Below are positions 1 through 64,000 of a stretch of DNA of 64,000 bases, one piece after another (positions within the stretch are counted from its first letter, which is position 1; the number at the start of each line of letters is the position of its first letter). The position numbers and the translations under genes are program-made. The DNA is taken from NCBI GenBank assembly GCA_019915015.1, contig JAHBBC010000018.1, forward strand, positions 868,001 through 932,000. The letters are read 5' to 3'. The notes beneath the pieces are model-generated. The model was not told the origin of the DNA. It searched no databases and saw only the letters and a program-made list of their open reading frames with translations. Source of the DNA: Auriscalpium vulgare (lineage: Eukaryota > Basidiomycota > Agaricomycetes > Russulales > Auriscalpiaceae).

Positions 1-84
1 CCATGGCCGGAACCGCGCCTTTGACGGCCCTTCTGCCAGCCTTGTCTCGCTTGCATCGGGTGATCTGCAGGCAGCACAGATAGG

Positions 85-470
85 GCTCTGGTGGGGAGCA
101 GCGAGGGTTGGATGGCGGAGTGGATACGAGGAGCGGTGGTGGGGATGTCAACGCGCGCCTGAAAAGCGCGGGGCAGAGTGCACGCGCGCCTGAGAAGCGC
201 GGGCGGGGGTTCTGGTGCGAGGCAGGGAGGGTTGGATGGCGGGCGGAGGTCAGGGATACGGCCGGAGCGGTGGTGCAGCTCGCTGTCCGATCGTCAGAAT
301 GTCTACATAGCGGATCGTGGTCACATACCTTGGCTGGAGAGCTTGGTCCTTGGGTTATAGGGTGAGGTGATGAGAGGGAGAGAGGGTGAGGAGCGAGGGC
401 AAAGCTAGAGAGCGCGAGCTGGTGGGCGACGGAGAAGCCGAGCGCCTATCAGGTCCCGGCATATACCGGA
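85..470. repeat. Promoter-type direct repeat, left copy
   Basis: This stretch is nearly the same sequence as about 8685-9090, including the paired hairpin motif and the segment around 230-380. A shorter third copy lies at 26556-26685. In the other two places it sits just 5' of a minus-strand gene, so this copy probably belongs to the promoter of a minus-strand gene that lies beyond the left window edge. Homology fades near 470. No coding gene was recognised in 1-666. Confidence 0.7.
151..203 (-). promoter_or_regulatory. Paired hairpin motif, cluster 1
   Basis: Two copies of the motif start at 151 and 182, 31 bp apart. On the minus strand each reads CCGCGCTTYTCAGGCGCGCG. Its ends (CGCGC and GCGCG) can pair around a loop of about nine bases. 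Orientation fits a minus-strand gene to the left. Function as a promoter element is inferred only from position. Confidence 0.5.
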
Positions 471-666
471 ACCACGTGATCGTTTGTCTTCACCAGTGAC
501 CACTCACATCACAACGTAGCGTAGTTGGTATAATCCACACGTTCACACCTTTCACATGGCACAGACAAGTTCTCATTAAAAACGAAACTGTATTTAAGGA
601 CAGACGAAATGGAATTTGTGCTAAGAAATTATGTGCGCCCGTGAGCGACGTTGCATTGCCAGTGGC

Positions 667-3490
667 CTAGTCGGTACGCCTCCTTTTGGTAGGCTTTGTG
701 AGGTCCCAAACCCTCACAAACTTGCCCCGAATCCACACCCACTCGGAGTGAAGGTCGTCGTCGTTGTCGCTGTCGCTGACGGTGCACGGGACGGCGTTGG
801 ACGTGGCCGACGAGGACGTGCCTGCGGTGGACGAGGACGCGGTGGTGGAGGACGTGCCTGCCCCCAATGCACGCGCGCCAAAAGCGGCGGAGGGCGTGGA
901 GGACCTGGTCGCGGAGGACGTCGGCGCCCCAAACACTGGGGTGGACGGGCGACCGTTCGCGGGGACGGAGGACGTGGTGGCGGAGGACGTGCCTGCCCCC
1001 ATTGCACGCGCACCAAAAACGGCGGAGGGCGCGGCGGCGGGCGCGGGCACACGAGACCACGGGGCGGCGGACGTCGGCGCGGCGGATGAGAGGGCGGCGG
1101 GCGATCGGGCATAGGTGCGGGCGGCGTCGGTCTTCTTGTCGAGCAGGGTCCGGCTGATGGAAGGCTCAGGAGATTGCTATTGACACACACAAACCATAGT
1201 ACTCACAGTCCAATCCCAGCCGCTCTGTCCGTAGCCTTACGCTCACGCCGTCCGACATCGGTCGCAGGCGGCGCATCGAGGGCACGTCTCTTAGATTGTG
1301 GTCCAGTCGACGAACCCTCCACGTGGTCGTCTTCGCCCGGCCTCTTGACACCACGTCCTTGCTGCGGTCCAGTCGACGAGCCCTCGCCACGCCCCATCGG
1401 CTGTACACGCCCCCCGGCTGCGTTAGCCCAGATTCTCTCGATCGGCGGCGACCTCGTGGGCCTGAAGGCGCCTGGGACTACAAAACTCCACGGGCCCCTT
1501 CCCAGCTGATCCTCTCCGTAGAACGCCGTGTCGTGACGCTGGAGCCGACGAGCCCGCAGAGCCTCCAAGTCGACCATCGGCGCGTCGTCACGACCGCGAC
1601 CTCCGACGACAGACGAGTACGGCGGCGGAGGGGAAATCGCCTGGGCGGCGTCAGCGCTCGTAGAACCGGCGGTGGCCCGCAGGGAAGGGGGAGGCGATGA
1701 AGGAGGAGGCGATTCGGTGGCGACAGTGGTGCCATCAGTGTCTTGGGTGGGCTCCGGGAGGGGTTCGGCGGCAGTGGCGCCATCTGCGTCTTGGGTGGGC
1801 TCCGGGAGGGGTTCGACGGAGCCGTGCAGTCCGACGACGGTGAATGGCAGCCCTTCGAGTGGCGTCTGGCTCTCCAGCCACCGGACTTCCGTCCCGAAAC
1901 TGTTGAGGACATCGCCGTGGGTGTCTCGCGCGCGAATCAGAACGTATTGCGCCGCATCCGGGAGTGGGATCGGGTCATCAAAGCGTTGGTAGTTATCCGG
2001 AGCCCACCTGGTGCGAGCGGGGTCCCAGTACTGGGTCTGGGTGTTGTTTGCGAACCCGGCGGCCTCCATCTCTTCCAAGGTGATCGCGTACGCAGGGATG
2101 AACTCGGCGGTGCACAGGATGTGTCGAAAAGCGTAGCGTAGATGTCCCTGTTGACGGAGCCGATCAGCGTCAGCCTACAGCCTAAGTGGATGTCAGAACG
2201 CACCGCCCGCCACAACGTGATCCGCATGCCCTTGTACGCTGGCGGGCTCACAGGAAGACCGCCAGCCTCATCGCCATCGCTCCGATCGCCGTCGTCTCTG
2301 TCATCGCCGGGTGCGTCGCCGTCGGCGGGAGCGTCGCCGTCGCCCGACGGGTCCCGCGAGCCATCCGCCTCTCCTCCATCGCTGCTCGTGCGCATCGTCT
2401 GCAAGACCTGCCATCAGAGAGCATCCCGGGGTGCGGCGCGTGGATGACTGCTTACCTCCTGGGTGACGGACTCTGGAACAACAGATGAGCTGCGTTCCGC
2501 GCCCTCGTCAGCGTCAGCGTCGACGAGGGCGAGCGCGATCGCCATGTCCTGGTCTATCTGCTCGGCTGCAGCGCGCACACCCGCAACCTCCTGCTCGGCA
2601 ATCAAGGCGGCAAGGCGCGCGTCGCCGTCCATCTGCTCATCGCGCAGCGCACTGCCCTCGCCGCGCGACCCGCAGTTCTTGCGCGCGCGTCCACCCTGCG
2701 GCACGGTCAGTGAGTGGCGTGAAGCGGACAGAGTGGTACATACATTCGCCTTCGCCTTCAACGTTTTCGCGTGCTTCGCCTCGGTGGCCCTAGCGATCTT
2801 GTGCGCGGGCTTCGCCAACTCCTCCGCCGCGCGGACCGCGATCGCGAAGTCCCGGTCTGTCTGCTCGGCTGCAGCGCGCACACCCGCAACCTCTTGCTCG
2901 GCGATCAAAGCGGCAAGGCGCGCGTCGCCGTCCATCTGCTCATCGCGCAGCGCACTGCCCTCGCCGCGCGACCCGCGGTTCTTGCGCGCGCGTCCACCCT
3001 GCGGCACGGTCAGTGAGTGGCGTGAAGCGGACAGAGTGGTACATACCTTCGCCTTCGCCTTCAACGTTTTCGCGTGCTTCGCCTCGGCGGCCCTAGCGAT
3101 CTTCTGCGTGGCCTTCGCCACCTCATCCGCCGCGCGGACGGCCTCGATGGCAGCGACCCTGTCAGCCGTAGGCATCTCCTGCGCCGGGTACCACGCTCGG
3201 GCCTTGCGCTCCGCCTTACGCCACGGGCACTGCGCGTTCAGGCACTGCGAAATGCGTCCATTGAGCGGGGATAGAGGCCAAGCCGGTAAAGTGCCACTCA
3301 CCACTGCGTGCCACTGGCCGGCATGCTCAGGCTTGTATGTCATCGCCAGGCGTCCGTACGCGCCGCAGTGAGAGCAGGCGGAGGCCACGATGTCGGGTTT
3401 GCGGGCCTCGGCGTCCACGAAGCAAGCTCTCTTGAGACGGGAGCTGTACGCGAGAGACGAGTGCAGGACGGTGCGAGCGAGGCGGGCCAT
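667..3490 (-). CDS. Six-exon hypothetical protein with duplicated internal exon, 856 aa
   Basis: Exons read as complement of 3490-3047, 2998-2744, 2695-2456, 2407-2204, 2147-1207 and 1153-667; they sum to 857 codons including the stop. The N-terminus carries a possible zinc site (CSHC near residue 40 and CLNAQC near 85). A charged Ala/Lys-rich helical region follows, encoded by two copies of the same exon. Next come an acidic Asp/Gly stretch, a probable globular segment (VLIRARDTHGDVLNSFGTEV), and a Pro/Ser/Gly-rich tail ending in a basic, nuclear-localisation-like sequence. A short block RKATDRAAG recurs as RKASDRAAG in the neighbour at 4125-5930, so the two are distantly related. I do not recognise the family; a nuclear role is only an inference. 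The 3' end of intron 4 could be 9 bp further on, also in frame. Confidence 0.6.
2531..3138 (-). repeat. 304-bp tandem duplication containing an exon and intron
   Basis: Two adjacent units with a period of 304 bp (for example ctcggctgca at 2561 and 2865) are almost identical. Each contains the 3' part of one exon, a 48-bp GT-AG intron and the start of the next exon, so the protein gains an extra repeat of about 85 residues without a frame change. Confidence 0.85.
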
Positions 3491-3858
3491 TGTCGACTAA
3501 GGATGGCAAGCGTTCTGAGCGTTCTGAAAGGTTGGTGCTGAGCTCTGGTGAGAATCCATCCGTTTAAATGTCTTGACGTGTCCATCCCCGTCGCGCATGA
3601 TTCACAGAGACCCGCACCTTCAAGCGCCAGGGCGGCCACCCATCCTCCTGGGCGGCCGTTCGGCGGCATTTCGAAGAATTTGTCTCTTGTCTGCCCCTAC
3701 CCTCCCCTGCCCTGGTGCCCGACGTGAGCGAGTACCTCGGCATGCACCACTGGAGCCTTACGAAAACCAAATCTCTCGATACGCGACGCCTTGCCGACGC
3801 CTTTAAAATAAATTCAGGGCACATTGTTCCGCTGAGTCGGCGGCAAAGCGGTCCCGTC

Positions 3859-4004
3859 GTCAGAGCAAAGAGGAGGTAGAGCTAGCGAAGCGACGCTTAG
3901 AGAATCTAGATTGGTAACAAATTCGGGGATAGTCAGAGCAAAGAGGCGGTAGACGTAGCGAAGCGACCCTTAGAGAATCTAGATTGGTCACGAATTCGGG
4001 GATA
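3859..4004. repeat. Two tandem 73-bp units
   Basis: The sequence from cagagcaaag (3861) to the ggggata near 3930 is repeated at 3934-4004 with a few changes. It lies between the 5' end of one minus-strand gene (3490) and the 3' end of the next (4125). The rest of 3491-4124 shows no gene. Confidence 0.8.
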
Positions 4005-4124
4005 GGACCGCTGATCATCGACGATTGGGCATCGTCTTTCCGCGCACTCCGGCCTTCGCTCCTCGGGGTGCTATGGCCTCCCCTTGAGCTTGCACGAGCG
4101 CACGCTCCGCCTCCTGCCTCTCGG

Positions 4125-5930
4125 CTAACGTTTGACTAGCAACGTGTCAGTGTGCTGCGGGGAGTAATGACGGCTAGGGATACGCACAGTTCACGTCCTG
4201 CCGCTCTGTCCGATGCCTTGCGCACCCGCGCTCCAGGACGGTCCACCGGCGGCGCGGTAGGCACCGCAGCGGGGACCTTCGTGCGCGACTTCTTGGTTGT
4301 GCCCTGCTTCTCGCTCGTGCGCGGCTTCTTGGTGGCCGGGGCCTCCGTAGGGTCATGCGCGGCAGACTTCCGTTTCTTGGCTCCCTTGCGATTATTGTGC
4401 GAGGCAGCAGGTTGAGCCTCGGTGAGCATGACCGGAGCGGACTGCGGCTCCGAGGGGTCGGCAGCGTGCGTGGCAATCGGCCCGTCCGGTCCGGCCTCTG
4501 GCAGCGTCGAGGTGTCGGACGCGGCCTCTGGCAGCGTCGAGGTATCGGACGCGGCCGCAGTGTCGGGCGCAGTGGCCATGTTGTTGAGCGGGGAGTCAAC
4601 CGTCGCAGCGTCTGCAACAGCGAGCGCGGTGTCGGCCACCGGCGTAATGTCCGACGCGGGCGCGGTGTCGAGCGCAGTGTCTGCTCCAGCGAGCGTGGTG
4701 TCGGCCACCGGCGTAATGTCCGACGCGGCGGTGTCGGGCGCGGTGTCGGGCGCAGCGTCAATGTCGTTGAGCGGGGAGTCGACGGTCGCAGTGTGTGCAA
4801 CAGGCACGTACACGCTCTCTGAGGACACCGCTGACGGCGCGACCGTCGTGGCGAGTGCGGGTCGGTTTCCTGTCGTCGGTACGTCAGTTCCTATTGCGCT
4901 GTCCCTCAGGTTGACTGCGTACCGAAGATCTTCTCCATGAACGCGAGGAGTTCTATCCGGAGGTGTTGCGAAGTCCAATCTGGAGTGCGGCGTACAAGCC
5001 ACTGCTCGAAGTCTTCCTCTTGCGGCGTCTGGCCTATCGGCATGCTACAATAACGCAATGAGAGGTGATTTGCGTGCGGGAGGCTCAACACGTACATGTG
5101 AGCACCGGTACGTCCACCTTCCAAAGGACCGCCCGCAATGTACAGACCGACCCAGCCCGTCTCCTCGTACCAATGCTGTGCCTGTCGATTAATAGCCTCA
5201 ATCATGCCGGCAGCTTTTCTGGAGGGCAAAGGCGTCAGCGTCACTGCGCGATAAAGTGATGGACGGGGCATTACTTCTGGCGCTCCACCTCGGAGCTGCT
5301 GTTGCTGGGCGCCGCTTCCTCCGCACCGAGCGCCTCGAGCGCCTTGATATCATCTGCGCTCAGAGCATGGTAGGCGGCCGAGACCCTCTTCTGGTATGTC
5401 GCAGGTGATTCCCCCGGTTGAATGACAGGTTTGTCACGGTGAGTGCAGTCTGCACTCTGGAAGACTTTCCACGCGGACCCCGCGGGCGCTGCAACTGGTG
5501 CGAGGCGAGTTATCTGCGGAGCAGCCAGAAGCGCTTTCGAATACCTCGCGCTCTGCCCGTCAAGGTAGCCCCTGATCCTCTGCGATAACAGGTCAAGCCG
5601 TGGCGACAGGGATGCGTACAGGCCACTCACCGTGGGGCACGCGGCAAGGCGCTGGAGACGCTCCTCGCCAGTCTCGCCGACGATCCGGAGGACTTTTCGA
5701 TTTTTGTTCTTGTGCGATTTCTTGACGCGAGCTTGGTAGTCTTCCTCCGATTCCCCCTGGTGAGCGTCCTTGAAGTGCTCCTCGTAGAGGTCGGTGATCC
5801 TGGCAGCGATGTTGTCGAGAGAGTAGTAGGCGGCCTTAGGCGGCGCGAGCTCGCGCTCGGCGAATTCTTTGTCGGAAGCCTCTGCCAACCAGGCGGTCTC
5901 CTCTTTGCGCCATTTCCAGGAGGCGGGCAT
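4125..5930 (-). CDS. Four-exon hypothetical protein, 545 aa
   Basis: Exons read as complement of 5930-5275, 5218-4923, 4869-4195 and 4135-4125, exactly 546 codons. The intron at 4922-4870 has a canonical CTGAC branch site. The N-terminal part is helical and charged (begins MPASWKWRKEE). The second exon encodes a compact globular piece with WYEETGWVGLYIAGGP. The third is a long Thr/Ala/Asp/Pro low-complexity region with repeats of the type ASDITPVADTALA, then Lys/Arg-rich sequence ending RKASDRAAG. The frame is open upstream to 6179, so a longer start is possible; 5930 was chosen as the first Met before the conserved-looking region. Family not recognised. The basic tail and low complexity suggest a nuclear protein, as inference. 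Confidence 0.55.
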
Positions 5931-6175
5931 GAATAATGACAGTGAAGGGTGTAGTGAGCGACGTGCGAACCAGCATTCGGGGGGGGAGGGCTTAACTTTG
6001 CACTGTCTCTCTGCGCCCGCGCGCCGCACCGCGCCACGTGACCGAGGCCCTGAATTCAAACAAGTCCGTAGTCCATTTCCGTACGCGCCGCCGCCCTGAT
6101 AGATCAGCCCGCCGCCCTGCCCCTTGCAGGAGGCCCGGACGCTGTCAGTGTTCTTGTTAGCAAATTCAACCCCAC

Positions 6176-8592
6176 TCATCTCGATCTGTCACAGGGCGGT
6201 TTCGCCGACGCATTTATACGGAGCATGACAAATACACGCCGAAAGTCGGCCTACTGATAATGACGAGACAATGAGCTAGGAGCGACGAGGGGGAACGATG
6301 GTAGGCGACCCGACACGGAATAGAACTGGAAGCAGTAGAAACGGGCGATCTCTGCCTCGAAAAGATCCTGCGTGGTGCCCTCCGGTGTTTCCGGCAGCTT
6401 TCCGTTCGCGGCAGGCCAAGAATTCAGCACACGCGCCCATCGCGTGAAGGCCCCAAGCCGCCTGCCGTCCGTAAGACTCTCAATCCCGCACATCACTTCA
6501 CGGCGATCCCACATCGGCCGCACCTTGCCGTCGCCCTCCCAGATCAGCATGACCTCCTCCTCGCGCGCCGTGCCCCAGCCCGACTCCTCGGAGTACGCAG
6601 CAGGATCCATGATGCGGTCGAGTGCCATGAGCTCGAGACGGAAATTCATGCAAGACAACTCCCACGTCACTTCCATCCAAACCCGCGTGTCCAAATCTGC
6701 CTGCGCGCGGGCAAGCCCCCGCGACCCCCAGAGTGGTTGAAACTCTTCCCGGTAGGGTTCAAAGCCGCCGTGCACACCGAAGCGGACGTTGACGTCGATG
6801 CGGTCGGCCGCGCGCCGCTGCGTGCGCCGGTCCGGGGCCCGCTGCGGGCCGGCGGCCGTGCCTGTTTTGGGTGGGGGCGGAGGCAGCTTGCCGATGTCGA
6901 CGGACGACGACTGCGGCCGAATGTCACGGTCGGCGGGGATGTCGATCCGGTAGTAGCGACCCTCCAGAGCTATGCGCCATTGGCCAGCCGTGAGAACCAC
7001 CCTTCCCCCCTCCGGCGGCCTGACGGTTTGCGCGATGCACCATGGCCGGATTCTTAACCAATTGTGAATTCTGCCGCCCTGGATGCTGCCTTCATTGAAG
7101 AAAAGATGAATTGGAGGGAGGTGGTAAAGCTGCGGCCGGTGCGGATGTGCTACTGCGAGGGCAGGGTCTCGCGCGATGACAGCGGCCAAGAAGGCACACT
7201 CCGCGGTGAGCCATGCAGGCTTCGGTTCCGCCTTCGCCAAACGCTCAGACCCGGTCTTCTGAGCGCGCCCGACAGGCGGGCGAGGTGCTAGCATGAGGAT
7301 AGCGATTGAGGTCAAATCGCGGCAACCCGCATGAACAGGAACGCTGACTTACCTGAACCTGAGGAAGGGCCCGGACCGTGCTGCGTGGCCGTCGCCTCCA
7401 TCGCCGCTTCCTCCGCCTTCGCCGCTTCGAGGCGATCTTCCGCTCCCAGTGCGACCTTTGCGCTGACAAGGGGCTGACTGCTGAGGCTGAACCGAAAAAG
7501 CTGCTCGCTGAACCCTACCATCATGGCGTCCAGACTCACCCCGTCTTCCCACGGAGGCGCCCTCCTGTACTTGTTACCCTCGATCATGAACTGCTTGTTG
7601 CTCAGGTACTTCGACACGGGTGTGGGGCGCACGGGTATGAGAACGGTCGTCGCGTCGCTGATGGTGTAGGGCTCCCGCACCAGCCAGACCGGGACTCCAA
7701 CACGAAACATCGTCTCCGCGAGCAGCACCTTCTCCGTGATGATACCGCGGACGGGCAGGCAGTCGACGGCGTTGAAGCGCGGATCCTCGACCCTCGGCTT
7801 GACGACGAGCATGTAGGTAACCCAGGCCCTGAGCTCGAGGAGGATGCGCTGGCTCTCCCGGAACCACTGGAGGACCTCGAACGACGCCATCGGCTCCCCG
7901 GCCAGCACACCGCTCACGGACTTCGCCTTCGAGAGGAGCCTCTCAGCGAACTGCAGAGCGGGGTCGAGCTTGTCGCCGTCCAATGGGCGCTTAGACTGCT
8001 TGGGGAGTTCCGCGGCGATCTTGGCAACCATCTCGTTCACTTCAGAGTGAGCCTGCTGCAGGCGGAGCTTGACATCTTGAGCGAGGCACCCTATCGTCGC
8101 GCTGCTCGTGCGGCTCCATTCTTCGAGGAGCTTTGGCGACCACTGCATCCATGGCACGGCCGTGTCTTTGAATTGGACTGGCGAACGCCTGTCGTCGCAG
8201 ACGGGAAGTGGAAGCGCCGGGTTCAATGGGGCAGCACAGCTATGAGGATACATGGCGTCGTAGACCTGGGGCCACTTCATGAGCTCGAATGGCCCGAGCA
8301 TGCCGTCGGCGAAGTAACTGAAGGTACGATGCTCGCGGTGGGTGGGTACCTCGGGAATCCATTTTGTATTCGGACTGGAGACGCACACGGAGCCCCGCCC
8401 ACTATCCCAGCATGCGAGGACTTCGCAATCCATCGCGCGAAGGACATAGGTGACACCCCGGGCGGCGCTTCGCTGCGCCGCAGCGATGACGTCCTGATAC
8501 GTGAACGTGGTGGAGGCTGTCTTGACGCTGCTGTCGTTGCCATTTTTGCTACTGCTGGCCTTCGCGGATGTTTTCAGGGTGTCGGGGGCCAT
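6176..8592 (-). CDS. Three-exon agaricomycete-specific hypothetical protein, 761 aa
   Basis: Exons read as complement of 8592-7353, 7287-6317 and 6250-6176, totalling 762 codons. Exon 1 contains a block of the type LPVRGIITEKVLLAETMF followed by VPVWLVREP (about residues 280-310). Exon 2 contains LPPIHLFF and then NWLRIRPWC (about residues 450-480). From general knowledge, proteins with this combination are numerous, unnamed and lineage-expanded in agaricomycete genomes; no biochemical role is known to me. No membrane segment or signal peptide is obvious. The ATG at 8592 lies 40 bp downstream (in coding sense) of a hairpin motif pair. The gene shares its direction with the two downstream genes but there is no evidence of co-transcription. 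Confidence 0.65.
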
Positions 8593-8631
8593 GTTGGGTT
8601 TGGGAGCGCCGAACGCTTATCGGGGGTGTCG

Positions 8632-8817
8632 ACGCGCGCCTGAAAAGCGCGGGGCAGAGTGCACGCGCGCCTGAGAAGCGCGGACGGGGGCTCTGGTGCG
8701 AGGCAGGGAGGGTTGGATGGCGGGCGGAGGTCAGGGATACGAGGAGCGGTTGGTGGGGATGTCAACGCGCGCCTGAAAAGCGCGGGGCAGAGTGCACGCG
8801 CGCCTGAGAAGCGCGGG
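8632..8817 (-). promoter_or_regulatory. Duplicated promoter module with four hairpin motifs
   Basis: Motif copies start at 8632, 8663, 8765 and 8796, i.e. two pairs with 31-bp internal spacing. The pairs sit in a 133-bp tandem duplication. All read in the orientation of the minus-strand gene that begins at 8592. Their role in transcription is inferred from position and from the recurrence at other genes. Confidence 0.55.
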
Positions 8818-9090
8818 CGGGGGCTCTGGTGGTGGGCAGGGAGGGTTGGATGGCGGGCGGAGGTCAGGGATACGGCCGGAGCGGTGGTGCTGCTCGCTGT
8901 CCGATCGTCAGAATGTCTACATACCGGATCGTGGTCACATACCTTGGCTGGAGAGCTTGGTCCTTGGGTTATAGGTGAGGTGATGAGAGTGACAGAGGGT
9001 GAGGAGCGAGGGCAAAAGCTAAGAGCGCGAGCTCAGCAGTGGTGGAGTGACGAGGCGACGGAGAAGACGATCAGATCAGCAGGGCGCTTA
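8685..9090. repeat. Promoter-type direct repeat, right copy
   Basis: Near-identical to about 85-470, with a few substitutions and small indels. Together the two copies bracket the three-gene block 667-8592. The sequence from 9091 to 9290 is unique in the window apart from two copies of a short unit (cagttcctccttcagcc) near 9210. Confidence 0.7.
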
Positions 9091-9290
9091 TCGCAAGCTT
9101 ATCGCGGTCACCGTCAGAGCGCTAATCGCGGCCAGCGCTAACGACTTACAACGTCGGAGCTTGATGTCGAAGTTCCTCCTTCAGCCAACCCTCTGCAGTC
9201 CATGGCAGTTCCTCCTTCAGCCAACCCTCTGCAGTCCATGGCAATTCTTTCTCGTTGCGCCTCGACTCGATGTAACCGCAACACTCCGAT

Positions 9291-9636
9291 CGACGCTCTA
9301 CCGTCGCATCGTCAACGCCTTCCCCCGCAGTCCTGCAACCGAGCCCGCGTTTATCAGACGTGCGCGCATACTGTTGTGACTTTCCATGTACGACCCTCTT
9401 GCCCGCGTTTCTCAGACGTGCGCGCACAGATGTGAGTTGCGTTGGCGGCGACCACACTCTCATCGACGCTCTACCGTCGCATCGTCACCGCCTTCCCCCG
9501 CAGTCCAGCAACCGAGCCCGCGTTTATCAGACGTGCGCGCATACTGTTGTGACCTTCATGTACGACCCTCTTGCCCGCGTTTCTCAGACGTGCGCGCACA
9601 GATGTGAGCTGCGTTGGCGGCGACAGCGAGGTACGC
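9291..9636 (+). promoter_or_regulatory. 173-bp tandem module with four hairpin motifs
   Basis: Two units of 173 bp begin with cgacgctctaccgtcgc at 9291 and 9464. Each carries two motif copies, of forms CCCGCGTTTATCAGACG and CCCGCGTTTCTCAGACG (starts 9344, 9402, 9518 and 9573). All point towards the plus-strand gene starting at 9716. Confidence 0.55.
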
Positions 9637-9715
9637 GTGCAGATAAGCCGGTGAGCCGAGGGACGCCCGTCTGTTGGTCATGCCACGGTCGCACCGCTCT
9701 TTGCCTCCTGCCACC

Positions 9716-10224
9716 ATGTCCCCCACCATCAACCTCAACCTCAACGTGACCGTCGTCATGAGCGTCCCCGGCCGCTACGTGCGTACACAAATTTTTATGT
9801 TCGGCTCGCATACTGAGTGGTTTTGCTGGCGCAGGAGCTTTCCATGCCCGAGCTCCAGTACGCAATCAGGAGCGACACGGGTGCGCACCCCTCACAGGCG
9901 CCCCCTACCCCGACGTCGTCGCGGGAACCCAACGCGGCGCCGTCCCACAACCCCACGGCGGCGACGACGCACGAGCACTCCTCGCGCGCCCCACAAGCCC
10001 CATTCGTGCGCCGCGGCCGCGTTGGGCGGCCACCCCCGGTTCAGACGGTCTGGCGCGACGACTCGCCAGAGCCTGCGGCGCGGCCAAGTGGCGGAATGCC
10101 GCCGCTGAGCGCCTGCGGGGAGAACGAGGGGCATATGGGCCTTCCCGCCCAGGAACTGGGCACCGGAGGTCCCTTTGACGGGTTTGTGGAGGTGCCGAGC
10201 GCGCAGGGAGAGCACACCCCCTAA
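9716..10224 (+). CDS. Small two-exon hypothetical protein, 150 aa (paralogue of 29459-29839)
   Basis: Exons 9716-9778 and 9835-10224. The first exon encodes a 21-residue beta-like N-terminus (MSPTINLNLNV...SVPGRY) and the second begins with ELSMPELQY, followed by a Pro/Ser/Gly-rich, probably disordered region. The gene at 29459 has the same exon structure, the same splice phase after GRY and the same SxPELxY start of exon 2, so the two are paralogues despite unrelated tails. Function unknown. The 9637-9715 leader follows directly on the duplicated motif module. Confidence 0.5.
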
Positions 10225-10602
10225 AAGGGTCGCCCGTCATTGGTACGTTGGTGCCCTTGTGCGTCTTGGCGTCTCATTGAGTTTTCTCATCAGTCCTCGC
10301 CGTTTATTCCACACTGCTGCCCCTGCACGGATACCCCGCAGTCCCCCTAGCCTACGAGTCTCTCTGTCGTTACTGCACGCGAAATACCATTCCTTTTGAT
10401 GATGTTCGTGATGCGCCGGGATCCATTGTACGTTCGCTATGTGTGTGTGGCTGTCGCTCTAGTTCTCGCAATGCATTGGATGACTTGACCCTCGAGTGAG
10501 ATGGCTATGCACGCACGCGTCCGCTCTCCGGTACTCGGCAAGCCGCACGCAATAAGTTTCATCGAGAGTACGCAAGATATATTGTAGAAAGTACACAATG
10601 TT
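10225..10602. other. Intergenic, no gene seen
   Basis: Between the convergent ends of the plus-strand small gene and the minus-strand TET/JBP-like gene. Only short, low-quality open frames are present. Confidence 0.6.
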
Positions 10603-11550
10603 CTACTTGGGTGGAAGAGATGGATAAGCGGCACGAAGCCCCTCGAACGTAGTGAACAGCGGGTGGGGGACTCCGTAATCATCAAGTATGTCCTTGTGCG
10701 TAAAATGCACTAGGCACAATCGCTGGCCTCCGGCGCTCCAGGGCATGACCTTATGAGGTACAATGCAGCCCACGAGGAGAAGGAGCGTACCGGATTCGTA
10801 TCCCAAGCTCGTACGAAAGATGGGGAGGTCGAGGGTGCAACCATGGTACGGACCGACCGTCAACAGCGCGTCAACCCCAGCTAGACAACCCTTGGCGTCG
10901 CGATGGCTCGGTGTTTCGCGGTTGTAGATGATGGAAATGCCCTGGAATGATGACGACCAGCCGTTGGCGTGCACAGCAGTCTCCGTACCCTGGCGGAGGT
11001 GCTCCATGGCCTTGGAATACGCACGGTGCGCATCGGGAGTGGCAATCTCGATCAAATGCTCGATCCGCATCTGAAAGATCTGGATCTGCGAAAGCAGGTG
11101 CTGTGTGGCAGCAGCGTGTGGCTTCGTGCCCGCCAACGAACCGCTGAACCGCAGCGGTTCATTCTGTGCCCGTCATTCAGCTGCTGTGGCCTGTGACAAA
11201 AGCAAGCGACGCACCGGTTTTCCTATCTCCTTCCAGCCGGGTGAGATATGGTGGCACCCGACCTTGTTGTCTCCTTCACCGCGGTAGCCCTGCTTCGCGC
11301 CGCGCCCCAGCGTATCGGCCGACATTTGGGGCGGGAATTTGTCCGCAAACTCATCGAGATACGTCGCATGGGCCCGCTTGAGAAGAGCACAAGGGTTAGC
11401 CAAGTGCAGGAGTAGCAGGGGATGGGAACGCACGCTGACAGAGGGCGAGAGGTATCCAGGGAAGTGGAACGCGATGAGCAAGCCGTTCCGGTCGAAAAAG
11501 GACCTGGGCTGCCCGTCCGTGAAACTTTGCGGCTTAAGGTGGGCAAGCGG
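10603..11550 (-). pseudogene. TET/JBP-like 2OG-Fe(II) dioxygenase, 3' part of interrupted gene
   Basis: Contains the rest of exon 2 (to 11215), a 51-bp intron (11214-11164) with an AATGAC-like branch site, and the terminal exon 11163-10603. The C-terminal exon has the double-stranded beta-helix signature of fungal TET/JBP proteins: an HxD metal motif in SHRDAKG, then a YESGTLLLLVG strand, a second metal His in VPHKV and the 2-oxoglutarate-binding Arg in GQR. Known family members oxidise 5-methylcytosine or related bases in DNA in the nucleus. Element A is inserted at 11551. Joining this segment to 26482-25985 and dropping one 4-bp target copy gives 446 codons with no internal stop, so the interruption looks like the only lesion. 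Family assignment rests on motif recognition, not on a profile search. Confidence 0.72.
11547..11550. repeat. Target site duplication of element A, left
   Basis: GCGG, matched by GCGG at 25985-25988. Confidence 0.75.
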
Positions 11551-12399
11551 TGATGAGATGAACCCTGGGGGAGGCCCCGGGAACGTCGATAGAAATGGAG
11601 GGAGCGAGCAGCCAACCGCTGGCCCAAGAGGTAGTGGGTCGGAGGAAGAAACCCAAGATCGCGACCGTGCCCCGAACAAACCACCCAGGACCCCGCGGGT
11701 CCTGCCCTCGTCCTGCGGCTCTCCCTCTCTCTCTCTCTCCGCTCCCGTCCGACCGTCGCACGTTGCGTCTCTTCCCACACTATTCGGTGCGACCCTCCCG
11801 TCTGTCGCCGCCGGTCCGTCCTAGTTGCGGAGTCGCCCTTGCCGTCCGACCGTCCGACCTGTGTCCCCGCGCTTGTACCGTCCGAGTCGCTATCCTGGAA
11901 TATAAACGTCAGTCATAAAACCTACCACACTGTATCACTCCAGTCTGTGGTTGAGTCGGGGCAGCGTAGCCCGTGGTATCGCAAAGGTGGCGCGACCCGG
12001 ATGTCGCTACGACTTCCTGGTTTAAGGCATCGTGTCGGGCTGGTCTGGCGGTATCGCGTCGTGCGGTGCTCTCTGTGAAGCAGGAACGAAAGGTGTAGTC
12101 TCGGGTGTAGGCCCAAGGTCCAAAAGTGTCCCTACAACAAGTCGAATCGCGTCTATATACCGCTGCTTCGTCAGCTCTTCCCACGCGTCTGCGCTCCTAC
12201 GCGTCCTACCAAGTTCCGCGCCCGACCGTTCCGACTCCCTACCTCGGCTCTCCGACTCCTCCCCAGACGCTCGCTCGCTTTGTGCTGTCCCGTGGTCGTG
12301 CCGGTGCCGCGACGCCTGTGGGGCGTCTCGGGGGTGTGTGTCTTGGTGTAGCGGTGTGATTGGTCCTTTTCGGTGCCTGTAGCGCTGCGGGTCCCATCA
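11551..12399 (-). repeat. 3' LTR of element A, 849 bp
   Basis: Same sequence as 25136-25984. Terminal TGATG/CATCA inverted repeats. Contains a CT-repeat near 11720. Small open frames in it are duplicated in the other LTR and are not considered genes. Confidence 0.93.
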
Positions 12400-12411
12400 T
12401 CCTCCCCCAAC
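12400..12411 (-). other. Polypurine tract of element A
   Basis: In element sense the sequence is GTTGGGGGAGGA directly before the 3' LTR start TGATGGG, the expected position for plus-strand DNA priming. The next 25 bp (to about 12435) contain an inverted repeat related to those at 14066, 18188, 44908 and 60002. Confidence 0.8.
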
Positions 12412-12547
12412 TGAGCTACCGACTGCCCTCAGTCGGCGAATCCCCGGATGGCTCCTCCTGATAAAGGCTCCCTCGCGCCGTCTCGATGAGTCGTCAGGTA
12501 GCGTCGCACCGCCCGCCCGACCAACCAACCCCCCCCCACACACCATC

Positions 12548-13775
12548 ATGACCTGGTCTCCCCACACGTACCGTCGCGGTACTCTCTTGCTGTACCACCT
12601 GGGTCGGGCCCCCAGCGCGGACTTCCCGCTCGCAGCAGCCGCCGAAGCGATCGAATCGCGCGAGCGTTGGGCACAGGAGGTGTTGGCTGTCATTGTACGG
12701 TTCCCCTCTTTTCCGCCCCGTTGTCGCGCTAACCGTCCGCTCCCATCGGCTGTAGGAATCCATCACCGATTCCGACCCCAGGCTGATCATCCCCCTCGCC
12801 GAGCGCATCCTCATGCCGATACTCGAGAACGCCATCCTCCTCGTACCCGAGGTCGAGGATCGCTTCCGCTCGTGGGCGGGGCGCTTTCTTCGTCCCGCCC
12901 CGCTCCCTACGACCGAGCTGCACCCGTGGACCTCCGTTGTTGATCGGGTCGACCTACTTGACGCCCCCAAGGTTCGGCTGACCGCGACGCTGGTTGAGGA
13001 GAACTTTTGGGTCGTGTTTCGCAAACGCGGGTGCTCGGTCGCGTCGTACTTGCGCGAGCTCGCCATTTTCCATGCCGCCATCCCCGACGACCGTCCCCTG
13101 GGCAACCAGACGTGGGTCGCGTACGTCCTCCGAGAGGCCTTGGAATGTTCCGCGCTCTCCATTCGCCACTCGCGTGGTGGGACCGCTTTCCTTCCCGACT
13201 ACGTCGCCCGCGAGTCGACCGCTTGGCCCATTTCGCCCCCCACGCAGTACGGTCGCAACCTCGGCGGACTGGGTGCGCGTCTTTTAGCTCGTTTCGAGGC
13301 CGTGTACCGCGAGACCGTCGAGGAGCTCGCTGGGGCTACGGAGAACGTCGCCAATCTGCAAGCCCTTTGGGCCGACGCTCCCTACCTGTTAGCCATCGTT
13401 CGCGACCCCTGCCTCTCCCTCGAGCACGCAACCCGACTCTTCCTGGAGTACGCAGTGACTGCGGCATACGTTCTGCGCCATTTCCCAGCCGCCCCGACCG
13501 AGCCCGACCTTTACACGAACAACCTCTTGGTGACCTTTGTGCGCCATCGTGTATTGTCGGGGCTCCCCGCCTTGCCCGCCGGTGATGGTGTCGGCTTGGT
13601 TGACGACGATGCCGGCGGTGTCGATTCCGACGAGCAGATGCAGGGCGATCCCGTGGACGCCGGGGGTGTCGGGGATGATGTCGCTGTGATGGAGCGTGTG
13701 GTGGTCGGCGATGTCGGCGCGATAGTGGATTACCGCAGCGATAGTGGTAGCGACATCGCGAGCAGTCGTGAGTAG
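12548..13775 (+). CDS. Element A antisense gene 1, 388 aa, unknown function
   Basis: Exons 12548-12694 and 12756-13775 (61-bp intron), 389 codons. It reads opposite to gag-pol and begins 149 bp inside the 3' LTR boundary; a GATAAAGG box lies about 75 bp upstream of the ATG. The protein is predicted mostly helical with an acidic Asp/Gly/Val tail and no signal peptide. It is related to the gene at 45036-46284 in element C: VASYLRELAIFHAAIPDDRP aligns with VESYLHEITELHGAFPTLRP, and LQALWADAPYLL with FRDIWADWPLVL, and both have one intron after about 50 codons. No known domain recognised. Retention of an open frame in two diverged elements argues that it is a functional part of the element. Confidence 0.7.
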
Positions 13776-14065
13776 TGTACCCCTTCTGTAAATGGTCCCT
13801 CCGGCCGCCATGAATCGCACAGAACTGTGGCCCCTGATGTCTCATAGCAATGATCGTCGCGTTTCGCTGCGTGGGCGACTCATAGCGTCGCGCGGTCTCC
13901 GACCGTGTTCTGATGGATCGCGGATTCGGTTGCGCGTGGTCGGCTCTGACTTTGTCTTGTCCCGCTCCCTTCTGGCTACTTGTTCCTCGTGCACCCTGCG
14001 CAGGCTGGTCACCCGTCGCCGAGAAAATCCCTATCTTTCTCCTCGTCGCTCGTGACTGGCCATCC
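13776..14065. other. Spacer between antisense genes 1 and 2
   Basis: No gene supported. Contains 3' flank of gene 1. Confidence 0.5.
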
Positions 14066-14100
14066 TCCCCCCAACTGAAATCTGCGCCTGTCCTCAGACG
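14062..14100. promoter_or_regulatory. Internal PPT-like inverted-repeat motif upstream of antisense gene 2
   Basis: Plus strand reads TCCTCCCCCCAACTGAAAT then CTGTCCTCAG, matching the motif at the 3' LTR border. A TATA-like TACATAA lies at about 14153, 45 bp before the ATG. It could act as a second polypurine tract for the element or as a promoter box for the antisense gene. Confidence 0.5.
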
Positions 14101-14197
14101 CAAATTCTCCGGCCAAACCCCGGCATATCGGGTCGCGGCGGGTTTCCGACGGCCTACATAACGAGTGCGGTCGGTGCGTGCGACCCAGCCTCCGACC

Positions 14198-15379
14198 ATG
14201 TCGTCCAGTTTCACCCTTGAGGCGCGTGCTTTCGCCCTTCTCGGGCTACTCCTCACTCCGCCCGCGATTGACCTGGAGACCGCTCCCGTCGAGACCCTGG
14301 TTCTGGCTCGGGAGGAGTGGGGTCGCAAGGTTGCTACGCTCTACGTAAGTCCTCGCGCTGTCGTTGCGATCCCCGCTCACGTCCGTGTCGCGCTTATCCA
14401 GAATGAAGTGTATAACACTGCGAAGCCATCCGTCCTTCGTCTTGTCCAGGCAATTGTCAGCCCCGTCTTCGAGACGCTGTTCACTGTGTCCCCCGAGTCG
14501 CGCGCCGCGTTTGCTGAATGGGGTGGTAACCTCGTCAGCGACCTCGCGCCTCCGACGTCCGCTCCTCTCGACCCGACATTTTCGGTTCGCCCAATCGCTG
14601 GATTCACCTTCCCGAACAATCGCGACCACTCTCGCCAGCTCTCGCGACTCTGCGAGGGCGCCCTGTGGGCCGCATTTGAGTCGGGCCGCACGTCCGTTCC
14701 CCAGTACCGTCGCAGCCTTGGTGAGCTCTGCTTGGCCGCTCATCCCACCGGTCGCGGAGCGGGCATCGACGCGACAGTCCACGCGGAGTTCATTGCCGGC
14801 ATGAATGCTTGCGCTTCGGCTCTTCAGTGCCTGAACGGCGGGGAAGAGGCCCTCCTGTCCGAGGTCCATCGCCTCTCCTACTCGACCACCGGCATATCCC
14901 TCCCCGACCTCCTGCGTACCCTCGCGCACCCTCTGTCCGATACGCTCATTACCCACACCACCGAGACCGTGGCGACCTTGGCGTCGATCTACGGCACCAT
15001 CGCGCAACTTGCGCGACCCGACGACCGCCGCGCGCGTGGTCGCTGGGGTCCGTATGCCGACGCCTTTGACTCTGCGGATGGGTTCTTGGAGGCCGCCGCT
15101 GCCGCGTATCTGCGCGACGCCTTGCAGTGGTCCACCACTATCGACAGTCTTCATGCGCGCACCGCCATTGAGAGCGCTATCCTCGCGTCGAACCTCCCCA
15201 CCGAGTTATTGGCCGACGTCCACAGCGACCCGACGATGTTCTTGGACGAGGTCGTGACGTTCCGCGCAGTCCCGATGGGTTGGCAAAACGCGCACCGTGG
15301 TCGTCGAGGCGGGGGTGCGACTCGGGGGCGCCTCACTCAGCAGGGGCGTATCCCGCGTGACGATCCTGCCACGCTGTAG
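14198..15379 (+). CDS. Element A antisense gene 2, 374-393 aa, unknown function
   Basis: Starts at the ATG 14198. A GT-AG segment at 14345-14401 (57 bp) is in frame, so the protein is 374 aa if spliced or 393 aa if not; element C has a true intron at the equivalent place, which favours splicing. The protein is helical, rich in Ala/Leu/Thr, with a basic Arg/Gly tail. Element C gene 46568-47802 has the same size, exon layout and basic end, though direct identity is low. No known domain, membrane span or catalytic motif seen. Its position between genes 1 and 3 is the same in both elements. Confidence 0.65.
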   Translation: MSSSFTLEARAFALLGLLLTPPAIDLETAPVETLVLAREEWGRKVATLYVSPRAVVAIPAHVRVALIQNEVYNTAKPSVLRLVQAIVSPVFETLFTVSPESRAAFAEWGGNLVSDLAPPTSAPLDPTFSVRPIAGFTFPNNRDHSRQLSRLCEGALWAAFESGRTSVPQYRRSLGELCLAAHPTGRGAGIDATVHAEFIAGMNACASALQCLNGGEEALLSEVHRLSYSTTGISLPDLLRTLAHPLSDTLITHTTETVATLASIYGTIAQLARPDDRRARGRWGPYADAFDSADGFLEAAAAAYLRDALQWSTTIDSLHARTAIESAILASNLPTELLADVHSDPTMFLDEVVTFRAVPMGWQNAHRGRRGGGATRGRLTQQGRIPRDDPATL

Positions 15380-15870
15380 CGTCGTCGCACTGTCGGAGCG
15401 TCGGGAGATAAAGGGAAAGAAAGAGCCCGCGTTAGTGTAGTGCCTTGTGCCCGCATGTACGTCGTTGAATGCCTCCCAATACGAGTATTGAACTTGCGAC
15501 GCGTTACCCGCTTGTGCGACGCCAGTGTACCGTGGTCGCGCCCCGTGGGAGGGGCGGGCGCCAACGACTTGTGCGATTTCGCTCGCGCCAGCAACACGTG
15601 CCCGCCACGCGGCGTCGGAGCCGCGCGTGGCGTCCCGCACCGGTCCGGGGCATGTCGCGGGATCAAATCAACGATCGCTGATCAGATCGCGGATCGACCC
15701 GGCGTCGTGGGCGCTCGGAGGCAAAACCAGCGCTCTGGCCGGGCCACGCGGCCGGTCGCTCCCACGCACGCACCATTGTTCGTGCGCCTGCGGCGAAGTC
15801 GCCGTCGCCCTTCTTCCCTCTTCCCCTCACCTCGCTCGCTCGCCTTCCCGCTCCCCCGATTCCTCACCCC
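15380..15870. other. Spacer and pyrimidine-rich leader of antisense gene 3
   Basis: No gene supported. The last 80 bp are strongly C/T-rich on the plus strand, like the leader of the related gene at 57896. Confidence 0.5.
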
Positions 15871-17965
15871 ATGGACGCTGCCACCGTCGCCGACGCCACC
15901 GCTACCCGCGCCATGCTGGATCTCCAGCTGGGCTTACTCGGGCCCATGGCGCGTGACGCCACCTCCGAGGCCCAACTCGCGCTGCTGCGCCCGCAAGCGC
16001 GCCAGCTCCTGGTACGTCTGCTCTTCCTGATCTCGCCTTCCTTTCTGACTTGCGATTTCCTAGCGTGCCTACTACGACGCCCGTGGTCGTGGGGTGACGT
16101 TCTCCCCCGAGGCGCGCGCGCGGTACGACGCGCTTGAAGAAGCCGTGCGACCCCCGCCCCTGTTCCTCGACGAGGCGAACGAAGACGACGAGGCTGCGGA
16201 GGCCCCTGAAGCGCCCCAGGCGACCGTGCCGCGGTCCGCTCCGACCGTTGCCACGCCGTCGCCCCTCGTCGGCGCTGGGACGCGTGAGGGCACCGTCGCC
16301 GTGGCCGGCCCTTCCGTTACCCGGCTCCGCCCCAAGGTGCGTGTATCGGCGGTCCTTGTCGTCACCCGCTAACCTTGCCCCTTTCTTTCTGCCCGCTCTT
16401 TACGCAGGCTCGTCGCGTGCTCGCGAACCGCGCGGAGGTGGTGTTGCCGCTCCCGGGGCCGGTCCCGCCGCCGCCTTCTGCCCGCGGGGAGCGCCTCGCC
16501 GCGCGTACCGCCACTGCGGCCGTCCAGCCTCCGTCCCAAGCCGCCGGGAAGCGCCGCGCCTCGCACTCCCCCACACCCCTCTCGTCTCCCCACGCGACCG
16601 AGTCGCCTCAACCCCGGCGCGGTCGCACCGCCAAAAAGGGTCGGCCCGCCCCTCGCCGCCGTCGCAGCCGTTCGTCGACGTCGCCGGGTAGTGGTCTCGA
16701 CGACTCGCTGTCGGAGGCGGTAGACACTGACGGCGACCCCTTGTTCCACCGGTCGGATCGCCGCCCGACGCACACCGAGCGGTACGCTGGTGAGCGCATC
16801 AAGGTGAGCTACCCCCTCCCCATCTCCCCTGCTGTTGCTGACCGTCCACCCTTCCAGACTTCTACCCGCTGCGGCCGCTGCCAGGCTGGTTTCGTGCGCG
16901 GGCCGGTGCGTTGTGAGTTCAAGCCTCACCGCCCCACCAAGTGCATCCGCTGTCGCGCCCAGCGCAAGGGCTGCGGCGGCGCTGTACTCGTGGACGGTTC
17001 GCGCCCTCGCGCCCCTTCCCCCCACCGTTCCCGTGGTCGGTCGGTCCGCTCCCGCGCTCCTTCTCGTGCCCCCCGGCCGCGTTCTGCCTCCCGTCGCGGC
17101 GCTGCGGCGCCTGTGGCGGCGCCCTTCTTCGCCAAGTTCCTTGCGGACTTACTGGCGGCCGCCGACTCTGCAGGTACGTTGCTGCGCCCCTCTTACCCTT
17201 CTCCTAACACTCACCTGTTCTTCCCTCCCTTCAGATTCCCCACGTCGGGCTCGCGACCTCCTCGCGTCCGTGCTGGCGTCGGTGGACGAGGACGCGCGGC
17301 GTTTCGAGGACCTCCCTCCTGCCGACAACTTCTCCGACCATGCCGACTCCATCGCGCTCGTCCGGGCGGAGCTGGCTGCTAGCGCGACGACGCTCAACCT
17401 GTGGCCCTACCGTCACGACCGGCTCCTCGTGCGCCTTGCCCAGCTCGAGCACCAGTTCGGCTCGCGCGTGTCCGCCGACGCTGTGGCTTCCGAGGCCTCC
17501 CGCTCTCCCTCCCTCCGTAGTTCGCCGGTCGCTGGGCCCAGTGGTCACCGGCGCTCTGACTCGCCCACCCTCGCCACCATTCCGCCCAGCTCCGTCGCCG
17601 CCTCTACTCCCGCCGCCCCGATCGTTAGCGATGAGGAGGAGGATGAGCTGGCGCCTGCTCGCGCCCCCTCCGTAGAGTCGCGCGCGTCCCCGGCTCCCGT
17701 GCATCCCGTGCTGCGCACGTATGGTCGCCGGCGCGCTGCTCGTACGCCCGCCGTGTCGGATGGCGCGGAGAGCGCGGAGGACCTTCCCTCGGCCGGCGGT
17801 ATCCCCCTTGCCGCGCCTGCCGATCCAGCGGGTGTCGACGACGAGACGGACGACGACGAAGAGGAGAGCGAGGAAGGCGTGGTCGGAGTCGAGGAGAGCA
17901 GCGAGGAGGACGGTTCCGACGTTGGCGACGCCGTTGAGACCGTGTATATGGACGTCGCTGAGTAG
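15871..17965 (+). CDS. Element A antisense gene 3, zinc-cluster protein, 618 aa
   Basis: Five exons: 15871-16011, 16064-16336, 16408-16803, 16858-17173 and 17235-17965, totalling 619 codons. After a helical N-terminus and a Pro/Arg/Ser-rich region with bipartite basic stretches (about residues 190-235) there is a cysteine cluster, CX2CX10CX8CX2CX6C, at about residues 275-310, then Arg/Ser-rich sequence, a helical segment with heptad-like spacing (DRLLVRLAQLEHQFG) and a long acidic tail. The element C gene at 57896 has CX2CX8CX9CX2CX6C in the same place. The spacing resembles a loosened fungal Zn2Cys6 cluster, so DNA binding in the nucleus is a reasonable inference. It could regulate the element or help select targets; neither is shown. 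Confidence 0.7.
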
Positions 17966-18235
17966 GTCGACCCTTTCTCGCATTTTTCTCTGTTTCTTGT
18001 ATTCTCTTGTTTTTGCGTTACTTTTCTTGTTGTTTTTCGTGCTGTCGTCTCTACGCATGCTTGCCCAAATAGAATTTTAGTGTCCCCCCCCACCACAAGA
18101 GGAGAAAAGAAATAAGTTGAACCAATAGTCTCAGTGTACTGTCCGTGGTGTATCTCCTTAACGTAATACCTAGTCCAGTCGTATCGCGTCCTCCCCCGAC
18201 TGAAACTGCTGACCTCAGCAGTCGCGCACGGCCGG
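17966..18235. other. Convergent 3' ends; internal PPT-like motif
   Basis: Lies between the tail of antisense gene 3 and the tail of pol. The motif CCTCCCCCGACTGAAACTG with a following CTCAGCAG arm starts at 18192; in element sense it is a G-rich purine tract. The T-rich tract at 17990-18045 may be part of an antisense 3' UTR. Confidence 0.5.
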
Positions 18236-21200
18236 TCAGGCGACACTACCGTCTTCCGCGCTGTTACTCGCTGTGTCCGACGCGTCGCTGTCTATGCTGC
18301 GTGATTCCTGTGCTTGGGCGTCGGAGCCAGGCTGCCCGAGAAGCTCGTTTAGTCGTCGGGCGGGTATGTCGATGAACTCCGGTAGCGGAGGAAGCGTGAT
18401 GTGTGGTCGCGCGAAGTACGGAATGACGCGAAACTCCGCAGTGGGCCTGTCGAAGACCGCCCCGTGCATATCACACAGGACGTACGGTCCACCGCGTCGC
18501 CGCCCAATTACGATGAACGGACCGTCGTAGCGAGGCAGCATCTTGCGGTCGAGTGATTTCTCGAACTGCGTGAAACGTACCAGGACAAGGTCGCCTCGTT
18601 GGAAGCCGTAGTTCTTGATCGACGCTTCGTGGTCGCGCTCGAAAATCAGCGCATCATGCCGCCGCTTGTCAAACACTTTCGAGTGGAGCGTACGGAGCTG
18701 GGTGCGGCGCTTCTGAAGTGCGACAGCCCGTCGCGCGATTAAATCCGTCGTCGACAGTATTGAGTCAGGCGGTGGTAGGAGATACGTCGCCTCTACGATA
18801 TCGAGGGGCATCAATGCCTGCGTGCCAGTCGCCGCGAAGTAGGGGGAGCAGCCCATACGCCTGCGCGTTGTGATCCTGTCCGCCCAGAATACCGAGTGTG
18901 CGACCGTGGCCCACTTGCTCGCGTCACCGTCGGCGGCCTTGTACAGGGCCTGTCGGACGTCGAAATGCGATCGCTCTACGATTCCGTTGGATCGCGAGTT
19001 ATAGCCTGAGATGCGGATGTGCTGCACGCCGTAATCTTCCTCGAGGTGCTTCATCGCTGCTAGGTACGGCGTCCCGTTATCCGTTACGATTTCCCGGAGC
19101 GCTCCCCAGCGACAGAGTACGTCCTCGAATATCCATCGCGCGAGCGACTTGGCATTTTCCTGACGCAGCATGCGCCACTCTGGGAAATGCGAGACCGAGC
19201 ACCTGCCTTGTACGATGTATTTGAAACCTCGCGAAGCCGGCATGTGCATGGTATCAGCGTACATCTTGGCGAACAGCGGCGCCGGGGTCGCGACCGTTGG
19301 GGGAATGAGCACGTGCTTCACCTGTCGCACTTGACAAATGTGGCACGATCGGACAAACCACGCGACGTCGCGGTCCATGTAGGGCCACCAGAAGCGTTCG
19401 AGGAGAAACATCTTGGTCGGGTACGCGCCGCGATGGCCGACGTCGTCGTGGCACGCTTTTAAAGCCCCTATGCGGCGTTCCGGTGCTAAAACGAGCTGGT
19501 GGCGCCCCTGCGGCTCCTTGCGAAAGAGGCTCGTGCCATCGAGGAAGAACTCAGTGCAGTACCTTAGGAACGTCGCATACTCTTGGTCGGCGAGGCCCTC
19601 CGGTCGTTGGAGCGTGTTGTGCCATTCCCGCACTCGAACGAGTCGCTCGTCGGCCTGCTGCGCCTTGATGTCGCGGTCAACGGCGTCGTACGACAACTCT
19701 GTCGGAGCTGCCTGGGTGACGAACGTTGCGATCGCGGCCCTTGGTTGGTCGCGCGGATCCCCCGACCGTGGCCTTGTACTGCGCGGTACGTATGCGTTCA
19801 CGAGGTGAATGAAGCCATACATTGCGTCGACCCAATCCTCGAACCCGTCGTGCTCATTCTCTGCCACGTCGCCCGGTTGGCGCCTTCGTCGCGACATCCC
19901 GTCAGGCCCATGAAACAGGCCGGGCACGTGAACTAGGACGAAATGGAACATTAAAATGGCAATAATCCACCGATTCATGCTGGCTGAGGGTTCAATATCG
20001 GGGTTGTCGAGCATGCCCTTAATGTAGCGTGCGTCGACTTCCACGACCATGTTCCGCACTCCGATGAGATATATCTTCAGCGCGCGGAGCGCCCGAAACA
20101 GGCCGTATAATTCTAACTTTGGTTGCGAAAAACGCGCCTCGCGATCGTTCAACGCGATGGACCCAAACCGTGCGTACCGACGCTTCTTGCGACTCTTCGG
20201 ATCGTCGGCGTCAGCCTGGCACAGCAAGAACCCGACCGCAATAGGAGACGTATCGACCGCGAGGATAACCGGTTCGCCCGACTGATAGTCGATCGGTTTC
20301 AGGGCTGGCGACTCCAGCAACGCGCTTTTGAGATCTTCCATAGCTGCTAATTGTTCCGCTCCGAATTCGAATGGCACATCTTTCCTCGTAAGGTGCGTGA
20401 GCGCATGCGCGCGATGTGCGAAATGGTGGATGAAGATCCTCAGCACCCCGACCGTCCCGAGGAACGCCCGCACATCGGACAGGTCTTGACATGGCCCCCA
20501 ATTCACAATCTTAGCCACCCGTTGTTCGTCGGGGATCCGCCCGTCCCTCGTGCAGCGGTGTCCGACCACGACAATTTCGGGCGCGCACAAAATAGTCTTC
20601 CAACCCGAAAACGTCCCGCCCGAATAACCCATGCGCTGTACGACGCGGTTGAGATTCTGAAAGTGTTCCCAGACAAATCGGCGGATGCCCTCGTTGTCAG
20701 CGATTGTCTCGTACTTCCCCTGGTCGTCCTTGTATTCGCTCGCGGGGCCCTTGACCGGTACGTCATCAATAAACGGTATCGTGACGTGGGGAATTTCCGG
20801 CCTCAGGATATGTGTGACGTCGTCGTGGAAGATAGGCACTGAATTCGTCCAGCCCATCGGTAGTGTTACCAACCGCAGCGCGCCGTAAGGGGTCTGGAAC
20901 GTAGTGAGGTCGCGCGACGCTGGGTCCAATGCTCGCTCGTCGTATCCGACGTACAGATCCAGCATCGCGCCGCAAGCCCGACCCGCGAATTGCTCGGCCA
21001 GTTGGTCGGTAAACGGGGGCACACCGGAATGAGCTATCGTGACGGCGTTTAACGGCTCCAGGCTGTGCACTATGCGCAGGCTCGTTCCATCCTTTTTGAC
21101 CACGCAGAACCACCGCGACCTATACGACGAATTGGATGGTTCGTAGACGTTCGCGGCCAACTTCCGACTGATTTGTTCCATGACTTGGTCGTAGATTCCC

Positions 21201-21895
21201 GGCGGGATCGGTATGTTGCGTTGTACCCATGGCGTGTGCGGTACGACGGGTATCGTGACCGGCGGAAAGAAATCTTCGCGGAAGTGGCCTCGCTCGCTGT
21301 CGTCCCACGCGAACGCACCGTTGTGCTCGCACATAAAATGGTGCATCAGCTTGCGTTCCTCCTTCCACAAGAAGTCCCCCTCGTGAACTACGTCGAATTG
21401 GTCGCGGCGCTCCTCGGTGTAACGCCCCGTCGGCCGGAAGTCAGGGGGCTTCGTTGGTAACTTGGGTAGTGTCGCTAGCGGGTCGCCTCGTATGTCGCGT
21501 ATGATTCTGAACTGCCCAGGCAAGTCGGCTAGTACTGGCTTCACTTTTAGGTGGGCTGGCTTATACTTTTTCTTGGTCGCTGCGAAAACTGCGCGTGCCC
21601 GCGCGCTGCTTGGCAGCGACTTACAGTCGCGAAATTCCTGTTCGCCTGCGAACGATGGCACCCCGGCTGGGGCGAGAAAGAAAACGGGCGCCGATGGAAC
21701 GTCTAAAGTCGCGTCGGTCGGCCGATCAAATATTGGAGGGGTAGATTCTGGGAGATCGCAAAATGATAAATAGGTTGCTCGTAACTCTTCCGGCGAACTA
21801 GAGGAGTCGAAGGGGACCACGGCTTCCACGGAAATAGGATCGGCGGCGTCGCCCGTGAACTCGAGGACGAGCGCCACTTCCGCCTGGTCGTCCAA
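18236..21895 (-). CDS. Element A Pol: reverse transcriptase, RNase H, integrase, about 1219 aa
   Basis: Single long frame. RT core lies at about residues 225-420, with the catalytic box FIDD near 375 (in place of YXDD). RNase H follows at about 545-675 (AVDTS ... ELYG ... GPDGMSRR). Integrase has an HHCC zinc finger near 815-860 (HDDVGH ... CHIC) and catalytic residues in ADT (about 880), TDNG (937) and VERSH (973), then a GPY/F module near 1127. It works in the cytoplasmic particle (cDNA synthesis) and nucleus (integration). No ATG lies near the 5' end; the frame is -1 relative to gag and overlaps its stop at a T-run, so expression as a Gag-Pol frameshift product is likely. Confidence 0.95.
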   Translation of the reverse strand: MDDQAEVALVLEFTGDAADPISVEAVVPFDSSSSPEELRATYLSFCDLPESTPPIFDRPTDATLDVPSAPVFFLAPAGVPSFAGEQEFRDCKSLPSSARARAVFAATKKKYKPAHLKVKPVLADLPGQFRIIRDIRGDPLATLPKLPTKPPDFRPTGRYTEERRDQFDVVHEGDFLWKEERKLMHHFMCEHNGAFAWDDSERGHFREDFFPPVTIPVVPHTPWVQRNIPIPPGIYDQVMEQISRKLAANVYEPSNSSYRSRWFCVVKKDGTSLRIVHSLEPLNAVTIAHSGVPPFTDQLAEQFAGRACGAMLDLYVGYDERALDPASRDLTTFQTPYGALRLVTLPMGWTNSVPIFHDDVTHILRPEIPHVTIPFIDDVPVKGPASEYKDDQGKYETIADNEGIRRFVWEHFQNLNRVVQRMGYSGGTFSGWKTILCAPEIVVVGHRCTRDGRIPDEQRVAKIVNWGPCQDLSDVRAFLGTVGVLRIFIHHFAHRAHALTHLTRKDVPFEFGAEQLAAMEDLKSALLESPALKPIDYQSGEPVILAVDTSPIAVGFLLCQADADDPKSRKKRRYARFGSIALNDREARFSQPKLELYGLFRALRALKIYLIGVRNMVVEVDARYIKGMLDNPDIEPSASMNRWIIAILMFHFVLVHVPGLFHGPDGMSRRRRQPGDVAENEHDGFEDWVDAMYGFIHLVNAYVPRSTRPRSGDPRDQPRAAIATFVTQAAPTELSYDAVDRDIKAQQADERLVRVREWHNTLQRPEGLADQEYATFLRYCTEFFLDGTSLFRKEPQGRHQLVLAPERRIGALKACHDDVGHRGAYPTKMFLLERFWWPYMDRDVAWFVRSCHICQVRQVKHVLIPPTVATPAPLFAKMYADTMHMPASRGFKYIVQGRCSVSHFPEWRMLRQENAKSLARWIFEDVLCRWGALREIVTDNGTPYLAAMKHLEEDYGVQHIRISGYNSRSNGIVERSHFDVRQALYKAADGDASKWATVAHSVFWADRITTRRRMGCSPYFAATGTQALMPLDIVEATYLLPPPDSILSTTDLIARRAVALQKRRTQLRTLHSKVFDKRRHDALIFERDHEASIKNYGFQRGDLVLVRFTQFEKSLDRKMLPRYDGPFIVIGRRRGGPYVLCDMHGAVFDRPTAEFRVIPYFARPHITLPPLPEFIDIPARRLNELLGQPGSDAQAQESRSIDSDASDTASNSAEDGSVA

Positions 21896-21903
21896 CGACG
21901 CCT

Positions 21904-24900
21904 CTAGAGCCGAAAATCCCTGCGCTCGCCGGCGCTCTGAACGATGCGACGCGAGCCTCGCTCTACTGTCGGGACGGTCGCCGTCGCTTGAGTGTTGGGA
22001 TCGGTGATCGTGACGGTCTGTCGCTCATCGACAAAGTTGCGGACTATACTCCCAGTGAGGACGTCGAAGGGCCTCCCTAGCAGGATGTCGTAGGCCGGAG
22101 AACGTATGACGTGTATCTGTACGTAGAGCGTGATGTCGCCTAGCTTTAGCGCTACGTTGCGGGCTAGCCCGAGGGATTTGTCAATCGAGCCGTTGGCGGA
22201 AAGCATGTCCAGTGTGATCGCGGGATCATATGCCAGGCCGAGAAAATGACAAACGTCTTCGGACATGGAGATGACCTGCGACCCTGGATCCAGGATAGCC
22301 TCAATGTGCGCTTGGTTATCCACCAAGGGCAGGACCGCTCGCAATGCCGATGACTCTTTTGCGACCACCAGCGGGGCCGGTTTCTCGGCCGAGGCACTCA
22401 TCAACGTCAGCATCGGGTCGGAGAGCACCAGCGACCCGCGAGGCGGCACCGCTGGCTGGCTCTGTATGGCCTGCAAGAACGACGACGGCATGTGCGAGGT
22501 GTATCCCCGCGCTCGATCTCTCTCCTGCTCGCGCTCTTCCTCGTACAAGTCGCCGGGTAGGTCCGACCACTCCTTGGTAGGCCCTTCCCCTTCCGCTACG
22601 ACCGTGTGTAGGACCGCTACTGGGGAGTCCCCGCTGGACAGTACCGGGGCCGCTATGCGTCGCGGGGTGATAGCGTATCGCAACTGGGAACGTACTTCTG
22701 GCGCCAGCGACAGTAACTCGCTCTGTGTCAGAGTGACGGAAGTCTCCATCGCGCGGCCGTAGACTTCCTTCGCGACTTCCTCACTATGGATGGGCGTGTC
22801 CTTGGTATAGGCGGCGACTGGTTTCTTCCCTTTGTCTGGTCGGGACGCGTCCCCGACGGGTATGTAGGTTGCGTCGGGTACGGAGGCGAAAGGATGGATG
22901 GGTTCCGGCTCTATCTCCTCGGGGTCCTTCTCGACTGTCGGCTCACCCTCGCTCTCTTCCATCGCCGCTTCCGCATCCTCTGGACCTTCGGGCACCGCGA
23001 ACGTAACCTTCGGCCGCTTGGCCGTGAATTTCGACGGAGATATGACCACCTCAGGGACTAGCCTCTTGGATCGCACTCTCTCCCCGGGCAGCGGACCGAT
23101 TGGTGGCGGTAACTCTCCGTTGCGAATCGCTGCCTCCCTTCGGGCCCGGCCGGCGTTCCTCTGCTCCTTCATGAGGGTTAATACCGCCATCTCTTGACGC
23201 AACTCCTCGAGTCGCTCGTCGTCCGTCAACGGCGGGATTAACTGGATGAGCCCGGCGACCGGCTGGTCGCGCGCAGGTCGGAGCGGGTAGTCGGTGACGG
23301 CGATGGGACCTGTCGATGCCAACATCATTGTTTCCGTCGCGTTGCCCGCGACTCTGGCCGCGACGTCGGCGCGCAGCCCGGACGGGTCCGTGCGATAATA
23401 TTCGTCTACCCTCGCTTGAATCGGGCCTAGCCCAAATGGCACTGGCCTGCCGTTCTTGAGTACCACCTGGTTCATCTCGTTGCGTACCACCCGCCCCGTC
23501 GCTATGTAGTCTTGCAGGACGAGGCATTCGCGGATGAAGTGCTCGGGACCGTTGCAGAACGAGCACCTGGCGCCATCCTGTCCCGGGGCCGGGCGAGGAC
23601 GATCGAAACGAGCGGCCGACGCCATCATCGGGCCCGGTGGCCCGCGCGTGTACGCCGACGGCTGCGGGCCTGCGTTACTCATCCCCATCGCATCGGCTCT
23701 CCCCGCGCTATACGCTTTCGCGATCTGCTCGGCCGCCTTCTCCATCAGAGCGGCAAACTGTTCGACCTTGATCGCCGGTTCTTCCGCCTTGACGGCCACG
23801 GGTTGGGACAAGTCGGCCAGACCCGCGGGGACGCTGAGCCCTGCCGATCGCGGGGTGCTCGACGTGCCGTGCAGCACGTACCGCGCCGCTTCCACTATTT
23901 GGTCCATCGGGTACGGGCCGTCGCGATCGTGGTCGGGATACTTCAGCTGCAGCCGCTGCTCTATCCTATCTTGCAGTCCCTTCTGGAATCCACGCAAGAA
24001 AGTGTAGTCGCGGTCGCGCTCGGAGATCCGCTGCCGCCCTATAAGAAACTGGGAGATCGCGTAGAAACCGCGATAGTATTCCCCAACGTCGCCGATGGTC
24101 GTGATGCCTCGGCGGGCTGTCTCGGCGACGAGCTGATCGAGGTCGCCCATCGTGTATTTGCGCTCCTCGTCCGCTCCGGGGTATAGCGCTATGATCGCGG
24201 TCACGAACTCTTCGAACGTCGCATTGCCCGCGTACTGGGGTCGGCTTTGCCACTGGTCTGCTGTAAGGACGTCCAGGTATCGCGTGGCGTGCTCCTTCTT
24301 CTCCTGGTCCTGGCCGTCCTCGATACCCGCCCGCGTGAACAAGTGCCTCAACTCCGCGAAATAGCGTTGCAGCTCGCGCGGCTTAAGATTGTCGAACTTA
24401 GGGGCTTGGCGGTCGCCACGGGTAGGCATCGGAGTGGCCATGGTCGTGCGACGGGGTAAACGCGATAACGGAGTACTGGATTGCGATGTGGGAGAAACTG
24501 GTCGGGAAACCTGTGCGGCCGCTCCACGCCCGTCTCCTGATAAACCTCCGTGCGTTCCGACGTTTCCGCGGTCGGAAGCCAAGCGGTCGCTGTCGGAAGG
24601 CACCTGTGCCTCGTCTCGGTCCTCATCAATCAGCGCAGCCACTTCGGGCTCCGATTCCGACGGGGTAAGCTCCGGCGACGACCATTGTCGCATCGCTCCG
24701 CCAGTCAGCAACTCGATCGACGCCTCATTGACGTCCAGGAGCTCCTGATGGAGGGACCGTCTACCATCCCAACCGTGCTCCGACTCCTCCGATTGGACAG
24801 GGCCTGCCTCCGCGTTTTGATCGCCGGGAGCCTCGCCCGCAGCATCCCCGTCGTTCTCGGGTGCTGCGTCCGACACACCCGATGCCTCGCCGTCGTCGTT

Positions 24901-25086
24901 TTCGTTGTCGCCCTCGGCGCCTTCAGCGCTGGAAGTCGCGCGCTCTTCGCCCGACGCCCCACCTTCCGACGATGCGAGGTGTCCTGGCATGGACTCCGCC
25001 CGCTGACTGGTCGAGTACTCCGACGGGGCCGATCGGGGCGGTGCGCGTCGAGTGGGCTCTACGATAACCCTCGCCTTTGGTGCCAT
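21904..25086 (-). CDS. Element A Gag-protease, 1060 aa
   Basis: Starts with MAPKARVIVEP. An acidic, low-complexity N-terminal third precedes the capsid-type helical region. A perfect CX2CX4HX4C zinc knuckle lies near residue 507 (CSFCNGPEHFIREC), which binds the element RNA. The C-terminus is a retropepsin-like domain with ILDPGSQ near 933 and ILLGRPFD near 1004. The catalytic triplet reads DPG where DTG or DSG is usual. The frame is intact. It ends at 21904, and pol continues in the -1 frame through GATTTTCGG. Confidence 0.93.
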   Translation of the reverse strand: MAPKARVIVEPTRRAPPRSAPSEYSTSQRAESMPGHLASSEGGASGEERATSSAEGAEGDNENDDGEASGVSDAAPENDGDAAGEAPGDQNAEAGPVQSEESEHGWDGRRSLHQELLDVNEASIELLTGGAMRQWSSPELTPSESEPEVAALIDEDRDEAQVPSDSDRLASDRGNVGTHGGLSGDGRGAAAQVSRPVSPTSQSSTPLSRLPRRTTMATPMPTRGDRQAPKFDNLKPRELQRYFAELRHLFTRAGIEDGQDQEKKEHATRYLDVLTADQWQSRPQYAGNATFEEFVTAIIALYPGADEERKYTMGDLDQLVAETARRGITTIGDVGEYYRGFYAISQFLIGRQRISERDRDYTFLRGFQKGLQDRIEQRLQLKYPDHDRDGPYPMDQIVEAARYVLHGTSSTPRSAGLSVPAGLADLSQPVAVKAEEPAIKVEQFAALMEKAAEQIAKAYSAGRADAMGMSNAGPQPSAYTRGPPGPMMASAARFDRPRPAPGQDGARCSFCNGPEHFIRECLVLQDYIATGRVVRNEMNQVVLKNGRPVPFGLGPIQARVDEYYRTDPSGLRADVAARVAGNATETMMLASTGPIAVTDYPLRPARDQPVAGLIQLIPPLTDDERLEELRQEMAVLTLMKEQRNAGRARREAAIRNGELPPPIGPLPGERVRSKRLVPEVVISPSKFTAKRPKVTFAVPEGPEDAEAAMEESEGEPTVEKDPEEIEPEPIHPFASVPDATYIPVGDASRPDKGKKPVAAYTKDTPIHSEEVAKEVYGRAMETSVTLTQSELLSLAPEVRSQLRYAITPRRIAAPVLSSGDSPVAVLHTVVAEGEGPTKEWSDLPGDLYEEEREQERDRARGYTSHMPSSFLQAIQSQPAVPPRGSLVLSDPMLTLMSASAEKPAPLVVAKESSALRAVLPLVDNQAHIEAILDPGSQVISMSEDVCHFLGLAYDPAITLDMLSANGSIDKSLGLARNVALKLGDITLYVQIHVIRSPAYDILLGRPFDVLTGSIVRNFVDERQTVTITDPNTQATATVPTVERGSRRIVQSAGERRDFRL

Positions 25087-25110
25087 CGGGTTGCTGAGCG
25101 GTTGACACTA

Positions 25111-25131
25111 GCCCCCTCGCGGTGGGCTCCA
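25111..25131 (-). other. Putative primer binding site of element A
   Basis: In element sense the LTR end is followed by TTTG and then TGGAGCCCACCGCGAGGGGG. The leading TGG complements a tRNA CCA end. Element B has TGGTGACCACCGCAGGGGG in the same place. The primer tRNA was not identified. Confidence 0.6.
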
Positions 25132-25135
25132 CAAA

Positions 25136-25984
25136 TGATGAGATGAACCCTGGGGGAGGCCCCGGGAACGTCGATAGAAATGGAGGGAGCGAGCAGCCAA
25201 CCGCTGGCCCAAGAGGTAGTGGGTCGGAGGAAGAAACCCAAGATCGCGACCGTGCCCCGAACAAACCACCCAGGACCCCGCGGGTCCTGCCCTCGTCCTG
25301 CGGCTCTCCCTCTCTCTCTCTCTCCGCTCCCGTCCGACCGTCGCACGTTGCGTCTCTTCCCACACTATTCGGTGCGACCCTCCCGTCTGTCGCCGCCGGT
25401 CCGTCCTAGTTGCGGAGTCGCCCTTGCCGTCCGACCGTCCGACCTGTGTCCCCGCGCTTGTACCGTCCGAGTCGCTATCCTGGAATATAAACGTCAGTCA
25501 TAAAACCTACCACACTGTATCACTCCAGTCTGTGGTTGAGTCGGGGCAGCGTAGCCCGTGGTATCGCAAAGGTGGCGCGACCCGGATGTCGCTACGACTT
25601 CCTGGTTTAAGGCATCGTGTCGGGCTGGTCTGGCGGTATCGCGTCGTGCGGTGCTCTCTGTGAAGCAGGAACGAAAGGTGTAGTCTCGGGTGTAGGCCCA
25701 AGGTCCAAAAGTGTCCCTACAACAAGTCGAATCGCGTCTATATACCGCTGCTTCGTCAGCTCTTCCCACGCGTCTGCGCTCCTACGCGTCCTACCAAGTT
25801 CCGCGCCCGACCGTTCCGACTCCCTACCTCGGCTCTCCGACTCCTCCCCAGACGCTCGCTCGCTTTGTGCTGTCCCGTGGTCGTGCCGGTGCCGCGACGC
25901 CTGTGGGGCGTCTCGGGGGTGTGTGTCTTGGTGTAGCGGTGTGATTGGTCCTTTTCGGTGCCTGTAGCGCTGCGGGTCCCATCA
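25136..25984 (-). repeat. 5' LTR of element A, 849 bp
   Basis: Identical by eye to 11551-12399; begins TGATG and ends CATCA. Confidence 0.93.
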
Positions 25985-26482
25985 GCGGGCCGTCCAGGAG
26001 GTCCGCGACTCCTTCGTCGTTCAGCTCGCTTGCAACGGCGGCTAACTCGCGCAGGTCCACATGGATAGTGACTGGGAAGTCCGTCAGATATACGAACGAC
26101 ATGACAACGTTCGGAGTGAACACACCTGCGTTGTCGAGCGCTGTCCGCAACAGCTTTTCGTTCCTGTCGTGGAAGCCCTTGAAAGCTTTGCCGATGCCGC
26201 GGTTCTTGAGCCGAGGAGTCGCGTCTACATGCGATTCATGAGGCGAGTGATAAGATAGTACGTCATAATCGACGCACCGGCAGTGTTGGGGCGCCTGAAA
26301 GACACCCCCGATTTTCGCGGCCGTCCGGAGTTGCGTGACCCGCCAGCAAGTGGTGGCAAACGCGCAGGCAATGGCGCCCGAAGAACACCAGGGACAGACT
26401 CGGGCACGACGGCGGGCAGACGAAGTCGCCCCCGAGAGGTGCTCTTCCTGCTAGAGGCGGCGGCACTGCTGTGTCCCGTCAT
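25985..26482 (-). pseudogene. TET/JBP-like dioxygenase, 5' part of interrupted gene
   Basis: ATG at 26482. Exon 1 is 26482-26278, followed by a 53-bp intron (26277-26225); exon 2 runs from 26224 into the element A insertion. The N-terminus is Ser/Pro/Arg-rich, then RLKNRGIGKAFKGFHDRN, then a globular stretch ending at the insertion. The first four bases, GCGG, are the target duplication. Frame and phase continue exactly into the segment ending at 11546. The paired hairpin motif lies about 80 bp upstream of the ATG. Confidence 0.68.
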
Positions 26483-26555
26483 CCAGCGCACCAGATAGGA
26501 CCTACGAGTTGAGGAAAAGCGAGATGGGGCAACAGTGCGATGGGGGAACGGTGAT

Positions 26556-26685
26556 GTCGACGCGCGCCTGACAAGCGCGGGGCAGAGTGCACGCGCGCCT
26601 GAGAAGCGCGGGCGGGGGCTCTGGTGGGGGGCAGGGAGGGTTGGATGGCGGGCGGAGGTCAGGGATACGAGGAGCGGCGAGTTGA
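26556..26685 (-). promoter_or_regulatory. Paired hairpin motif and short promoter-type repeat
   Basis: Motif copies start at 26560 and 26591 (31-bp spacing) inside about 130 bp shared with 85-260 and 8620-8750. They read in the orientation of the TET/JBP-like gene that starts at 26482. The first copy has one substitution (gacaagcgcg). Confidence 0.55.
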
Positions 26686-26689
26686 GAAA

Positions 26690-27290
26690 AAAAACAGTGC
26701 GATGGGGGAACGGTGAGACCGTGAGATGGGGAACAGACGTCTGCCGGCGGTGCACAGCCGCTTCAAGTGGCTGTGCTACTGATGCTAGCTCAGCCGCATC
26801 AGTGGCTGTGCTGGTTGACGCGCTGGCACCGGGCGGGCCTGCGCGTCCTTTCAAATTTCACCACCTACCTCCAACGACTGTCGACTCAACTCCCGCCGCC
26901 AACACCTCTCTGCGTCGAGCACACGGCGGCTTCGGAGCTGTCGCTCGGCGTGGATTGCTCCTTTTGCTGGTCATGGGGCCGCGGGGAGATGTGTGCATGT
27001 AGGCGTGGTATGAGCGACTGGCTTTCTTCCACCTCCCCCAACACCTCTCTGCGTCCGCGCTCCTCAAGCTCAAGGCCTGGCTGGCCGTTTCCTCGTACGC
27101 ACGACTCGCCCGCCCGCTATGCCGTTCTCTTGTGGCTCTGCACGTGCCCTCTCATCAGCGCTTATCTTGAGCGCTCTCGACTTCGGTTCACGCGCCCCTC
27201 TCTCTCCTCCCACCTGCCTTCCCCCTGAACCCTCGACCATACCAGCCCTCCCTCATCGCCGCTCGTCCGTCTCATCCCAGTTCAACACCG
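26690..27290. other. Intergenic, no gene seen
   Basis: Short overlapping frames only; none has convincing splice or homology support. Confidence 0.5.
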
Positions 27291-27299
27291 CAGCACGCA

Positions 27300-27965
27300 C
27301 GATCGTGTGCCCGCCCCGCGTCTGTCAGACGTGCGTGGACGCTACAATGCCCCGCGTTTTTCAGGCGCGCGTGGCACATACCCGACAAGCATCGCGCCAA
27401 GCATCGCCCACGATCCTGTCCGATCGGACCCTATCAAAGACTCCCTCGGCCATGCCAATACTCCCTCGACGCATCACGCACGATCTTGTGCCCGCCCCGC
27501 GTTTGTCAGACGTGCGTGGACGGGTTTCCTACAATGCCCCGCGCTTTTCAGGCGCGCGCGCATACGGTGGATCATCTCGGTGAAATTTCTGCGACGACGG
27601 TGCGTAGACTTCATTCTCATGCTCGCGCGCCTGCTGACTTCCATACCCGTACCAGCTCCCCTTCCTCGCGCTCCTCGCGCCTAGGTATCCGTAGTGCGGG
27701 ATATGCGTTTGGTACTCCCTCGACGCAGCACGCACGATCTTGTGCCCGCCCCGCGTTTGTCAGACGTGCGTGGACGGGTTTCCTACAATGCCCCGCGTTC
27801 GCTTCTCAGGCGCGCGCGCATACGGTGGATCATCTCGGTGGAATCTCTGCGACGACGGTGCGTAGACTTCATTCTCATGATCGCGCGCCTGCTGACTTCC
27901 ATACCGGTACCAGCTCCCCTTCCTCGCGCTCCTCGCGCCTAGGTATCCGTAGTGCGGGATATGCG
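27300..27965 (+). promoter_or_regulatory. 254-bp tandem promoter module with six hairpin motifs
   Basis: Two near-identical units (about 27462-27715 and 27716-27965) and a partial earlier unit (27293-27375). Each has a pair: CCCGCGTTTGTCAGACG then CCCGCGCTTTTCAGGCG-type. Motif starts are about 27314, 27351, 27495, 27537, 27750 and 27791. All point to the plus-strand gene at 28232, whose probable TATA box (TATATAA) is at about 28132. The 27791 copy contains a small insertion. Confidence 0.55.
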
Positions 27966-28231
27966 TTTCGCATGCCGGTGGCCGATTCAGTCAAGCCGAA
28001 TGCTGCTTGCGAGGGCGCAGCGACTTCTCCGTGCCTCGCCCCCAGTTCTCCGTGCCTCGCCCCCAGCATCGAGGCCAAGCCGCATATCCTAACAGGTGCG
28101 TTTCTAGTCGCTGCTGGTGGCCCGTCTCAGCTATATAATGCAGGACAAGCTGCTCATCCCCCGCCTCCCATCCACCTCAGCATATCGCTGCCCTACTATT
28201 GTACGCAAGTCCTCGCGAAGTCGCCACGAAA

Positions 28232-29027
28232 ATGTCGCTTAGTACGGAGACTTATACCTGGCCGGACGAGGTACGTGGCGTATGCGTGCGTCGTATTGTC
28301 TTTTCTGACGCCATTCCAGCAGATGCCAACAATCGTGTACGCTCCGCCCTGGGCCACCCAGATCACCGACCAGATCCACCCCCCGCCTTACTACCTCGAC
28401 GAGCATCGCACTTTCAACCTGGCGCAGTTGGAACGGGTGGCCGCCATGAAGACGATGGCCAACAGGGAGCGCTTGATTGTCGGAGACGATGCTTTCGTCA
28501 AGAAGCACAACTTGCAGTCCCTTTACGCCTTCCAGTCCGACCGCCAGCCGTTGATGCCTCCGGAGCCTGGGATGGCCGGCATCATGATGGGCCTCATCAG
28601 CCCGGACGAACAATTCCCGCCCGTCGAGACCGTCATTGCGAGGCTCGGGGCCAATCCGAACGTGTACACCTACATGGGTGTCTACAAGTTCGAGGAGATC
28701 TGGAACGGAGGACTCAGCGTGCTGCAGTACCTACAGCTCCCGGCGCAGGTGAGCGTCCCTTCGCAGATCCAACACGCATGCACTGACGTCGGCCGACAGA
28801 CGCAGGCTCACTATGAACAGAGCCTGATCTACCGTGCAGGCGAGGGCGATTACCCGGCGTCGGTGTTCAAACGCAAGGTCGTCATCCCGGGTGGCTTCTC
28901 GGCCACCTATCCGCGTGTACGTGCGCATTGCATCCTGGGCGCGTCGTGCTGACGTCTCATGTAGTTGAGGCTGTGGAAGATGATCCCGCTGATATGCCAG
29001 CCGCCGGAGTGGTTGAATGTTGAGTGA
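28232..29027 (+). CDS. Four-exon hypothetical protein, 214 aa
   Basis: Exons 28232-28270, 28323-28748, 28800-28916 and 28965-29027, exactly 215 codons. The intron 1 acceptor could also be 28319, adding one Gln. The protein contains PEPGMAGIMMG followed by YTYMGVYKFEE, a pattern I associate with fungal proteins of unknown function of the DUF6697 type; this is tentative. It ends with LICQPPEWLNVE. Small, soluble, no signal peptide. A large duplicated promoter module lies upstream. Confidence 0.6.
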
Positions 29028-29458
29028 GGCGTCACGTTGCCAGACGCTATCTCGCGTAATGTACCTACCGAGGCTTAACAGTTCGGAATCGTGTTACGGG
29101 GCTCAGTTCGCTTCAGGTCGCCGTGTTGCGCCGGAATAACAAAGAGGTGTTCGAATCGGGCATTAGCGAGTGCCGCTTGCGCTCGGGTAGCAAAGGATAG
29201 CGAACACCCTATACGACCCTGGCAGGCACCCGGTTAGCAAATGCTAGCGAATGCATGGCTGTATCCAAGGTACACCAATAACGTCTTTTTAGTCTTCATC
29301 ACGACGTCCGGAGCTCCGGTCGGCTAGAGAGACTGCGAGGGTCACGGCGCGCCCACCAGGACATCTTGCCTCCCGCCCCCATGTCAATGTCATCCACCAC
29401 CTCCACGTCGTCCACCACCCCCATGCCATCCACCACCCCCATGTCATCCACCCGCCCC
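29028..29458. other. Intergenic, no gene seen
   Basis: Contains a short imperfect repeat (tagcaaaggatagcga / tagcaaatgctagcga near 29190-29245). No hairpin motif upstream of the next gene. Confidence 0.5.
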
Positions 29459-29839
29459 ATGTCACCTACCATCACCCTCGCGTTCAACATCACTATGAGG
29501 GTCCCTGGACGCTACGTGCGTATGAACCGTGTCGTGCGCGAGCTATCCTGACTTGTTTGGAGAATGCAGGTGCTGTCAATCCCCGAGCTCGAGTATTTTG
29601 AGCTCCTGCTCGACGAGCGTATGGGCGACGCGTGCAGCTGCCCCTCGCAATGCCCCCCAGTGGGGCGTCCCGATCCCTTCATGAGGACCCGGCGCAACGT
29701 CTCGCGGGCTTCCCCAGGGCCTGCGGCTCTTCCGCGTCGCTGGGGGGCGTCGGCCATCCCCTTCCGGGCAATCGGTCGCCTGGCGCGACGGGTCCCGACG
29801 GTATGGGGCCCTTCCACCTCGCGGGGTGCCAGCTCTTAG
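29459..29839 (+). CDS. Small two-exon hypothetical protein, 108 aa (paralogue of 9716-10224)
   Basis: Exons 29459-29515 and 29570-29839. The N-terminus MSPTITLAFNITMRVPGRY and exon 2 start VLSIPELEY match the gene at 9716 in sequence, intron position and phase; the C-terminal halves differ. A more upstream ATG at 29366 would add a repetitive Ser/Thr/Met stretch. Function unknown. Confidence 0.42.
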
Positions 29840-30105
29840 GCAGCTTCGGGGACGCGGAGGTCAGCGTCAGTGTCGGACCCGGCGGTCGTTTGTGAGTTTG
29901 GCCCCTGCTAATCATTACCTGGTGCTGACGACGCATCAGAGCCCACGTCGAGTGAGCGGACTGTATCGCCGTGCCGGCCCCCGTCCTTGTAGATTACCGC
30001 CGGCTGTCATTATTGCACGCTCGCCAATTTTTTTATTTATTTGTTTGGTGCTGAATGAAAAACGGTCGCGTATCTTCCACACACCCCTGCTGTTGAAAAC
30101 CCGCC

Positions 30106-30163
30106 CCCGCGTTTCTCAGGCGCGCGCGAGGGCAAAATTAGCTCCGCGTTTTTCAGACGCGCG
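30106..30163 (+). promoter_or_regulatory. Paired hairpin motif
   Basis: Copies at about 30106 (CCCGCGTTTCTCAGGCG) and 30143 (CCGCGTTTTTCAGACGCGCG). Orientation matches the plus-strand gene at 30625. The remainder of 29840-30624 holds no supported gene. Confidence 0.5.
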
Positions 30164-30624
30164 AGGACTGTCCCATCGCGCTGGATGTCGCCGATAGATC
30201 CGCCGTTACAAAGGCAGTCGGCAGTCGGGCAGTTGGCAATGAGCGCGGTAAACGAAAGGATGGGAGGTGAAAGCAAGGTGCGGGCATAGTGCAGTGCGAG
30301 ATTTCGCGGAGCTGATGCTGTGTCCAGTCCCGCTCTAACAAGGCGGACTCGGTGTACATTTTGACCTGGCGGCGGCGATCGCGGAGTCTCTCGCCTCTGA
30401 GAATCAACGGCCCCTCAGCGGCGAAGGAGGCGAAGACGATGAGAGATGGGTATAGCGGCAGTCACTGTCCATCATCGGACCTCAAAATATGATCAGTCGC
30501 ATAATAACTACCGAGAGCACAAGGCCATCGCCTCGCTCCCTCCTGCTCCCTGCCGTTGTAAGGTAATACCGCCCAGCTACTGTGTCACCCCGTTGACGAT
30601 TTGTGGCCGCTCAGCCCGGGCGCC

Positions 30625-31348
30625 ATGTCCTCGACTCTCCCAGGCTACGTGACTGGCCCAATCAGCGGGACATTGTGGTACTATGCAGTGACGAACACGG
30701 AGTTTGCTGGGGTGTACACCAGCTGGTGAGCATTTGCCTCTCGCTCACGGCTCTTAGCTGACAGCTCGTTGCAGGAGTACCGTCTGTACCCTGCGCGATC
30801 GGTGCCCCGATCTCGGTGTCATGAAGCTTTCGACTTTCTCCGCCGCATATGATGCAGTACAGGGCGCGCGGGCAACGAACGACCTTATCGATATTATCGT
30901 GAACATGAGCCTGTCCTCTGCCCCACCTCCGCCGGGATGCCCAACCCCCCCGCCCGCGTATATTGCGCCGCAGCGCGCTTCTGCCAATACAGCTCCGCGA
31001 TCCACACCCGTCCGCGCGCGCGCATCGTCATCATCCGCGGCAGCGGCCTCGTCATCACACGGAGGCAACCATGTGTCGCCAGCTGGTTCCTCCGGGGATT
31101 GGGCCTGGGATGTCGAGGAGAATGCACGGTCGTCGAATGCCGCTAGTAGTTGGGGGCATTGGGATGATAAGTGGGGTGGTGTCTCGGGTGGTGGCGACGG
31201 CGAAGGCTGGGGAAAGCCGCATGGGACATGGTCCGATTACGACCGTGCCGAGGCCGCTGAGCGCGAGGCCGCTGAGGCCGCCGAGCGCAACAACTCAACG
31301 TCCGCGCTTCGCGCAGCGCGTGGGGAAGTAGACGGGAGCGAGTCATAG
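30625..31348 (+). CDS. RNase H1 N-terminal-type domain protein, 224 aa
   Basis: Exons 30625-30725 and 30775-31348 (49-bp intron), 225 codons. Residues about 18-70 fit the hybrid-binding or viroplasmin-like module of RNase H1: WYYAV, then GVYTSW, a spacer, and MKLSTFSAAYDAVQGA. In known proteins this module binds RNA-DNA hybrids or double-stranded RNA. No RNase H catalytic domain follows; the rest is Ser/Ala/Gly/Trp-rich and disordered, with a charged Glu/Ala/Arg tail. The protein may therefore act as a nucleic-acid binder only. Paired hairpin motifs lie about 470-520 bp upstream. Confidence 0.65.
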
Positions 31349-31824
31349 GGGTGTTATACTCTCGGTATTTAGATTGACACGCCTGCGTGCAATACACTCA
31401 TGCGTTTGCACCGTGTCACAGCCTTCAGGGCAAGCGGCTCAGGGCAAGTGGCACGCGTCTTGATAAGTAGTGCGGCGCGTCCGCGGTTCCCATCACGTGC
31501 GCAGTTCCTTGTTGATTGTCGCGCGTGGGAAGCTGACTGTGCTGACTCAGTGATTGCGTCTCCCACTGGCCTTTCCAGTTCCCGCTGTAGCCTTTGCTCA
31601 TCGCTGCAGGATTTCGCAACAAACCGGCCACCCGGTCACAGTATGTGGGCAGTTCACTCTGGTGGGCATCTTGTCTGACAATTCGACAGCCATCGCCATG
31701 CGGAGGGACACACAGTGCAGGCGTCCTCCAGCCTCCGCCAGTCTCACCGCTAAGACGTGTTCCTCGCGGCAGCTGTATGCGCTGTGGCCGCAAATCGACC
31801 ACGCCGTTGCGTCCAAAAGACCGT
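31349..31824. other. Intergenic, no gene seen
   Basis: No supported gene. Directly precedes a hairpin motif pair and the truncated transporter. Confidence 0.5.
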
Positions 31825-31896
31825 CCCGCGCTTTTCATGCGTGCGTGCACGGAGGACGCACAATCTGGCCCGCGTTTTTCATGCGCGCGTGCACGG
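31825..31896 (+). promoter_or_regulatory. Paired hairpin motif, CATG variant
   Basis: Copies at about 31825 (CCCGCGCTTTTCATGCG) and 31869 (CCCGCGTTTTTCATGCG), both followed by a GTGCACGG. Here TCAGG or TCAGA is replaced by TCATG. They lie immediately 5' of the truncated STE6-type sequence, on the same strand. Confidence 0.5.
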
Positions 31897-31908
31897 ACGT
31901 CTATGAAG

Positions 31909-33913
31909 ATGGGCTCCGAAGACTCAGTAGAGTCCGCCGAAGGTGACGGGCCCGTCGGTGCTGGCGGCCTTATGGCCAAGTTCGCAAGGTGCGTTCTGTT
32001 CTTCCTACTCATAACCCTTCCACTCACAAGGCGACAGGGAAACCGACGAAGTCCGTATGGCGTCGTCTCTGGCGTGCGGCATGGTCATCCAGCACATCAC
32101 CACCTGCATCACCTGCCTCGTCCTCGGTGTCGACCGCTCATGGGCCCTCACCCCCGTCATCCTGTCCGCGGTCCCTGCCCTCATCATCATTCAAGGCTTC
32201 TCCCAGGGGCTGGCAGGGCCTCTCGTTGCTGACGAGCGCCACCAGCTCTCGGTCGCGGCGACGCTCGTCGACCGCGCCATTACCGCCATCGCGACCGTGA
32301 AGGCTTTTAACGCCTCGTCGTACGAACAATCCGCCCTCGCAGTCCTTACCGACAAACTGCGCCTTGCCGCATGGCGTCTCAACCGCGTCTGGGCAGTCAC
32401 CAGTGGCATGACCCAGGTTGCCGTGATGGCGATGTTCGTGCAGGGCTTGTGGTTCGGCGGCAAGCTCGTGCGCGACGGCAAGGCGACCGCCGGCGACGTG
32501 ATGGCTGTCTTCTGGGCGTGCCTCATCGCAACCACAAACCTCCAGATGTGCATCCCGTGCTTCATCACCCTCGCCAAGGGCAAGTTCCCGATGAGCTCGC
32601 TCCTCACTCTCGTTGAGGCACCCTCCCCCGAGCAGCCATCGCCCTTCGGCCGTCGGCCCAGCACTGCATCATTCCCGCTGCAACAGGCGAAGGGCACCAA
32701 GCGCAAGACGGCCAGCTTCCGGAAGATCGTCCCGCAGAAGTGCCTCGGGGACATCAATCTCTCTAACGTCTCCTTCGCCTACCCTTCCCGCCCATCAGTG
32801 CATGTCCTCAACGACGTCTCGATGTATCTTCCAGCCAACGAGACCACCTTCATCGTTGGCGGATCCGGGTCCGGCAAGTCGACGATCGCTCAACTGCCCC
32901 TGCGGATGTACGACGTGCAGTCCGGCTCGATCTCGTTGGACGACCAGGATGTCGACTACCTCGACTCGGACTGGACACGTCAGCAGATTGGAGCGGCGTC
33001 GCAGGGCGCGATCTTGTTCGACATCACTGTCCACGACAACGTCGCCATGGGCTTGGCAGGACCCAGCTGGTAGCATGCGTCACCGCCAGGACGCAACACG
33101 CGCTGAGGTTGTCGCCGCTTGCACCGTTGCGTTCATGCAGCGATTTGTTGCTGACTTGCCCAACGGTTACGACACTGTGCTCGGCAACGGCGGAGCAAAT
33201 CTGTCTGGTGGTCAGAAGCAGCGTCTCACGATCGCGCGAGCTATGATCCGCGAGCCTAAGATTCTTATTCTCGGTACGTGTGCCGCACTTTCCTGTCACA
33301 AATACTTGCTGACCACTTCTTTGCAGATGAAGCGACATCCGCGCTGGACGCACGGTCTCGGATCCTCGTCTTCGAGGCGATCAAACGCTGGCGACACAAC
33401 AAGACCACTATCGTCATCACACACGACCTTTCCCAGATCACCGAGAGTGACTTCGTCTACGTTCTCCGGGACGGCCACGTCGTGGAGCAGGGCTACCGCG
33501 AGGACCTTGAGAGGACCGACGGCGGCGAGTTCCAAAACATGATGCTCGCCCAGGGGACCGCGGGGCTCCCTGAGAAGGAGGAAGATCCCTGGTCGGCAGA
33601 CGCTGTTCGCCGGCGCGAGGACAAGGCCGAACGCATCTTGGAAAAGCAAGACAAGATTCGCGAAGACGGTTTGCACCTCACGGTCGGTGACGTCGGGAGG
33701 AGGTGCGTCTCTTGTCAGTTCACACGAAGAAGAAGAACGCTGATGCCCCACGGGCAACAGGCAGGCATCCCGTTATGGACGTCTGCTGGCAGGTGCCGAC
33801 GCTGCATTCAAAGACAAGATGACGAGTCCCGTTTACAAGTTAACGTAGCGTCTCTGTATGTACAAGGGTGCGAGAGGAGGGTGCTATTTACAGTTGCCTT
33901 TCACCGATTCTAA
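31909..33913 (+). pseudogene. Truncated STE6-type ABC exporter (pheromone transporter-like)
   Basis: Segments 31909-31988, 32038 onward and 33327 onward encode the later helices of transmembrane domain 1 and nucleotide-binding domain 1: Walker A GGSGSGKST, signature LSGGQKQR, Walker B LILDEATSALD (split by the intron 33274-33326) and H-loop VITHDLSQ. Full-length fungal STE6 proteins, which export lipidated mating pheromone, have two such halves and about 1300-1500 residues. Here the first helices and the whole second half are missing. A one-base frameshift between 33060 and 33085 also breaks the frame, leaving a stop at 33071-33073. Recognisable sequence ends near 33690. Introns are retained, so it arose by DNA duplication and not by reverse transcription. 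Confidence 0.8.
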
Positions 33914-34003
33914 CCGCCGCTGCATTGGCTTTGCGCATTCTTTGTCTTCTTTCCACCCGCTCTACGGCTTGCTGACGTTTCCCAGACTAGACCCCGAACT
34001 AGA

Positions 34004-34366
34004 TCAGACCTGGCGCGTGGTCCAGATCCGAGCGCGCCATTGTTGGACGAACGCGTGGAGGGTCGGCGGCGCGTCGATGTCGAACGCCAATTTGATCAGG
34101 GCGCGGACAGGGTGTACGCGGAGTACAAGGATGCGCTGCTCGGTGCTGTTCGAGCCGCCGATGAACCATGCGACCTCGCTCGCGTGACTCTGCTTGCTCC
34201 CCGGTCGCGGCCATACCTGCTCGCCCACACTACTCTCGGATACGCGGCGCACGAAGTCGTCGTACCTGTCCTCGTCCTGGATGGATACGACTAAGCCAGC
34301 ACGCGCAGCAAGCCAGCAACGTACCTCGAGGAACTCCCTGATGGCGCGGCGCACAACGGTTGACAT
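34004..34366 (-). CDS. Possible small hypothetical gene, 121 aa or partial
   Basis: Open from an ATG at 34366 to 34004, with globular-looking composition (EVAWFIGGSNSTEQRILVLR, IKLAFDIDAPPTLHAFVQQW). Further exons on either side are possible. Family not recognised; it may be a fragment. Confidence 0.3.
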   Translation of the reverse strand: MSTVVRRAIREFLEVRCWLAARAGLVVSIQDEDRYDDFVRRVSESSVGEQVWPRPGSKQSHASEVAWFIGGSNSTEQRILVLRVHPVRALIKLAFDIDAPPTLHAFVQQWRARIWTTRQV

Positions 34367-34499
34367 CTCGCGTCTTGCTCGGTTAGCGGGTGTTCGAGGG
34401 AGGGCTGCGAGGAGCAGGAGGGACGGAGGATTGACTGCCAAGAGAGTGTCTGCACAAAGGAGAGCGCGACGCTGCGCTCGGGCTCCACGACTGCCCGGG

Positions 34500-34870
34500 A
34501 GGTGGCGTCAGCACGTGGGATGGAGGAGCGAGGAGTCGTGGCAACGCGCCTGGAATACACGGCTCTGCGAGAAGACGGGCTGAAAGACGGCTGCGAGAAG
34601 ACGCGCTGACGAGGTCGCGTCAGTACGCGCGATGGAGGAGCGAGCATTCGAGGGAAACGCACCTGGTGAAGGAGACGAGTGGCGAGGAGGGCACGCGTCG
34701 GGACTCGCAGTGGAGGATGGACAACGGACGGCGCGCGTCACGTCTGCCCAAGAGTGTCCGTGGTGACCACGTCGGCATGGGCAACGGAGGAGCGAGGAGT
34801 CAATGGCAACGCACCTGGAATACGTCAAGACTGCTGCGACAAGGCGGGCTGACGAGGTCTCGTCACCACC
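34500..34870. repeat. Degenerate tandem repeats of about 100-140 bp
   Basis: Recurring pieces such as atggaggagcgag, gcaacgcacctggaatac and gggctgacgaggtc occur about three times in shuffled, diverged form. No gene is supported here. Confidence 0.5.
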
Positions 34871-36470
34871 GCGTGGGCGGGGGCTCAAGGTGGAGGAAGG
34901 GTTTACCTACAGACGCCGTGAACGGTGAAATGGGACGGAGCGTGTTGGCGATGGGGCGCATCTCAGCGTGCCGGAGAGGTATCGAGGAATAAGGACACAC
35001 CTGAAGACCAGGATACGGGGTGGACGATGAAGCCAGCCGGAGCGATGTATGGGGGTACACAGGGTGGCAGGATGGTGGTGAGAGTTGGATGAGAACGCGT
35101 GCAAGAGGCCACGCGCGCGACCTGACTCGGACTCTGCGCCCGCACCTGGTCTTTTGTGTCTATCCTCCACCCTTCTTTGCTCATTCTGGATCGCCAACCA
35201 TCGACATGAGAGTACGGACGTCCACTGGCTTACGTGCTTCTCCATGCCACCCTCGTCGTGTTCATTCCTCCACGGTAAAAGCTGGACGCCACCTCGGTCA
35301 ATACGATTCTATCACATCCCGCAAGCACGCCCTCGACACTATGTTCCACGACTCGCCCGCGCTGCCGCTGACCACGCGCCTTCGCATCAGCCGTCTCGCT
35401 CGCCTGTCTCGCTTCCCCATCACCCATGCCGGCGCTGAAGCCCTCAAGACGGCAGCCTCGTCCGCCCCGCGCACGCTGCAAGACACCGCGCGACGTCGTG
35501 CGCTGCGACAGCGTCGCGCACGGACTTCCAGGCCCCGGTATCGTGAGCTGACATGCTCGCTCTTCTAACCAGGCTAACACCTGCTCTTCGACATCATCGC
35601 TGCGCCTCATCACCTTCGACATCGCGCCCTCGCCTCAAGACGGCAGCCTCGTCCGCCACGCGCACGCTGCAAGACACCGCGCGACGTTGCCCGCTGTGGC
35701 GTCACTCCCGTCGCGCACCCCGCGTCCACCATCCCTCCATCGCACGCAGAGCCCTCCTTGCGGGCGCGCGGGGTGCCCGCGGGGTGCAGGCGGCGGCTGC
35801 GTCGACGGTGGAGGGCCAGCGCGCAGAGCCCTTGCGGCGCTGGGTCCTTGCGGGCGCGCGGGGTGCCCGCGGGGTGCAGGCGGGCGCGCGGGGTGCAGGC
35901 GGCGGCGGCGTCGACGGTAGAGGGGACGGCCCGCACAGACCAGGCGCACCGACGGCGGCGGGCGGCGATGGTTGCGGGGCTCCCGAGCGGCGCACAGACC
36001 GGGCGGCATCCGCCTGGTCATGGCGGGATCCCCTCACAGCGCACGGGCTCGAGCTGCTCCAGCATTGCTGGGCGCGCTGGGTCCGCGCGGTACGGGCGGG
36101 GTCCGCGCCATGACCCGGCGGGCTGCACATACCAGCGCCGCCCGGTCCGGGACGCAACTGAAGTAGTACGGAACGGCGATGGGAAAAGTCGGAAGAAGTA
36201 CCACACGAAGGACCGGGGGTCTTCGGAGGACGTTCGGGCAAGGATATATGCGAGTACCAGAACGTGCCATGGTGAGGACTTGTAATGCTCTGCGGTAATC
36301 TACGATTAGCGGATAGGCAATTGGACCGCGCTGTGAAAGACTAACCTTGAAGCAGGTTTGGCTTCGCATGATCAAGCCGCTGGCGCTGACCAATGGAAAA
36401 CTGCGCGACGGCGGGTAGATCGACAGGTAACCCAGCATCACCGAAGGGAGGAAGGGCGCGATGAAGGAGG
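34871..36470. other. GC-rich region without supported gene
   Basis: Contains a duplicated segment of about 65 bp (ctcaagacggcagcctcg at about 35442 and 35633) and a GC-rich repeat (gcgcggggtgcccgcgggg at about 35767 and 35857). Many overlapping long frames result from high GC content. Confidence 0.5.
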
Positions 36471-36872
36471 TCAAAGGCACGGGACAGAGGGAGGGATGGG
36501 GCTACGCGGAGGATCTGATGGACTGGCATATTGAGCGAAGGCTGGAGGACCATCAGCATAACGCAAGGAACATATGAAGCGAGTACATACGGTCGTTCAG
36601 AAGAAGAGGTGGGTATCGCGGAACGGGGGTGTCGCGGGTGAGGTTGGCCTGCAGTGGGTCGACGAGCTCGGCGAGTATTTGTAGCTCGCTTGCCGTCGGT
36701 CCGTCGGTGAACGAGTGGCCAATCGACGAGTCTGCGCCCAGTCGAAAAGGTAAAGAACTCCGGCTGGGCTTCGACCCTGGAGAACACCGCTCTGCATGAC
36801 CGTCATGACGTCGCTGCGTAGGCTGTTGCCATACTTGCACGGCGTCGGCACGCTGCCAGTGAAGATTTGCAT
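36471..36872 (-). CDS. Possible three-exon small protein, 98 aa
   Basis: Exons complement of 36872-36788, 36731-36591 and 36541-36471 give 99 codons, with two GT-AG introns of 56 and 49 bp. The middle exon (SSIGHSFTDGPTASELQILAELV) looks protein-like. No family recognised and no neighbour context to help. May be a gene remnant. Confidence 0.38.
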
Positions 36873-37392
36873 TAAGAACTCTCGGCCCGTACCACAGAAG
36901 GGGTGCGAAAAGGGATTCCGCCGTTGTACGGTAGCTGGGAGACCCCCGTTGGCCGAGAGGAGGTGTGGCTGATACTATGATTTACCTCGCCGCAGGATTC
37001 TAGAGGGATTCCTGTTGGCGCAAGAAGGAAGGCGTCAGGTGGCGTTCATTTTCGCAGATGATCAGTGATGCCCGTGTTGCTACCCAAGTAAGCTGCCGAT
37101 CCGCTGAAGAAAGCAACTCAGTCGAAGATAGAGAATGCCATACCGTTCGTGGCACCTGTGAGGCCCGGCTATCATTACTAAGTAGAAGCGGTAGCTCTTC
37201 CGGCTACCCGTTGTAATTACAGGGCTTTCGGGGCCCAGCACGCTTCACGCAATAGCTCCCTTTAGCTCGTAGGGACTTATGGATATCTGCTCGAGCGTCG
37301 GGCAGCGGGAGCCCATCCCGCTCACTGCCGGCGGCACCGCTGTCCCGCCCCGGCTATCTCCCATCAGCCATCTTATCTCCCCAGCTGGGATA
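36873..37392. other. Intergenic, no gene seen
   Basis: No supported gene between the small gene and the 3' end of the KDZ gene. Confidence 0.5.
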
Positions 37393-40300
37393 TCATCTCC
37401 CACGCCAACGCGCCCGTCGTCCCGCCCCTTCCCGCCGTCGCCGCCGCTCCTCCCCTCGACACCGCCGCCCTCCGCTCCCGCGCCGCCCCCACCCCGCCCC
37501 TCCTCGACATGCCCCGTCCCGTCCTGTCTCGATGCAGGCAGTCCCGCCCCGCCGCCGCCACCCGCCGCCCTGTCCCGCCCGCCGTCGGCGCTCCGCCGCA
37601 TCGGCGCCGCCGCCGTCAATGACACCGCCACGCACTCTCGCGTCGCCGTCCTCGCCGCCCGCACCCGGGGGCTTCAAGGCGGCGGCGGCGTTGTTGTAGC
37701 GATCGAGGGCGGTACGGACAGCTTGCGAGCGCGCTTGCAGCGCCTTTGCAATATGCTTGCGGAGCTTGTAACCTACACGAGAATATCAGTGTGAATTCAT
37801 ACGTAGCCAAGATGCAACGTACCGGTCTGAGACATGTTCATCTTCGACAACTCGAAGATGCGTGCGACGACGAGCGCCTCGAGCGCGTCCACAGCCTTAC
37901 GGTATGCCCGCAACGCCACATTTTCCTGTGCGCGGAGCCACAGCCTACCCTTCGGCAGCCAGCGCTCCTTGGTCCCCATGCGGAGCTCGAGCTCGTTGAC
38001 GGTCTCGATCGTCTTCATGTTCCTAGCTATGGCGTGGCGACGTGCCGTCTCTGTCTTCAATGAGCTGCCGGAAGTGCCGATTGTCTGTGGCGTGAGTGTT
38101 GCCCAGGCTGCTCGGGCCTCGACGAGTTTTGCCCTGTGTGTGATCAGGCAGGCGCAGGGAAATATGACTGCCGTTACTCACTCGCTGTCATGCATCTGCA
38201 CGAGGCTCTGGTAATACTCCATTTCTAGAGTGTCTTCTGCTGGCTCGGACTTGAGGCCTTCGAGATACGCGCGCTCCTGCGAGAGCCAGATGGGGAAGAC
38301 GCCACGGTCGGCAATTCCCAGCTGCTTCATGGTGTCTGCAAGGATGCCGGGTGCCGTTGCGAGGATGGACAGGGCTTGCTTGTAGTTGTTGCACAAGAAG
38401 TCACCTACAGCCGGTTAGCGATGGTTTGGGGCGCAGATTGTGCGCGGCGCGGTGCTTACTTAGATTAGCATACACTTCGAAGTTGTCTGCATGCTCGTAG
38501 TGTGTGGCGATGTCTTGTTGCCGGTGGAATGCGGACGCATACCGAGTCGTGGGGGCGAGCGGGTTTGATCGCGAGAACGCGCGTTCACAGCCCTCTAGAT
38601 CCTCAAGTCCCAAGTTAAGCTTGTACTTGGCGAGGCTCTTGAGCTGACACTTCCGGTTGTGCGCGTAGCCGTGGAAAGCGCCAACTAGCGATTGATATGA
38701 GAGCGAGCGGGCGAGCGGGCCAAGCGGGCTGTTGTTGATGCTGGTGCCAAACTTGCAGCCGATGTCGTAGCCGCCACCAAGTCCGGCGCCGAACGTCTTG
38801 AGAAGCTTCTCGACGGTGGCAAAGCCATATTTTAACCTAGGCATTATGTCAGTACAGGCGCGGGTTTGATAAGATTAAACTCACAACTCGCCACTTTGAA
38901 CCATGTCGAGGATGAGGAGGGCGAAGCCGTGCCGACAGAGGGAGAGAAAGATGCCCGTCTCATCGAAGATGCCCCACATCTTCTTTGTGATGTCGGAGGC
39001 CATGTTGCGCCATCGTTCCTCGCATGGATTGGCGTCGTCGTCGCCGGCCGGGTCGTTGGCCGGCTCGCCGGCCGCATCGCCGGTTGTTGCTGCTGCAGTC
39101 CCCTCCGCAGGTTGAAGATCCTCAAAGGCAAGGTCGGCCCATCGGTCAACGACGCCGCGCGCCAAATAGTAGTCGTTGTCGTGCTGGCGGGTATCGAGGC
39201 GCTCAATGACCCGCCCCACAATGGGCGCCGAGTCTGTCGATGACTCGGGAGGTGCGCCGCGTCGCAGGATCCGCTTCAAAGAGTCGTTGCCGTCCATAGT
39301 AAAGAGCATGTTGAAGGGGAGGTTCTCTTCCCCTTCAAGCTTATACGTACACGCCGGACAAGCGTGACGCAGTCGCCAGTCGGGCGCGTCTCGCTCGAGG
39401 GCACGCTGAACGCGTCGGGCCACGCGGGAGCGGATGTCTTGATACAAATCGAACGCGATGGAGAATTGGCGAGCCAAATAGCGACGAAACGGTACCTGTA
39501 TGCAAGTATCAGCGCAGCCACGGAGAATGATACTGATGGCACTTACTCCTTGCAGATCTGACAGTGTCTTCACGAAAGCTTGTATTGACAGATGGGCGCA
39601 GCGCAGATGCGCGACACGAAAGAGTTCCAGGGCTTGAAAGGCGATAGCCACGGTGGGCTTGAGCGGAGCGCAGGGAGCGAGACCCTGCCGGACAAGGGCG
39701 CTGGCGACATAGCTGTCCGTTGACAGCAGGCTTGCATTAACATAATGTGACTCTGCTGCACAATGAGTAGCCGCTTTGTGCAGGATTACGGAACCACGTA
39801 CCGTACACATCAACTACACGGATGTGATACGTGTTTGGCACGAGCGGCGGGGCTTCGGGCACGGCGGCGGGCGTGTCAATGCCATCGGACTCTTGAGGCT
39901 CAACGTCGCGGGCAGTCCAAGCCAGATAGGCATCGACGATAGGTGCCATTTGTGCGGTGAACAGTTCGTTGAGGCGCTCTGTGCGGCCGGTCCGAGTACG
40001 ATAATCCGTATGCCGACGCCGCCTCGTGTGACGAGTCAGCTCGTCCACCTCTGGGCAAGGAAAGCTGTACTCACTTGGGTGCTGGATACACATCCGCCTG
40101 CATTTCTTCCACAAGGTCCTCAAACTCGTTACCCGCATGGCTGATGTCCAACAGCTGTGCACCTGTCATAATGTCTTCCCACCCGTCTTCATCAGCGTCA
40201 ATGCGGTGGTCGAGCGTGTCTGTCGCCTCCTGGTATATCCTCTTCTCAGCAGTGGTGAGGCCTATAGTACAAAGTAAGAAAGTCAGTTGAGAGACACAAA

Positions 40301-40481
40301 CTAGAGGTTACGCACGGGTTTGGCGTTGACGCTCAGCGGCGCGACCGACCTCCGTCGCCTTCCGCATTTCCTTTGAATTCAAGACCTCCGACCACTGCGT
40401 CCGTACGCCTGTGATAACCGCGGTCTTCGTGCCAGAGCTGCGAACGCGGCCGGAGCCAGATTTAACGATCTGCCGCACCAT
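37393..40481 (-). CDS. KDZ (Kyakuja-Dileera-Zisupton) transposase, nine exons, 871 aa
   Basis: Exons complement of 40481-40316, 40261-40075, 40022-39802, 39755-39547, 39495-38885, 38836-38460, 38404-38182, 38064-37823 and 37772-37393; the sum is exactly 872 codons. KDZ hallmarks in order: DGWEDIMTGAQ near residue 75, a Cys pair CPAC near 307, DGNDSLKR near 329, a YDIGCKF block near 485, GAFHGYAHNRKCQL near 515, GLEDLEGCERAFSRSN near 545, and KLRKHIAKALQARSQAV near 750. The KDZ group is a known eukaryotic DNA transposase family expanded in basidiomycetes. After ALKPPG the frame turns into GC-rich Arg/Gly-rich sequence where family members normally continue for well over 100 residues, so the C-terminus looks replaced or lost. 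No terminal inverted repeats or target duplication could be assigned. Confidence 0.92.
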
Positions 40482-40606
40482 GGCGCGCGAACCAGGCGCA
40501 AACAAGGGCGAGCGACCAACTACATTTGAGTCGTTGATGCGATCTCGGCACTATCCGGCCAGGATCCCCGGGCTCCCACGCTATGTCTCTTAGCATTCAA
40601 CGAGTG

Positions 40607-40985
40607 CTCATCGTGCGCGCTCGCGCCCTCGCTGTCTCGACGACGCGCTCGCGTCCCGCAGCAACCGCAACTTACGACCGCCAGACTTCGCACAGGGCCT
40701 GGCATGCGACAGCCATGGTGCACGGCAGGTGCGCTTTACGTGCGCCGCCTGCTGCTGCTTTCACCCGAGCGCCGCCAATGCTGACAATGGTGAGCTCTGT
40801 TCCGTGTCCTGTGAGCCACTTACTGCCTTGCTTTTTTGTATACAGCATCATAGGAGATACATAAAGCTTCCTGCGTGCACGCTTTTCAGCCGCCGCACGC
40901 CACACGAGTGCGCCGAACGTCCCGACGCCGACGCCGACGAGCCCGCCGCGCCCCCAGTACGCAGCCCAGGGCCACAGTATTTTGC
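40607..40985 (+). repeat. Inverted duplication, left arm
   Basis: About 380 bp that match the reverse complement of 41795-42178 at roughly 85% by eye. The arms face each other across an AT-richer spacer (41165-41460), and the left arm starts just upstream of the KDZ gene. Confidence 0.8.
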
Positions 40986-41163
40986 TGCCTCGTTGATATG
41001 TACAATCAATAACAATTTATGCATTTACTTTTGGCGTGCGTTCCTCTCGTTCGGTGCGCTGACCTCGGTGGTAAGGCAAACAACGAGCTCGCGTTCTGGG
41101 CTTGTTCTGACACTTAGAAGCGTGATACGTTGTAATTGCCGGCGTACTGTATTGACATACTGA
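40715..41163 (+). CDS. Possible small spliced gene in the inverted-repeat arm, 130 aa
   Basis: Exons 40715-40789 and 40846-41163 (56-bp intron) give 131 codons. The protein is Ala/Pro/Cys/Arg-rich without a recognised domain. The right arm holds the related sequence on the other strand, but its intron acceptor has changed (tacag to tacacgac), so that copy is broken. Coding status of this copy is uncertain. Confidence 0.3.
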
Positions 41164-41794
41164 ATACACGGCTTACATTTATTTCATGCGAACTTGACGG
41201 CGCTCACCGTCGCGCATATTTTATCGCCGACGATGCCGACGAACACGCTCTCGCAACGAGAACTTCGCATAATCTTGTAATTTCACTTGGTATCATCACA
41301 TAGGACACTGGTGCATCTCGTAAATATTTATCACTGGTTCTGCAGTACTTGCTAAATTATAGGATGTACCTTGTTACTCGTACAAGGACATGGCTTGCTC
41401 TGAAGGCATCCGGTGTACTATTGTGAATCTCAAGGGCAATATATGTCTTAAATTTTGTAGAAATCAACGACTATGATGCAATGGCCTATCTACTCTTGGC
41501 AGCAATGAGGATCGCGACTTTAAGAACTCGGCAGCGAGCTCATCGGCGTCGGCGGCGTCGGCGTCGGAAGCGGCGGCGAACTTGATCGCAACAAAAGAAA
41601 CGGGATCGGGCCCTTGTATACAGTATACACATACATAAAGTATTCGATCTGAAGGTAGCTTAGTTCTGACGAAAGGACTGCTGGTGGTAGGAGAGCACCA
41701 AGTTGCCGGAGTTGGTGACTTCGGCGGGAAACAACCAAGGAGGGCGCACAAAAAGCTTTTGAGTAGACAAGCATAGATCTTGCATATGTAGAGC

Positions 41795-42178
41795 TGTGCC
41801 AAAGCTGGATGTCGTGCGTTGCGTTGTGGGGGCGCAGCGGGCTCGTCGGAGTCGGCGTCGGGAGGGTCGGCACACTCATGCGGCAGGCAGCAATTCGAAA
41901 GTAAGCACACAGGAGGCTTAATGTATATCATATGATGTCGTGTACAAAGATGCAAGGCTGTAAGTGGCCCACAGGATGCGGAGCAGAGCTCACCATTGTC
42001 AGCATTGGCGGCGCCCGGGTGAAAGCAGCAGAAGGCGGCGCGCGTAAAGCGCACCTGCCGTGCACCATGGCCGTCGCATGCCAGGCCCTGTGCGAAGTCT
42101 GGCGGTCGTAAGTTGCGGTTGCTGCGGGACGCGAGCGCGTCGTCGAGACAGCGAGGGAGCAAGCGCGCACGATGAGGA
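41795..42178 (-). repeat. Inverted duplication, right arm
   Basis: Reverse-complement match to 40607-40985, with substitutions and small indels spread evenly, so it is not a very recent copy. The spacer between the arms shows no gene. Confidence 0.8.
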
Positions 42179-42379
42179 AGGGGTTGACTCAGGGTTGACT
42201 GCTAAGGGACGTATCGTGGGAGCCAGGTGTTCCTGGCCGCATAATGCCGAGATTACTTTCCGCAGGCCTGCCGGACAAGTCGTCGTCTCATGCATATGGC
42301 ATTGCACAACTAGCTACTCATACATGGGGGACAAGAAATGAGAACTACATGCACACATTGGTGCGCTCAACCCGCCTGC

Positions 42380-43391
42380 TCAAAGCCCTGACTGCGACCG
42401 ATGCACTTGCCCCGCTACATACTCCCTCGTGAAGATGCGGTCGGCTTCGGCGAGGCTGCGAGCACGCTCGACTCGAGGACCGCGGACGTTGCGGCCGAGA
42501 GCGTTGGTAGCTTTCCCACTGCAGGGAAGACATGAGAAATGCAGCGACGGTCACGCAGAGACATCACTTACCAACCCGCATACACACCAGGGAGGCGGCC
42601 GCGCACGACTACCCAGAACGAATCCTCCTCGTGCTGAGCAGGGTATGCGCCATGTGCGCCAACAGCGCCGGTAGCGAGCAGATGGGCATACCGATCGTTT
42701 GCTTCTTCGACGCTTGCGTAGCCCTTGAAGCGAGCGCCGCTGAAGCCACTCGTGTACCTGGACACCTCAAGCCTAAACGCGCGTGAGCACTAGGAATAAG
42801 CACTACAAATATGTCTTTACCAGTCTAAGAAAACGCCGACCTCCCGGCCATGCGCGATGACGAATGCGACCTTCAAACCTCGCGAACTCACTGTCCACTC
42901 CTGCACGGAGACAGGTGTCGGGTCCCGCATCTCCCACTGCTCTGTGGCGAAAGCGAAGGGGTCGGGACCGGCGGGATAGCGAGCGGTGGAGGATCCTGTT
43001 GTCGCGCGGCTTGGCGTCGATGGAGCGCGGCTGGGCGTTGATGGAGCGCGGCTGGCCGTTGATGGAGCGGATGCGGCCACCCGCGTTACGCTCGATGTAT
43101 ACGGCGAAGCGACGGAGGATGGGGTCGATGGCGCCGCACGCGAACGAGTCGGCTGGGTAGACCGGGGGAGAGCAGATGGGACAGAAGGCGGAGTGCTTTG
43201 TACGGACGTCTCGGTCCATTCGTCGTCGTCTTCATCCTCGTCGGATGCAGGATCCGTCGCCACTGATACCTCGGTCATTGCAGACGTTATGTACCCAAGA
43301 TCGTCGTCCCATTGCTGTGGCTGCCCTGTATGAGATGTCAGTAACAACCGTGGATGTCGTCACACTGCTACGCACTTTGTCTGTGAGCCAT
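42380..43391 (-). CDS. Protein with two RNase H1 N-terminal-type modules, 286 aa
   Basis: Exons complement of 43391-43376, 43325-42821, 42772-42572 and 42518-42380; they total exactly 287 codons. An acidic and then Ser/Thr/Pro-rich N-terminal half (with SRAPSTPSRAPSTPS repeats) precedes two viroplasmin/RNase H1-like modules. The first is split by an intron: VAFVIAHGREVGVFLDW, then YTSGFSGARFKGYASVEEA. The second begins SFWVVVRGRLPGVYAG and continues KATNALGRNV...AEADRIF. No catalytic RNase H domain is present. A nucleic-acid-binding role is inferred. It is transcribed divergently from the Pro-rich gene at 43572, with 180 bp between the start codons. Confidence 0.68.
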
Positions 43392-43571
43392 GGTGTTGAC
43401 GGTGGTGGTGGCAGGAAGTGGCAAGGCGACGATTGCAATCAGACTCAGAGATCTCAACATGGCGCCAAACAACCAACCACAATCAACGCGCTCACGTGCA
43501 CAGTAGTCTGCTCATTGAATCTCAATGCCTGAGTCCGTCGTGTCCGCCTAGCTTTGCCAGTATTACTTGCC

Positions 43572-44252
43572 ATGGATCCTCGATCGCGAACGCAAAATTA
43601 CCAGTCAAACGGCTACAATTTTCCATCTCAACCAGCACGTCTTTCGAATGGGAACCCTCCGCAACTTCCTCCTCACCTGCCCATGTGCGACAACCGAGTT
43701 CTGCCGCCTCCACTTTCTCAACATAACTATCCGTCGCTGCAGCCTCAAAATCCCCCTTATCCCTCCTTCAGCCACCCTCGCTATGTTCAATCCCCAGCTT
43801 TGACGTCGTCCTCTCATGTGCCGTCCTCGTTGACATACGCGCGACCTCCTCAGCAATATCCCGCTGCCCTGCAACTCCCTCCGCCGGCAGAGTCAGCTCG
43901 CTACACTCAAAGCCCGTACTCCTACCCAACCGCCAGACACTCCGCGCATGCCTTCCCCGCTGCGCACGTTCTACAGCCTTCATTCCATCGCACACAGTCG
44001 CCTCTCACACAGCCTCCTCTCACGCGTCAACCTCTCCTCCCCACAGCATCGGCGCTCGCATACATGCCTCTGGCTACGCCTCCCCAACCCCCTCCATCCC
44101 CAAATCAGTTCATCAATATGGACTCGAATTCCTTTTCTCCCCCGTCGCCGACAATGTTTCAACCCTCCGCTACCCGACCTTCGCAGCCAGCACCCTCACC
44201 ATCCCCGCGCATCCGCACCCTGCCTCCAGTACCCTCACCATCCCCGCGCTGA
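43572..44252 (+). pseudogene. Pro/Ser/Gln-rich gene truncated by element C
   Basis: Open from the ATG 43572 for 226 codons up to the LTR border at 44249; the first LTR bases (TGA) supply a stop. The protein is almost wholly disordered, rich in Pro, Ser, Gln and Tyr, with a short near-direct repeat (ccctcaccatccccgcgc) just before the break. Such sequence is typical of N-terminal regions of fungal transcription or RNA-binding factors, but nothing specific can be said. The rest of the gene should lie beyond the right end of element C, outside the window. Confidence 0.5.
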
Positions 44253-44907
44253 TACGCTATCACCCGGGACGGACCCTAGCGGGGCGTGCGGCGAGTGCCT
44301 CACAGGACAACAACCACCAACACTGCCTCCTATACGTCGCGATCCAGTCCGGGTGACTAGTCTTGCTGAGGGGGGGAAGGTGTTCGTGTCGCTGTTGCGC
44401 TTCGTGCCCTCCCCGCGGTCGTGCGGGGCCACCTCCTACCGCCTAAACACCAAACTAAACACTCACCTGCCTGGGGATGCCCTCTGCGGGATCCTCCTCC
44501 GAGTGCTTCGCACCCGTGTGCGAAGCGTCCGCCTATGGGCCGTCGCACCCCCTCTTGCCTGTCCGCCTGCCTACCTGTTCCCACATCGGTGGGGTCCTTC
44601 CTTCCTAAGTCTGGTAGCACCTCAGGCTACAGTTTCTGTGAGGTAAAGGGTGTGGGTGGCTTGCGCCGCCCACAGGTTGATTGGGTTGCTACGTCTCGCG
44701 CAGCTCCCTAAGTAGTGGCTCTACCTACGTCGCTAAGCCCTCCCGATCTAGCCCGTTCCGGTGATCCGTTCCGTCGCCAGTCCCGGTTGCTCCTGGGTCG
44801 CCGGACCACGTTCCCATCACCCCCGCTCCCGCGACCCTGCGCCTCGCCTGCTGCTTCCCCGTCTCGCGACGTCTCGCTACACGCTTGCCCGCGGCCTGAA
44901 CCTATCA
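44250..44907 (-). repeat. 3' LTR of element C, 658 bp
   Basis: Limits inferred from TGATA/TATCA ends, from the PPT directly after 44907, and from loss of the upstream coding frame at 44250. The partner LTR is not in the window, so the left limit is less certain. Left flank ends GCGC. Confidence 0.7.
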
Positions 44908-44945
44908 TTTCTCCCCCCAACTGAAACTGCAACTGTCCCCAGTTG
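44908..44945 (-). other. Polypurine tract and inverted-repeat motif of element C
   Basis: In element sense, AGTTGGGGGGAGAAA directly precedes TGATAGG of the LTR. The plus strand continues CAACTGAAACTGCAACTG then CAGTTG, an inverted repeat shared with element A. A TATAAGGG box at about 44969 would serve antisense gene 1. Confidence 0.7.
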
Positions 44946-45035
44946 CCAGGAACCGTGCGGAAGCGGCATATAAGGGCTCGCGACCTTTCGCGATAACGTC
45001 GCTTGTAGCATCCCTTTGCCGATTTCTGTCCCGCG

Positions 45036-46284
45036 ATGTCCCTCCCCGCAGCGTCTGCCACCGCCGACAACCTCGACCTCCTCCGCCTGTTGACGCAGGC
45101 CCCCTTCGCTGGTTTTGACCTTGGGGATGCCGAACGGGAGGTTGCGCTACGTCTAGAGTGGGCCGACAAAGTCAACCAGCTCGTGGTGCGTGCTGGTCCC
45201 CGACCGCGTCTTTTCCCGGCTTGGCTGATGATGAACTCAATTCCAGACCCTTTCTTCAATCCGCGCGTCCCGCAGCCTGCGCGATCTTGCCTTCCACTTC
45301 ACCTCGCCGATCCTCGAGTTCATGGTGAAGCTCGTTCCAGCGTCCGCCCCTCTCGCCCAGCGCTTCGAGGGCACCCTCATGCGTACCCTCCCCGACTCAG
45401 CGCGCGCCAGCCCGCGGTGGTCCCAGATGTTCTCCCCTTTCCCTGCCGACGCTACCGACGCGGAACTCCACGTCTTGATCACCATCGTGGAGGCTGGGCT
45501 CTGGACCGTGTACTACTTCGGAGACGGTTCTGTCGAATCCTACCTCCATGAAATCACGGAGTTGCATGGCGCCTTCCCCACCCTGCGTCCTCAGGGGATG
45601 CAGAGCTGGCTCCTACGTGATTTCGACGCCCGGGCCGTCCATGGGATGTTTGTTATTACCCGCGAAGACGCCGTGTGCCGCGCCCTGGCCTACCACGTCC
45701 GTGGTGCCTCCAGCTCCCCCCACTCTCGTGCCTACGCGGGCCGCCTCACCACGGGCGTGGTGTACTACCTATTGGGGGGCCTCGCGGAGGACTCGGTGGA
45801 TATGTTACGGGACTTTACCACCATTTCCGAGGCCTTCGACACGTTTCGCGATATTTGGGCGGACTGGCCACTGGTGTTGGATCGCCTCGACATGCGCTGG
45901 GCCGCGATGGCAACCTGTATGGGCGGGATGCTGGACGCATGGGGATTAGGGTCCCGCCTCCTGGCCAACCTCCAGCCCGCAGACTTCCTGGTCCAGGATA
46001 TCAGCGTGGCCTCGATTCGCGCCATCGAGCAGATCAGTTCTGCGCGCCTCTCGCACATCTCCTCCTCCCAAGCCATAGCTGAGATACCCCTAGGCTTCGA
46101 TGCCATAGTCCATCCCTTGGACCAGCCGGGCCCTCTTCCCTTCCCCGCGCACCCCACGGTACCAGCGCCGACGGCCCCCTCCGCGTCTCCTACCTACGCC
46201 GGGGAGATACCGCCGCCCATTGCCAGCTCGGAAGAAGTCGAGGAGGGGGAGGTGATCGAGCTTCTGATGGAGCGCGAGGAATAG
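45036..46284 (+). CDS. Element C antisense gene 1, 395 aa
   Basis: Exons 45036-45185 and 45247-46284 (61-bp intron), 396 codons. A TATAAGG box lies 67 bp upstream. Helical protein with an acidic Glu-rich end (EEVEEGEVIELLMEREE). Related along its length to element A antisense gene 1 (12548-13775), with the shared block V-SYL-E---H--(F/I)P---P-G-Q-W and the WAD-P-(V)L block, and the intron in both after about 50 codons. Unknown function; soluble by composition. Confidence 0.68.
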
Positions 46285-46567
46285 GTATATTCCCGGGCCA
46301 ATGTCTGTAGAATGTTCCATAGCTATTGAAATGGAACCAGGAGCCATGTGCGGCTTCCCCCTGTCCCTGTGCCACGTTTCGCGATGCCTTGCGATAAGCT
46401 CCTGGGCCCATGCCGGAGGCTCCGTCTGGGTCGCGATCTGTCGCGATAACCCACGTTGGCCGGAACTCCGGCGAGACCCTCGTGTTTTGGTCTTCGCGCT
46501 GTATCGCGACGCCGCGATGGTGTGCCTCTTTCCCTACTCGCGCCGCCTATATGAGGGGGCTGCGACG

Positions 46568-47802
46568 ATGGCCTTTTCCAAAAACCCTCAACGCCCCAGT
46601 CCGTCCGACTACCTCCTCCACATGCAGGCCGTCCTTCTCCGCGCGTTTTCGCGTTTCCGGCTGTACCAGCTGTTGATACATCCGGTTGAGGTGCCCTTGC
46701 CTGGTGCCGACGCTTCCTCATTTCCCGCGGCCGCCGTTGCCTGGCTTCAGGAGATCTCCGACCTATTGGTGCGTCGTCCCGCGGCCCTCTTTTCCCTCAT
46801 CCCGGCCTCGTACTGACGTTGTCTTCGCTTCTTCCCCCTTTTCAGCAGGACCATCGCGAGACGTCGCATTTTACCCTACCGGCCCTCGCGTCCATGACCG
46901 TCGTCTCGACGCTCTCCTACCTAGCGGAGCGCTTTCCCGAAACGTTCGAACAAACCGCCCCCATTCGCGCGAATATCGTAGGAAATATTCCGTTCGGAGG
47001 GGACAACGCCCCGGGGCAGCCACCCAGCGTCGCTCTGCTTCCTCACGTGGTCCATGTGGACTCCTTGGCCCACCTGGTGGAGCGCTCTGTTTGGTTGCTG
47101 TACCGTCACCAACTTCACGGCCGGGCAACTTTCGAGGTCAACTTGGCAGCGCTGTTCGGCCCCGAGTTTGCCCCCCGTCCCGACGGCCTTGCCACCCGTG
47201 TTGCCGAGTTATTCCTTCGCGACCTCGATCGTTTGAGTGACGACCTCGACCACGCCGACGGGCTGGTCGGGGCCCTCATGCTCCCCTTGAACCGCGCCGT
47301 GATCGGAATGACCCACCCCCGCGACATTGGCGTCCTCGACTTCCTTGCGGCCGCGAGTCCCTCGTTGCAGGCTGCCCATCGTGCGAACGTCCGTGAAGCC
47401 GCCGACTATCTCGTTCCCGGCCTCAAGTTGGTCGCGGAGCTTCGCGACTTCGTTTGGGCGGACCAATTGAACGCCAGCCACCTGCGCCACGCCGTCACTC
47501 GCCTCGAAGGCACCGCGGGAAAGCTGCTGTACGATGCCTGCGAAGTTGCCGCGGTCCTCGACCACCTCGCCGGTGCCGGTCCTATGCGCCGTATGCTTAC
47601 CGCCCTTCCCTTCCCGCCGCTTACTCACCGAGTCATCCGCCGCGGCTCTATCGCGTTCTCGTGGGGGGTCCCCAACCTTGTTGAGGTCGTGGGCCCGAGG
47701 CCTCCTGATGCCCTGAGTCGACGGGCTGGTCGTAGGAATGGGGGTAACCGCGCCCGGACTCCCGCGCCCAATGGTGCGTCTGGGTCCGGTGCGCCCGCGT
47801 AG
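46568..47802 (+). CDS. Element C antisense gene 2, about 385 aa
   Basis: Exons 46568-46768 and 46846-47802. The start at 46568 is a choice: ATGs at 46331, 46346 and 46622 are also in frame, and a TATATGA box at about 46549 would favour 46622. Helical protein with a Leu-rich second exon and a basic Arg/Gly tail (SRRAGRRNGGNRARTP). Same position, size, intron placement and tail character as element A antisense gene 2, but weak direct similarity. No recognised domain. Confidence 0.6.
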
Positions 47803-47886
47803 CGAGCGATTCCTGTAATTTGCCCAAGGCGCCCTTAGGGCCCAGAAATGCCATTCCGTTCCCTATCCCTTCTTCTTGACTCGCGC

Positions 47887-49171
47887 TGTGGTAGGAACTT
47901 GTGGTTGCAGGCGGGCGAGTCGGTGGGTCGAGAGACCGGAAGATCGTCGGTAGCTGTAGGGTAGAGAATAGACGGAAATTGTCAGCAACGAGAGACCCAG
48001 AGGGAACGACGCAACGGGGGCTTCTCAGTACGAGGAGCAAGGTACCGGTGTTGCGCGGTCGGGTTTTGGTGTAGCTGAGTTTTGAGGGAGGCTTCACCGA
48101 GCGATTTCGATGCGTACGACGGGCGCACGAGTCGGGGAAGCTGTACTGCGAATCAGGAGGTTATAGAGAGAGAGGAAGAAGTGTCGGGAGGGGGCTTGAT
48201 GCGGCGCGCGGCTCGGCTCGGGCTCAGTACTGCTCTGGGGTGAAAAGATGCTCCATTCTAAGGCGGGAGGACGCCTGTATATCTGACAGCCGGATGCCGC
48301 GACGCTGCGCGTGCTCTCGCGCCGCCGGGCCATCGATACCAAGTGATGGAGAAAGATAAACAGGGGAGGGGATGATGGTGGCAATACGAAATTGAAACCG
48401 GAAGCAAAATAAACAAGTCCATGTGGGGCGGTGTGCGGGTAAATCGGGCTCGGGGAATAGAGGGGGTGCGGCGTATCGTACGAAGGCCTGGCCTCCTCGA
48501 CGAGCTCGTTCACCTCGCGCATCCGGGTTCAACTCTATTGAGACTTACGCTCGCGCGCGCAATCGTACTCTGTCCCCCAACAGAGGAGCACGGGTGGCCC
48601 AGACCCGGCTCGTGCGATGCGGCAGCGGCGGAGTTGTCCCCGACGCGTTCGGATCACGGCGGTCTCGGTGCGTCGGCGAAAGGGAGTATGCGGGAGGAGG
48701 GGTGGTACTCGGTGTCGTCTCGTAGGGGAAGGAGATGGGATAAGGACGTGAAAAGAGCGCAGCGGCGCCGTTAAACTATACAGAACGGAGGAAATGTTAG
48801 AGATCGAGAGTAAAAAGAAGAAACACTATGCGTCGCCGTCCATCCTCGCTCCTGCCTGCCCTCCTGAAGCTGCTGACCGGCCGTTCGGCTCCGTGGCTGT
48901 GCTGCGCCGTGTGCAACGCGTCGCGAGTACGTTCTGGGGGGTCTGGCGGGCTGGCGTTGCGGGAAGGGCTTGTGCGAGAGGTCTTCGGTATACGGCTGGC
49001 GACGACGTGGCGGTTGTTGTAAGGTGAGAGTGGTGTTGTCCTAAAGAAGCCAAGATGCTGTCAGTGCGCGCTTAGCGCGCGTCAACGACGTCAGCGTCGG
49101 CAGTTGCCGGCGCACTCGTCCCGCCTCGATACCTGGCGGTGTCCGCGAACAGGGCGAGCGGCACCTCCACA
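47887..49171 (-). repeat. 3' LTR of element B, 1285 bp
   Basis: Near-identical to 56412-57696. Short frames within it are not considered genes. Confidence 0.93.
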
Positions 49172-49338
49172 GTGGGGGGGAGTTTCGATGTCGACCCCGA
49201 CATCGGGCCAGACTAGAAAAGGTCAGAAAGGAAAGGATGCTCATGTGAAAAAAAAAAAAAAGGGAAAGAAAGGCTCGGGATGAGAAACGGAAAAAGAAAA
49301 GAGGAAACGAAACGAAACGTAGAGGTCTTTCTCTCGCC

Positions 49339-52300
49339 TCAGAAAGGTGCGCCGCGTGCGCCGTAGCTTGTGTTCTTCACAGCCTGCGTGAATGACGTCA
49401 AGCTCTTCGGCGGCGGTGGTTGTGGTCGCGGTTCTCGAATCCAGGACTTCTCGTACTCGCTGTAGCCGCGCTGAGCGATCGGCACGTCGAGGCAAAGCGT
49501 GCGGCCGATGCGGATGATATAGAACTTCTCCATGTCGTCCGTGATCCAGAGACTGGGGGGTTCCAGCTCGCGGCAGCGGCCGAGGAGCGGCTGTGTCTCA
49601 TGTGGTTGCTCTGCGTCGTGCGGGTAAATCTGCGAGGCTGGCAGCGTCAGTGCAGTCGCGTCGCCGGGGTACAGGGGAAAGCGCGTGGAGTGCGACTCAG
49701 CGGCTATGCCGCTAACGGGGAGTGCTGTGCGCAGCGTCTGGTGCTCAGCTCGGTAGTAAAAAAGCTTGAGGCGATGTGCCGTCACATGGCCGCGGATCAC
49801 CGTACCGTCGAGCTCGCGCAGCACATACGACTTGTTCTCGCGCTTCTCGTGGATGATGAACGGGCCCGCCCATCGCCACTGGTCCTTGTTACCGTGCTGG
49901 TTGTCGAGCCAAGTCTCGTGTCGGAGCACCCACATCCCGGGCGCGAAGTCGGAGAAGGAGAACTTGCCCGCGTGCTTGGCGTTGAAGTCGTCGACCGAAC
50001 GCTTTCGGTTCTTGCGGATCTCTGCGTAGATGTCAGCCATGTGTGCATCGCGTCGCGCAATTTGCTGTGCGCGCAACGCCAGAAGAGTTGCCGTGTCCCG
50101 CGTCTCGTGCCAGCTGAGTGTCTGCCAAGTCGCATCTGCAAAATCGAACGCAAAGACAGGGTGAGTGCCATAGATCAGGTAATAGGGCGTATACCCCGAG
50201 ACACGGCTCGTTGTAGTGCGCGTCGCCAACAGAATTGCGTGCACGAACTTCGGCCAGTCGCGTTTGCGATCGCCGGCGGCTTTGAGTACGCCGTCCTTGA
50301 GCACTTGGTGCGATCGCTCGGATATGCCATTGCTCTGCGGGTGGTACGGGTTAGAGATCAACACGACGGCACCGTACTGCTCGTATATCTGCTCGGCGAC
50401 GCCTTGAAATTCGGTGCCGTTGTCGATGGTGAAGTACGGTATGCACCCGAATCGTGAGATGATGTCCTCATACAGAAACTTGGCGACATTGCTTGACTTG
50501 ATGTGTTCAACCGCGCGCGCCTCGGGCCAACCGCTAGCAGAGTCAGTGCCACAGATGAGATAACGTTGAACTCGCCCGTTGGACGCCACACCATCCGGCA
50601 TGTGTATGACGTCGAGGTGGAAGTGGCGTAGCACAGACGCGTCCCAGGTCAGGTCGAACGGAATTACCGGGCGCTTCTGCGAGTTCTTCTGGCATTCGAC
50701 ACATGAGCGGACGAACCACGCAATGTGGTCGTACATGTTCGGCCAGTAGTAACGCTCGCGTAGCTTGGTCCACGTCGCCTGGCGCCCGCGATGGCCGGCC
50801 TGATTGTGCGCCTCGGCGAGGATCGCGTTGCGCCTGGATACGTTAGTGACGACGAGCCGTGGTAGCTCGTTGCTCGAGCGCGGTCGCTGCCATATCCTGT
50901 GGTTGTGCAAAAAGAACAAGTTAGATCGCTTCTCGAAACGATCCCGCGCCTTGGCATCCTTCAGATGCGCGGGGATCTCTCTGCGCTCGAGGTAATGCAT
51001 GATCTCCTTCCACATATCGGGCGCTTCTTCATTGTTCTTACCAAACTGATGCCCTGCGCAGGCTACGTACCCTTCCGTCTGGGGCTTTGCGGCGTTGCGA
51101 GCGAAGGTATTCTTGATGCGGAACCACTCGTAAGACGTCCCCGACACCGTCTCGTAACCGAGCCGGTGGTCGCTGCGCGCGCTCGCGAGTGTACTCCCGC
51201 GCGGAACCAGAGTGTCGTAGGGTCGAAGGACAGGCATGGGCTCGCCGGGCTTCAGCGCGGTCTCATACGCATAGTCGTACATGGTGAACTGGCATGGCCA
51301 CAACTCACCGCCCAGGTTGCAGTCTGCGTCGAATATTGTAAGAGCGCGGTTACGAACGAAGAACTCACGGCCAATGTACGACATTTCATCCGTATAGCGC
51401 AGGAGGGTACGCTCGAACAGTCCACCAGGATGGTCGAAGACTTGCGACGCGTCGCGGGATATGGCGTTCGAGCTGAAGGATGAGTGAACGCCGACCAAGT
51501 CCGTGGGCGACTCAATAAGGTGTGCAGGCTCCATGTCGAATGCGGAAATGAAAGGCGCTTGGCGGGTCGTCTGCGTGTGGCGCGCTCGATGATATAGCGT
51601 ATGGAGCAGCTGAGCGACGTCCTCGATAGGGGTAACCGTACCTGTACGAACGGGCCCGTGTTCTGCCGCCGTTTCAGCATTCACGATCGGGAAACTGAGG
51701 GACTTATCAATATATTCCTCGGCGTCGTCCTCTTCCGGATCGAGAGGCGAACGGCGCTTCCGAGACAGGCCGTCCGCCGGCTGGTGCGCTTCAGCTTTAA
51801 CGTGGTGCATCTCAAAGTCAAAGAGCTGTAGGTAGGCGATCCAGCGGGTCATGGGCGCGTTCGGGAGGTCAGGAGAGCGTATCATCTCCTTCAGGAATTT
51901 GGCGTCGTGGTCAAGTCGAAAGTGAATGCCCCAAATACGATGTCGGAGGTCCTTGAATGCTCGAAAAACGCCATACAGCTCCGCCTTGGGCTGCGAGTAG
52001 CGCGACTCGGCTTCGTTGAAGGTGCACGAGCCGAATACTGCGGGCTTTCGTTCAGTAAGGAGCTGCTGGAATACCACCCACCCGGCACCAGTCGTGTACG
52101 CAGCATCAACGGCGACGATGACCAGACCGTGGTCCGTCTCGCGCGGAAATTGATTGACTTGCCGCGCGAGAGTGTAGTCGATGGCGACGAGGACGGGCGC
52201 GCTCGTAACAAGTTCCTTCAGCTGTTGCATGGCCTCGCGTGCGCTGTCGTCGAACGTGAAGTCTCGGTCAGCACCACGGAGCAGGCTCGTGAGGGGCTTA

Positions 52301-53709
52301 GCTATTAGCGAGAAACCCTTGATCCATTTGCGTCCGCAGCCTGCTGTTCCCAGGAAGCCGCGCAGCTCGGTCGTGTTCTGTGGCTCGGGCCAATTGAGGA
52401 CCTTCGACACAATGCCTACGTCCAGGTGCCACCCGTTCCGCGATACCATATAACCAACGATCTTGAGGCGCGAGACGGCGAGAATGGTCTTGTGTCCCGA
52501 GCCCGTAATACCGGCGGCAATGAAGCGAGCGAAGACGCGGTCGAGGGTAGTTGCGTACTCGTACACGAAGCGCCGCAGGAAAGGGTTGTCCGGCATGGGC
52601 TCGTCCTCGTATGTCGAGCGCGGACCCTTCACGCCTGTGTCGTCCATGAATGCATCGCAGTGCTCCGGGGTCTCCGGTTGAATGGCGTGATTGACGTCGC
52701 GCTGGAACTCCTGCGGCGAGTTAGTGTATCCCATGGGAAGCGTCACCTGTTGCTTTGGTCCATCAATCGAATGGAACGCGGTCAAGGGCCTCGACTTCTC
52801 GGCCAGGATGCGCGCGTCGAACCCCGAGTATAAATCGGACACGCCGTAGATCACGCGCCCGACGAATCCTTCCGCAAAGTCATCCATGCGGGGTGGCAAC
52901 GCCGCGTCTCTAATGGTGACGCCATTCAGCTCTTGCAAATCGACTACGAGACGCACCTTGCCATTCTTCTTGGCCACGGGAAAGAGCGCGCTGCGGTAGG
53001 ACGATGTTGTGGGCTCAAAGCGCCCGCTGGCTTCCTGTTCTCGGATTTCCTGTCGGACGACTTCTTCAAGAGCCTTGGGCACTCGTATCGGAGCGCGTTG
53101 CCAAGGGACGTGCTCGATGGTGGGTATTTCATAGTCAGGATAATATTCCTGCTTGAAAACACCCTTCTCCGCATACTCAAAGGCGAAAGCGTGCTCACGT
53201 CGTGTGACGACCACGCCCAGAAGGGCGACTTCCTCGTCGGACAGGAAGTCTGGCTCGATGGTAGCGAGTAGCATGTTAAAACGTTCCTGCGTCATTCGCT
53301 CAGTAGGCACGAAGGATGAAAGAGGAGGAGGGTGCGTAGGCAGCGGTTCGAGCGCAGGGAGGGGTATGGGCTTGAACTGTTGTGCGCTCGGGTTAGGCAT
53401 GTACGTCGGCACTGGTCGGACCTTGCGATCCACGGGTTTGTACTTCTTACGCGCGGCGGGATGTGTGCTGTAGAGACTGTGAGGGGGCTCGTCGAGAGCG
53501 CGGTGCGTCCAGGGTGTGGGTATCGGTGTGGAATCGGGCACTAAATAATGAGCCTGGCGCAGGAGAGTGTCGTACGAGTCTGGGGGTTGTAAATATATTA
53601 GCGAGTCGAAATCAGAATGCGCGGGATCACCAAGGAGGCCTAGTAAGGACCGTCCCAGGGTGGCGACGTTGCTGGCGGCCACTGTCCCGTCGTGTTCGCC
53701 AGCTGTCAA
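49339..53709 (-). CDS. Element B Pol: reverse transcriptase, RNase H, integrase, about 1456 aa
   Basis: RT core at about residues 215-400 with FMDD near 353. RNase H follows (AVDAAYTTG ... AELYGVFRAF). A spacer leads to the integrase: HHCC finger near 970 (HNQAGH ... CVEC) and catalytic residues in LDVIH (about 1034), IDNG (1096) and SERSH (1132). The tail holds a GPF-type module with a C-terminal extension. No ATG at the 5' end; the frame is -1 to gag and overlaps its stop at GATTTTTGA, so a frameshift fusion is likely. Confidence 0.94.
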   Translation of the reverse strand: MTAGEHDGTVAASNVATLGRSLLGLLGDPAHSDFDSLIYLQPPDSYDTLLRQAHYLVPDSTPIPTPWTHRALDEPPHSLYSTHPAARKKYKPVDRKVRPVPTYMPNPSAQQFKPIPLPALEPLPTHPPPLSSFVPTERMTQERFNMLLATIEPDFLSDEEVALLGVVVTRREHAFAFEYAEKGVFKQEYYPDYEIPTIEHVPWQRAPIRVPKALEEVVRQEIREQEASGRFEPTTSSYRSALFPVAKKNGKVRLVVDLQELNGVTIRDAALPPRMDDFAEGFVGRVIYGVSDLYSGFDARILAEKSRPLTAFHSIDGPKQQVTLPMGYTNSPQEFQRDVNHAIQPETPEHCDAFMDDTGVKGPRSTYEDEPMPDNPFLRRFVYEYATTLDRVFARFIAAGITGSGHKTILAVSRLKIVGYMVSRNGWHLDVGIVSKVLNWPEPQNTTELRGFLGTAGCGRKWIKGFSLIAKPLTSLLRGADRDFTFDDSAREAMQQLKELVTSAPVLVAIDYTLARQVNQFPRETDHGLVIVAVDAAYTTGAGWVVFQQLLTERKPAVFGSCTFNEAESRYSQPKAELYGVFRAFKDLRHRIWGIHFRLDHDAKFLKEMIRSPDLPNAPMTRWIAYLQLFDFEMHHVKAEAHQPADGLSRKRRSPLDPEEDDAEEYIDKSLSFPIVNAETAAEHGPVRTGTVTPIEDVAQLLHTLYHRARHTQTTRQAPFISAFDMEPAHLIESPTDLVGVHSSFSSNAISRDASQVFDHPGGLFERTLLRYTDEMSYIGREFFVRNRALTIFDADCNLGGELWPCQFTMYDYAYETALKPGEPMPVLRPYDTLVPRGSTLASARSDHRLGYETVSGTSYEWFRIKNTFARNAAKPQTEGYVACAGHQFGKNNEEAPDMWKEIMHYLERREIPAHLKDAKARDRFEKRSNLFFLHNHRIWQRPRSSNELPRLVVTNVSRRNAILAEAHNQAGHRGRQATWTKLRERYYWPNMYDHIAWFVRSCVECQKNSQKRPVIPFDLTWDASVLRHFHLDVIHMPDGVASNGRVQRYLICGTDSASGWPEARAVEHIKSSNVAKFLYEDIISRFGCIPYFTIDNGTEFQGVAEQIYEQYGAVVLISNPYHPQSNGISERSHQVLKDGVLKAAGDRKRDWPKFVHAILLATRTTTSRVSGYTPYYLIYGTHPVFAFDFADATWQTLSWHETRDTATLLALRAQQIARRDAHMADIYAEIRKNRKRSVDDFNAKHAGKFSFSDFAPGMWVLRHETWLDNQHGNKDQWRWAGPFIIHEKRENKSYVLRELDGTVIRGHVTAHRLKLFYYRAEHQTLRTALPVSGIAAESHSTRFPLYPGDATALTLPASQIYPHDAEQPHETQPLLGRCRELEPPSLWITDDMEKFYIIRIGRTLCLDVPIAQRGYSEYEKSWIREPRPQPPPPKSLTSFTQAVKNTSYGARGAPF

Positions 53710-56303
53710 AAATCCTCGTCAGTGATCTCCTCAACCCACGCGCTGCGACGTGTTGTGGGTTCCGGGGGCGGCCATCGCGCTGACGTCGAGTGTGCGTGCG
53801 CATTGTTGTTGCTCGGTAACTTGTCAGCGTTGCGCTCTTTCTGTGGGTTAGTCAGTGTCAGCGATAACGTGGGCTTTTCGGTCCGGTCGCCGTTCTTCCA
53901 GAGCGTGATTACCATGCCCTGCCGTTCGTAGTCTATGCGCGCCGCAAAGTACTGGATCCAAGGCTGACCGAGGATGACGTCAAACTTACCGCCCGGATCT
54001 GCGCTAGACACAAAGAAGTGGTGATCGAACGGGTGTCCACCAATACTCAGGTCAACGTCCTTGCAGCATCCCAGCAGGCGTACCGCATCTCCGTGCACTC
54101 CCTTGAGTGCCCACCGCGACCCGTCGTAGTCCAGAGGAAGCCCAAGCGAGGAGACCAGGCGTTCGGGAATCAGGTTGAGCTCGGATCCGGTGTCGACCAT
54201 GAGCGTAACGTGTTTGCCCGCCATCGCCGCTGTAAAGATTCCCGTAGTCATTGCAAAATAACGTACCGGTCGGATGGACAATGCATTGGAATGTGCGACC
54301 AGGAAGTCTTCGAGTTCTTGCGGTTCGTCGACAGTCAGCTGCGACCCGGGGGCCACCACCGCGTATTCCCTGTCCACTGCTAACACACGTTCAGCCTCGG
54401 GCGAGTACAGCTCGTACTCACCGGTAGCGGTGACATATTCACGGCGCGTCTTGGTGACTTCTGCTATCCGTTTCTGGAGCAGCGCCGACACGCCCACGAG
54501 TTCTCGCAGCGGCAAGGTGATGGGCTGGTCCCAGATCGTCTTCTCGATCTTCTCGAGGGAGATCTGCTCCTGTATGTCCGATGTGAAGTGGTACTGCGGG
54601 GCTCTGCGTTCAGCATCCTTCATGACCACGTCACCTTTGTCCGTGCCGGCCTTGCGCGGCGGGTTCTGCGTGTTGATGGCCGGTGGCGGCGGTGCGCCGG
54701 GCGGTACGACATTCTGGGGCGCCGGGGCCTTTGTCTGCGGCGTCTGCTGGCTGCGCGGCGGCTGTGAGTGCGCGGGCGGAATACTAGAGCGTACCTGCGA
54801 CGGCGCCGAGGCGTCTGGTTGCTTGACACGCGCGTACGGAGTGGCCTTCTCGCGCGCAGACGTATCCTTGCCTGACCTGGTCACAGGGTGTACGTTGAAG
54901 TCCGCGTCGATGTAGAACGATGCGCGCGGGATCTCATCTTGCGATGCCAACGCATACAGGTCGCCGTGAAGGACGTCGCGGTCCCCGACTACGAGACCTA
55001 CGCTTGACGTGGACGCTACCTGATGTGGGGGCGGGTCGCGGGTCATCGTCTTCATCGCTGTTGCTGGCGTTATCTTGCCCGTGCTGGCTAGGCGTCGGAT
55101 ATAATTCGCCAAATCGCCATAGGGAGCTTGCGGGAGGTCAGAACCATCGGGCAGTACGTACCTATTGCGCTCGTAGTTGTGCAGCACAAGTCCGGCTTCA
55201 ACGAGGCTTGCAGTTTCGGGACAGTGGCGTATGTGCAGGCGGTGCGTTCCTGTCTGTCCGCACATGAAGCACCGCCTAGGAAAATCCTGCTTATCCGCCA
55301 AGTTAGCGCCACCGGCTGTCGTCGAATTACCTTGGGACGCTGGCGCGCCTCCGGAGGCTTGAAGGGAACGCAGTTGCGCTAGGCTGATACTGAGCTCCTC
55401 CAGACGGCGCGTGATGGCGTCGACGTCCGCTGAGCTGGACGCGGTAGGTGCATTCGGCGCTGCGGCGTTCTTAGCGAGGTTCTGCTGGGGGTCCAGGGGC
55501 TCGGCGCCGGCTACGGTTGTAGTGTCGAAGCGCACGCTCTTCTTGGGCGCCGCGAACAGGTCGGTGTCGTCGTCGCGGTCATCGTCTTCGAGTCGGATGT
55601 CGTTTCCCCACGCCTCGATACTGTTGGGGTCGAAAGCGCGGTTCACGAGCGCGAGGACGTCGGCCATTGGTGGCGGGTTCGTGATGGTTAGATACTGTGT
55701 GTCCATATGATCAGTAACATAGACGCGCGCCTCGCGGGGTAGGCCGCGATAGAACCACAGCTTTTGTTCTACGTCAGTTAGCAGCCCCTTGGAACGCAGC
55801 TGCGCGGACATGGAAAGGAACTTGCGATGGTAAAGCTCTGCACTTAGCCTCGTCGAGAACCGCGCGCGCTCGGCGTGTTGCTTGCAGAATAGCTGGAAGG
55901 CGGCTATTGACACGGCGACGGGTTCGTCGCTTGCGCCGTAGAGTCCCTTGAGGAGCGTGGTCGCGGCGGCCCAGTCCGGCGTCTTGAACTCGTTGCAGTA
56001 CCGTATGACGTCCTTTACCTCGTCGGAGCAATACTGGTAAATGCGCGTGGCCAGCTCGTCGTCGGTGAGGCCGGCGGCGCGGCCGTGCTGCTGGAGTAAG
56101 ACGAGAAAGTCGCTGACATACTTACCATCGAACGAGGGGGCGCTGGACGTCCGCGGGATGGGCATGTGCCGCGCGTAAATAACCTGCGGGGGTGGCGCAG
56201 TACCGCCGGTGTTCGTGCCGCCGCCGCCGGGGTTGGATCCGCCGCCGCCGCCGCCGCCGGGGTTCGAGCCGCCTCCGGGGTTTGAAGCGCCGCCAGGAGA
56301 CAT
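53706..56303 (-). CDS. Element B Gag-protease, 865 aa
   Basis: Begins with a Gly/Ser/Asn/Pro repeat tract (about residues 4-35), then a capsid-type helical region. A Cys/His cluster near residue 347 (CFMCGQTGTHRLHIRHC) looks like a zinc knuckle with loosened spacing. A retropepsin domain at the C-terminus has the canonical DTGSE near 703 and VILGQPW near 760. Intact frame. Confidence 0.92.
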   Translation of the reverse strand: MSPGGASNPGGGSNPGGGGGGGSNPGGGGTNTGGTAPPPQVIYARHMPIPRTSSAPSFDGKYVSDFLVLLQQHGRAAGLTDDELATRIYQYCSDEVKDVIRYCNEFKTPDWAAATTLLKGLYGASDEPVAVSIAAFQLFCKQHAERARFSTRLSAELYHRKFLSMSAQLRSKGLLTDVEQKLWFYRGLPREARVYVTDHMDTQYLTITNPPPMADVLALVNRAFDPNSIEAWGNDIRLEDDDRDDDTDLFAAPKKSVRFDTTTVAGAEPLDPQQNLAKNAAAPNAPTASSSADVDAITRRLEELSISLAQLRSLQASGGAPASQGNSTTAGGANLADKQDFPRRCFMCGQTGTHRLHIRHCPETASLVEAGLVLHNYERNRYVLPDGSDLPQAPYGDLANYIRRLASTGKITPATAMKTMTRDPPPHQVASTSSVGLVVGDRDVLHGDLYALASQDEIPRASFYIDADFNVHPVTRSGKDTSAREKATPYARVKQPDASAPSQVRSSIPPAHSQPPRSQQTPQTKAPAPQNVVPPGAPPPPAINTQNPPRKAGTDKGDVVMKDAERRAPQYHFTSDIQEQISLEKIEKTIWDQPITLPLRELVGVSALLQKRIAEVTKTRREYVTATGEYELYSPEAERVLAVDREYAVVAPGSQLTVDEPQELEDFLVAHSNALSIRPVRYFAMTTGIFTAAMAGKHVTLMVDTGSELNLIPERLVSSLGLPLDYDGSRWALKGVHGDAVRLLGCCKDVDLSIGGHPFDHHFFVSSADPGGKFDVILGQPWIQYFAARIDYERQGMVITLWKNGDRTEKPTLSLTLTNPQKERNADKLPSNNNAHAHSTSARWPPPEPTTRRSAWVEEITDEDF

Positions 56304-56391
56304 GAATCTGAGAGAAGAGTTGAGTTAACGGAAGGGATGGAGACTACGTAGCTTTTGGTGACGAAAGGCTCTTCGGAAAACCCAATTTGAA

Positions 56392-56410
56392 CCCCCTGCG
56401 GTGGTCACCA
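56392..56410 (-). other. Putative primer binding site of element B
   Basis: One base after the 5' LTR, sense reads TGGTGACCACCGCAGGGGG. It shares CACCGC(G)AGGGGG with the element A site. Primer tRNA not identified. Confidence 0.55.
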
Positions 56411-56411
56411 C

Positions 56412-57696
56412 TGTGGTAGGAACTTGTGGTTGCAGGCGGGCGAGTCGGTGGGTCGAGAGACCGGAAGATCGTCGGTAGCTGTAGGGTAGAGAATAGACGG
56501 AAATTGTCAGCAACGAGGGACCCAGAGGGAACGACGCAACGGGGGCTTCTCAGTACGAGGAGCAAGGTACCGGTGTTGCGCGGTCGGGTTTTGGTGTAGC
56601 TGAGTTTTGAGGGAGGCTTCACCGAGCGATTTCGATGCGTACGACGGGCGCACGAGTCGGGGAAGCTGTACTGCGAATCAGGAGGTTATAGAGAGAGAGG
56701 AAGAAGTGTCGGGAGGGGGCTTGATGCGGCGCGCGGCTCGGCTCGGGCTCAGTACTGCTCTGGGGTGAAAAGATGCTCCATTCTAAGGCGGGAGGACGCC
56801 TGTATATCTGACAGCCGGATGCCGCGACGCTGCGCGTGCTCTCGCGCCGCCGGGCCATCGATACCAAGTGATGGAGAAAGATAAACAGGGGAGGGGATGA
56901 TGGTGGCAATACGAAATTGAAACCGGAAGCAAAATAAACAAGTCCATGTGGGGCGGTGTGCGGGTAAATCGGGCTCGGGGAATAGAGGGGGTGCGGCGTA
57001 TCGTACGAAGGCCTGGCCTCCTCGACGAGCTCGTTCACCTCGCGCATCCGGGTTCAACTCTATTGAGACTTACGCTCGCGCGCGCAATCGTACTCTGTCC
57101 CCCAACAGAGGAGCACGGGTGGCCCAGACCCGGCTCGTGCGATGCGGCAGCGGCGGAGTTGTCCCCGACGCGTTCGGATCACGGCGGTCTCGGTGCGTCG
57201 GCGAAAGGGAGTATGCGGGAGGAGGGGTGGTACTCGGTGTCGTCTCGTAGGGGAAGGAGATGGGATAAGGACGTGAAAAGAGCGCAGCGGCGCCGTTAAA
57301 CTATACAGAACGGAGGAAATGTTAGAGATCGAGAGTAAAAAGAAGAAACACTATGCGTCGCCGTCCATCCTCGCTCCTGCCTGCCCTCCTGAAGCTGCTG
57401 ACCGGCCGTTCGGCTCCGTGGCTGTGCTGCGCCGTGTGCAACGCGTCGCGAGTACGTTCTGGGGGGTCTGGCGGGCTGGCGTTGCGGGAAGGGCTTGTGC
57501 GAGAGGTCTTCGGTATACGGCTGGCGACGACGTGGCGGTTGTTGTAAGGTGAGAGTGGTGTTGTCCTAAAGAAGCCAAGATGCTGTCAGTGCGCGCTTAG
57601 CGCGCGTCAACGACGTCAGCGTCGGCAGTTGCCGGCGCACTCGTCCCGCCTCGATACCTGGCGGTGTCCGCGAACAGGGCGAGCGGCACCTCCACA
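56412..57696 (-). repeat. 5' LTR of element B, 1285 bp
   Basis: Partner of 47887-49171. The right flank begins GCGC. Confidence 0.93.
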
Positions 57697-57895
57697 GCGC
57701 GCGAACGCTCGCTAAGCCGTGTGAAGGTAAGCGCCGCACCTGTCGCGGCCCGGCGGGCCCGCTCTGCTTCCACGTCGGAAGCAAAAACCCACACGCTGGC
57801 GCGGCGCCCCGTCTTAACGCGACGCGTTGCGCCTCGACCTCTCCGTCTCTCTCTTTCCTCCCCTCACCTCTCCCTATCTCCCCCCTTCCCTGGCC

Positions 57896-59590
57896 ATGTC
57901 TGCGTTCTCCCGCCCTATCAACCTCAGGAAACGGCTGTCCGCCGTAGAAGCGCTCGTCGCCTCCCTCCCCACAGTCGACTCCGCCCACTACGGCGAGTTC
58001 GCCGCGAACTGGGAGTCGGCCACGGTGAGTGCCCACGGCCTCTCGCTCCCGACGCTCTGCTGACCCTCCCTTGTGTCCAGTCCGCCTATGCTGAGGTGTT
58101 GGGGGAGGACCCCCCGCCGTCCGAGGTGCTGGACAGGATCGGGGCCGTGTCCGCCGTTGTCGACACCTGGCCATCCTCCGGCCCCTCCCCCACGCCGTCC
58201 TCACCCGCCATCCCCTACTCCACTCCCGTCGCCGCTCCCCTCTCCCGTCAGGCTGGCAAGCGGGCCCGCGCCGACAGTGCCCTCCCCGCGCCTTCTGTCC
58301 GCCCCCCGGTCTCCTCCACGCCTCACCGCGCCGCCGCCCGCGCTTCCCCGCCGCCCACCAAGCGCAACCGCGAGTCCGCCCCCTCCGAGGCTGACGCCGA
58401 GGCCGAGGTCGACGAGCTAGATGAGGCGGGGGACCCGCAGGAGCCCGTCGCGCAGCGCACCCGCGGCGCCACCAAACTCCCCGCCCCCCGATCAGTCCCC
58501 GCCGCCGCCAAGTCGAAGGGCAAGGGCAAAGCCGTCCGCAGTTCCAAGCACCCCGCCAACGTCCCCTCCGGCTCCCTCGTGCCTCCGCCCGCCGCCACTG
58601 TCCCCTCTTCCGAGGCCGGCTCCCCCGCGCCCGCCGCCGACCCTTCCACCTCCGTCAAGGGCGCCAAGATCCCCGTCGCTGACACCTTCCCGGGCCGCCG
58701 CCTTCAGGTACGTCGCCCTTTTCTTGTCCGTCGTGTTGCGCCGCTCACACTCCGACCCTCAGGCTTCCGCCCCCTGCTACCGCTGCGCCACGATGGACTC
58801 CCACCCCACGTGCTTCTTCACGGACGTCAGCGGCCGCCAGTGCCATCGCTGCTTCGTGGGCCACCACAAGTGCGACGACGGTGTCCGCGGGACGCACTTC
58901 TACGTGGTGGGCAGCGACGGAGTCTCGCAGGATGTCGACCCTGCCGGCATCCATGTCCGTCCCCGGTCCTCCGCCTTCGACTGGGCCGACCCTGCCGGCG
59001 CCGTCCCCATCCTCCGCTACGACTCCCCGCCGCAGCTTTTCCGGACCTACAACGCGCTCACGGAGGAGCTCAACACCATCAGCGTCAACTACGCGACGCT
59101 CGACGCCCGGGCCCGCGGCATCGTCGCTGAGCGGAACTGGGTCTGGCGGACCCTGCAGCAGCTCGGCGACCCCGCGTTCCCTGCGCCTGCCGGGGGCCTC
59201 ATCTCGCCGCAGGTTGGCCCCTTCGATCCGCCGCGCCGCCTCCCATTCCCTGCTCCCTCCGCGTCGCGTGCCGCTTCTCCCGCGCCGGCCAGGCCTGCCT
59301 CGCGCCTCCCCCTCGCGCCGCCCTCGTCGGCTCTCATCGCCTCTTCCCTCCCGCTGCTTAGCGCCGCCGTCGTCGTGGCTCCCCTCGGTCGCGCTTCTCG
59401 CCTTCCTTCCCCCGTGCCTCCGGTTGCTCCCGCTGCGCCCTTCTCGCCGCTCGCCTCTGCCGCTCCTCCCGCGTCGGACCCTGCCCCCGGCCCTACCATG
59501 CCTACCGCCGCCGCTCCCTCCTTCGAGGATGTCGGCACGCCGCCCTCCGCCGCGGCTGATGGTCCCGCTGACCCCGCGCCCGCCGCTTAG
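57896..59590 (+). CDS. Element C antisense gene 3, zinc-cluster protein, 527 aa
   Basis: Exons 57896-58024, 58081-58707 and 58763-59590, exactly 528 codons. Helical N-terminus, Pro/Ala/Ser/Lys-rich linker with basic patches (about residues 150-240), then a cysteine cluster CX2CX8CX9CX2CX6C near residues 256-288 (starts CYRC, ends CHRCFVGHHKC), a helical coiled-coil-like segment (NALTEELNTISVNYATLDARA) and a long Pro/Ala/Ser tail. Counterpart of 15871-17965 in element A by position, strand, pyrimidine-rich leader and cysteine arrangement. DNA binding is inferred, not shown. Confidence 0.68.
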
Positions 59591-60062
59591 CTGCTTGCGA
59601 GCCTTCTTCAAAAGGAGTCGCCCCTGCTTCAACAGCAGAGGGCCTTGGTGCTTCGATGCGGGGGGCGTTCCTCGTGTCCTAGGTGGGGGTTTCGGCGTCT
59701 CGCTGTCGTGTTGTCCGCTCGTTATCGGTCTGTTCATAGTTGTTCGCTATCCGTCGCTACCTCTTTGCTGTGTACATAGAATTCGCTATCCTGCTATGTT
59801 GTGAATAGAGTCAATTGCTTGTGTCACAGTGTGAGCGTGTCCTATCGCGTTTCCGGCGCGACCTCAGCCTTGTTCCAGACCCTTGAAGCCTTAGTCGGTG
59901 CCTGCCCAGTCCGAGCTTCGCTAGCGCTCGCGACCTCGACTTATCGTCCTGACTCGTCTCCATCCGTACTTCCAGCTGTTCAGTCCTAAATACCACCGTC
60001 TAATCCTCCCCCCAACTGAAATATCGACTGTCCTCAGTTGCCGTAGTGCTGGGCGGTACTTT
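59591..60062. other. Convergent 3' ends with internal PPT-like motif
   Basis: TCCTCCCCCCAACTGAAAT followed by CTGTCCTCAGTTG at about 60005-60042, just past the pol stop. Same motif as at the 3' LTR border of C and at three places in A. Confidence 0.6.
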
Positions 60063-63000
60063 TTAGACGGTGATCTCGTCGTCCTTGTCATCGTCTTCCC
60101 GGGTGGGGTCGTCTGCTTCCTCTTCATGAATGGCATCGTGATCCTGCCTATCTTCATGAAGTAGCTCGTCCACCCTGGACTGTGGGACGTCCAGAAATTC
60201 GGGCAACTCTGGCAGTGCAATGTTCGTTCGCGCGAAGTAAGGCAGGACGCGAAACTCCGCGACCGGTCGGTCGAAGAGCGCACCGTGGAGGTCCGCAAGC
60301 ACGTAAGGTCCTCCTTTCCGTCGGCCAATTACCACGAACGGTCCATCGTAGCGCGGAAGCATTTTTCGATCTAATGACTTCTCGTACCGCGTGAACCGTA
60401 GGAGAACCAAGTCGCCTCTCTTGAAATTGTAGTCGCGAATCGTCGCTTCGTGGTCACGTTCAAATTTTACCGCCGCGATACGTCGCGCTTCAAAGACTTT
60501 GTCGTGGATGGTCGTTAACTGGGCTTTTCTCTTTTGTAGGGCCATTGCCCTGCGCGCTATGAGGTCTGTGGAAGACAGTAGAGACTCGGGCGGAGGCATC
60601 AAGTATGAAGCCTCGATGATATCCAGCGGCATTAGCGGCTGCGTTCCCGTTACCGCGAAGTATGGCGAGCAGCCCATCCTCCGCCTGATCGTTATCCTGT
60701 CCGACCAGAATACCGAGTACGCGACCGATGACCATTTTGCAGCATTTCCATCGGCTGCCTTGTAGAGCGCTTGACGTACGTCGAAGTGAGACCGCTCGAC
60801 TATTCCGTTGGCTCGCGAATTATATCCCGATATTCGAATGTGCCGGACTCCATACTTATGCGACAGGGATTCCAAGGCCGACACGAACGGTGCGCCGTTG
60901 TCCGTGACCACTTCTCGCAGGGCGCCCCACCGGCACAAGACGTCTTCGAAAATCCATTTCGCGATGGCGTCCGCCGTCTCCGCCCTTAGCATTCTCCACT
61001 CTGGATAGTGGGTTACGGAGCAGCGTCCTTGCACGATGTATTTGAATCCGCCGCTTGCTGGCATATGCATGGTGTCTGCATACATCTTTGCGAAAAGGTT
61101 CGCCGGCGTTGCCACCGTTGGCGGTATCAGGCTGTGGCGAACTAGTCGGGTTTCGCAAATATGGCATGTTCTCACCCACCAGGCCACGTCTGCGTCCATG
61201 TATGGCCACCAGAAACGCTCCAACAGCATCATCCGCGTCGCGTAGACGCCTTTGTGTCCGACATCGTCATGAGCTGCTTTGAGGACCGCGATACGTCGGT
61301 CTCCTCCCAGCACGAGTTGGTGCCTGCCTTGGTGGTGCCTTTTGAAAAGGCGGTCCCCATCCTTGAAGAACTGGAGCGCGTATCGAGCGAAACGAGCGAA
61401 CTGTTCGTCGGTCAAGTCCGCCGGCCGCGCCAGGGTCCCTAACCAGTCCCTGACTAGTTCCAGCCGCTTGTCAGCTTCATGAGCCTTGTCTGATCTGGGA
61501 ACATCGCGATACGTCGCGTCCTGTACTGGTGCGGGTTGCATTTGGACCGTAGTTGCCCAGACGTCGGCCGGTTCATCGTGGGAGCGCCGGGCCTCCTCGC
61601 GACGTATCGCATCCTGGCTTGAACCAGCCCCATGTTCGTCTGGTATGCTTCCTGGCCCCGTCCATCCATCTTGCCGTCGCGAGGCTCTCTCTTGCGCTGT
61701 CTTCGGGACTACCATGTTTACGATATGTGCGAAACCATACACCGCATCAACCCAGTCGTCGAAGTCGTCTTCCTGTTCCAGAGCGTCTCCTGGTTGCCTA
61801 CGCCTCCTGGATAGGCCGTCGGGCCCGTGGAAGAGTCCCGGCACGTGCACTAGCTCAAAATGGAACATCAGGATGCCTATAATCCACCTGTTCATACTGG
61901 CCGATGGCTCGAGGTCAGGATTTTCCAGCATGCCTTTGATATACCTGGCGTCGACCTCAATGGTCAGGTTCCTCACCCCTATCAGGTAGACTTTAAGGGC
62001 CCGCAGGGCTCGAAAAAGACCATAGAGCTCCAGCTTGGGCTGCGAGAACCGCGCTTCGCGATCGTTTAGCGCGATGCTACCAAATCGAGAATATCGGCGT
62101 CTCTTCCTGTCTTGGGGAACGTTGGGGTCCGCCTGACTCAATAGGAAACCCACCGCGATGTACGAGGTGTCTACCGCTAGGATCACGGGGGCCTCCGACG
62201 TGTAATCAATCGGTAGGAGCGCTGGTGATGCGAGGACTGCCTCCTTGAGGTCCTCCATAGCTCGCGACTGTTCGGGTCCCCATTCGAACGGGACGTCCTT
62301 CCTCGTCAGGTGTGTCAAGGCATGGGCTCGGTGCGCAAAGTTACGGATAAAGATGCGCAGGACTCCAACTGTCCCCAAGAAAGCCCGTACGTCTGAGAGG
62401 TCCGTGCACGGCCCCCAATTGCGAATCTTCGCGACCTTTTCTTCGTCTGCCATCCTTCCTTGCGGTGTGCAGCGATGCCCTACCACGTAGAATTCTGGTA
62501 CGCACAGCTGTGATTTCCATCCTGAGAACGTGCCATGACAGTAGCGCATTCGTTGGACTACCCTGTTAACGTTGTTAAAGTGTTCCCATACGAACCGCCT
62601 TATGCCGTTGTTGCCGGGGATCGTTTCGTATCCTCCGCCTTCCGTCCTGTAGTCCGAGTCCGGCCCCTTCAGGGGGACGTCGTCTATAAAAGGCACCGTA
62701 ATATGCGGGATTTCCGGTTGGAGAATAAAGGTCACGTCGTCGTGGAAGATCGGGACGGAATTCGTCCACCCCATAGGCAGGGTCACCAGCCGTTTTGCGC
62801 CGTACGGCGTCTGGAAAGTCGTGAGGTCCCTTGAGGCTTCATCTAGTCTCCTTTCGTCATAGCCCACGTAGAGGTCCAGAATTCCCCCGCACAGCCGCCC
62901 CGCAAACTGCTCCGCCAAATGATCTGGGAAGGGGGGTACTCCTGAGTGCGCGATGGTCACCGCATTCAGGGGTTCCAGACTATGGACTATACGGAGGCTG

Positions 63001-63833
63001 GTCCCGTCCTTCTTAACCACACAGAACCACCTAGAGCGGTACGACGAGTTTGAGTCCTCGTAGACTCCCGCGGCGATCTTGGTCTTGATGAGCGCCATGA
63101 CCTTGTCGTATATCCCTGGCGGAATCGGAATATTTCGCTGAACCCACGGCCGATGCGGAACTACTGGTATTGTGACGGGGGGGAAGAAGTCTTCTCGGAA
63201 GCGCCCCCGCTCCGAGTCGTCCCAGGCAAATGCCTCGTTTTGTGCGCACATAAACGCATGCATGAGCTTCCTTTCTTCCGGCCATAGGAAATCTCCGTCG
63301 TGGACTCGGTCAAATTGTTCGCGACGTTCCGCGGTGTACCTTCCCGTGGGTACGAAGTCCGGTGGCTTCTCTGGGAGCGGCGGCATATCCGCCAGGGGGT
63401 CCCCTCTGATCTCTCTGAGGATCCGGAAGTGCTCCGGCAGGTCCGTACGAATGGGCTTTACCTTGAGGTGTGCTGGCTTGTAACGCTTCTTCGTGGCCGC
63501 AAAGACTTCGCGCTGCATCGCGGTCGGCTGTAGCTCACCTCTGTCCGTTTCCTCCTCTCTTTCTCTCCCACTCTCGCCGTCTCCCCAGTCTGCCGCCGTC
63601 CAAATAAACGTCCCTGCTCTTGCTCGTTCCTCCTCTTCCTCTCCTTCTTCCGCTCGCTTCGCGAACACTCCCGCGTATTCCTCCGGTAGGTCGCACACTG
63701 ACAAATAAGCTGACTGCACATCTTCGATTGTAGGCGAGGATTCGAGGTACACCAGGGATTCCATTCTAAGAGTATCAGGCTTATCGGGCTCGAACCCCAC
63801 GACCAGCCCTACCTCCTCCTGGTCCTCCAACAA
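60063..63833 (-). CDS. Element C Pol: reverse transcriptase, RNase H, integrase, about 1256 aa
   Basis: Closely related to element A Pol throughout. FIDD near residue 381; RNase H with AVDTSYIAVG and ELYGLFRALRALKVYL; integrase HHCC (HDDVGH ... CHIC), then ADT, TDNG and VERSH catalytic boxes; GPF module near the end. The frame is intact. No ATG at the start; it overlaps gag in the -1 frame at GGTTTTCGC. An insert of about 40 charged residues distinguishes its N-terminus from element A. Confidence 0.94.
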   Translation of the reverse strand: MLEDQEEVGLVVGFEPDKPDTLRMESLVYLESSPTIEDVQSAYLSVCDLPEEYAGVFAKRAEEGEEEEERARAGTFIWTAADWGDGESGREREEETDRGELQPTAMQREVFAATKKRYKPAHLKVKPIRTDLPEHFRILREIRGDPLADMPPLPEKPPDFVPTGRYTAERREQFDRVHDGDFLWPEERKLMHAFMCAQNEAFAWDDSERGRFREDFFPPVTIPVVPHRPWVQRNIPIPPGIYDKVMALIKTKIAAGVYEDSNSSYRSRWFCVVKKDGTSLRIVHSLEPLNAVTIAHSGVPPFPDHLAEQFAGRLCGGILDLYVGYDERRLDEASRDLTTFQTPYGAKRLVTLPMGWTNSVPIFHDDVTFILQPEIPHITVPFIDDVPLKGPDSDYRTEGGGYETIPGNNGIRRFVWEHFNNVNRVVQRMRYCHGTFSGWKSQLCVPEFYVVGHRCTPQGRMADEEKVAKIRNWGPCTDLSDVRAFLGTVGVLRIFIRNFAHRAHALTHLTRKDVPFEWGPEQSRAMEDLKEAVLASPALLPIDYTSEAPVILAVDTSYIAVGFLLSQADPNVPQDRKRRRYSRFGSIALNDREARFSQPKLELYGLFRALRALKVYLIGVRNLTIEVDARYIKGMLENPDLEPSASMNRWIIGILMFHFELVHVPGLFHGPDGLSRRRRQPGDALEQEDDFDDWVDAVYGFAHIVNMVVPKTAQERASRRQDGWTGPGSIPDEHGAGSSQDAIRREEARRSHDEPADVWATTVQMQPAPVQDATYRDVPRSDKAHEADKRLELVRDWLGTLARPADLTDEQFARFARYALQFFKDGDRLFKRHHQGRHQLVLGGDRRIAVLKAAHDDVGHKGVYATRMMLLERFWWPYMDADVAWWVRTCHICETRLVRHSLIPPTVATPANLFAKMYADTMHMPASGGFKYIVQGRCSVTHYPEWRMLRAETADAIAKWIFEDVLCRWGALREVVTDNGAPFVSALESLSHKYGVRHIRISGYNSRANGIVERSHFDVRQALYKAADGNAAKWSSVAYSVFWSDRITIRRRMGCSPYFAVTGTQPLMPLDIIEASYLMPPPESLLSSTDLIARRAMALQKRKAQLTTIHDKVFEARRIAAVKFERDHEATIRDYNFKRGDLVLLRFTRYEKSLDRKMLPRYDGPFVVIGRRKGGPYVLADLHGALFDRPVAEFRVLPYFARTNIALPELPEFLDVPQSRVDELLHEDRQDHDAIHEEEADDPTREDDDKDDEITV

Positions 63834-63838
63834 ATCCT

Positions 63839-64000
63839 CTAGTCGCGAAAACCCTCCACCCCCTGCTTCTGGGTTCGCGAGATGCGCTTGCGGCCGCGTG
63901 GAATAGTGGGGATTGACGCCATGACTCCCGTGTTTGGGTCCGTGATCGTGATTGTCTGCCTCTCGTCTGCAAAGTTTTGCACGGTACTTCCCGTGAGAAC
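63839..64000 (-). CDS. Element C Gag-protease, C-terminal end (partial)
   Basis: The last 53 residues, matching the end of element A Gag (ERQTxTITDPNT shared). The stop is at 63839-63841. The remainder, including the protease active site and zinc knuckle, lies beyond the window. Confidence 0.85.
   Translation of the reverse strand, partial: VLTGSTVQNFADERQTITITDPNTGVMASIPTIPRGRKRISRTQKQGVEGFRD

Follow-up and report, generated by a model that had tools for sequence, protein, structure and literature searches.

A clade of Ty3/Gypsy elements in Auriscalpium vulgare carries, by our reading of its DNA, an antisense accessory module that consists of the gene pair g1/g2 and a six-cysteine gene, g3, and lies between pol and the 3' LTR. 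Our overall explanation, which combines a spliced antisense module, purifying selection in family A, exchange between elements, a nuclear regulatory or anti-silencing role and priming at polypurine tracts (PPTs), is on balance probable. The accessible parts of the literature call the function of antisense accessory genes in LTR elements unknown, and this fungal clade supplies elements that are intact, very recent and present in many copies, together with independent families and natural swaps of alleles, which make conservation, exchange and function directly testable.

Architecture of element A

We analysed a window of 64,000 nt from A. vulgare (contig JAHBBC010000018.1, positions 868,001-932,000 of the forward strand); all coordinates count from its start. 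Element A occupies 11551-25984 on the minus strand and is a Ty3/Gypsy LTR retrotransposon with the following parts:

11551..12399, minus strand: 3' LTR, 849 bp, 100% identical to 25136-25984
18236..22024, minus strand: pol frame, open from stop to stop, with RNase H and integrase H2C2
21904..25107, minus strand: gag-protease frame, open from stop to stop
25114..25131, minus strand: putative primer binding site (PBS), PBS-like in sequence and next to the 5' LTR
25136..25984, minus strand: 5' LTR, 849 bp

The earlier note had described a Ty3/Gypsy element with clear LTRs, a target duplication and a PPT, and each of these was borne out: the LTRs start with TG and end with CA, GCGG flanks both outer sides, and the PPT adjoins the 3' LTR at 12400. 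The 16-mer core of the putative PBS occurs at 242 genome sites versus 0 control sites. Asp_protease_2 is followed by an RNase H-like domain (555-690) and Integrase_H2C2 (854-901), and since RNase H lies ahead of the integrase zinc domain the order is of the Gypsy type; RVT_1 itself gave no match in element A at 1e-3.

Three spliced genes opposite to gag-pol

Between pol and the 3' LTR the plus strand, opposite to gag-pol, can be read as three multi-exon genes, also recognized in the earlier note, with GT..AG introns of 52-71 bp:

12548..12694, plus strand: g1 exon 1, 147 nt
12756..13775, plus strand: g1 exon 2 (g1 has 388 aa and 2 exons)
14198..14344, plus strand: g2 exon 1, 147 nt, with its intron at the same position as in g1
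14402..15379, plus strand: g2 exon 2 (g2 has 374 aa and 2 exons)
15871..16011, plus strand: g3 exon 1
16064..16336, plus strand: g3 exon 2
16408..16803, plus strand: g3 exon 3, basic and proline-rich
16858..17173, plus strand: g3 exon 4, six-cysteine cluster C-x2-C-x10-C-x9-C-x2-C-x6-C
17235..17965, plus strand: g3 exon 5, acidic C-terminus (g3 has 618 aa and 5 exons)

Judged by their alignment, g1 and g2 are paralogues (BLASTP 25%, E 3e-11 to 9e-9), and the six-cysteine spacing of g3 is common to five families. An AlphaFold model of g1 exon 2 was all-helical at low confidence (mean pLDDT 57). Sequence searches of Pfam (full g1-g3 at E<=1, exons and relatives at E<=10) and PDB returned no accepted match for g1-g3 and none pointing to a function; TRP28 (PF04195) was likewise absent from the Pfam scans at both cut-offs. 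We considered a Zn2Cys6 (GAL4-type) cluster for g3, as the ends of the two patterns are alike (C-x2-C..C-x2-C-x6-C), but g3 exon 4 and its relatives gave no Zn cluster match in Pfam at E<=10, and the cluster fits no known DNA-binding family. Protein homologue searches matched only A. vulgare proteins (3, 2 and 1) among the best 7997-8000 candidates scored in each, and an IMG/VR scan with pol gave no match.

Copies and related families

Other copies also keep the frames open, contrary to one of the conditions that the earlier note named as refuting it. Among the best 37 of 630 candidates of a pol search, 27 of 35 family-A pol places had g1, g2 and g3 no more than 9.5 kb away on the other strand, and many family-A copies keep an open g2 exon 2. 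Taking the 43 family-A g2 places among the matches listed, g1 was nearby at 35 and g3 at 37 (one best g3 row per copy, chosen by hand), leaving 6/43 without a paired g3. No intact host progenitor of the cassette genes stood out.

Cassette order and strand are kept in two further families, F2 and C, the second of which is also represented in the window by element C, inside which element B is nested:

44250..44907, minus strand: 3' LTR of element C (matched part), 658 bp, 99.8% identical to its 5' LTR, which lies beyond the window
45036..46284, plus strand: g1 of element C, exons 45036-45185 and 45247-46284
46622..47802, plus strand: g2 of element C, exons 46622-46768 and 46846-47802
57896..59590, plus strand: g3 of element C, exons 57896-58024, 58081-58707 and 58763-59590, with the six-cysteine cluster
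60066..63956, minus strand: pol of element C, the element continuing beyond the window end

The pol of element C has 69% amino acid identity to that of element A; F2 and family A are about 75-78% identical in pol and 31-34% in the cassette proteins, which across the three families are about 20-34% identical. Five of the six g1/g2 genes have an exon 1 of 147 nt and one has 150 nt, one start codon having been chosen to fit: g2 of element C has two in-frame ATGs, and we placed the start at 46622 rather than 46568 because exon 1 then measures 147 nt. That gene is only weakly similar to the other g1/g2 genes (best E 3e-4, to F2 g1; 0.3 to g2 of element A). Family C was considered as a second case of g3 variability, and there the best 39 of 75 matches to g3 exon 3 were 93-100% identical; the g3 copy on C20, 78% at first sight, reaches about 98% identity once read in two frames and is thus frame-shifted, and another (on C69) shows a 46-65% match spread over several frames. 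The paralogy of g1 and g2, the second cassette-bearing element in the window, the hairpin-PPT repeats and the allele swapping described below go beyond the earlier note.

Coding capacity and selection

Because the window has a GC content of 61.5%, long ORFs alone are weak evidence, and frames of 334 and 319 aa also lie on the opposite strand at the cassette position. What sets g1-g3 apart from chance ORFs is codon-position bias, omega between allele classes, retained splice sites, recurrence in other families and a matching A. vulgare annotation. Class A and class B (L037) of g2 differ at 40/21/151 sites over the three codon positions (p 5e-31), with dS 0.91, dN 0.07 and omega 0.08, and pairs of g3 alleles gave omega 0.22-0.35 at dS 0.72-1.02. 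Alleles of g3 share 48-65% of their intron and 60-81% of their exon sequence with splice sites retained, and an independently annotated A. vulgare protein agrees with the g3 allele of L032 over each of its four junctions. In the comparison of A with F2, codon-position differences in g1 and g2 were 188/188/233 and 187/152/200 (p about 0.03; omega 0.56-0.72), and because this signal between families is weak, selection is well shown within family A only. The interrupted L035 g2 was not counted. As judged from these codon patterns, the family-A cassette genes are under purifying selection, and we hold with high confidence that the cassette is a maintained protein-coding module.

Diverged g3 alleles on a shared backbone

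At least four allele lineages of g3 (dS about 0.7-1.0) sit on near-identical backbones: when elements of different g3 clusters are compared, identity is 99-100% in gag, 96.4-99.6% in pol and 48-75% in the g3 tail, with identity breaks near 14.1, 15.8 and 18.1 kb. Diverged g3 lineages on nearly identical gag-pol backbones indicate that modules of different elements have very probably been exchanged by recombination. We argue this mainly from the identity breaks, because only one partial copy (C8) shows g2 class B together with a non-A g3, the combination that a four-gamete argument needs.

Two accounts of this variety were weighed. It may be neutral and left over from the past: a single gag-pol backbone that did well would have recombined with 3' ends from subfamilies now extinct, variety of g3 as such not being selected. 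We give this account a little less than an even chance. Mosaic breakpoints that also cross the second half of pol and the occurrence of deletion or recombinant copies (L036) speak for it; against it, the old g3 lineages persist on near-identical gag-pol and so have outlived the pol lineages, and no equally old gag-pol copy appeared among the best 37 of 630 candidates, in which identities fall from 95% straight to 78%. Alternatively, g3 (with g2) could be an exchangeable specificity module under balancing selection, rarity being favoured because it escapes host recognition or silencing, or control by resident copies in a heteroimmunity-like manner; we regard this as unlikely. If the variety of g3 is selected, retrotransposons possess something like phage immunity regions. 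An allele-specific LTR target for g3 was also considered and found no support, since the LTRs of elements with different g3 alleles scarcely differ (96-99% identical).

Hairpin-PPT motifs at the cassette borders

A motif made up of a hairpin and a polypurine tract repeats at the cassette borders:

12400..12436, minus strand: motif 1 of element A, terminal PPT with upstream hairpin, adjoining the 3' LTR
14063..14100, minus strand: motif 2 of element A, hairpin with PPT-like copy, lying some 135 bp ahead of g2
18190..18222, minus strand: motif 3 of element A, hairpin with PPT-like copy, immediately behind pol
60004..60040, minus strand: motif 3 of element C, behind pol

Motif 2 ahead of g2 was not found in element C. 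Over eight sites in three families, with arms chosen by eye, 92.9% of stem cells were paired and 11 changes involved both sides (0/500 shuffles). Of six sites folded, three (motifs 2 and 3 of A, motif 1 of F2) had the hairpin within the minimum-energy fold and three (A motif 1, F2 motifs 2 and 3) had it outside; fold z-scores were about -0.5 for A motif 3 and F2 motif 2. That the internal motifs act as extra PPTs is a tentative reading, weakened by the hairpin's place in the minimum-energy fold at only half of the sites folded. The motifs would prime plus-strand DNA at the 3' LTR, possibly internally too, and could act as joints for module exchange.

Proposed role of the cassette

We propose that g1, g2 and g3 are each transcribed, opposite to gag-pol, from a promoter of their own. 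Their introns would stay in the genomic RNA and outlast retrotransposition because, belonging to antisense genes, they are not spliced from it; the cassette shows in this way how introns can persist within a retrotransposon. With its cysteine cluster, basic middle and acidic tail, g3 may act in the nucleus on element DNA or chromatin, and g1 and g2 may be its partners in regulating or de-repressing the element. A nuclear role for the three, in regulating the element or countering its silencing, is a plausible assignment, held at slightly under even chances.

The proteins could instead act in the particle or in trafficking, as Gag partners or as Env-like or movement-like proteins, which is distinctly unlikely. 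The g1/g2 domains lack an assignment and look helical in the low-confidence model, and a single stretch in F2 g2 and another in C g3 reach Kyte-Doolittle means of 2.0-2.1 over 19 residues, where 1.6 is the customary cut-off for a membrane segment. However, no stretch in element A exceeds 1.53, the hydrophobic stretches of its relatives are not common to families, the predicted antisense spliced expression is separate from gag-pol, and g3 would appear to be nuclear. A role of the antisense RNA itself, through dsRNA or transcriptional interference and with the proteins secondary, is hardly probable: antisense transcription of LTR elements may feed RNA silencing, as proposed in the accessible part of PMC7264820, but codon-level selection and retained splice sites show that the proteins matter. 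That the element simply carries the cassette along, as a nested transposon, as captured host genes or as chance ORFs in GC-rich DNA, is very improbable, for although nested insertions such as element B are common here and long chance ORFs are present on the other strand, position, strand and order are constant across three families, family A shows purifying selection, Pfam scans found no transposase-like domain in the cassette, and no free-standing g1-g3 set occurred at the places examined among the matches listed.

Comparison with known systems

Antisense accessory genes as such are already known, as the available parts of the sources describe for plant Retand and Grande and for brtn of the fungal element Boty. 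The suggestion in the earlier note that a fungal three-gene antisense cassette may be new therefore holds in part: neither such a spliced cassette in fungi nor a multi-gene, spliced, allele-swapping antisense form was found in the literature searched, which covered part of the matching papers, but an antisense gene in a fungal element is not new.

Antisense coding regions between pol and the 3' LTR are described, in the portions of PMC11963269 and PMC7264820 available, for the plant Ty3/Gypsy elements Retand, Grande (gene23), RIRE2 and PvRetro13. The Retand region spans 2.9-6.6 kb and is present in most recent copies, a TRP28 domain occurs in 97% of Retand clusters, the Grande protein is nuclear and gene23 has its own promoter, and a DNA-related regulatory role has been proposed for the plant antisense ORFs (PMC11963269, PMC7264820). 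The cassette of element A shares their position and their orientation antisense to gag-pol; it differs in its three spliced genes, paralogous pair, six-cysteine protein, exchanged alleles and lack of a TRP28 match, and the word 'intron' is absent from the main text of both papers. Boty (BcGypsy1) of Botrytis (Zhao 2011, as cited in PMC7264820 and PMC8365987) is, like element A, a fungal Gypsy element that carries an extra gene in antisense, but it is described with a single such gene and belongs to an ascomycete.

Additional polypurine tracts beyond the terminal one, which the internal motifs of element A resemble in sequence, are reported in the part of PMC2829016 available for Sireviruses (multiple PPTs), Athila4/Calypso (linker PPT) and Ty1 (PPT2), where they are discussed as aiding plus-strand priming or recombination. 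Sireviruses and Ty1 are Copia elements and Athila4/Calypso plant Gypsy elements, unlike the fungal Gypsy element A, and the upstream Sirevirus PPTs are described without an inverted repeat, whereas each PPT copy of element A keeps a covarying hairpin. Finally, VANC of Arabidopsis VANDAL elements represents fast-evolving, TE-encoded anti-silencing proteins that act on repeats in the element's own sequence, as set out in the available part of PMC5735166. VANDAL is a DNA transposon, unlike the LTR element A, and VANC serves as a working analogy for what the cassette proteins may do.

Element A and its antisense cassette

Element A, a Ty3/Gypsy element, is bounded by LTRs of 849 bp that are identical to each other, start with TG and end with CA, and is flanked by GCGG on both sides. 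Its polypurine tract (PPT) adjoins the 3′ LTR, directly before it, and its domains follow the Gypsy order (aspartyl protease, RNase H, integrase zinc domain; Pfam). The putative PBS has a 16-mer core that occurred 242 times in the 51.6-Mb genome, where copy counts are lower bounds, versus 0 for a reversed control. Outside the elements, the window holds short tandem or dispersed direct repeats (8618–9557, 2531–3133 and 27278–27968).

Features of element A
11551–25984 (−), element A: LTRs, gag-pol and cassette
25107..21904 (−), gag-protease frame, open
22024..18236 (−), pol frame, open
12548–13775 (+), g1: one intron, 388 aa
14198–15379 (+), g2: one intron, 374 aa
15871–17965 (+), g3: four introns, 618 aa
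12400, 14063 and 18190, pol-sense strand: hairpin-PPT motif copies 1–3

The g1 and g2 proteins were 25% identical over 199 aa (BLASTP; E 3e-11 in one comparison, 9e-9 in another), each gene has its intron after exactly 147 nt, and judged from these sequences the two are paralogues. The g3 protein has a basic, proline-rich middle, a cysteine cluster (C-x2-C-x10-C-x9-C-x2-C-x6-C) and an acidic end. A Pfam scan of g1, g2 and g3 returned no domain above cut-off. The highest 19-residue Kyte-Doolittle mean among the element A cassette proteins was 1.53; since g2 of a further family, F2, and g3 of element C, the second cassette-bearing element in the window, reach 2.0–2.1 over such a stretch, cassette proteins may have a membrane role.

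Cassette genes show coding constraint

Reading-frame length is weak evidence for the cassette genes, because the opposite strand also contains long, chance-type frames (334 and 319 aa). We therefore rest the case on codon positions and ω, retained splice sites and an independently annotated protein, which all agree that the predicted genes are real. The two diverged allele classes of g2 on family-A elements, A and B (the latter from locus L037), differed at 212 sites (codon positions 40/21/151; dS 0.91, dN 0.07), and g1 of element A differed from that of locus L035 by 6/6/24. Among g3 alleles of A and loci L032, L033 and L034, pairwise ω was 0.22–0.35 at dS 0.72–1.02; within one g3 class, A and L035 are separated by just 16 non-synonymous and 7 synonymous changes (ω 0.88), numbers too small for a verdict. 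For family A versus F2, the codon-position signal approaches saturation (g1 188/188/233, g2 187/152/200; ω about 0.5–0.7).

Splice sites were retained across g3 alleles whose introns are down to 48–65% identity and whose exons are at 60–81%. In a shared-word search of protein databases, P0006, an Auriscalpium vulgare protein annotated by others, fitted the L032 g3 allele across all four junctions; the L032 class is therefore common to another genome. Two further A. vulgare proteins, P0002 and P0005, are similar to g1 and g2 and have consecutive gene numbers on the same longest contig; both look damaged.

The cassette belongs to an element lineage

Elements in the second half of the window
44907, 3′ LTR end of element C; pol at 60066–63956, continuing further; three antisense genes placed as in A
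47887–57696, element B, nested between g2 and g3 of element C, GCGC on both sides

We regard the cassette, from its recurrence in A, F2 and C, as a trait of this element lineage. An F2 copy (L031) has g1, g2 and g3 in the same order as A, antisense to pol, and the family occupies at least 9 places in the genome; its pol is 75–78% identical to that of A and its cassette proteins 31–34%. Element C pol is 69% identical to A pol, C g1 matches A g1 at 28% (E 8e-16), and C g3 is recognisable (25%, E 1e-5), with the cysteine pattern also present. C g2 is hardly similar to other cassette proteins (best E 3e-4, against F2 g1) and was assigned from position and exon 1 length. Of the six g1/g2 genes, five have an exon 1 of 147 nt, counting C g2 with whichever of two ATGs gives that length, and C g1 has one of 150 nt. 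Complete family C g1 copies, with identity of at least 97% and no inner stops, were found at 38 places (among 117 g1 matches listed, 67 belong to family C and the remainder to A, F2 and one further), and family C g2 likewise at 44 places (among 50 matches listed); because these copies are young, their open frames say little alone. At an F2-like locus (L040, C19:155800–164800; g1 85%), g2 exon 1 is retained with a long gag-like frame behind it, where another element has apparently inserted.

Element B (LTRs of 1285 bp, one position different) is a different Gypsy element, with pol ~38% identical to that of A over 618 aa and a gag with DUF4100; the cassette is absent, its pol-to-LTR gap being only ~170 bp. 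Three loci found via the PBS (L042, L043 and L044) have pol ~60% identical to A. L044 has a shortened pol with an LTR directly behind and no cassette interval. In L042 and L043, the interval from pol to an identified 3′ LTR contains one antisense frame with the six-cysteine pattern and an acceptor-like site just upstream; these gene models are partial, and their putative homology to g3 is based on the cysteine pattern. That they hold this frame by itself suggests that g3 came first and g1 and g2 were gained later, the single frame possibly being the ancestral state. Because families A, F2 and C do not appear to account for all 242 PBS copies, the genome likely has further families of this clade.

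Hairpin-PPT motifs and module exchange

On the pol-sense strand of A, F2 and C, a hairpin recurs with TCAGTTGGGGGGAGGA, or a variant close to it, behind it; F2 has three copies at places like those in A, and C has two. A short form of the pattern matched 4 times in the window versus 0.01 expected, and a longer form 159 times in the genome versus 0 for a control. With hairpin arms picked by eye, eight stems aligned on the invariant CTG..CAG core had 92.9% of cells paired and 11 both-side changes, a result matched by 0 of 500 shuffles. In single-site folding the described hairpin was part of the minimum-energy structure at three of six sites; an alternative pairing won at A motif 1 and F2 motif 3, and F2 motif 2 folded no better than shuffles. 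Of these copies, the one beside the LTR is the predicted terminal PPT, and that behind pol lies where the PPT would sit without the cassette. Internal PPTs are described in Sireviruses, Athila4/Calypso and Ty1 (PMC2829016).

Among family-A elements, L032, L033 and L034 have g1/g2 exons 98–100% identical to those of A beside g3 exons at 60–81% and g3 introns at 48–65%, the divergence beginning near 15800 and stopping near motif 3. L035 has g2 exons at 79–82% and g3 exons at 98–100%, switching near motif 2. Single-linkage clustering, at 90%, of the g3 tail from 30 pol loci gave five clusters (17/6/4/2/1 loci), the single-locus one (L024) lying near a contig end and possibly being a different junction. 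Between representatives, tails were 48–75% identical, the 1500 bp before pol 99–100% and pol 96.4–99.6%, with pol differences mostly in its second half. A g3 class could be paired with 37 of 43 g2 places (g2/g3: A/A 11, A/other 17, B/A 8, B/other 1; the B/other case is an incomplete copy). The simplest account of this exchange would be template switching between co-packaged RNAs, and the g3 variety may be under selection or a relic. Family-A locus L036 (C23:38050–42060) is an internally deleted, recombinant derivative: sequence from the early part of g2 up to the cysteine exon of g3 is missing, and its g3 3′ UTR differs.

Possible function and nearest known systems

Antisense placement would put the cassette introns out of reach of genomic-RNA splicing, and engineered reporters use reverse-oriented introns on the same principle. 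TATA-like words upstream of two of the six genes (A g2 and C g1) hint faintly at separate promoters. Given its cysteine cluster, basic middle and acidic tail, g3 could be a nuclear nucleic-acid-binding factor. Between A and F2, dN was 0.78–0.81 for the cassette versus 0.19 for pol, and this excess would fit a protein that interacts with host defence or with target sites in the element itself, in the manner of VANC proteins (PMC5735166). Within the open-access PMC literature, the nearest described kinds appear to be the plant Retand-type antisense ORFs and the fungal brtn.
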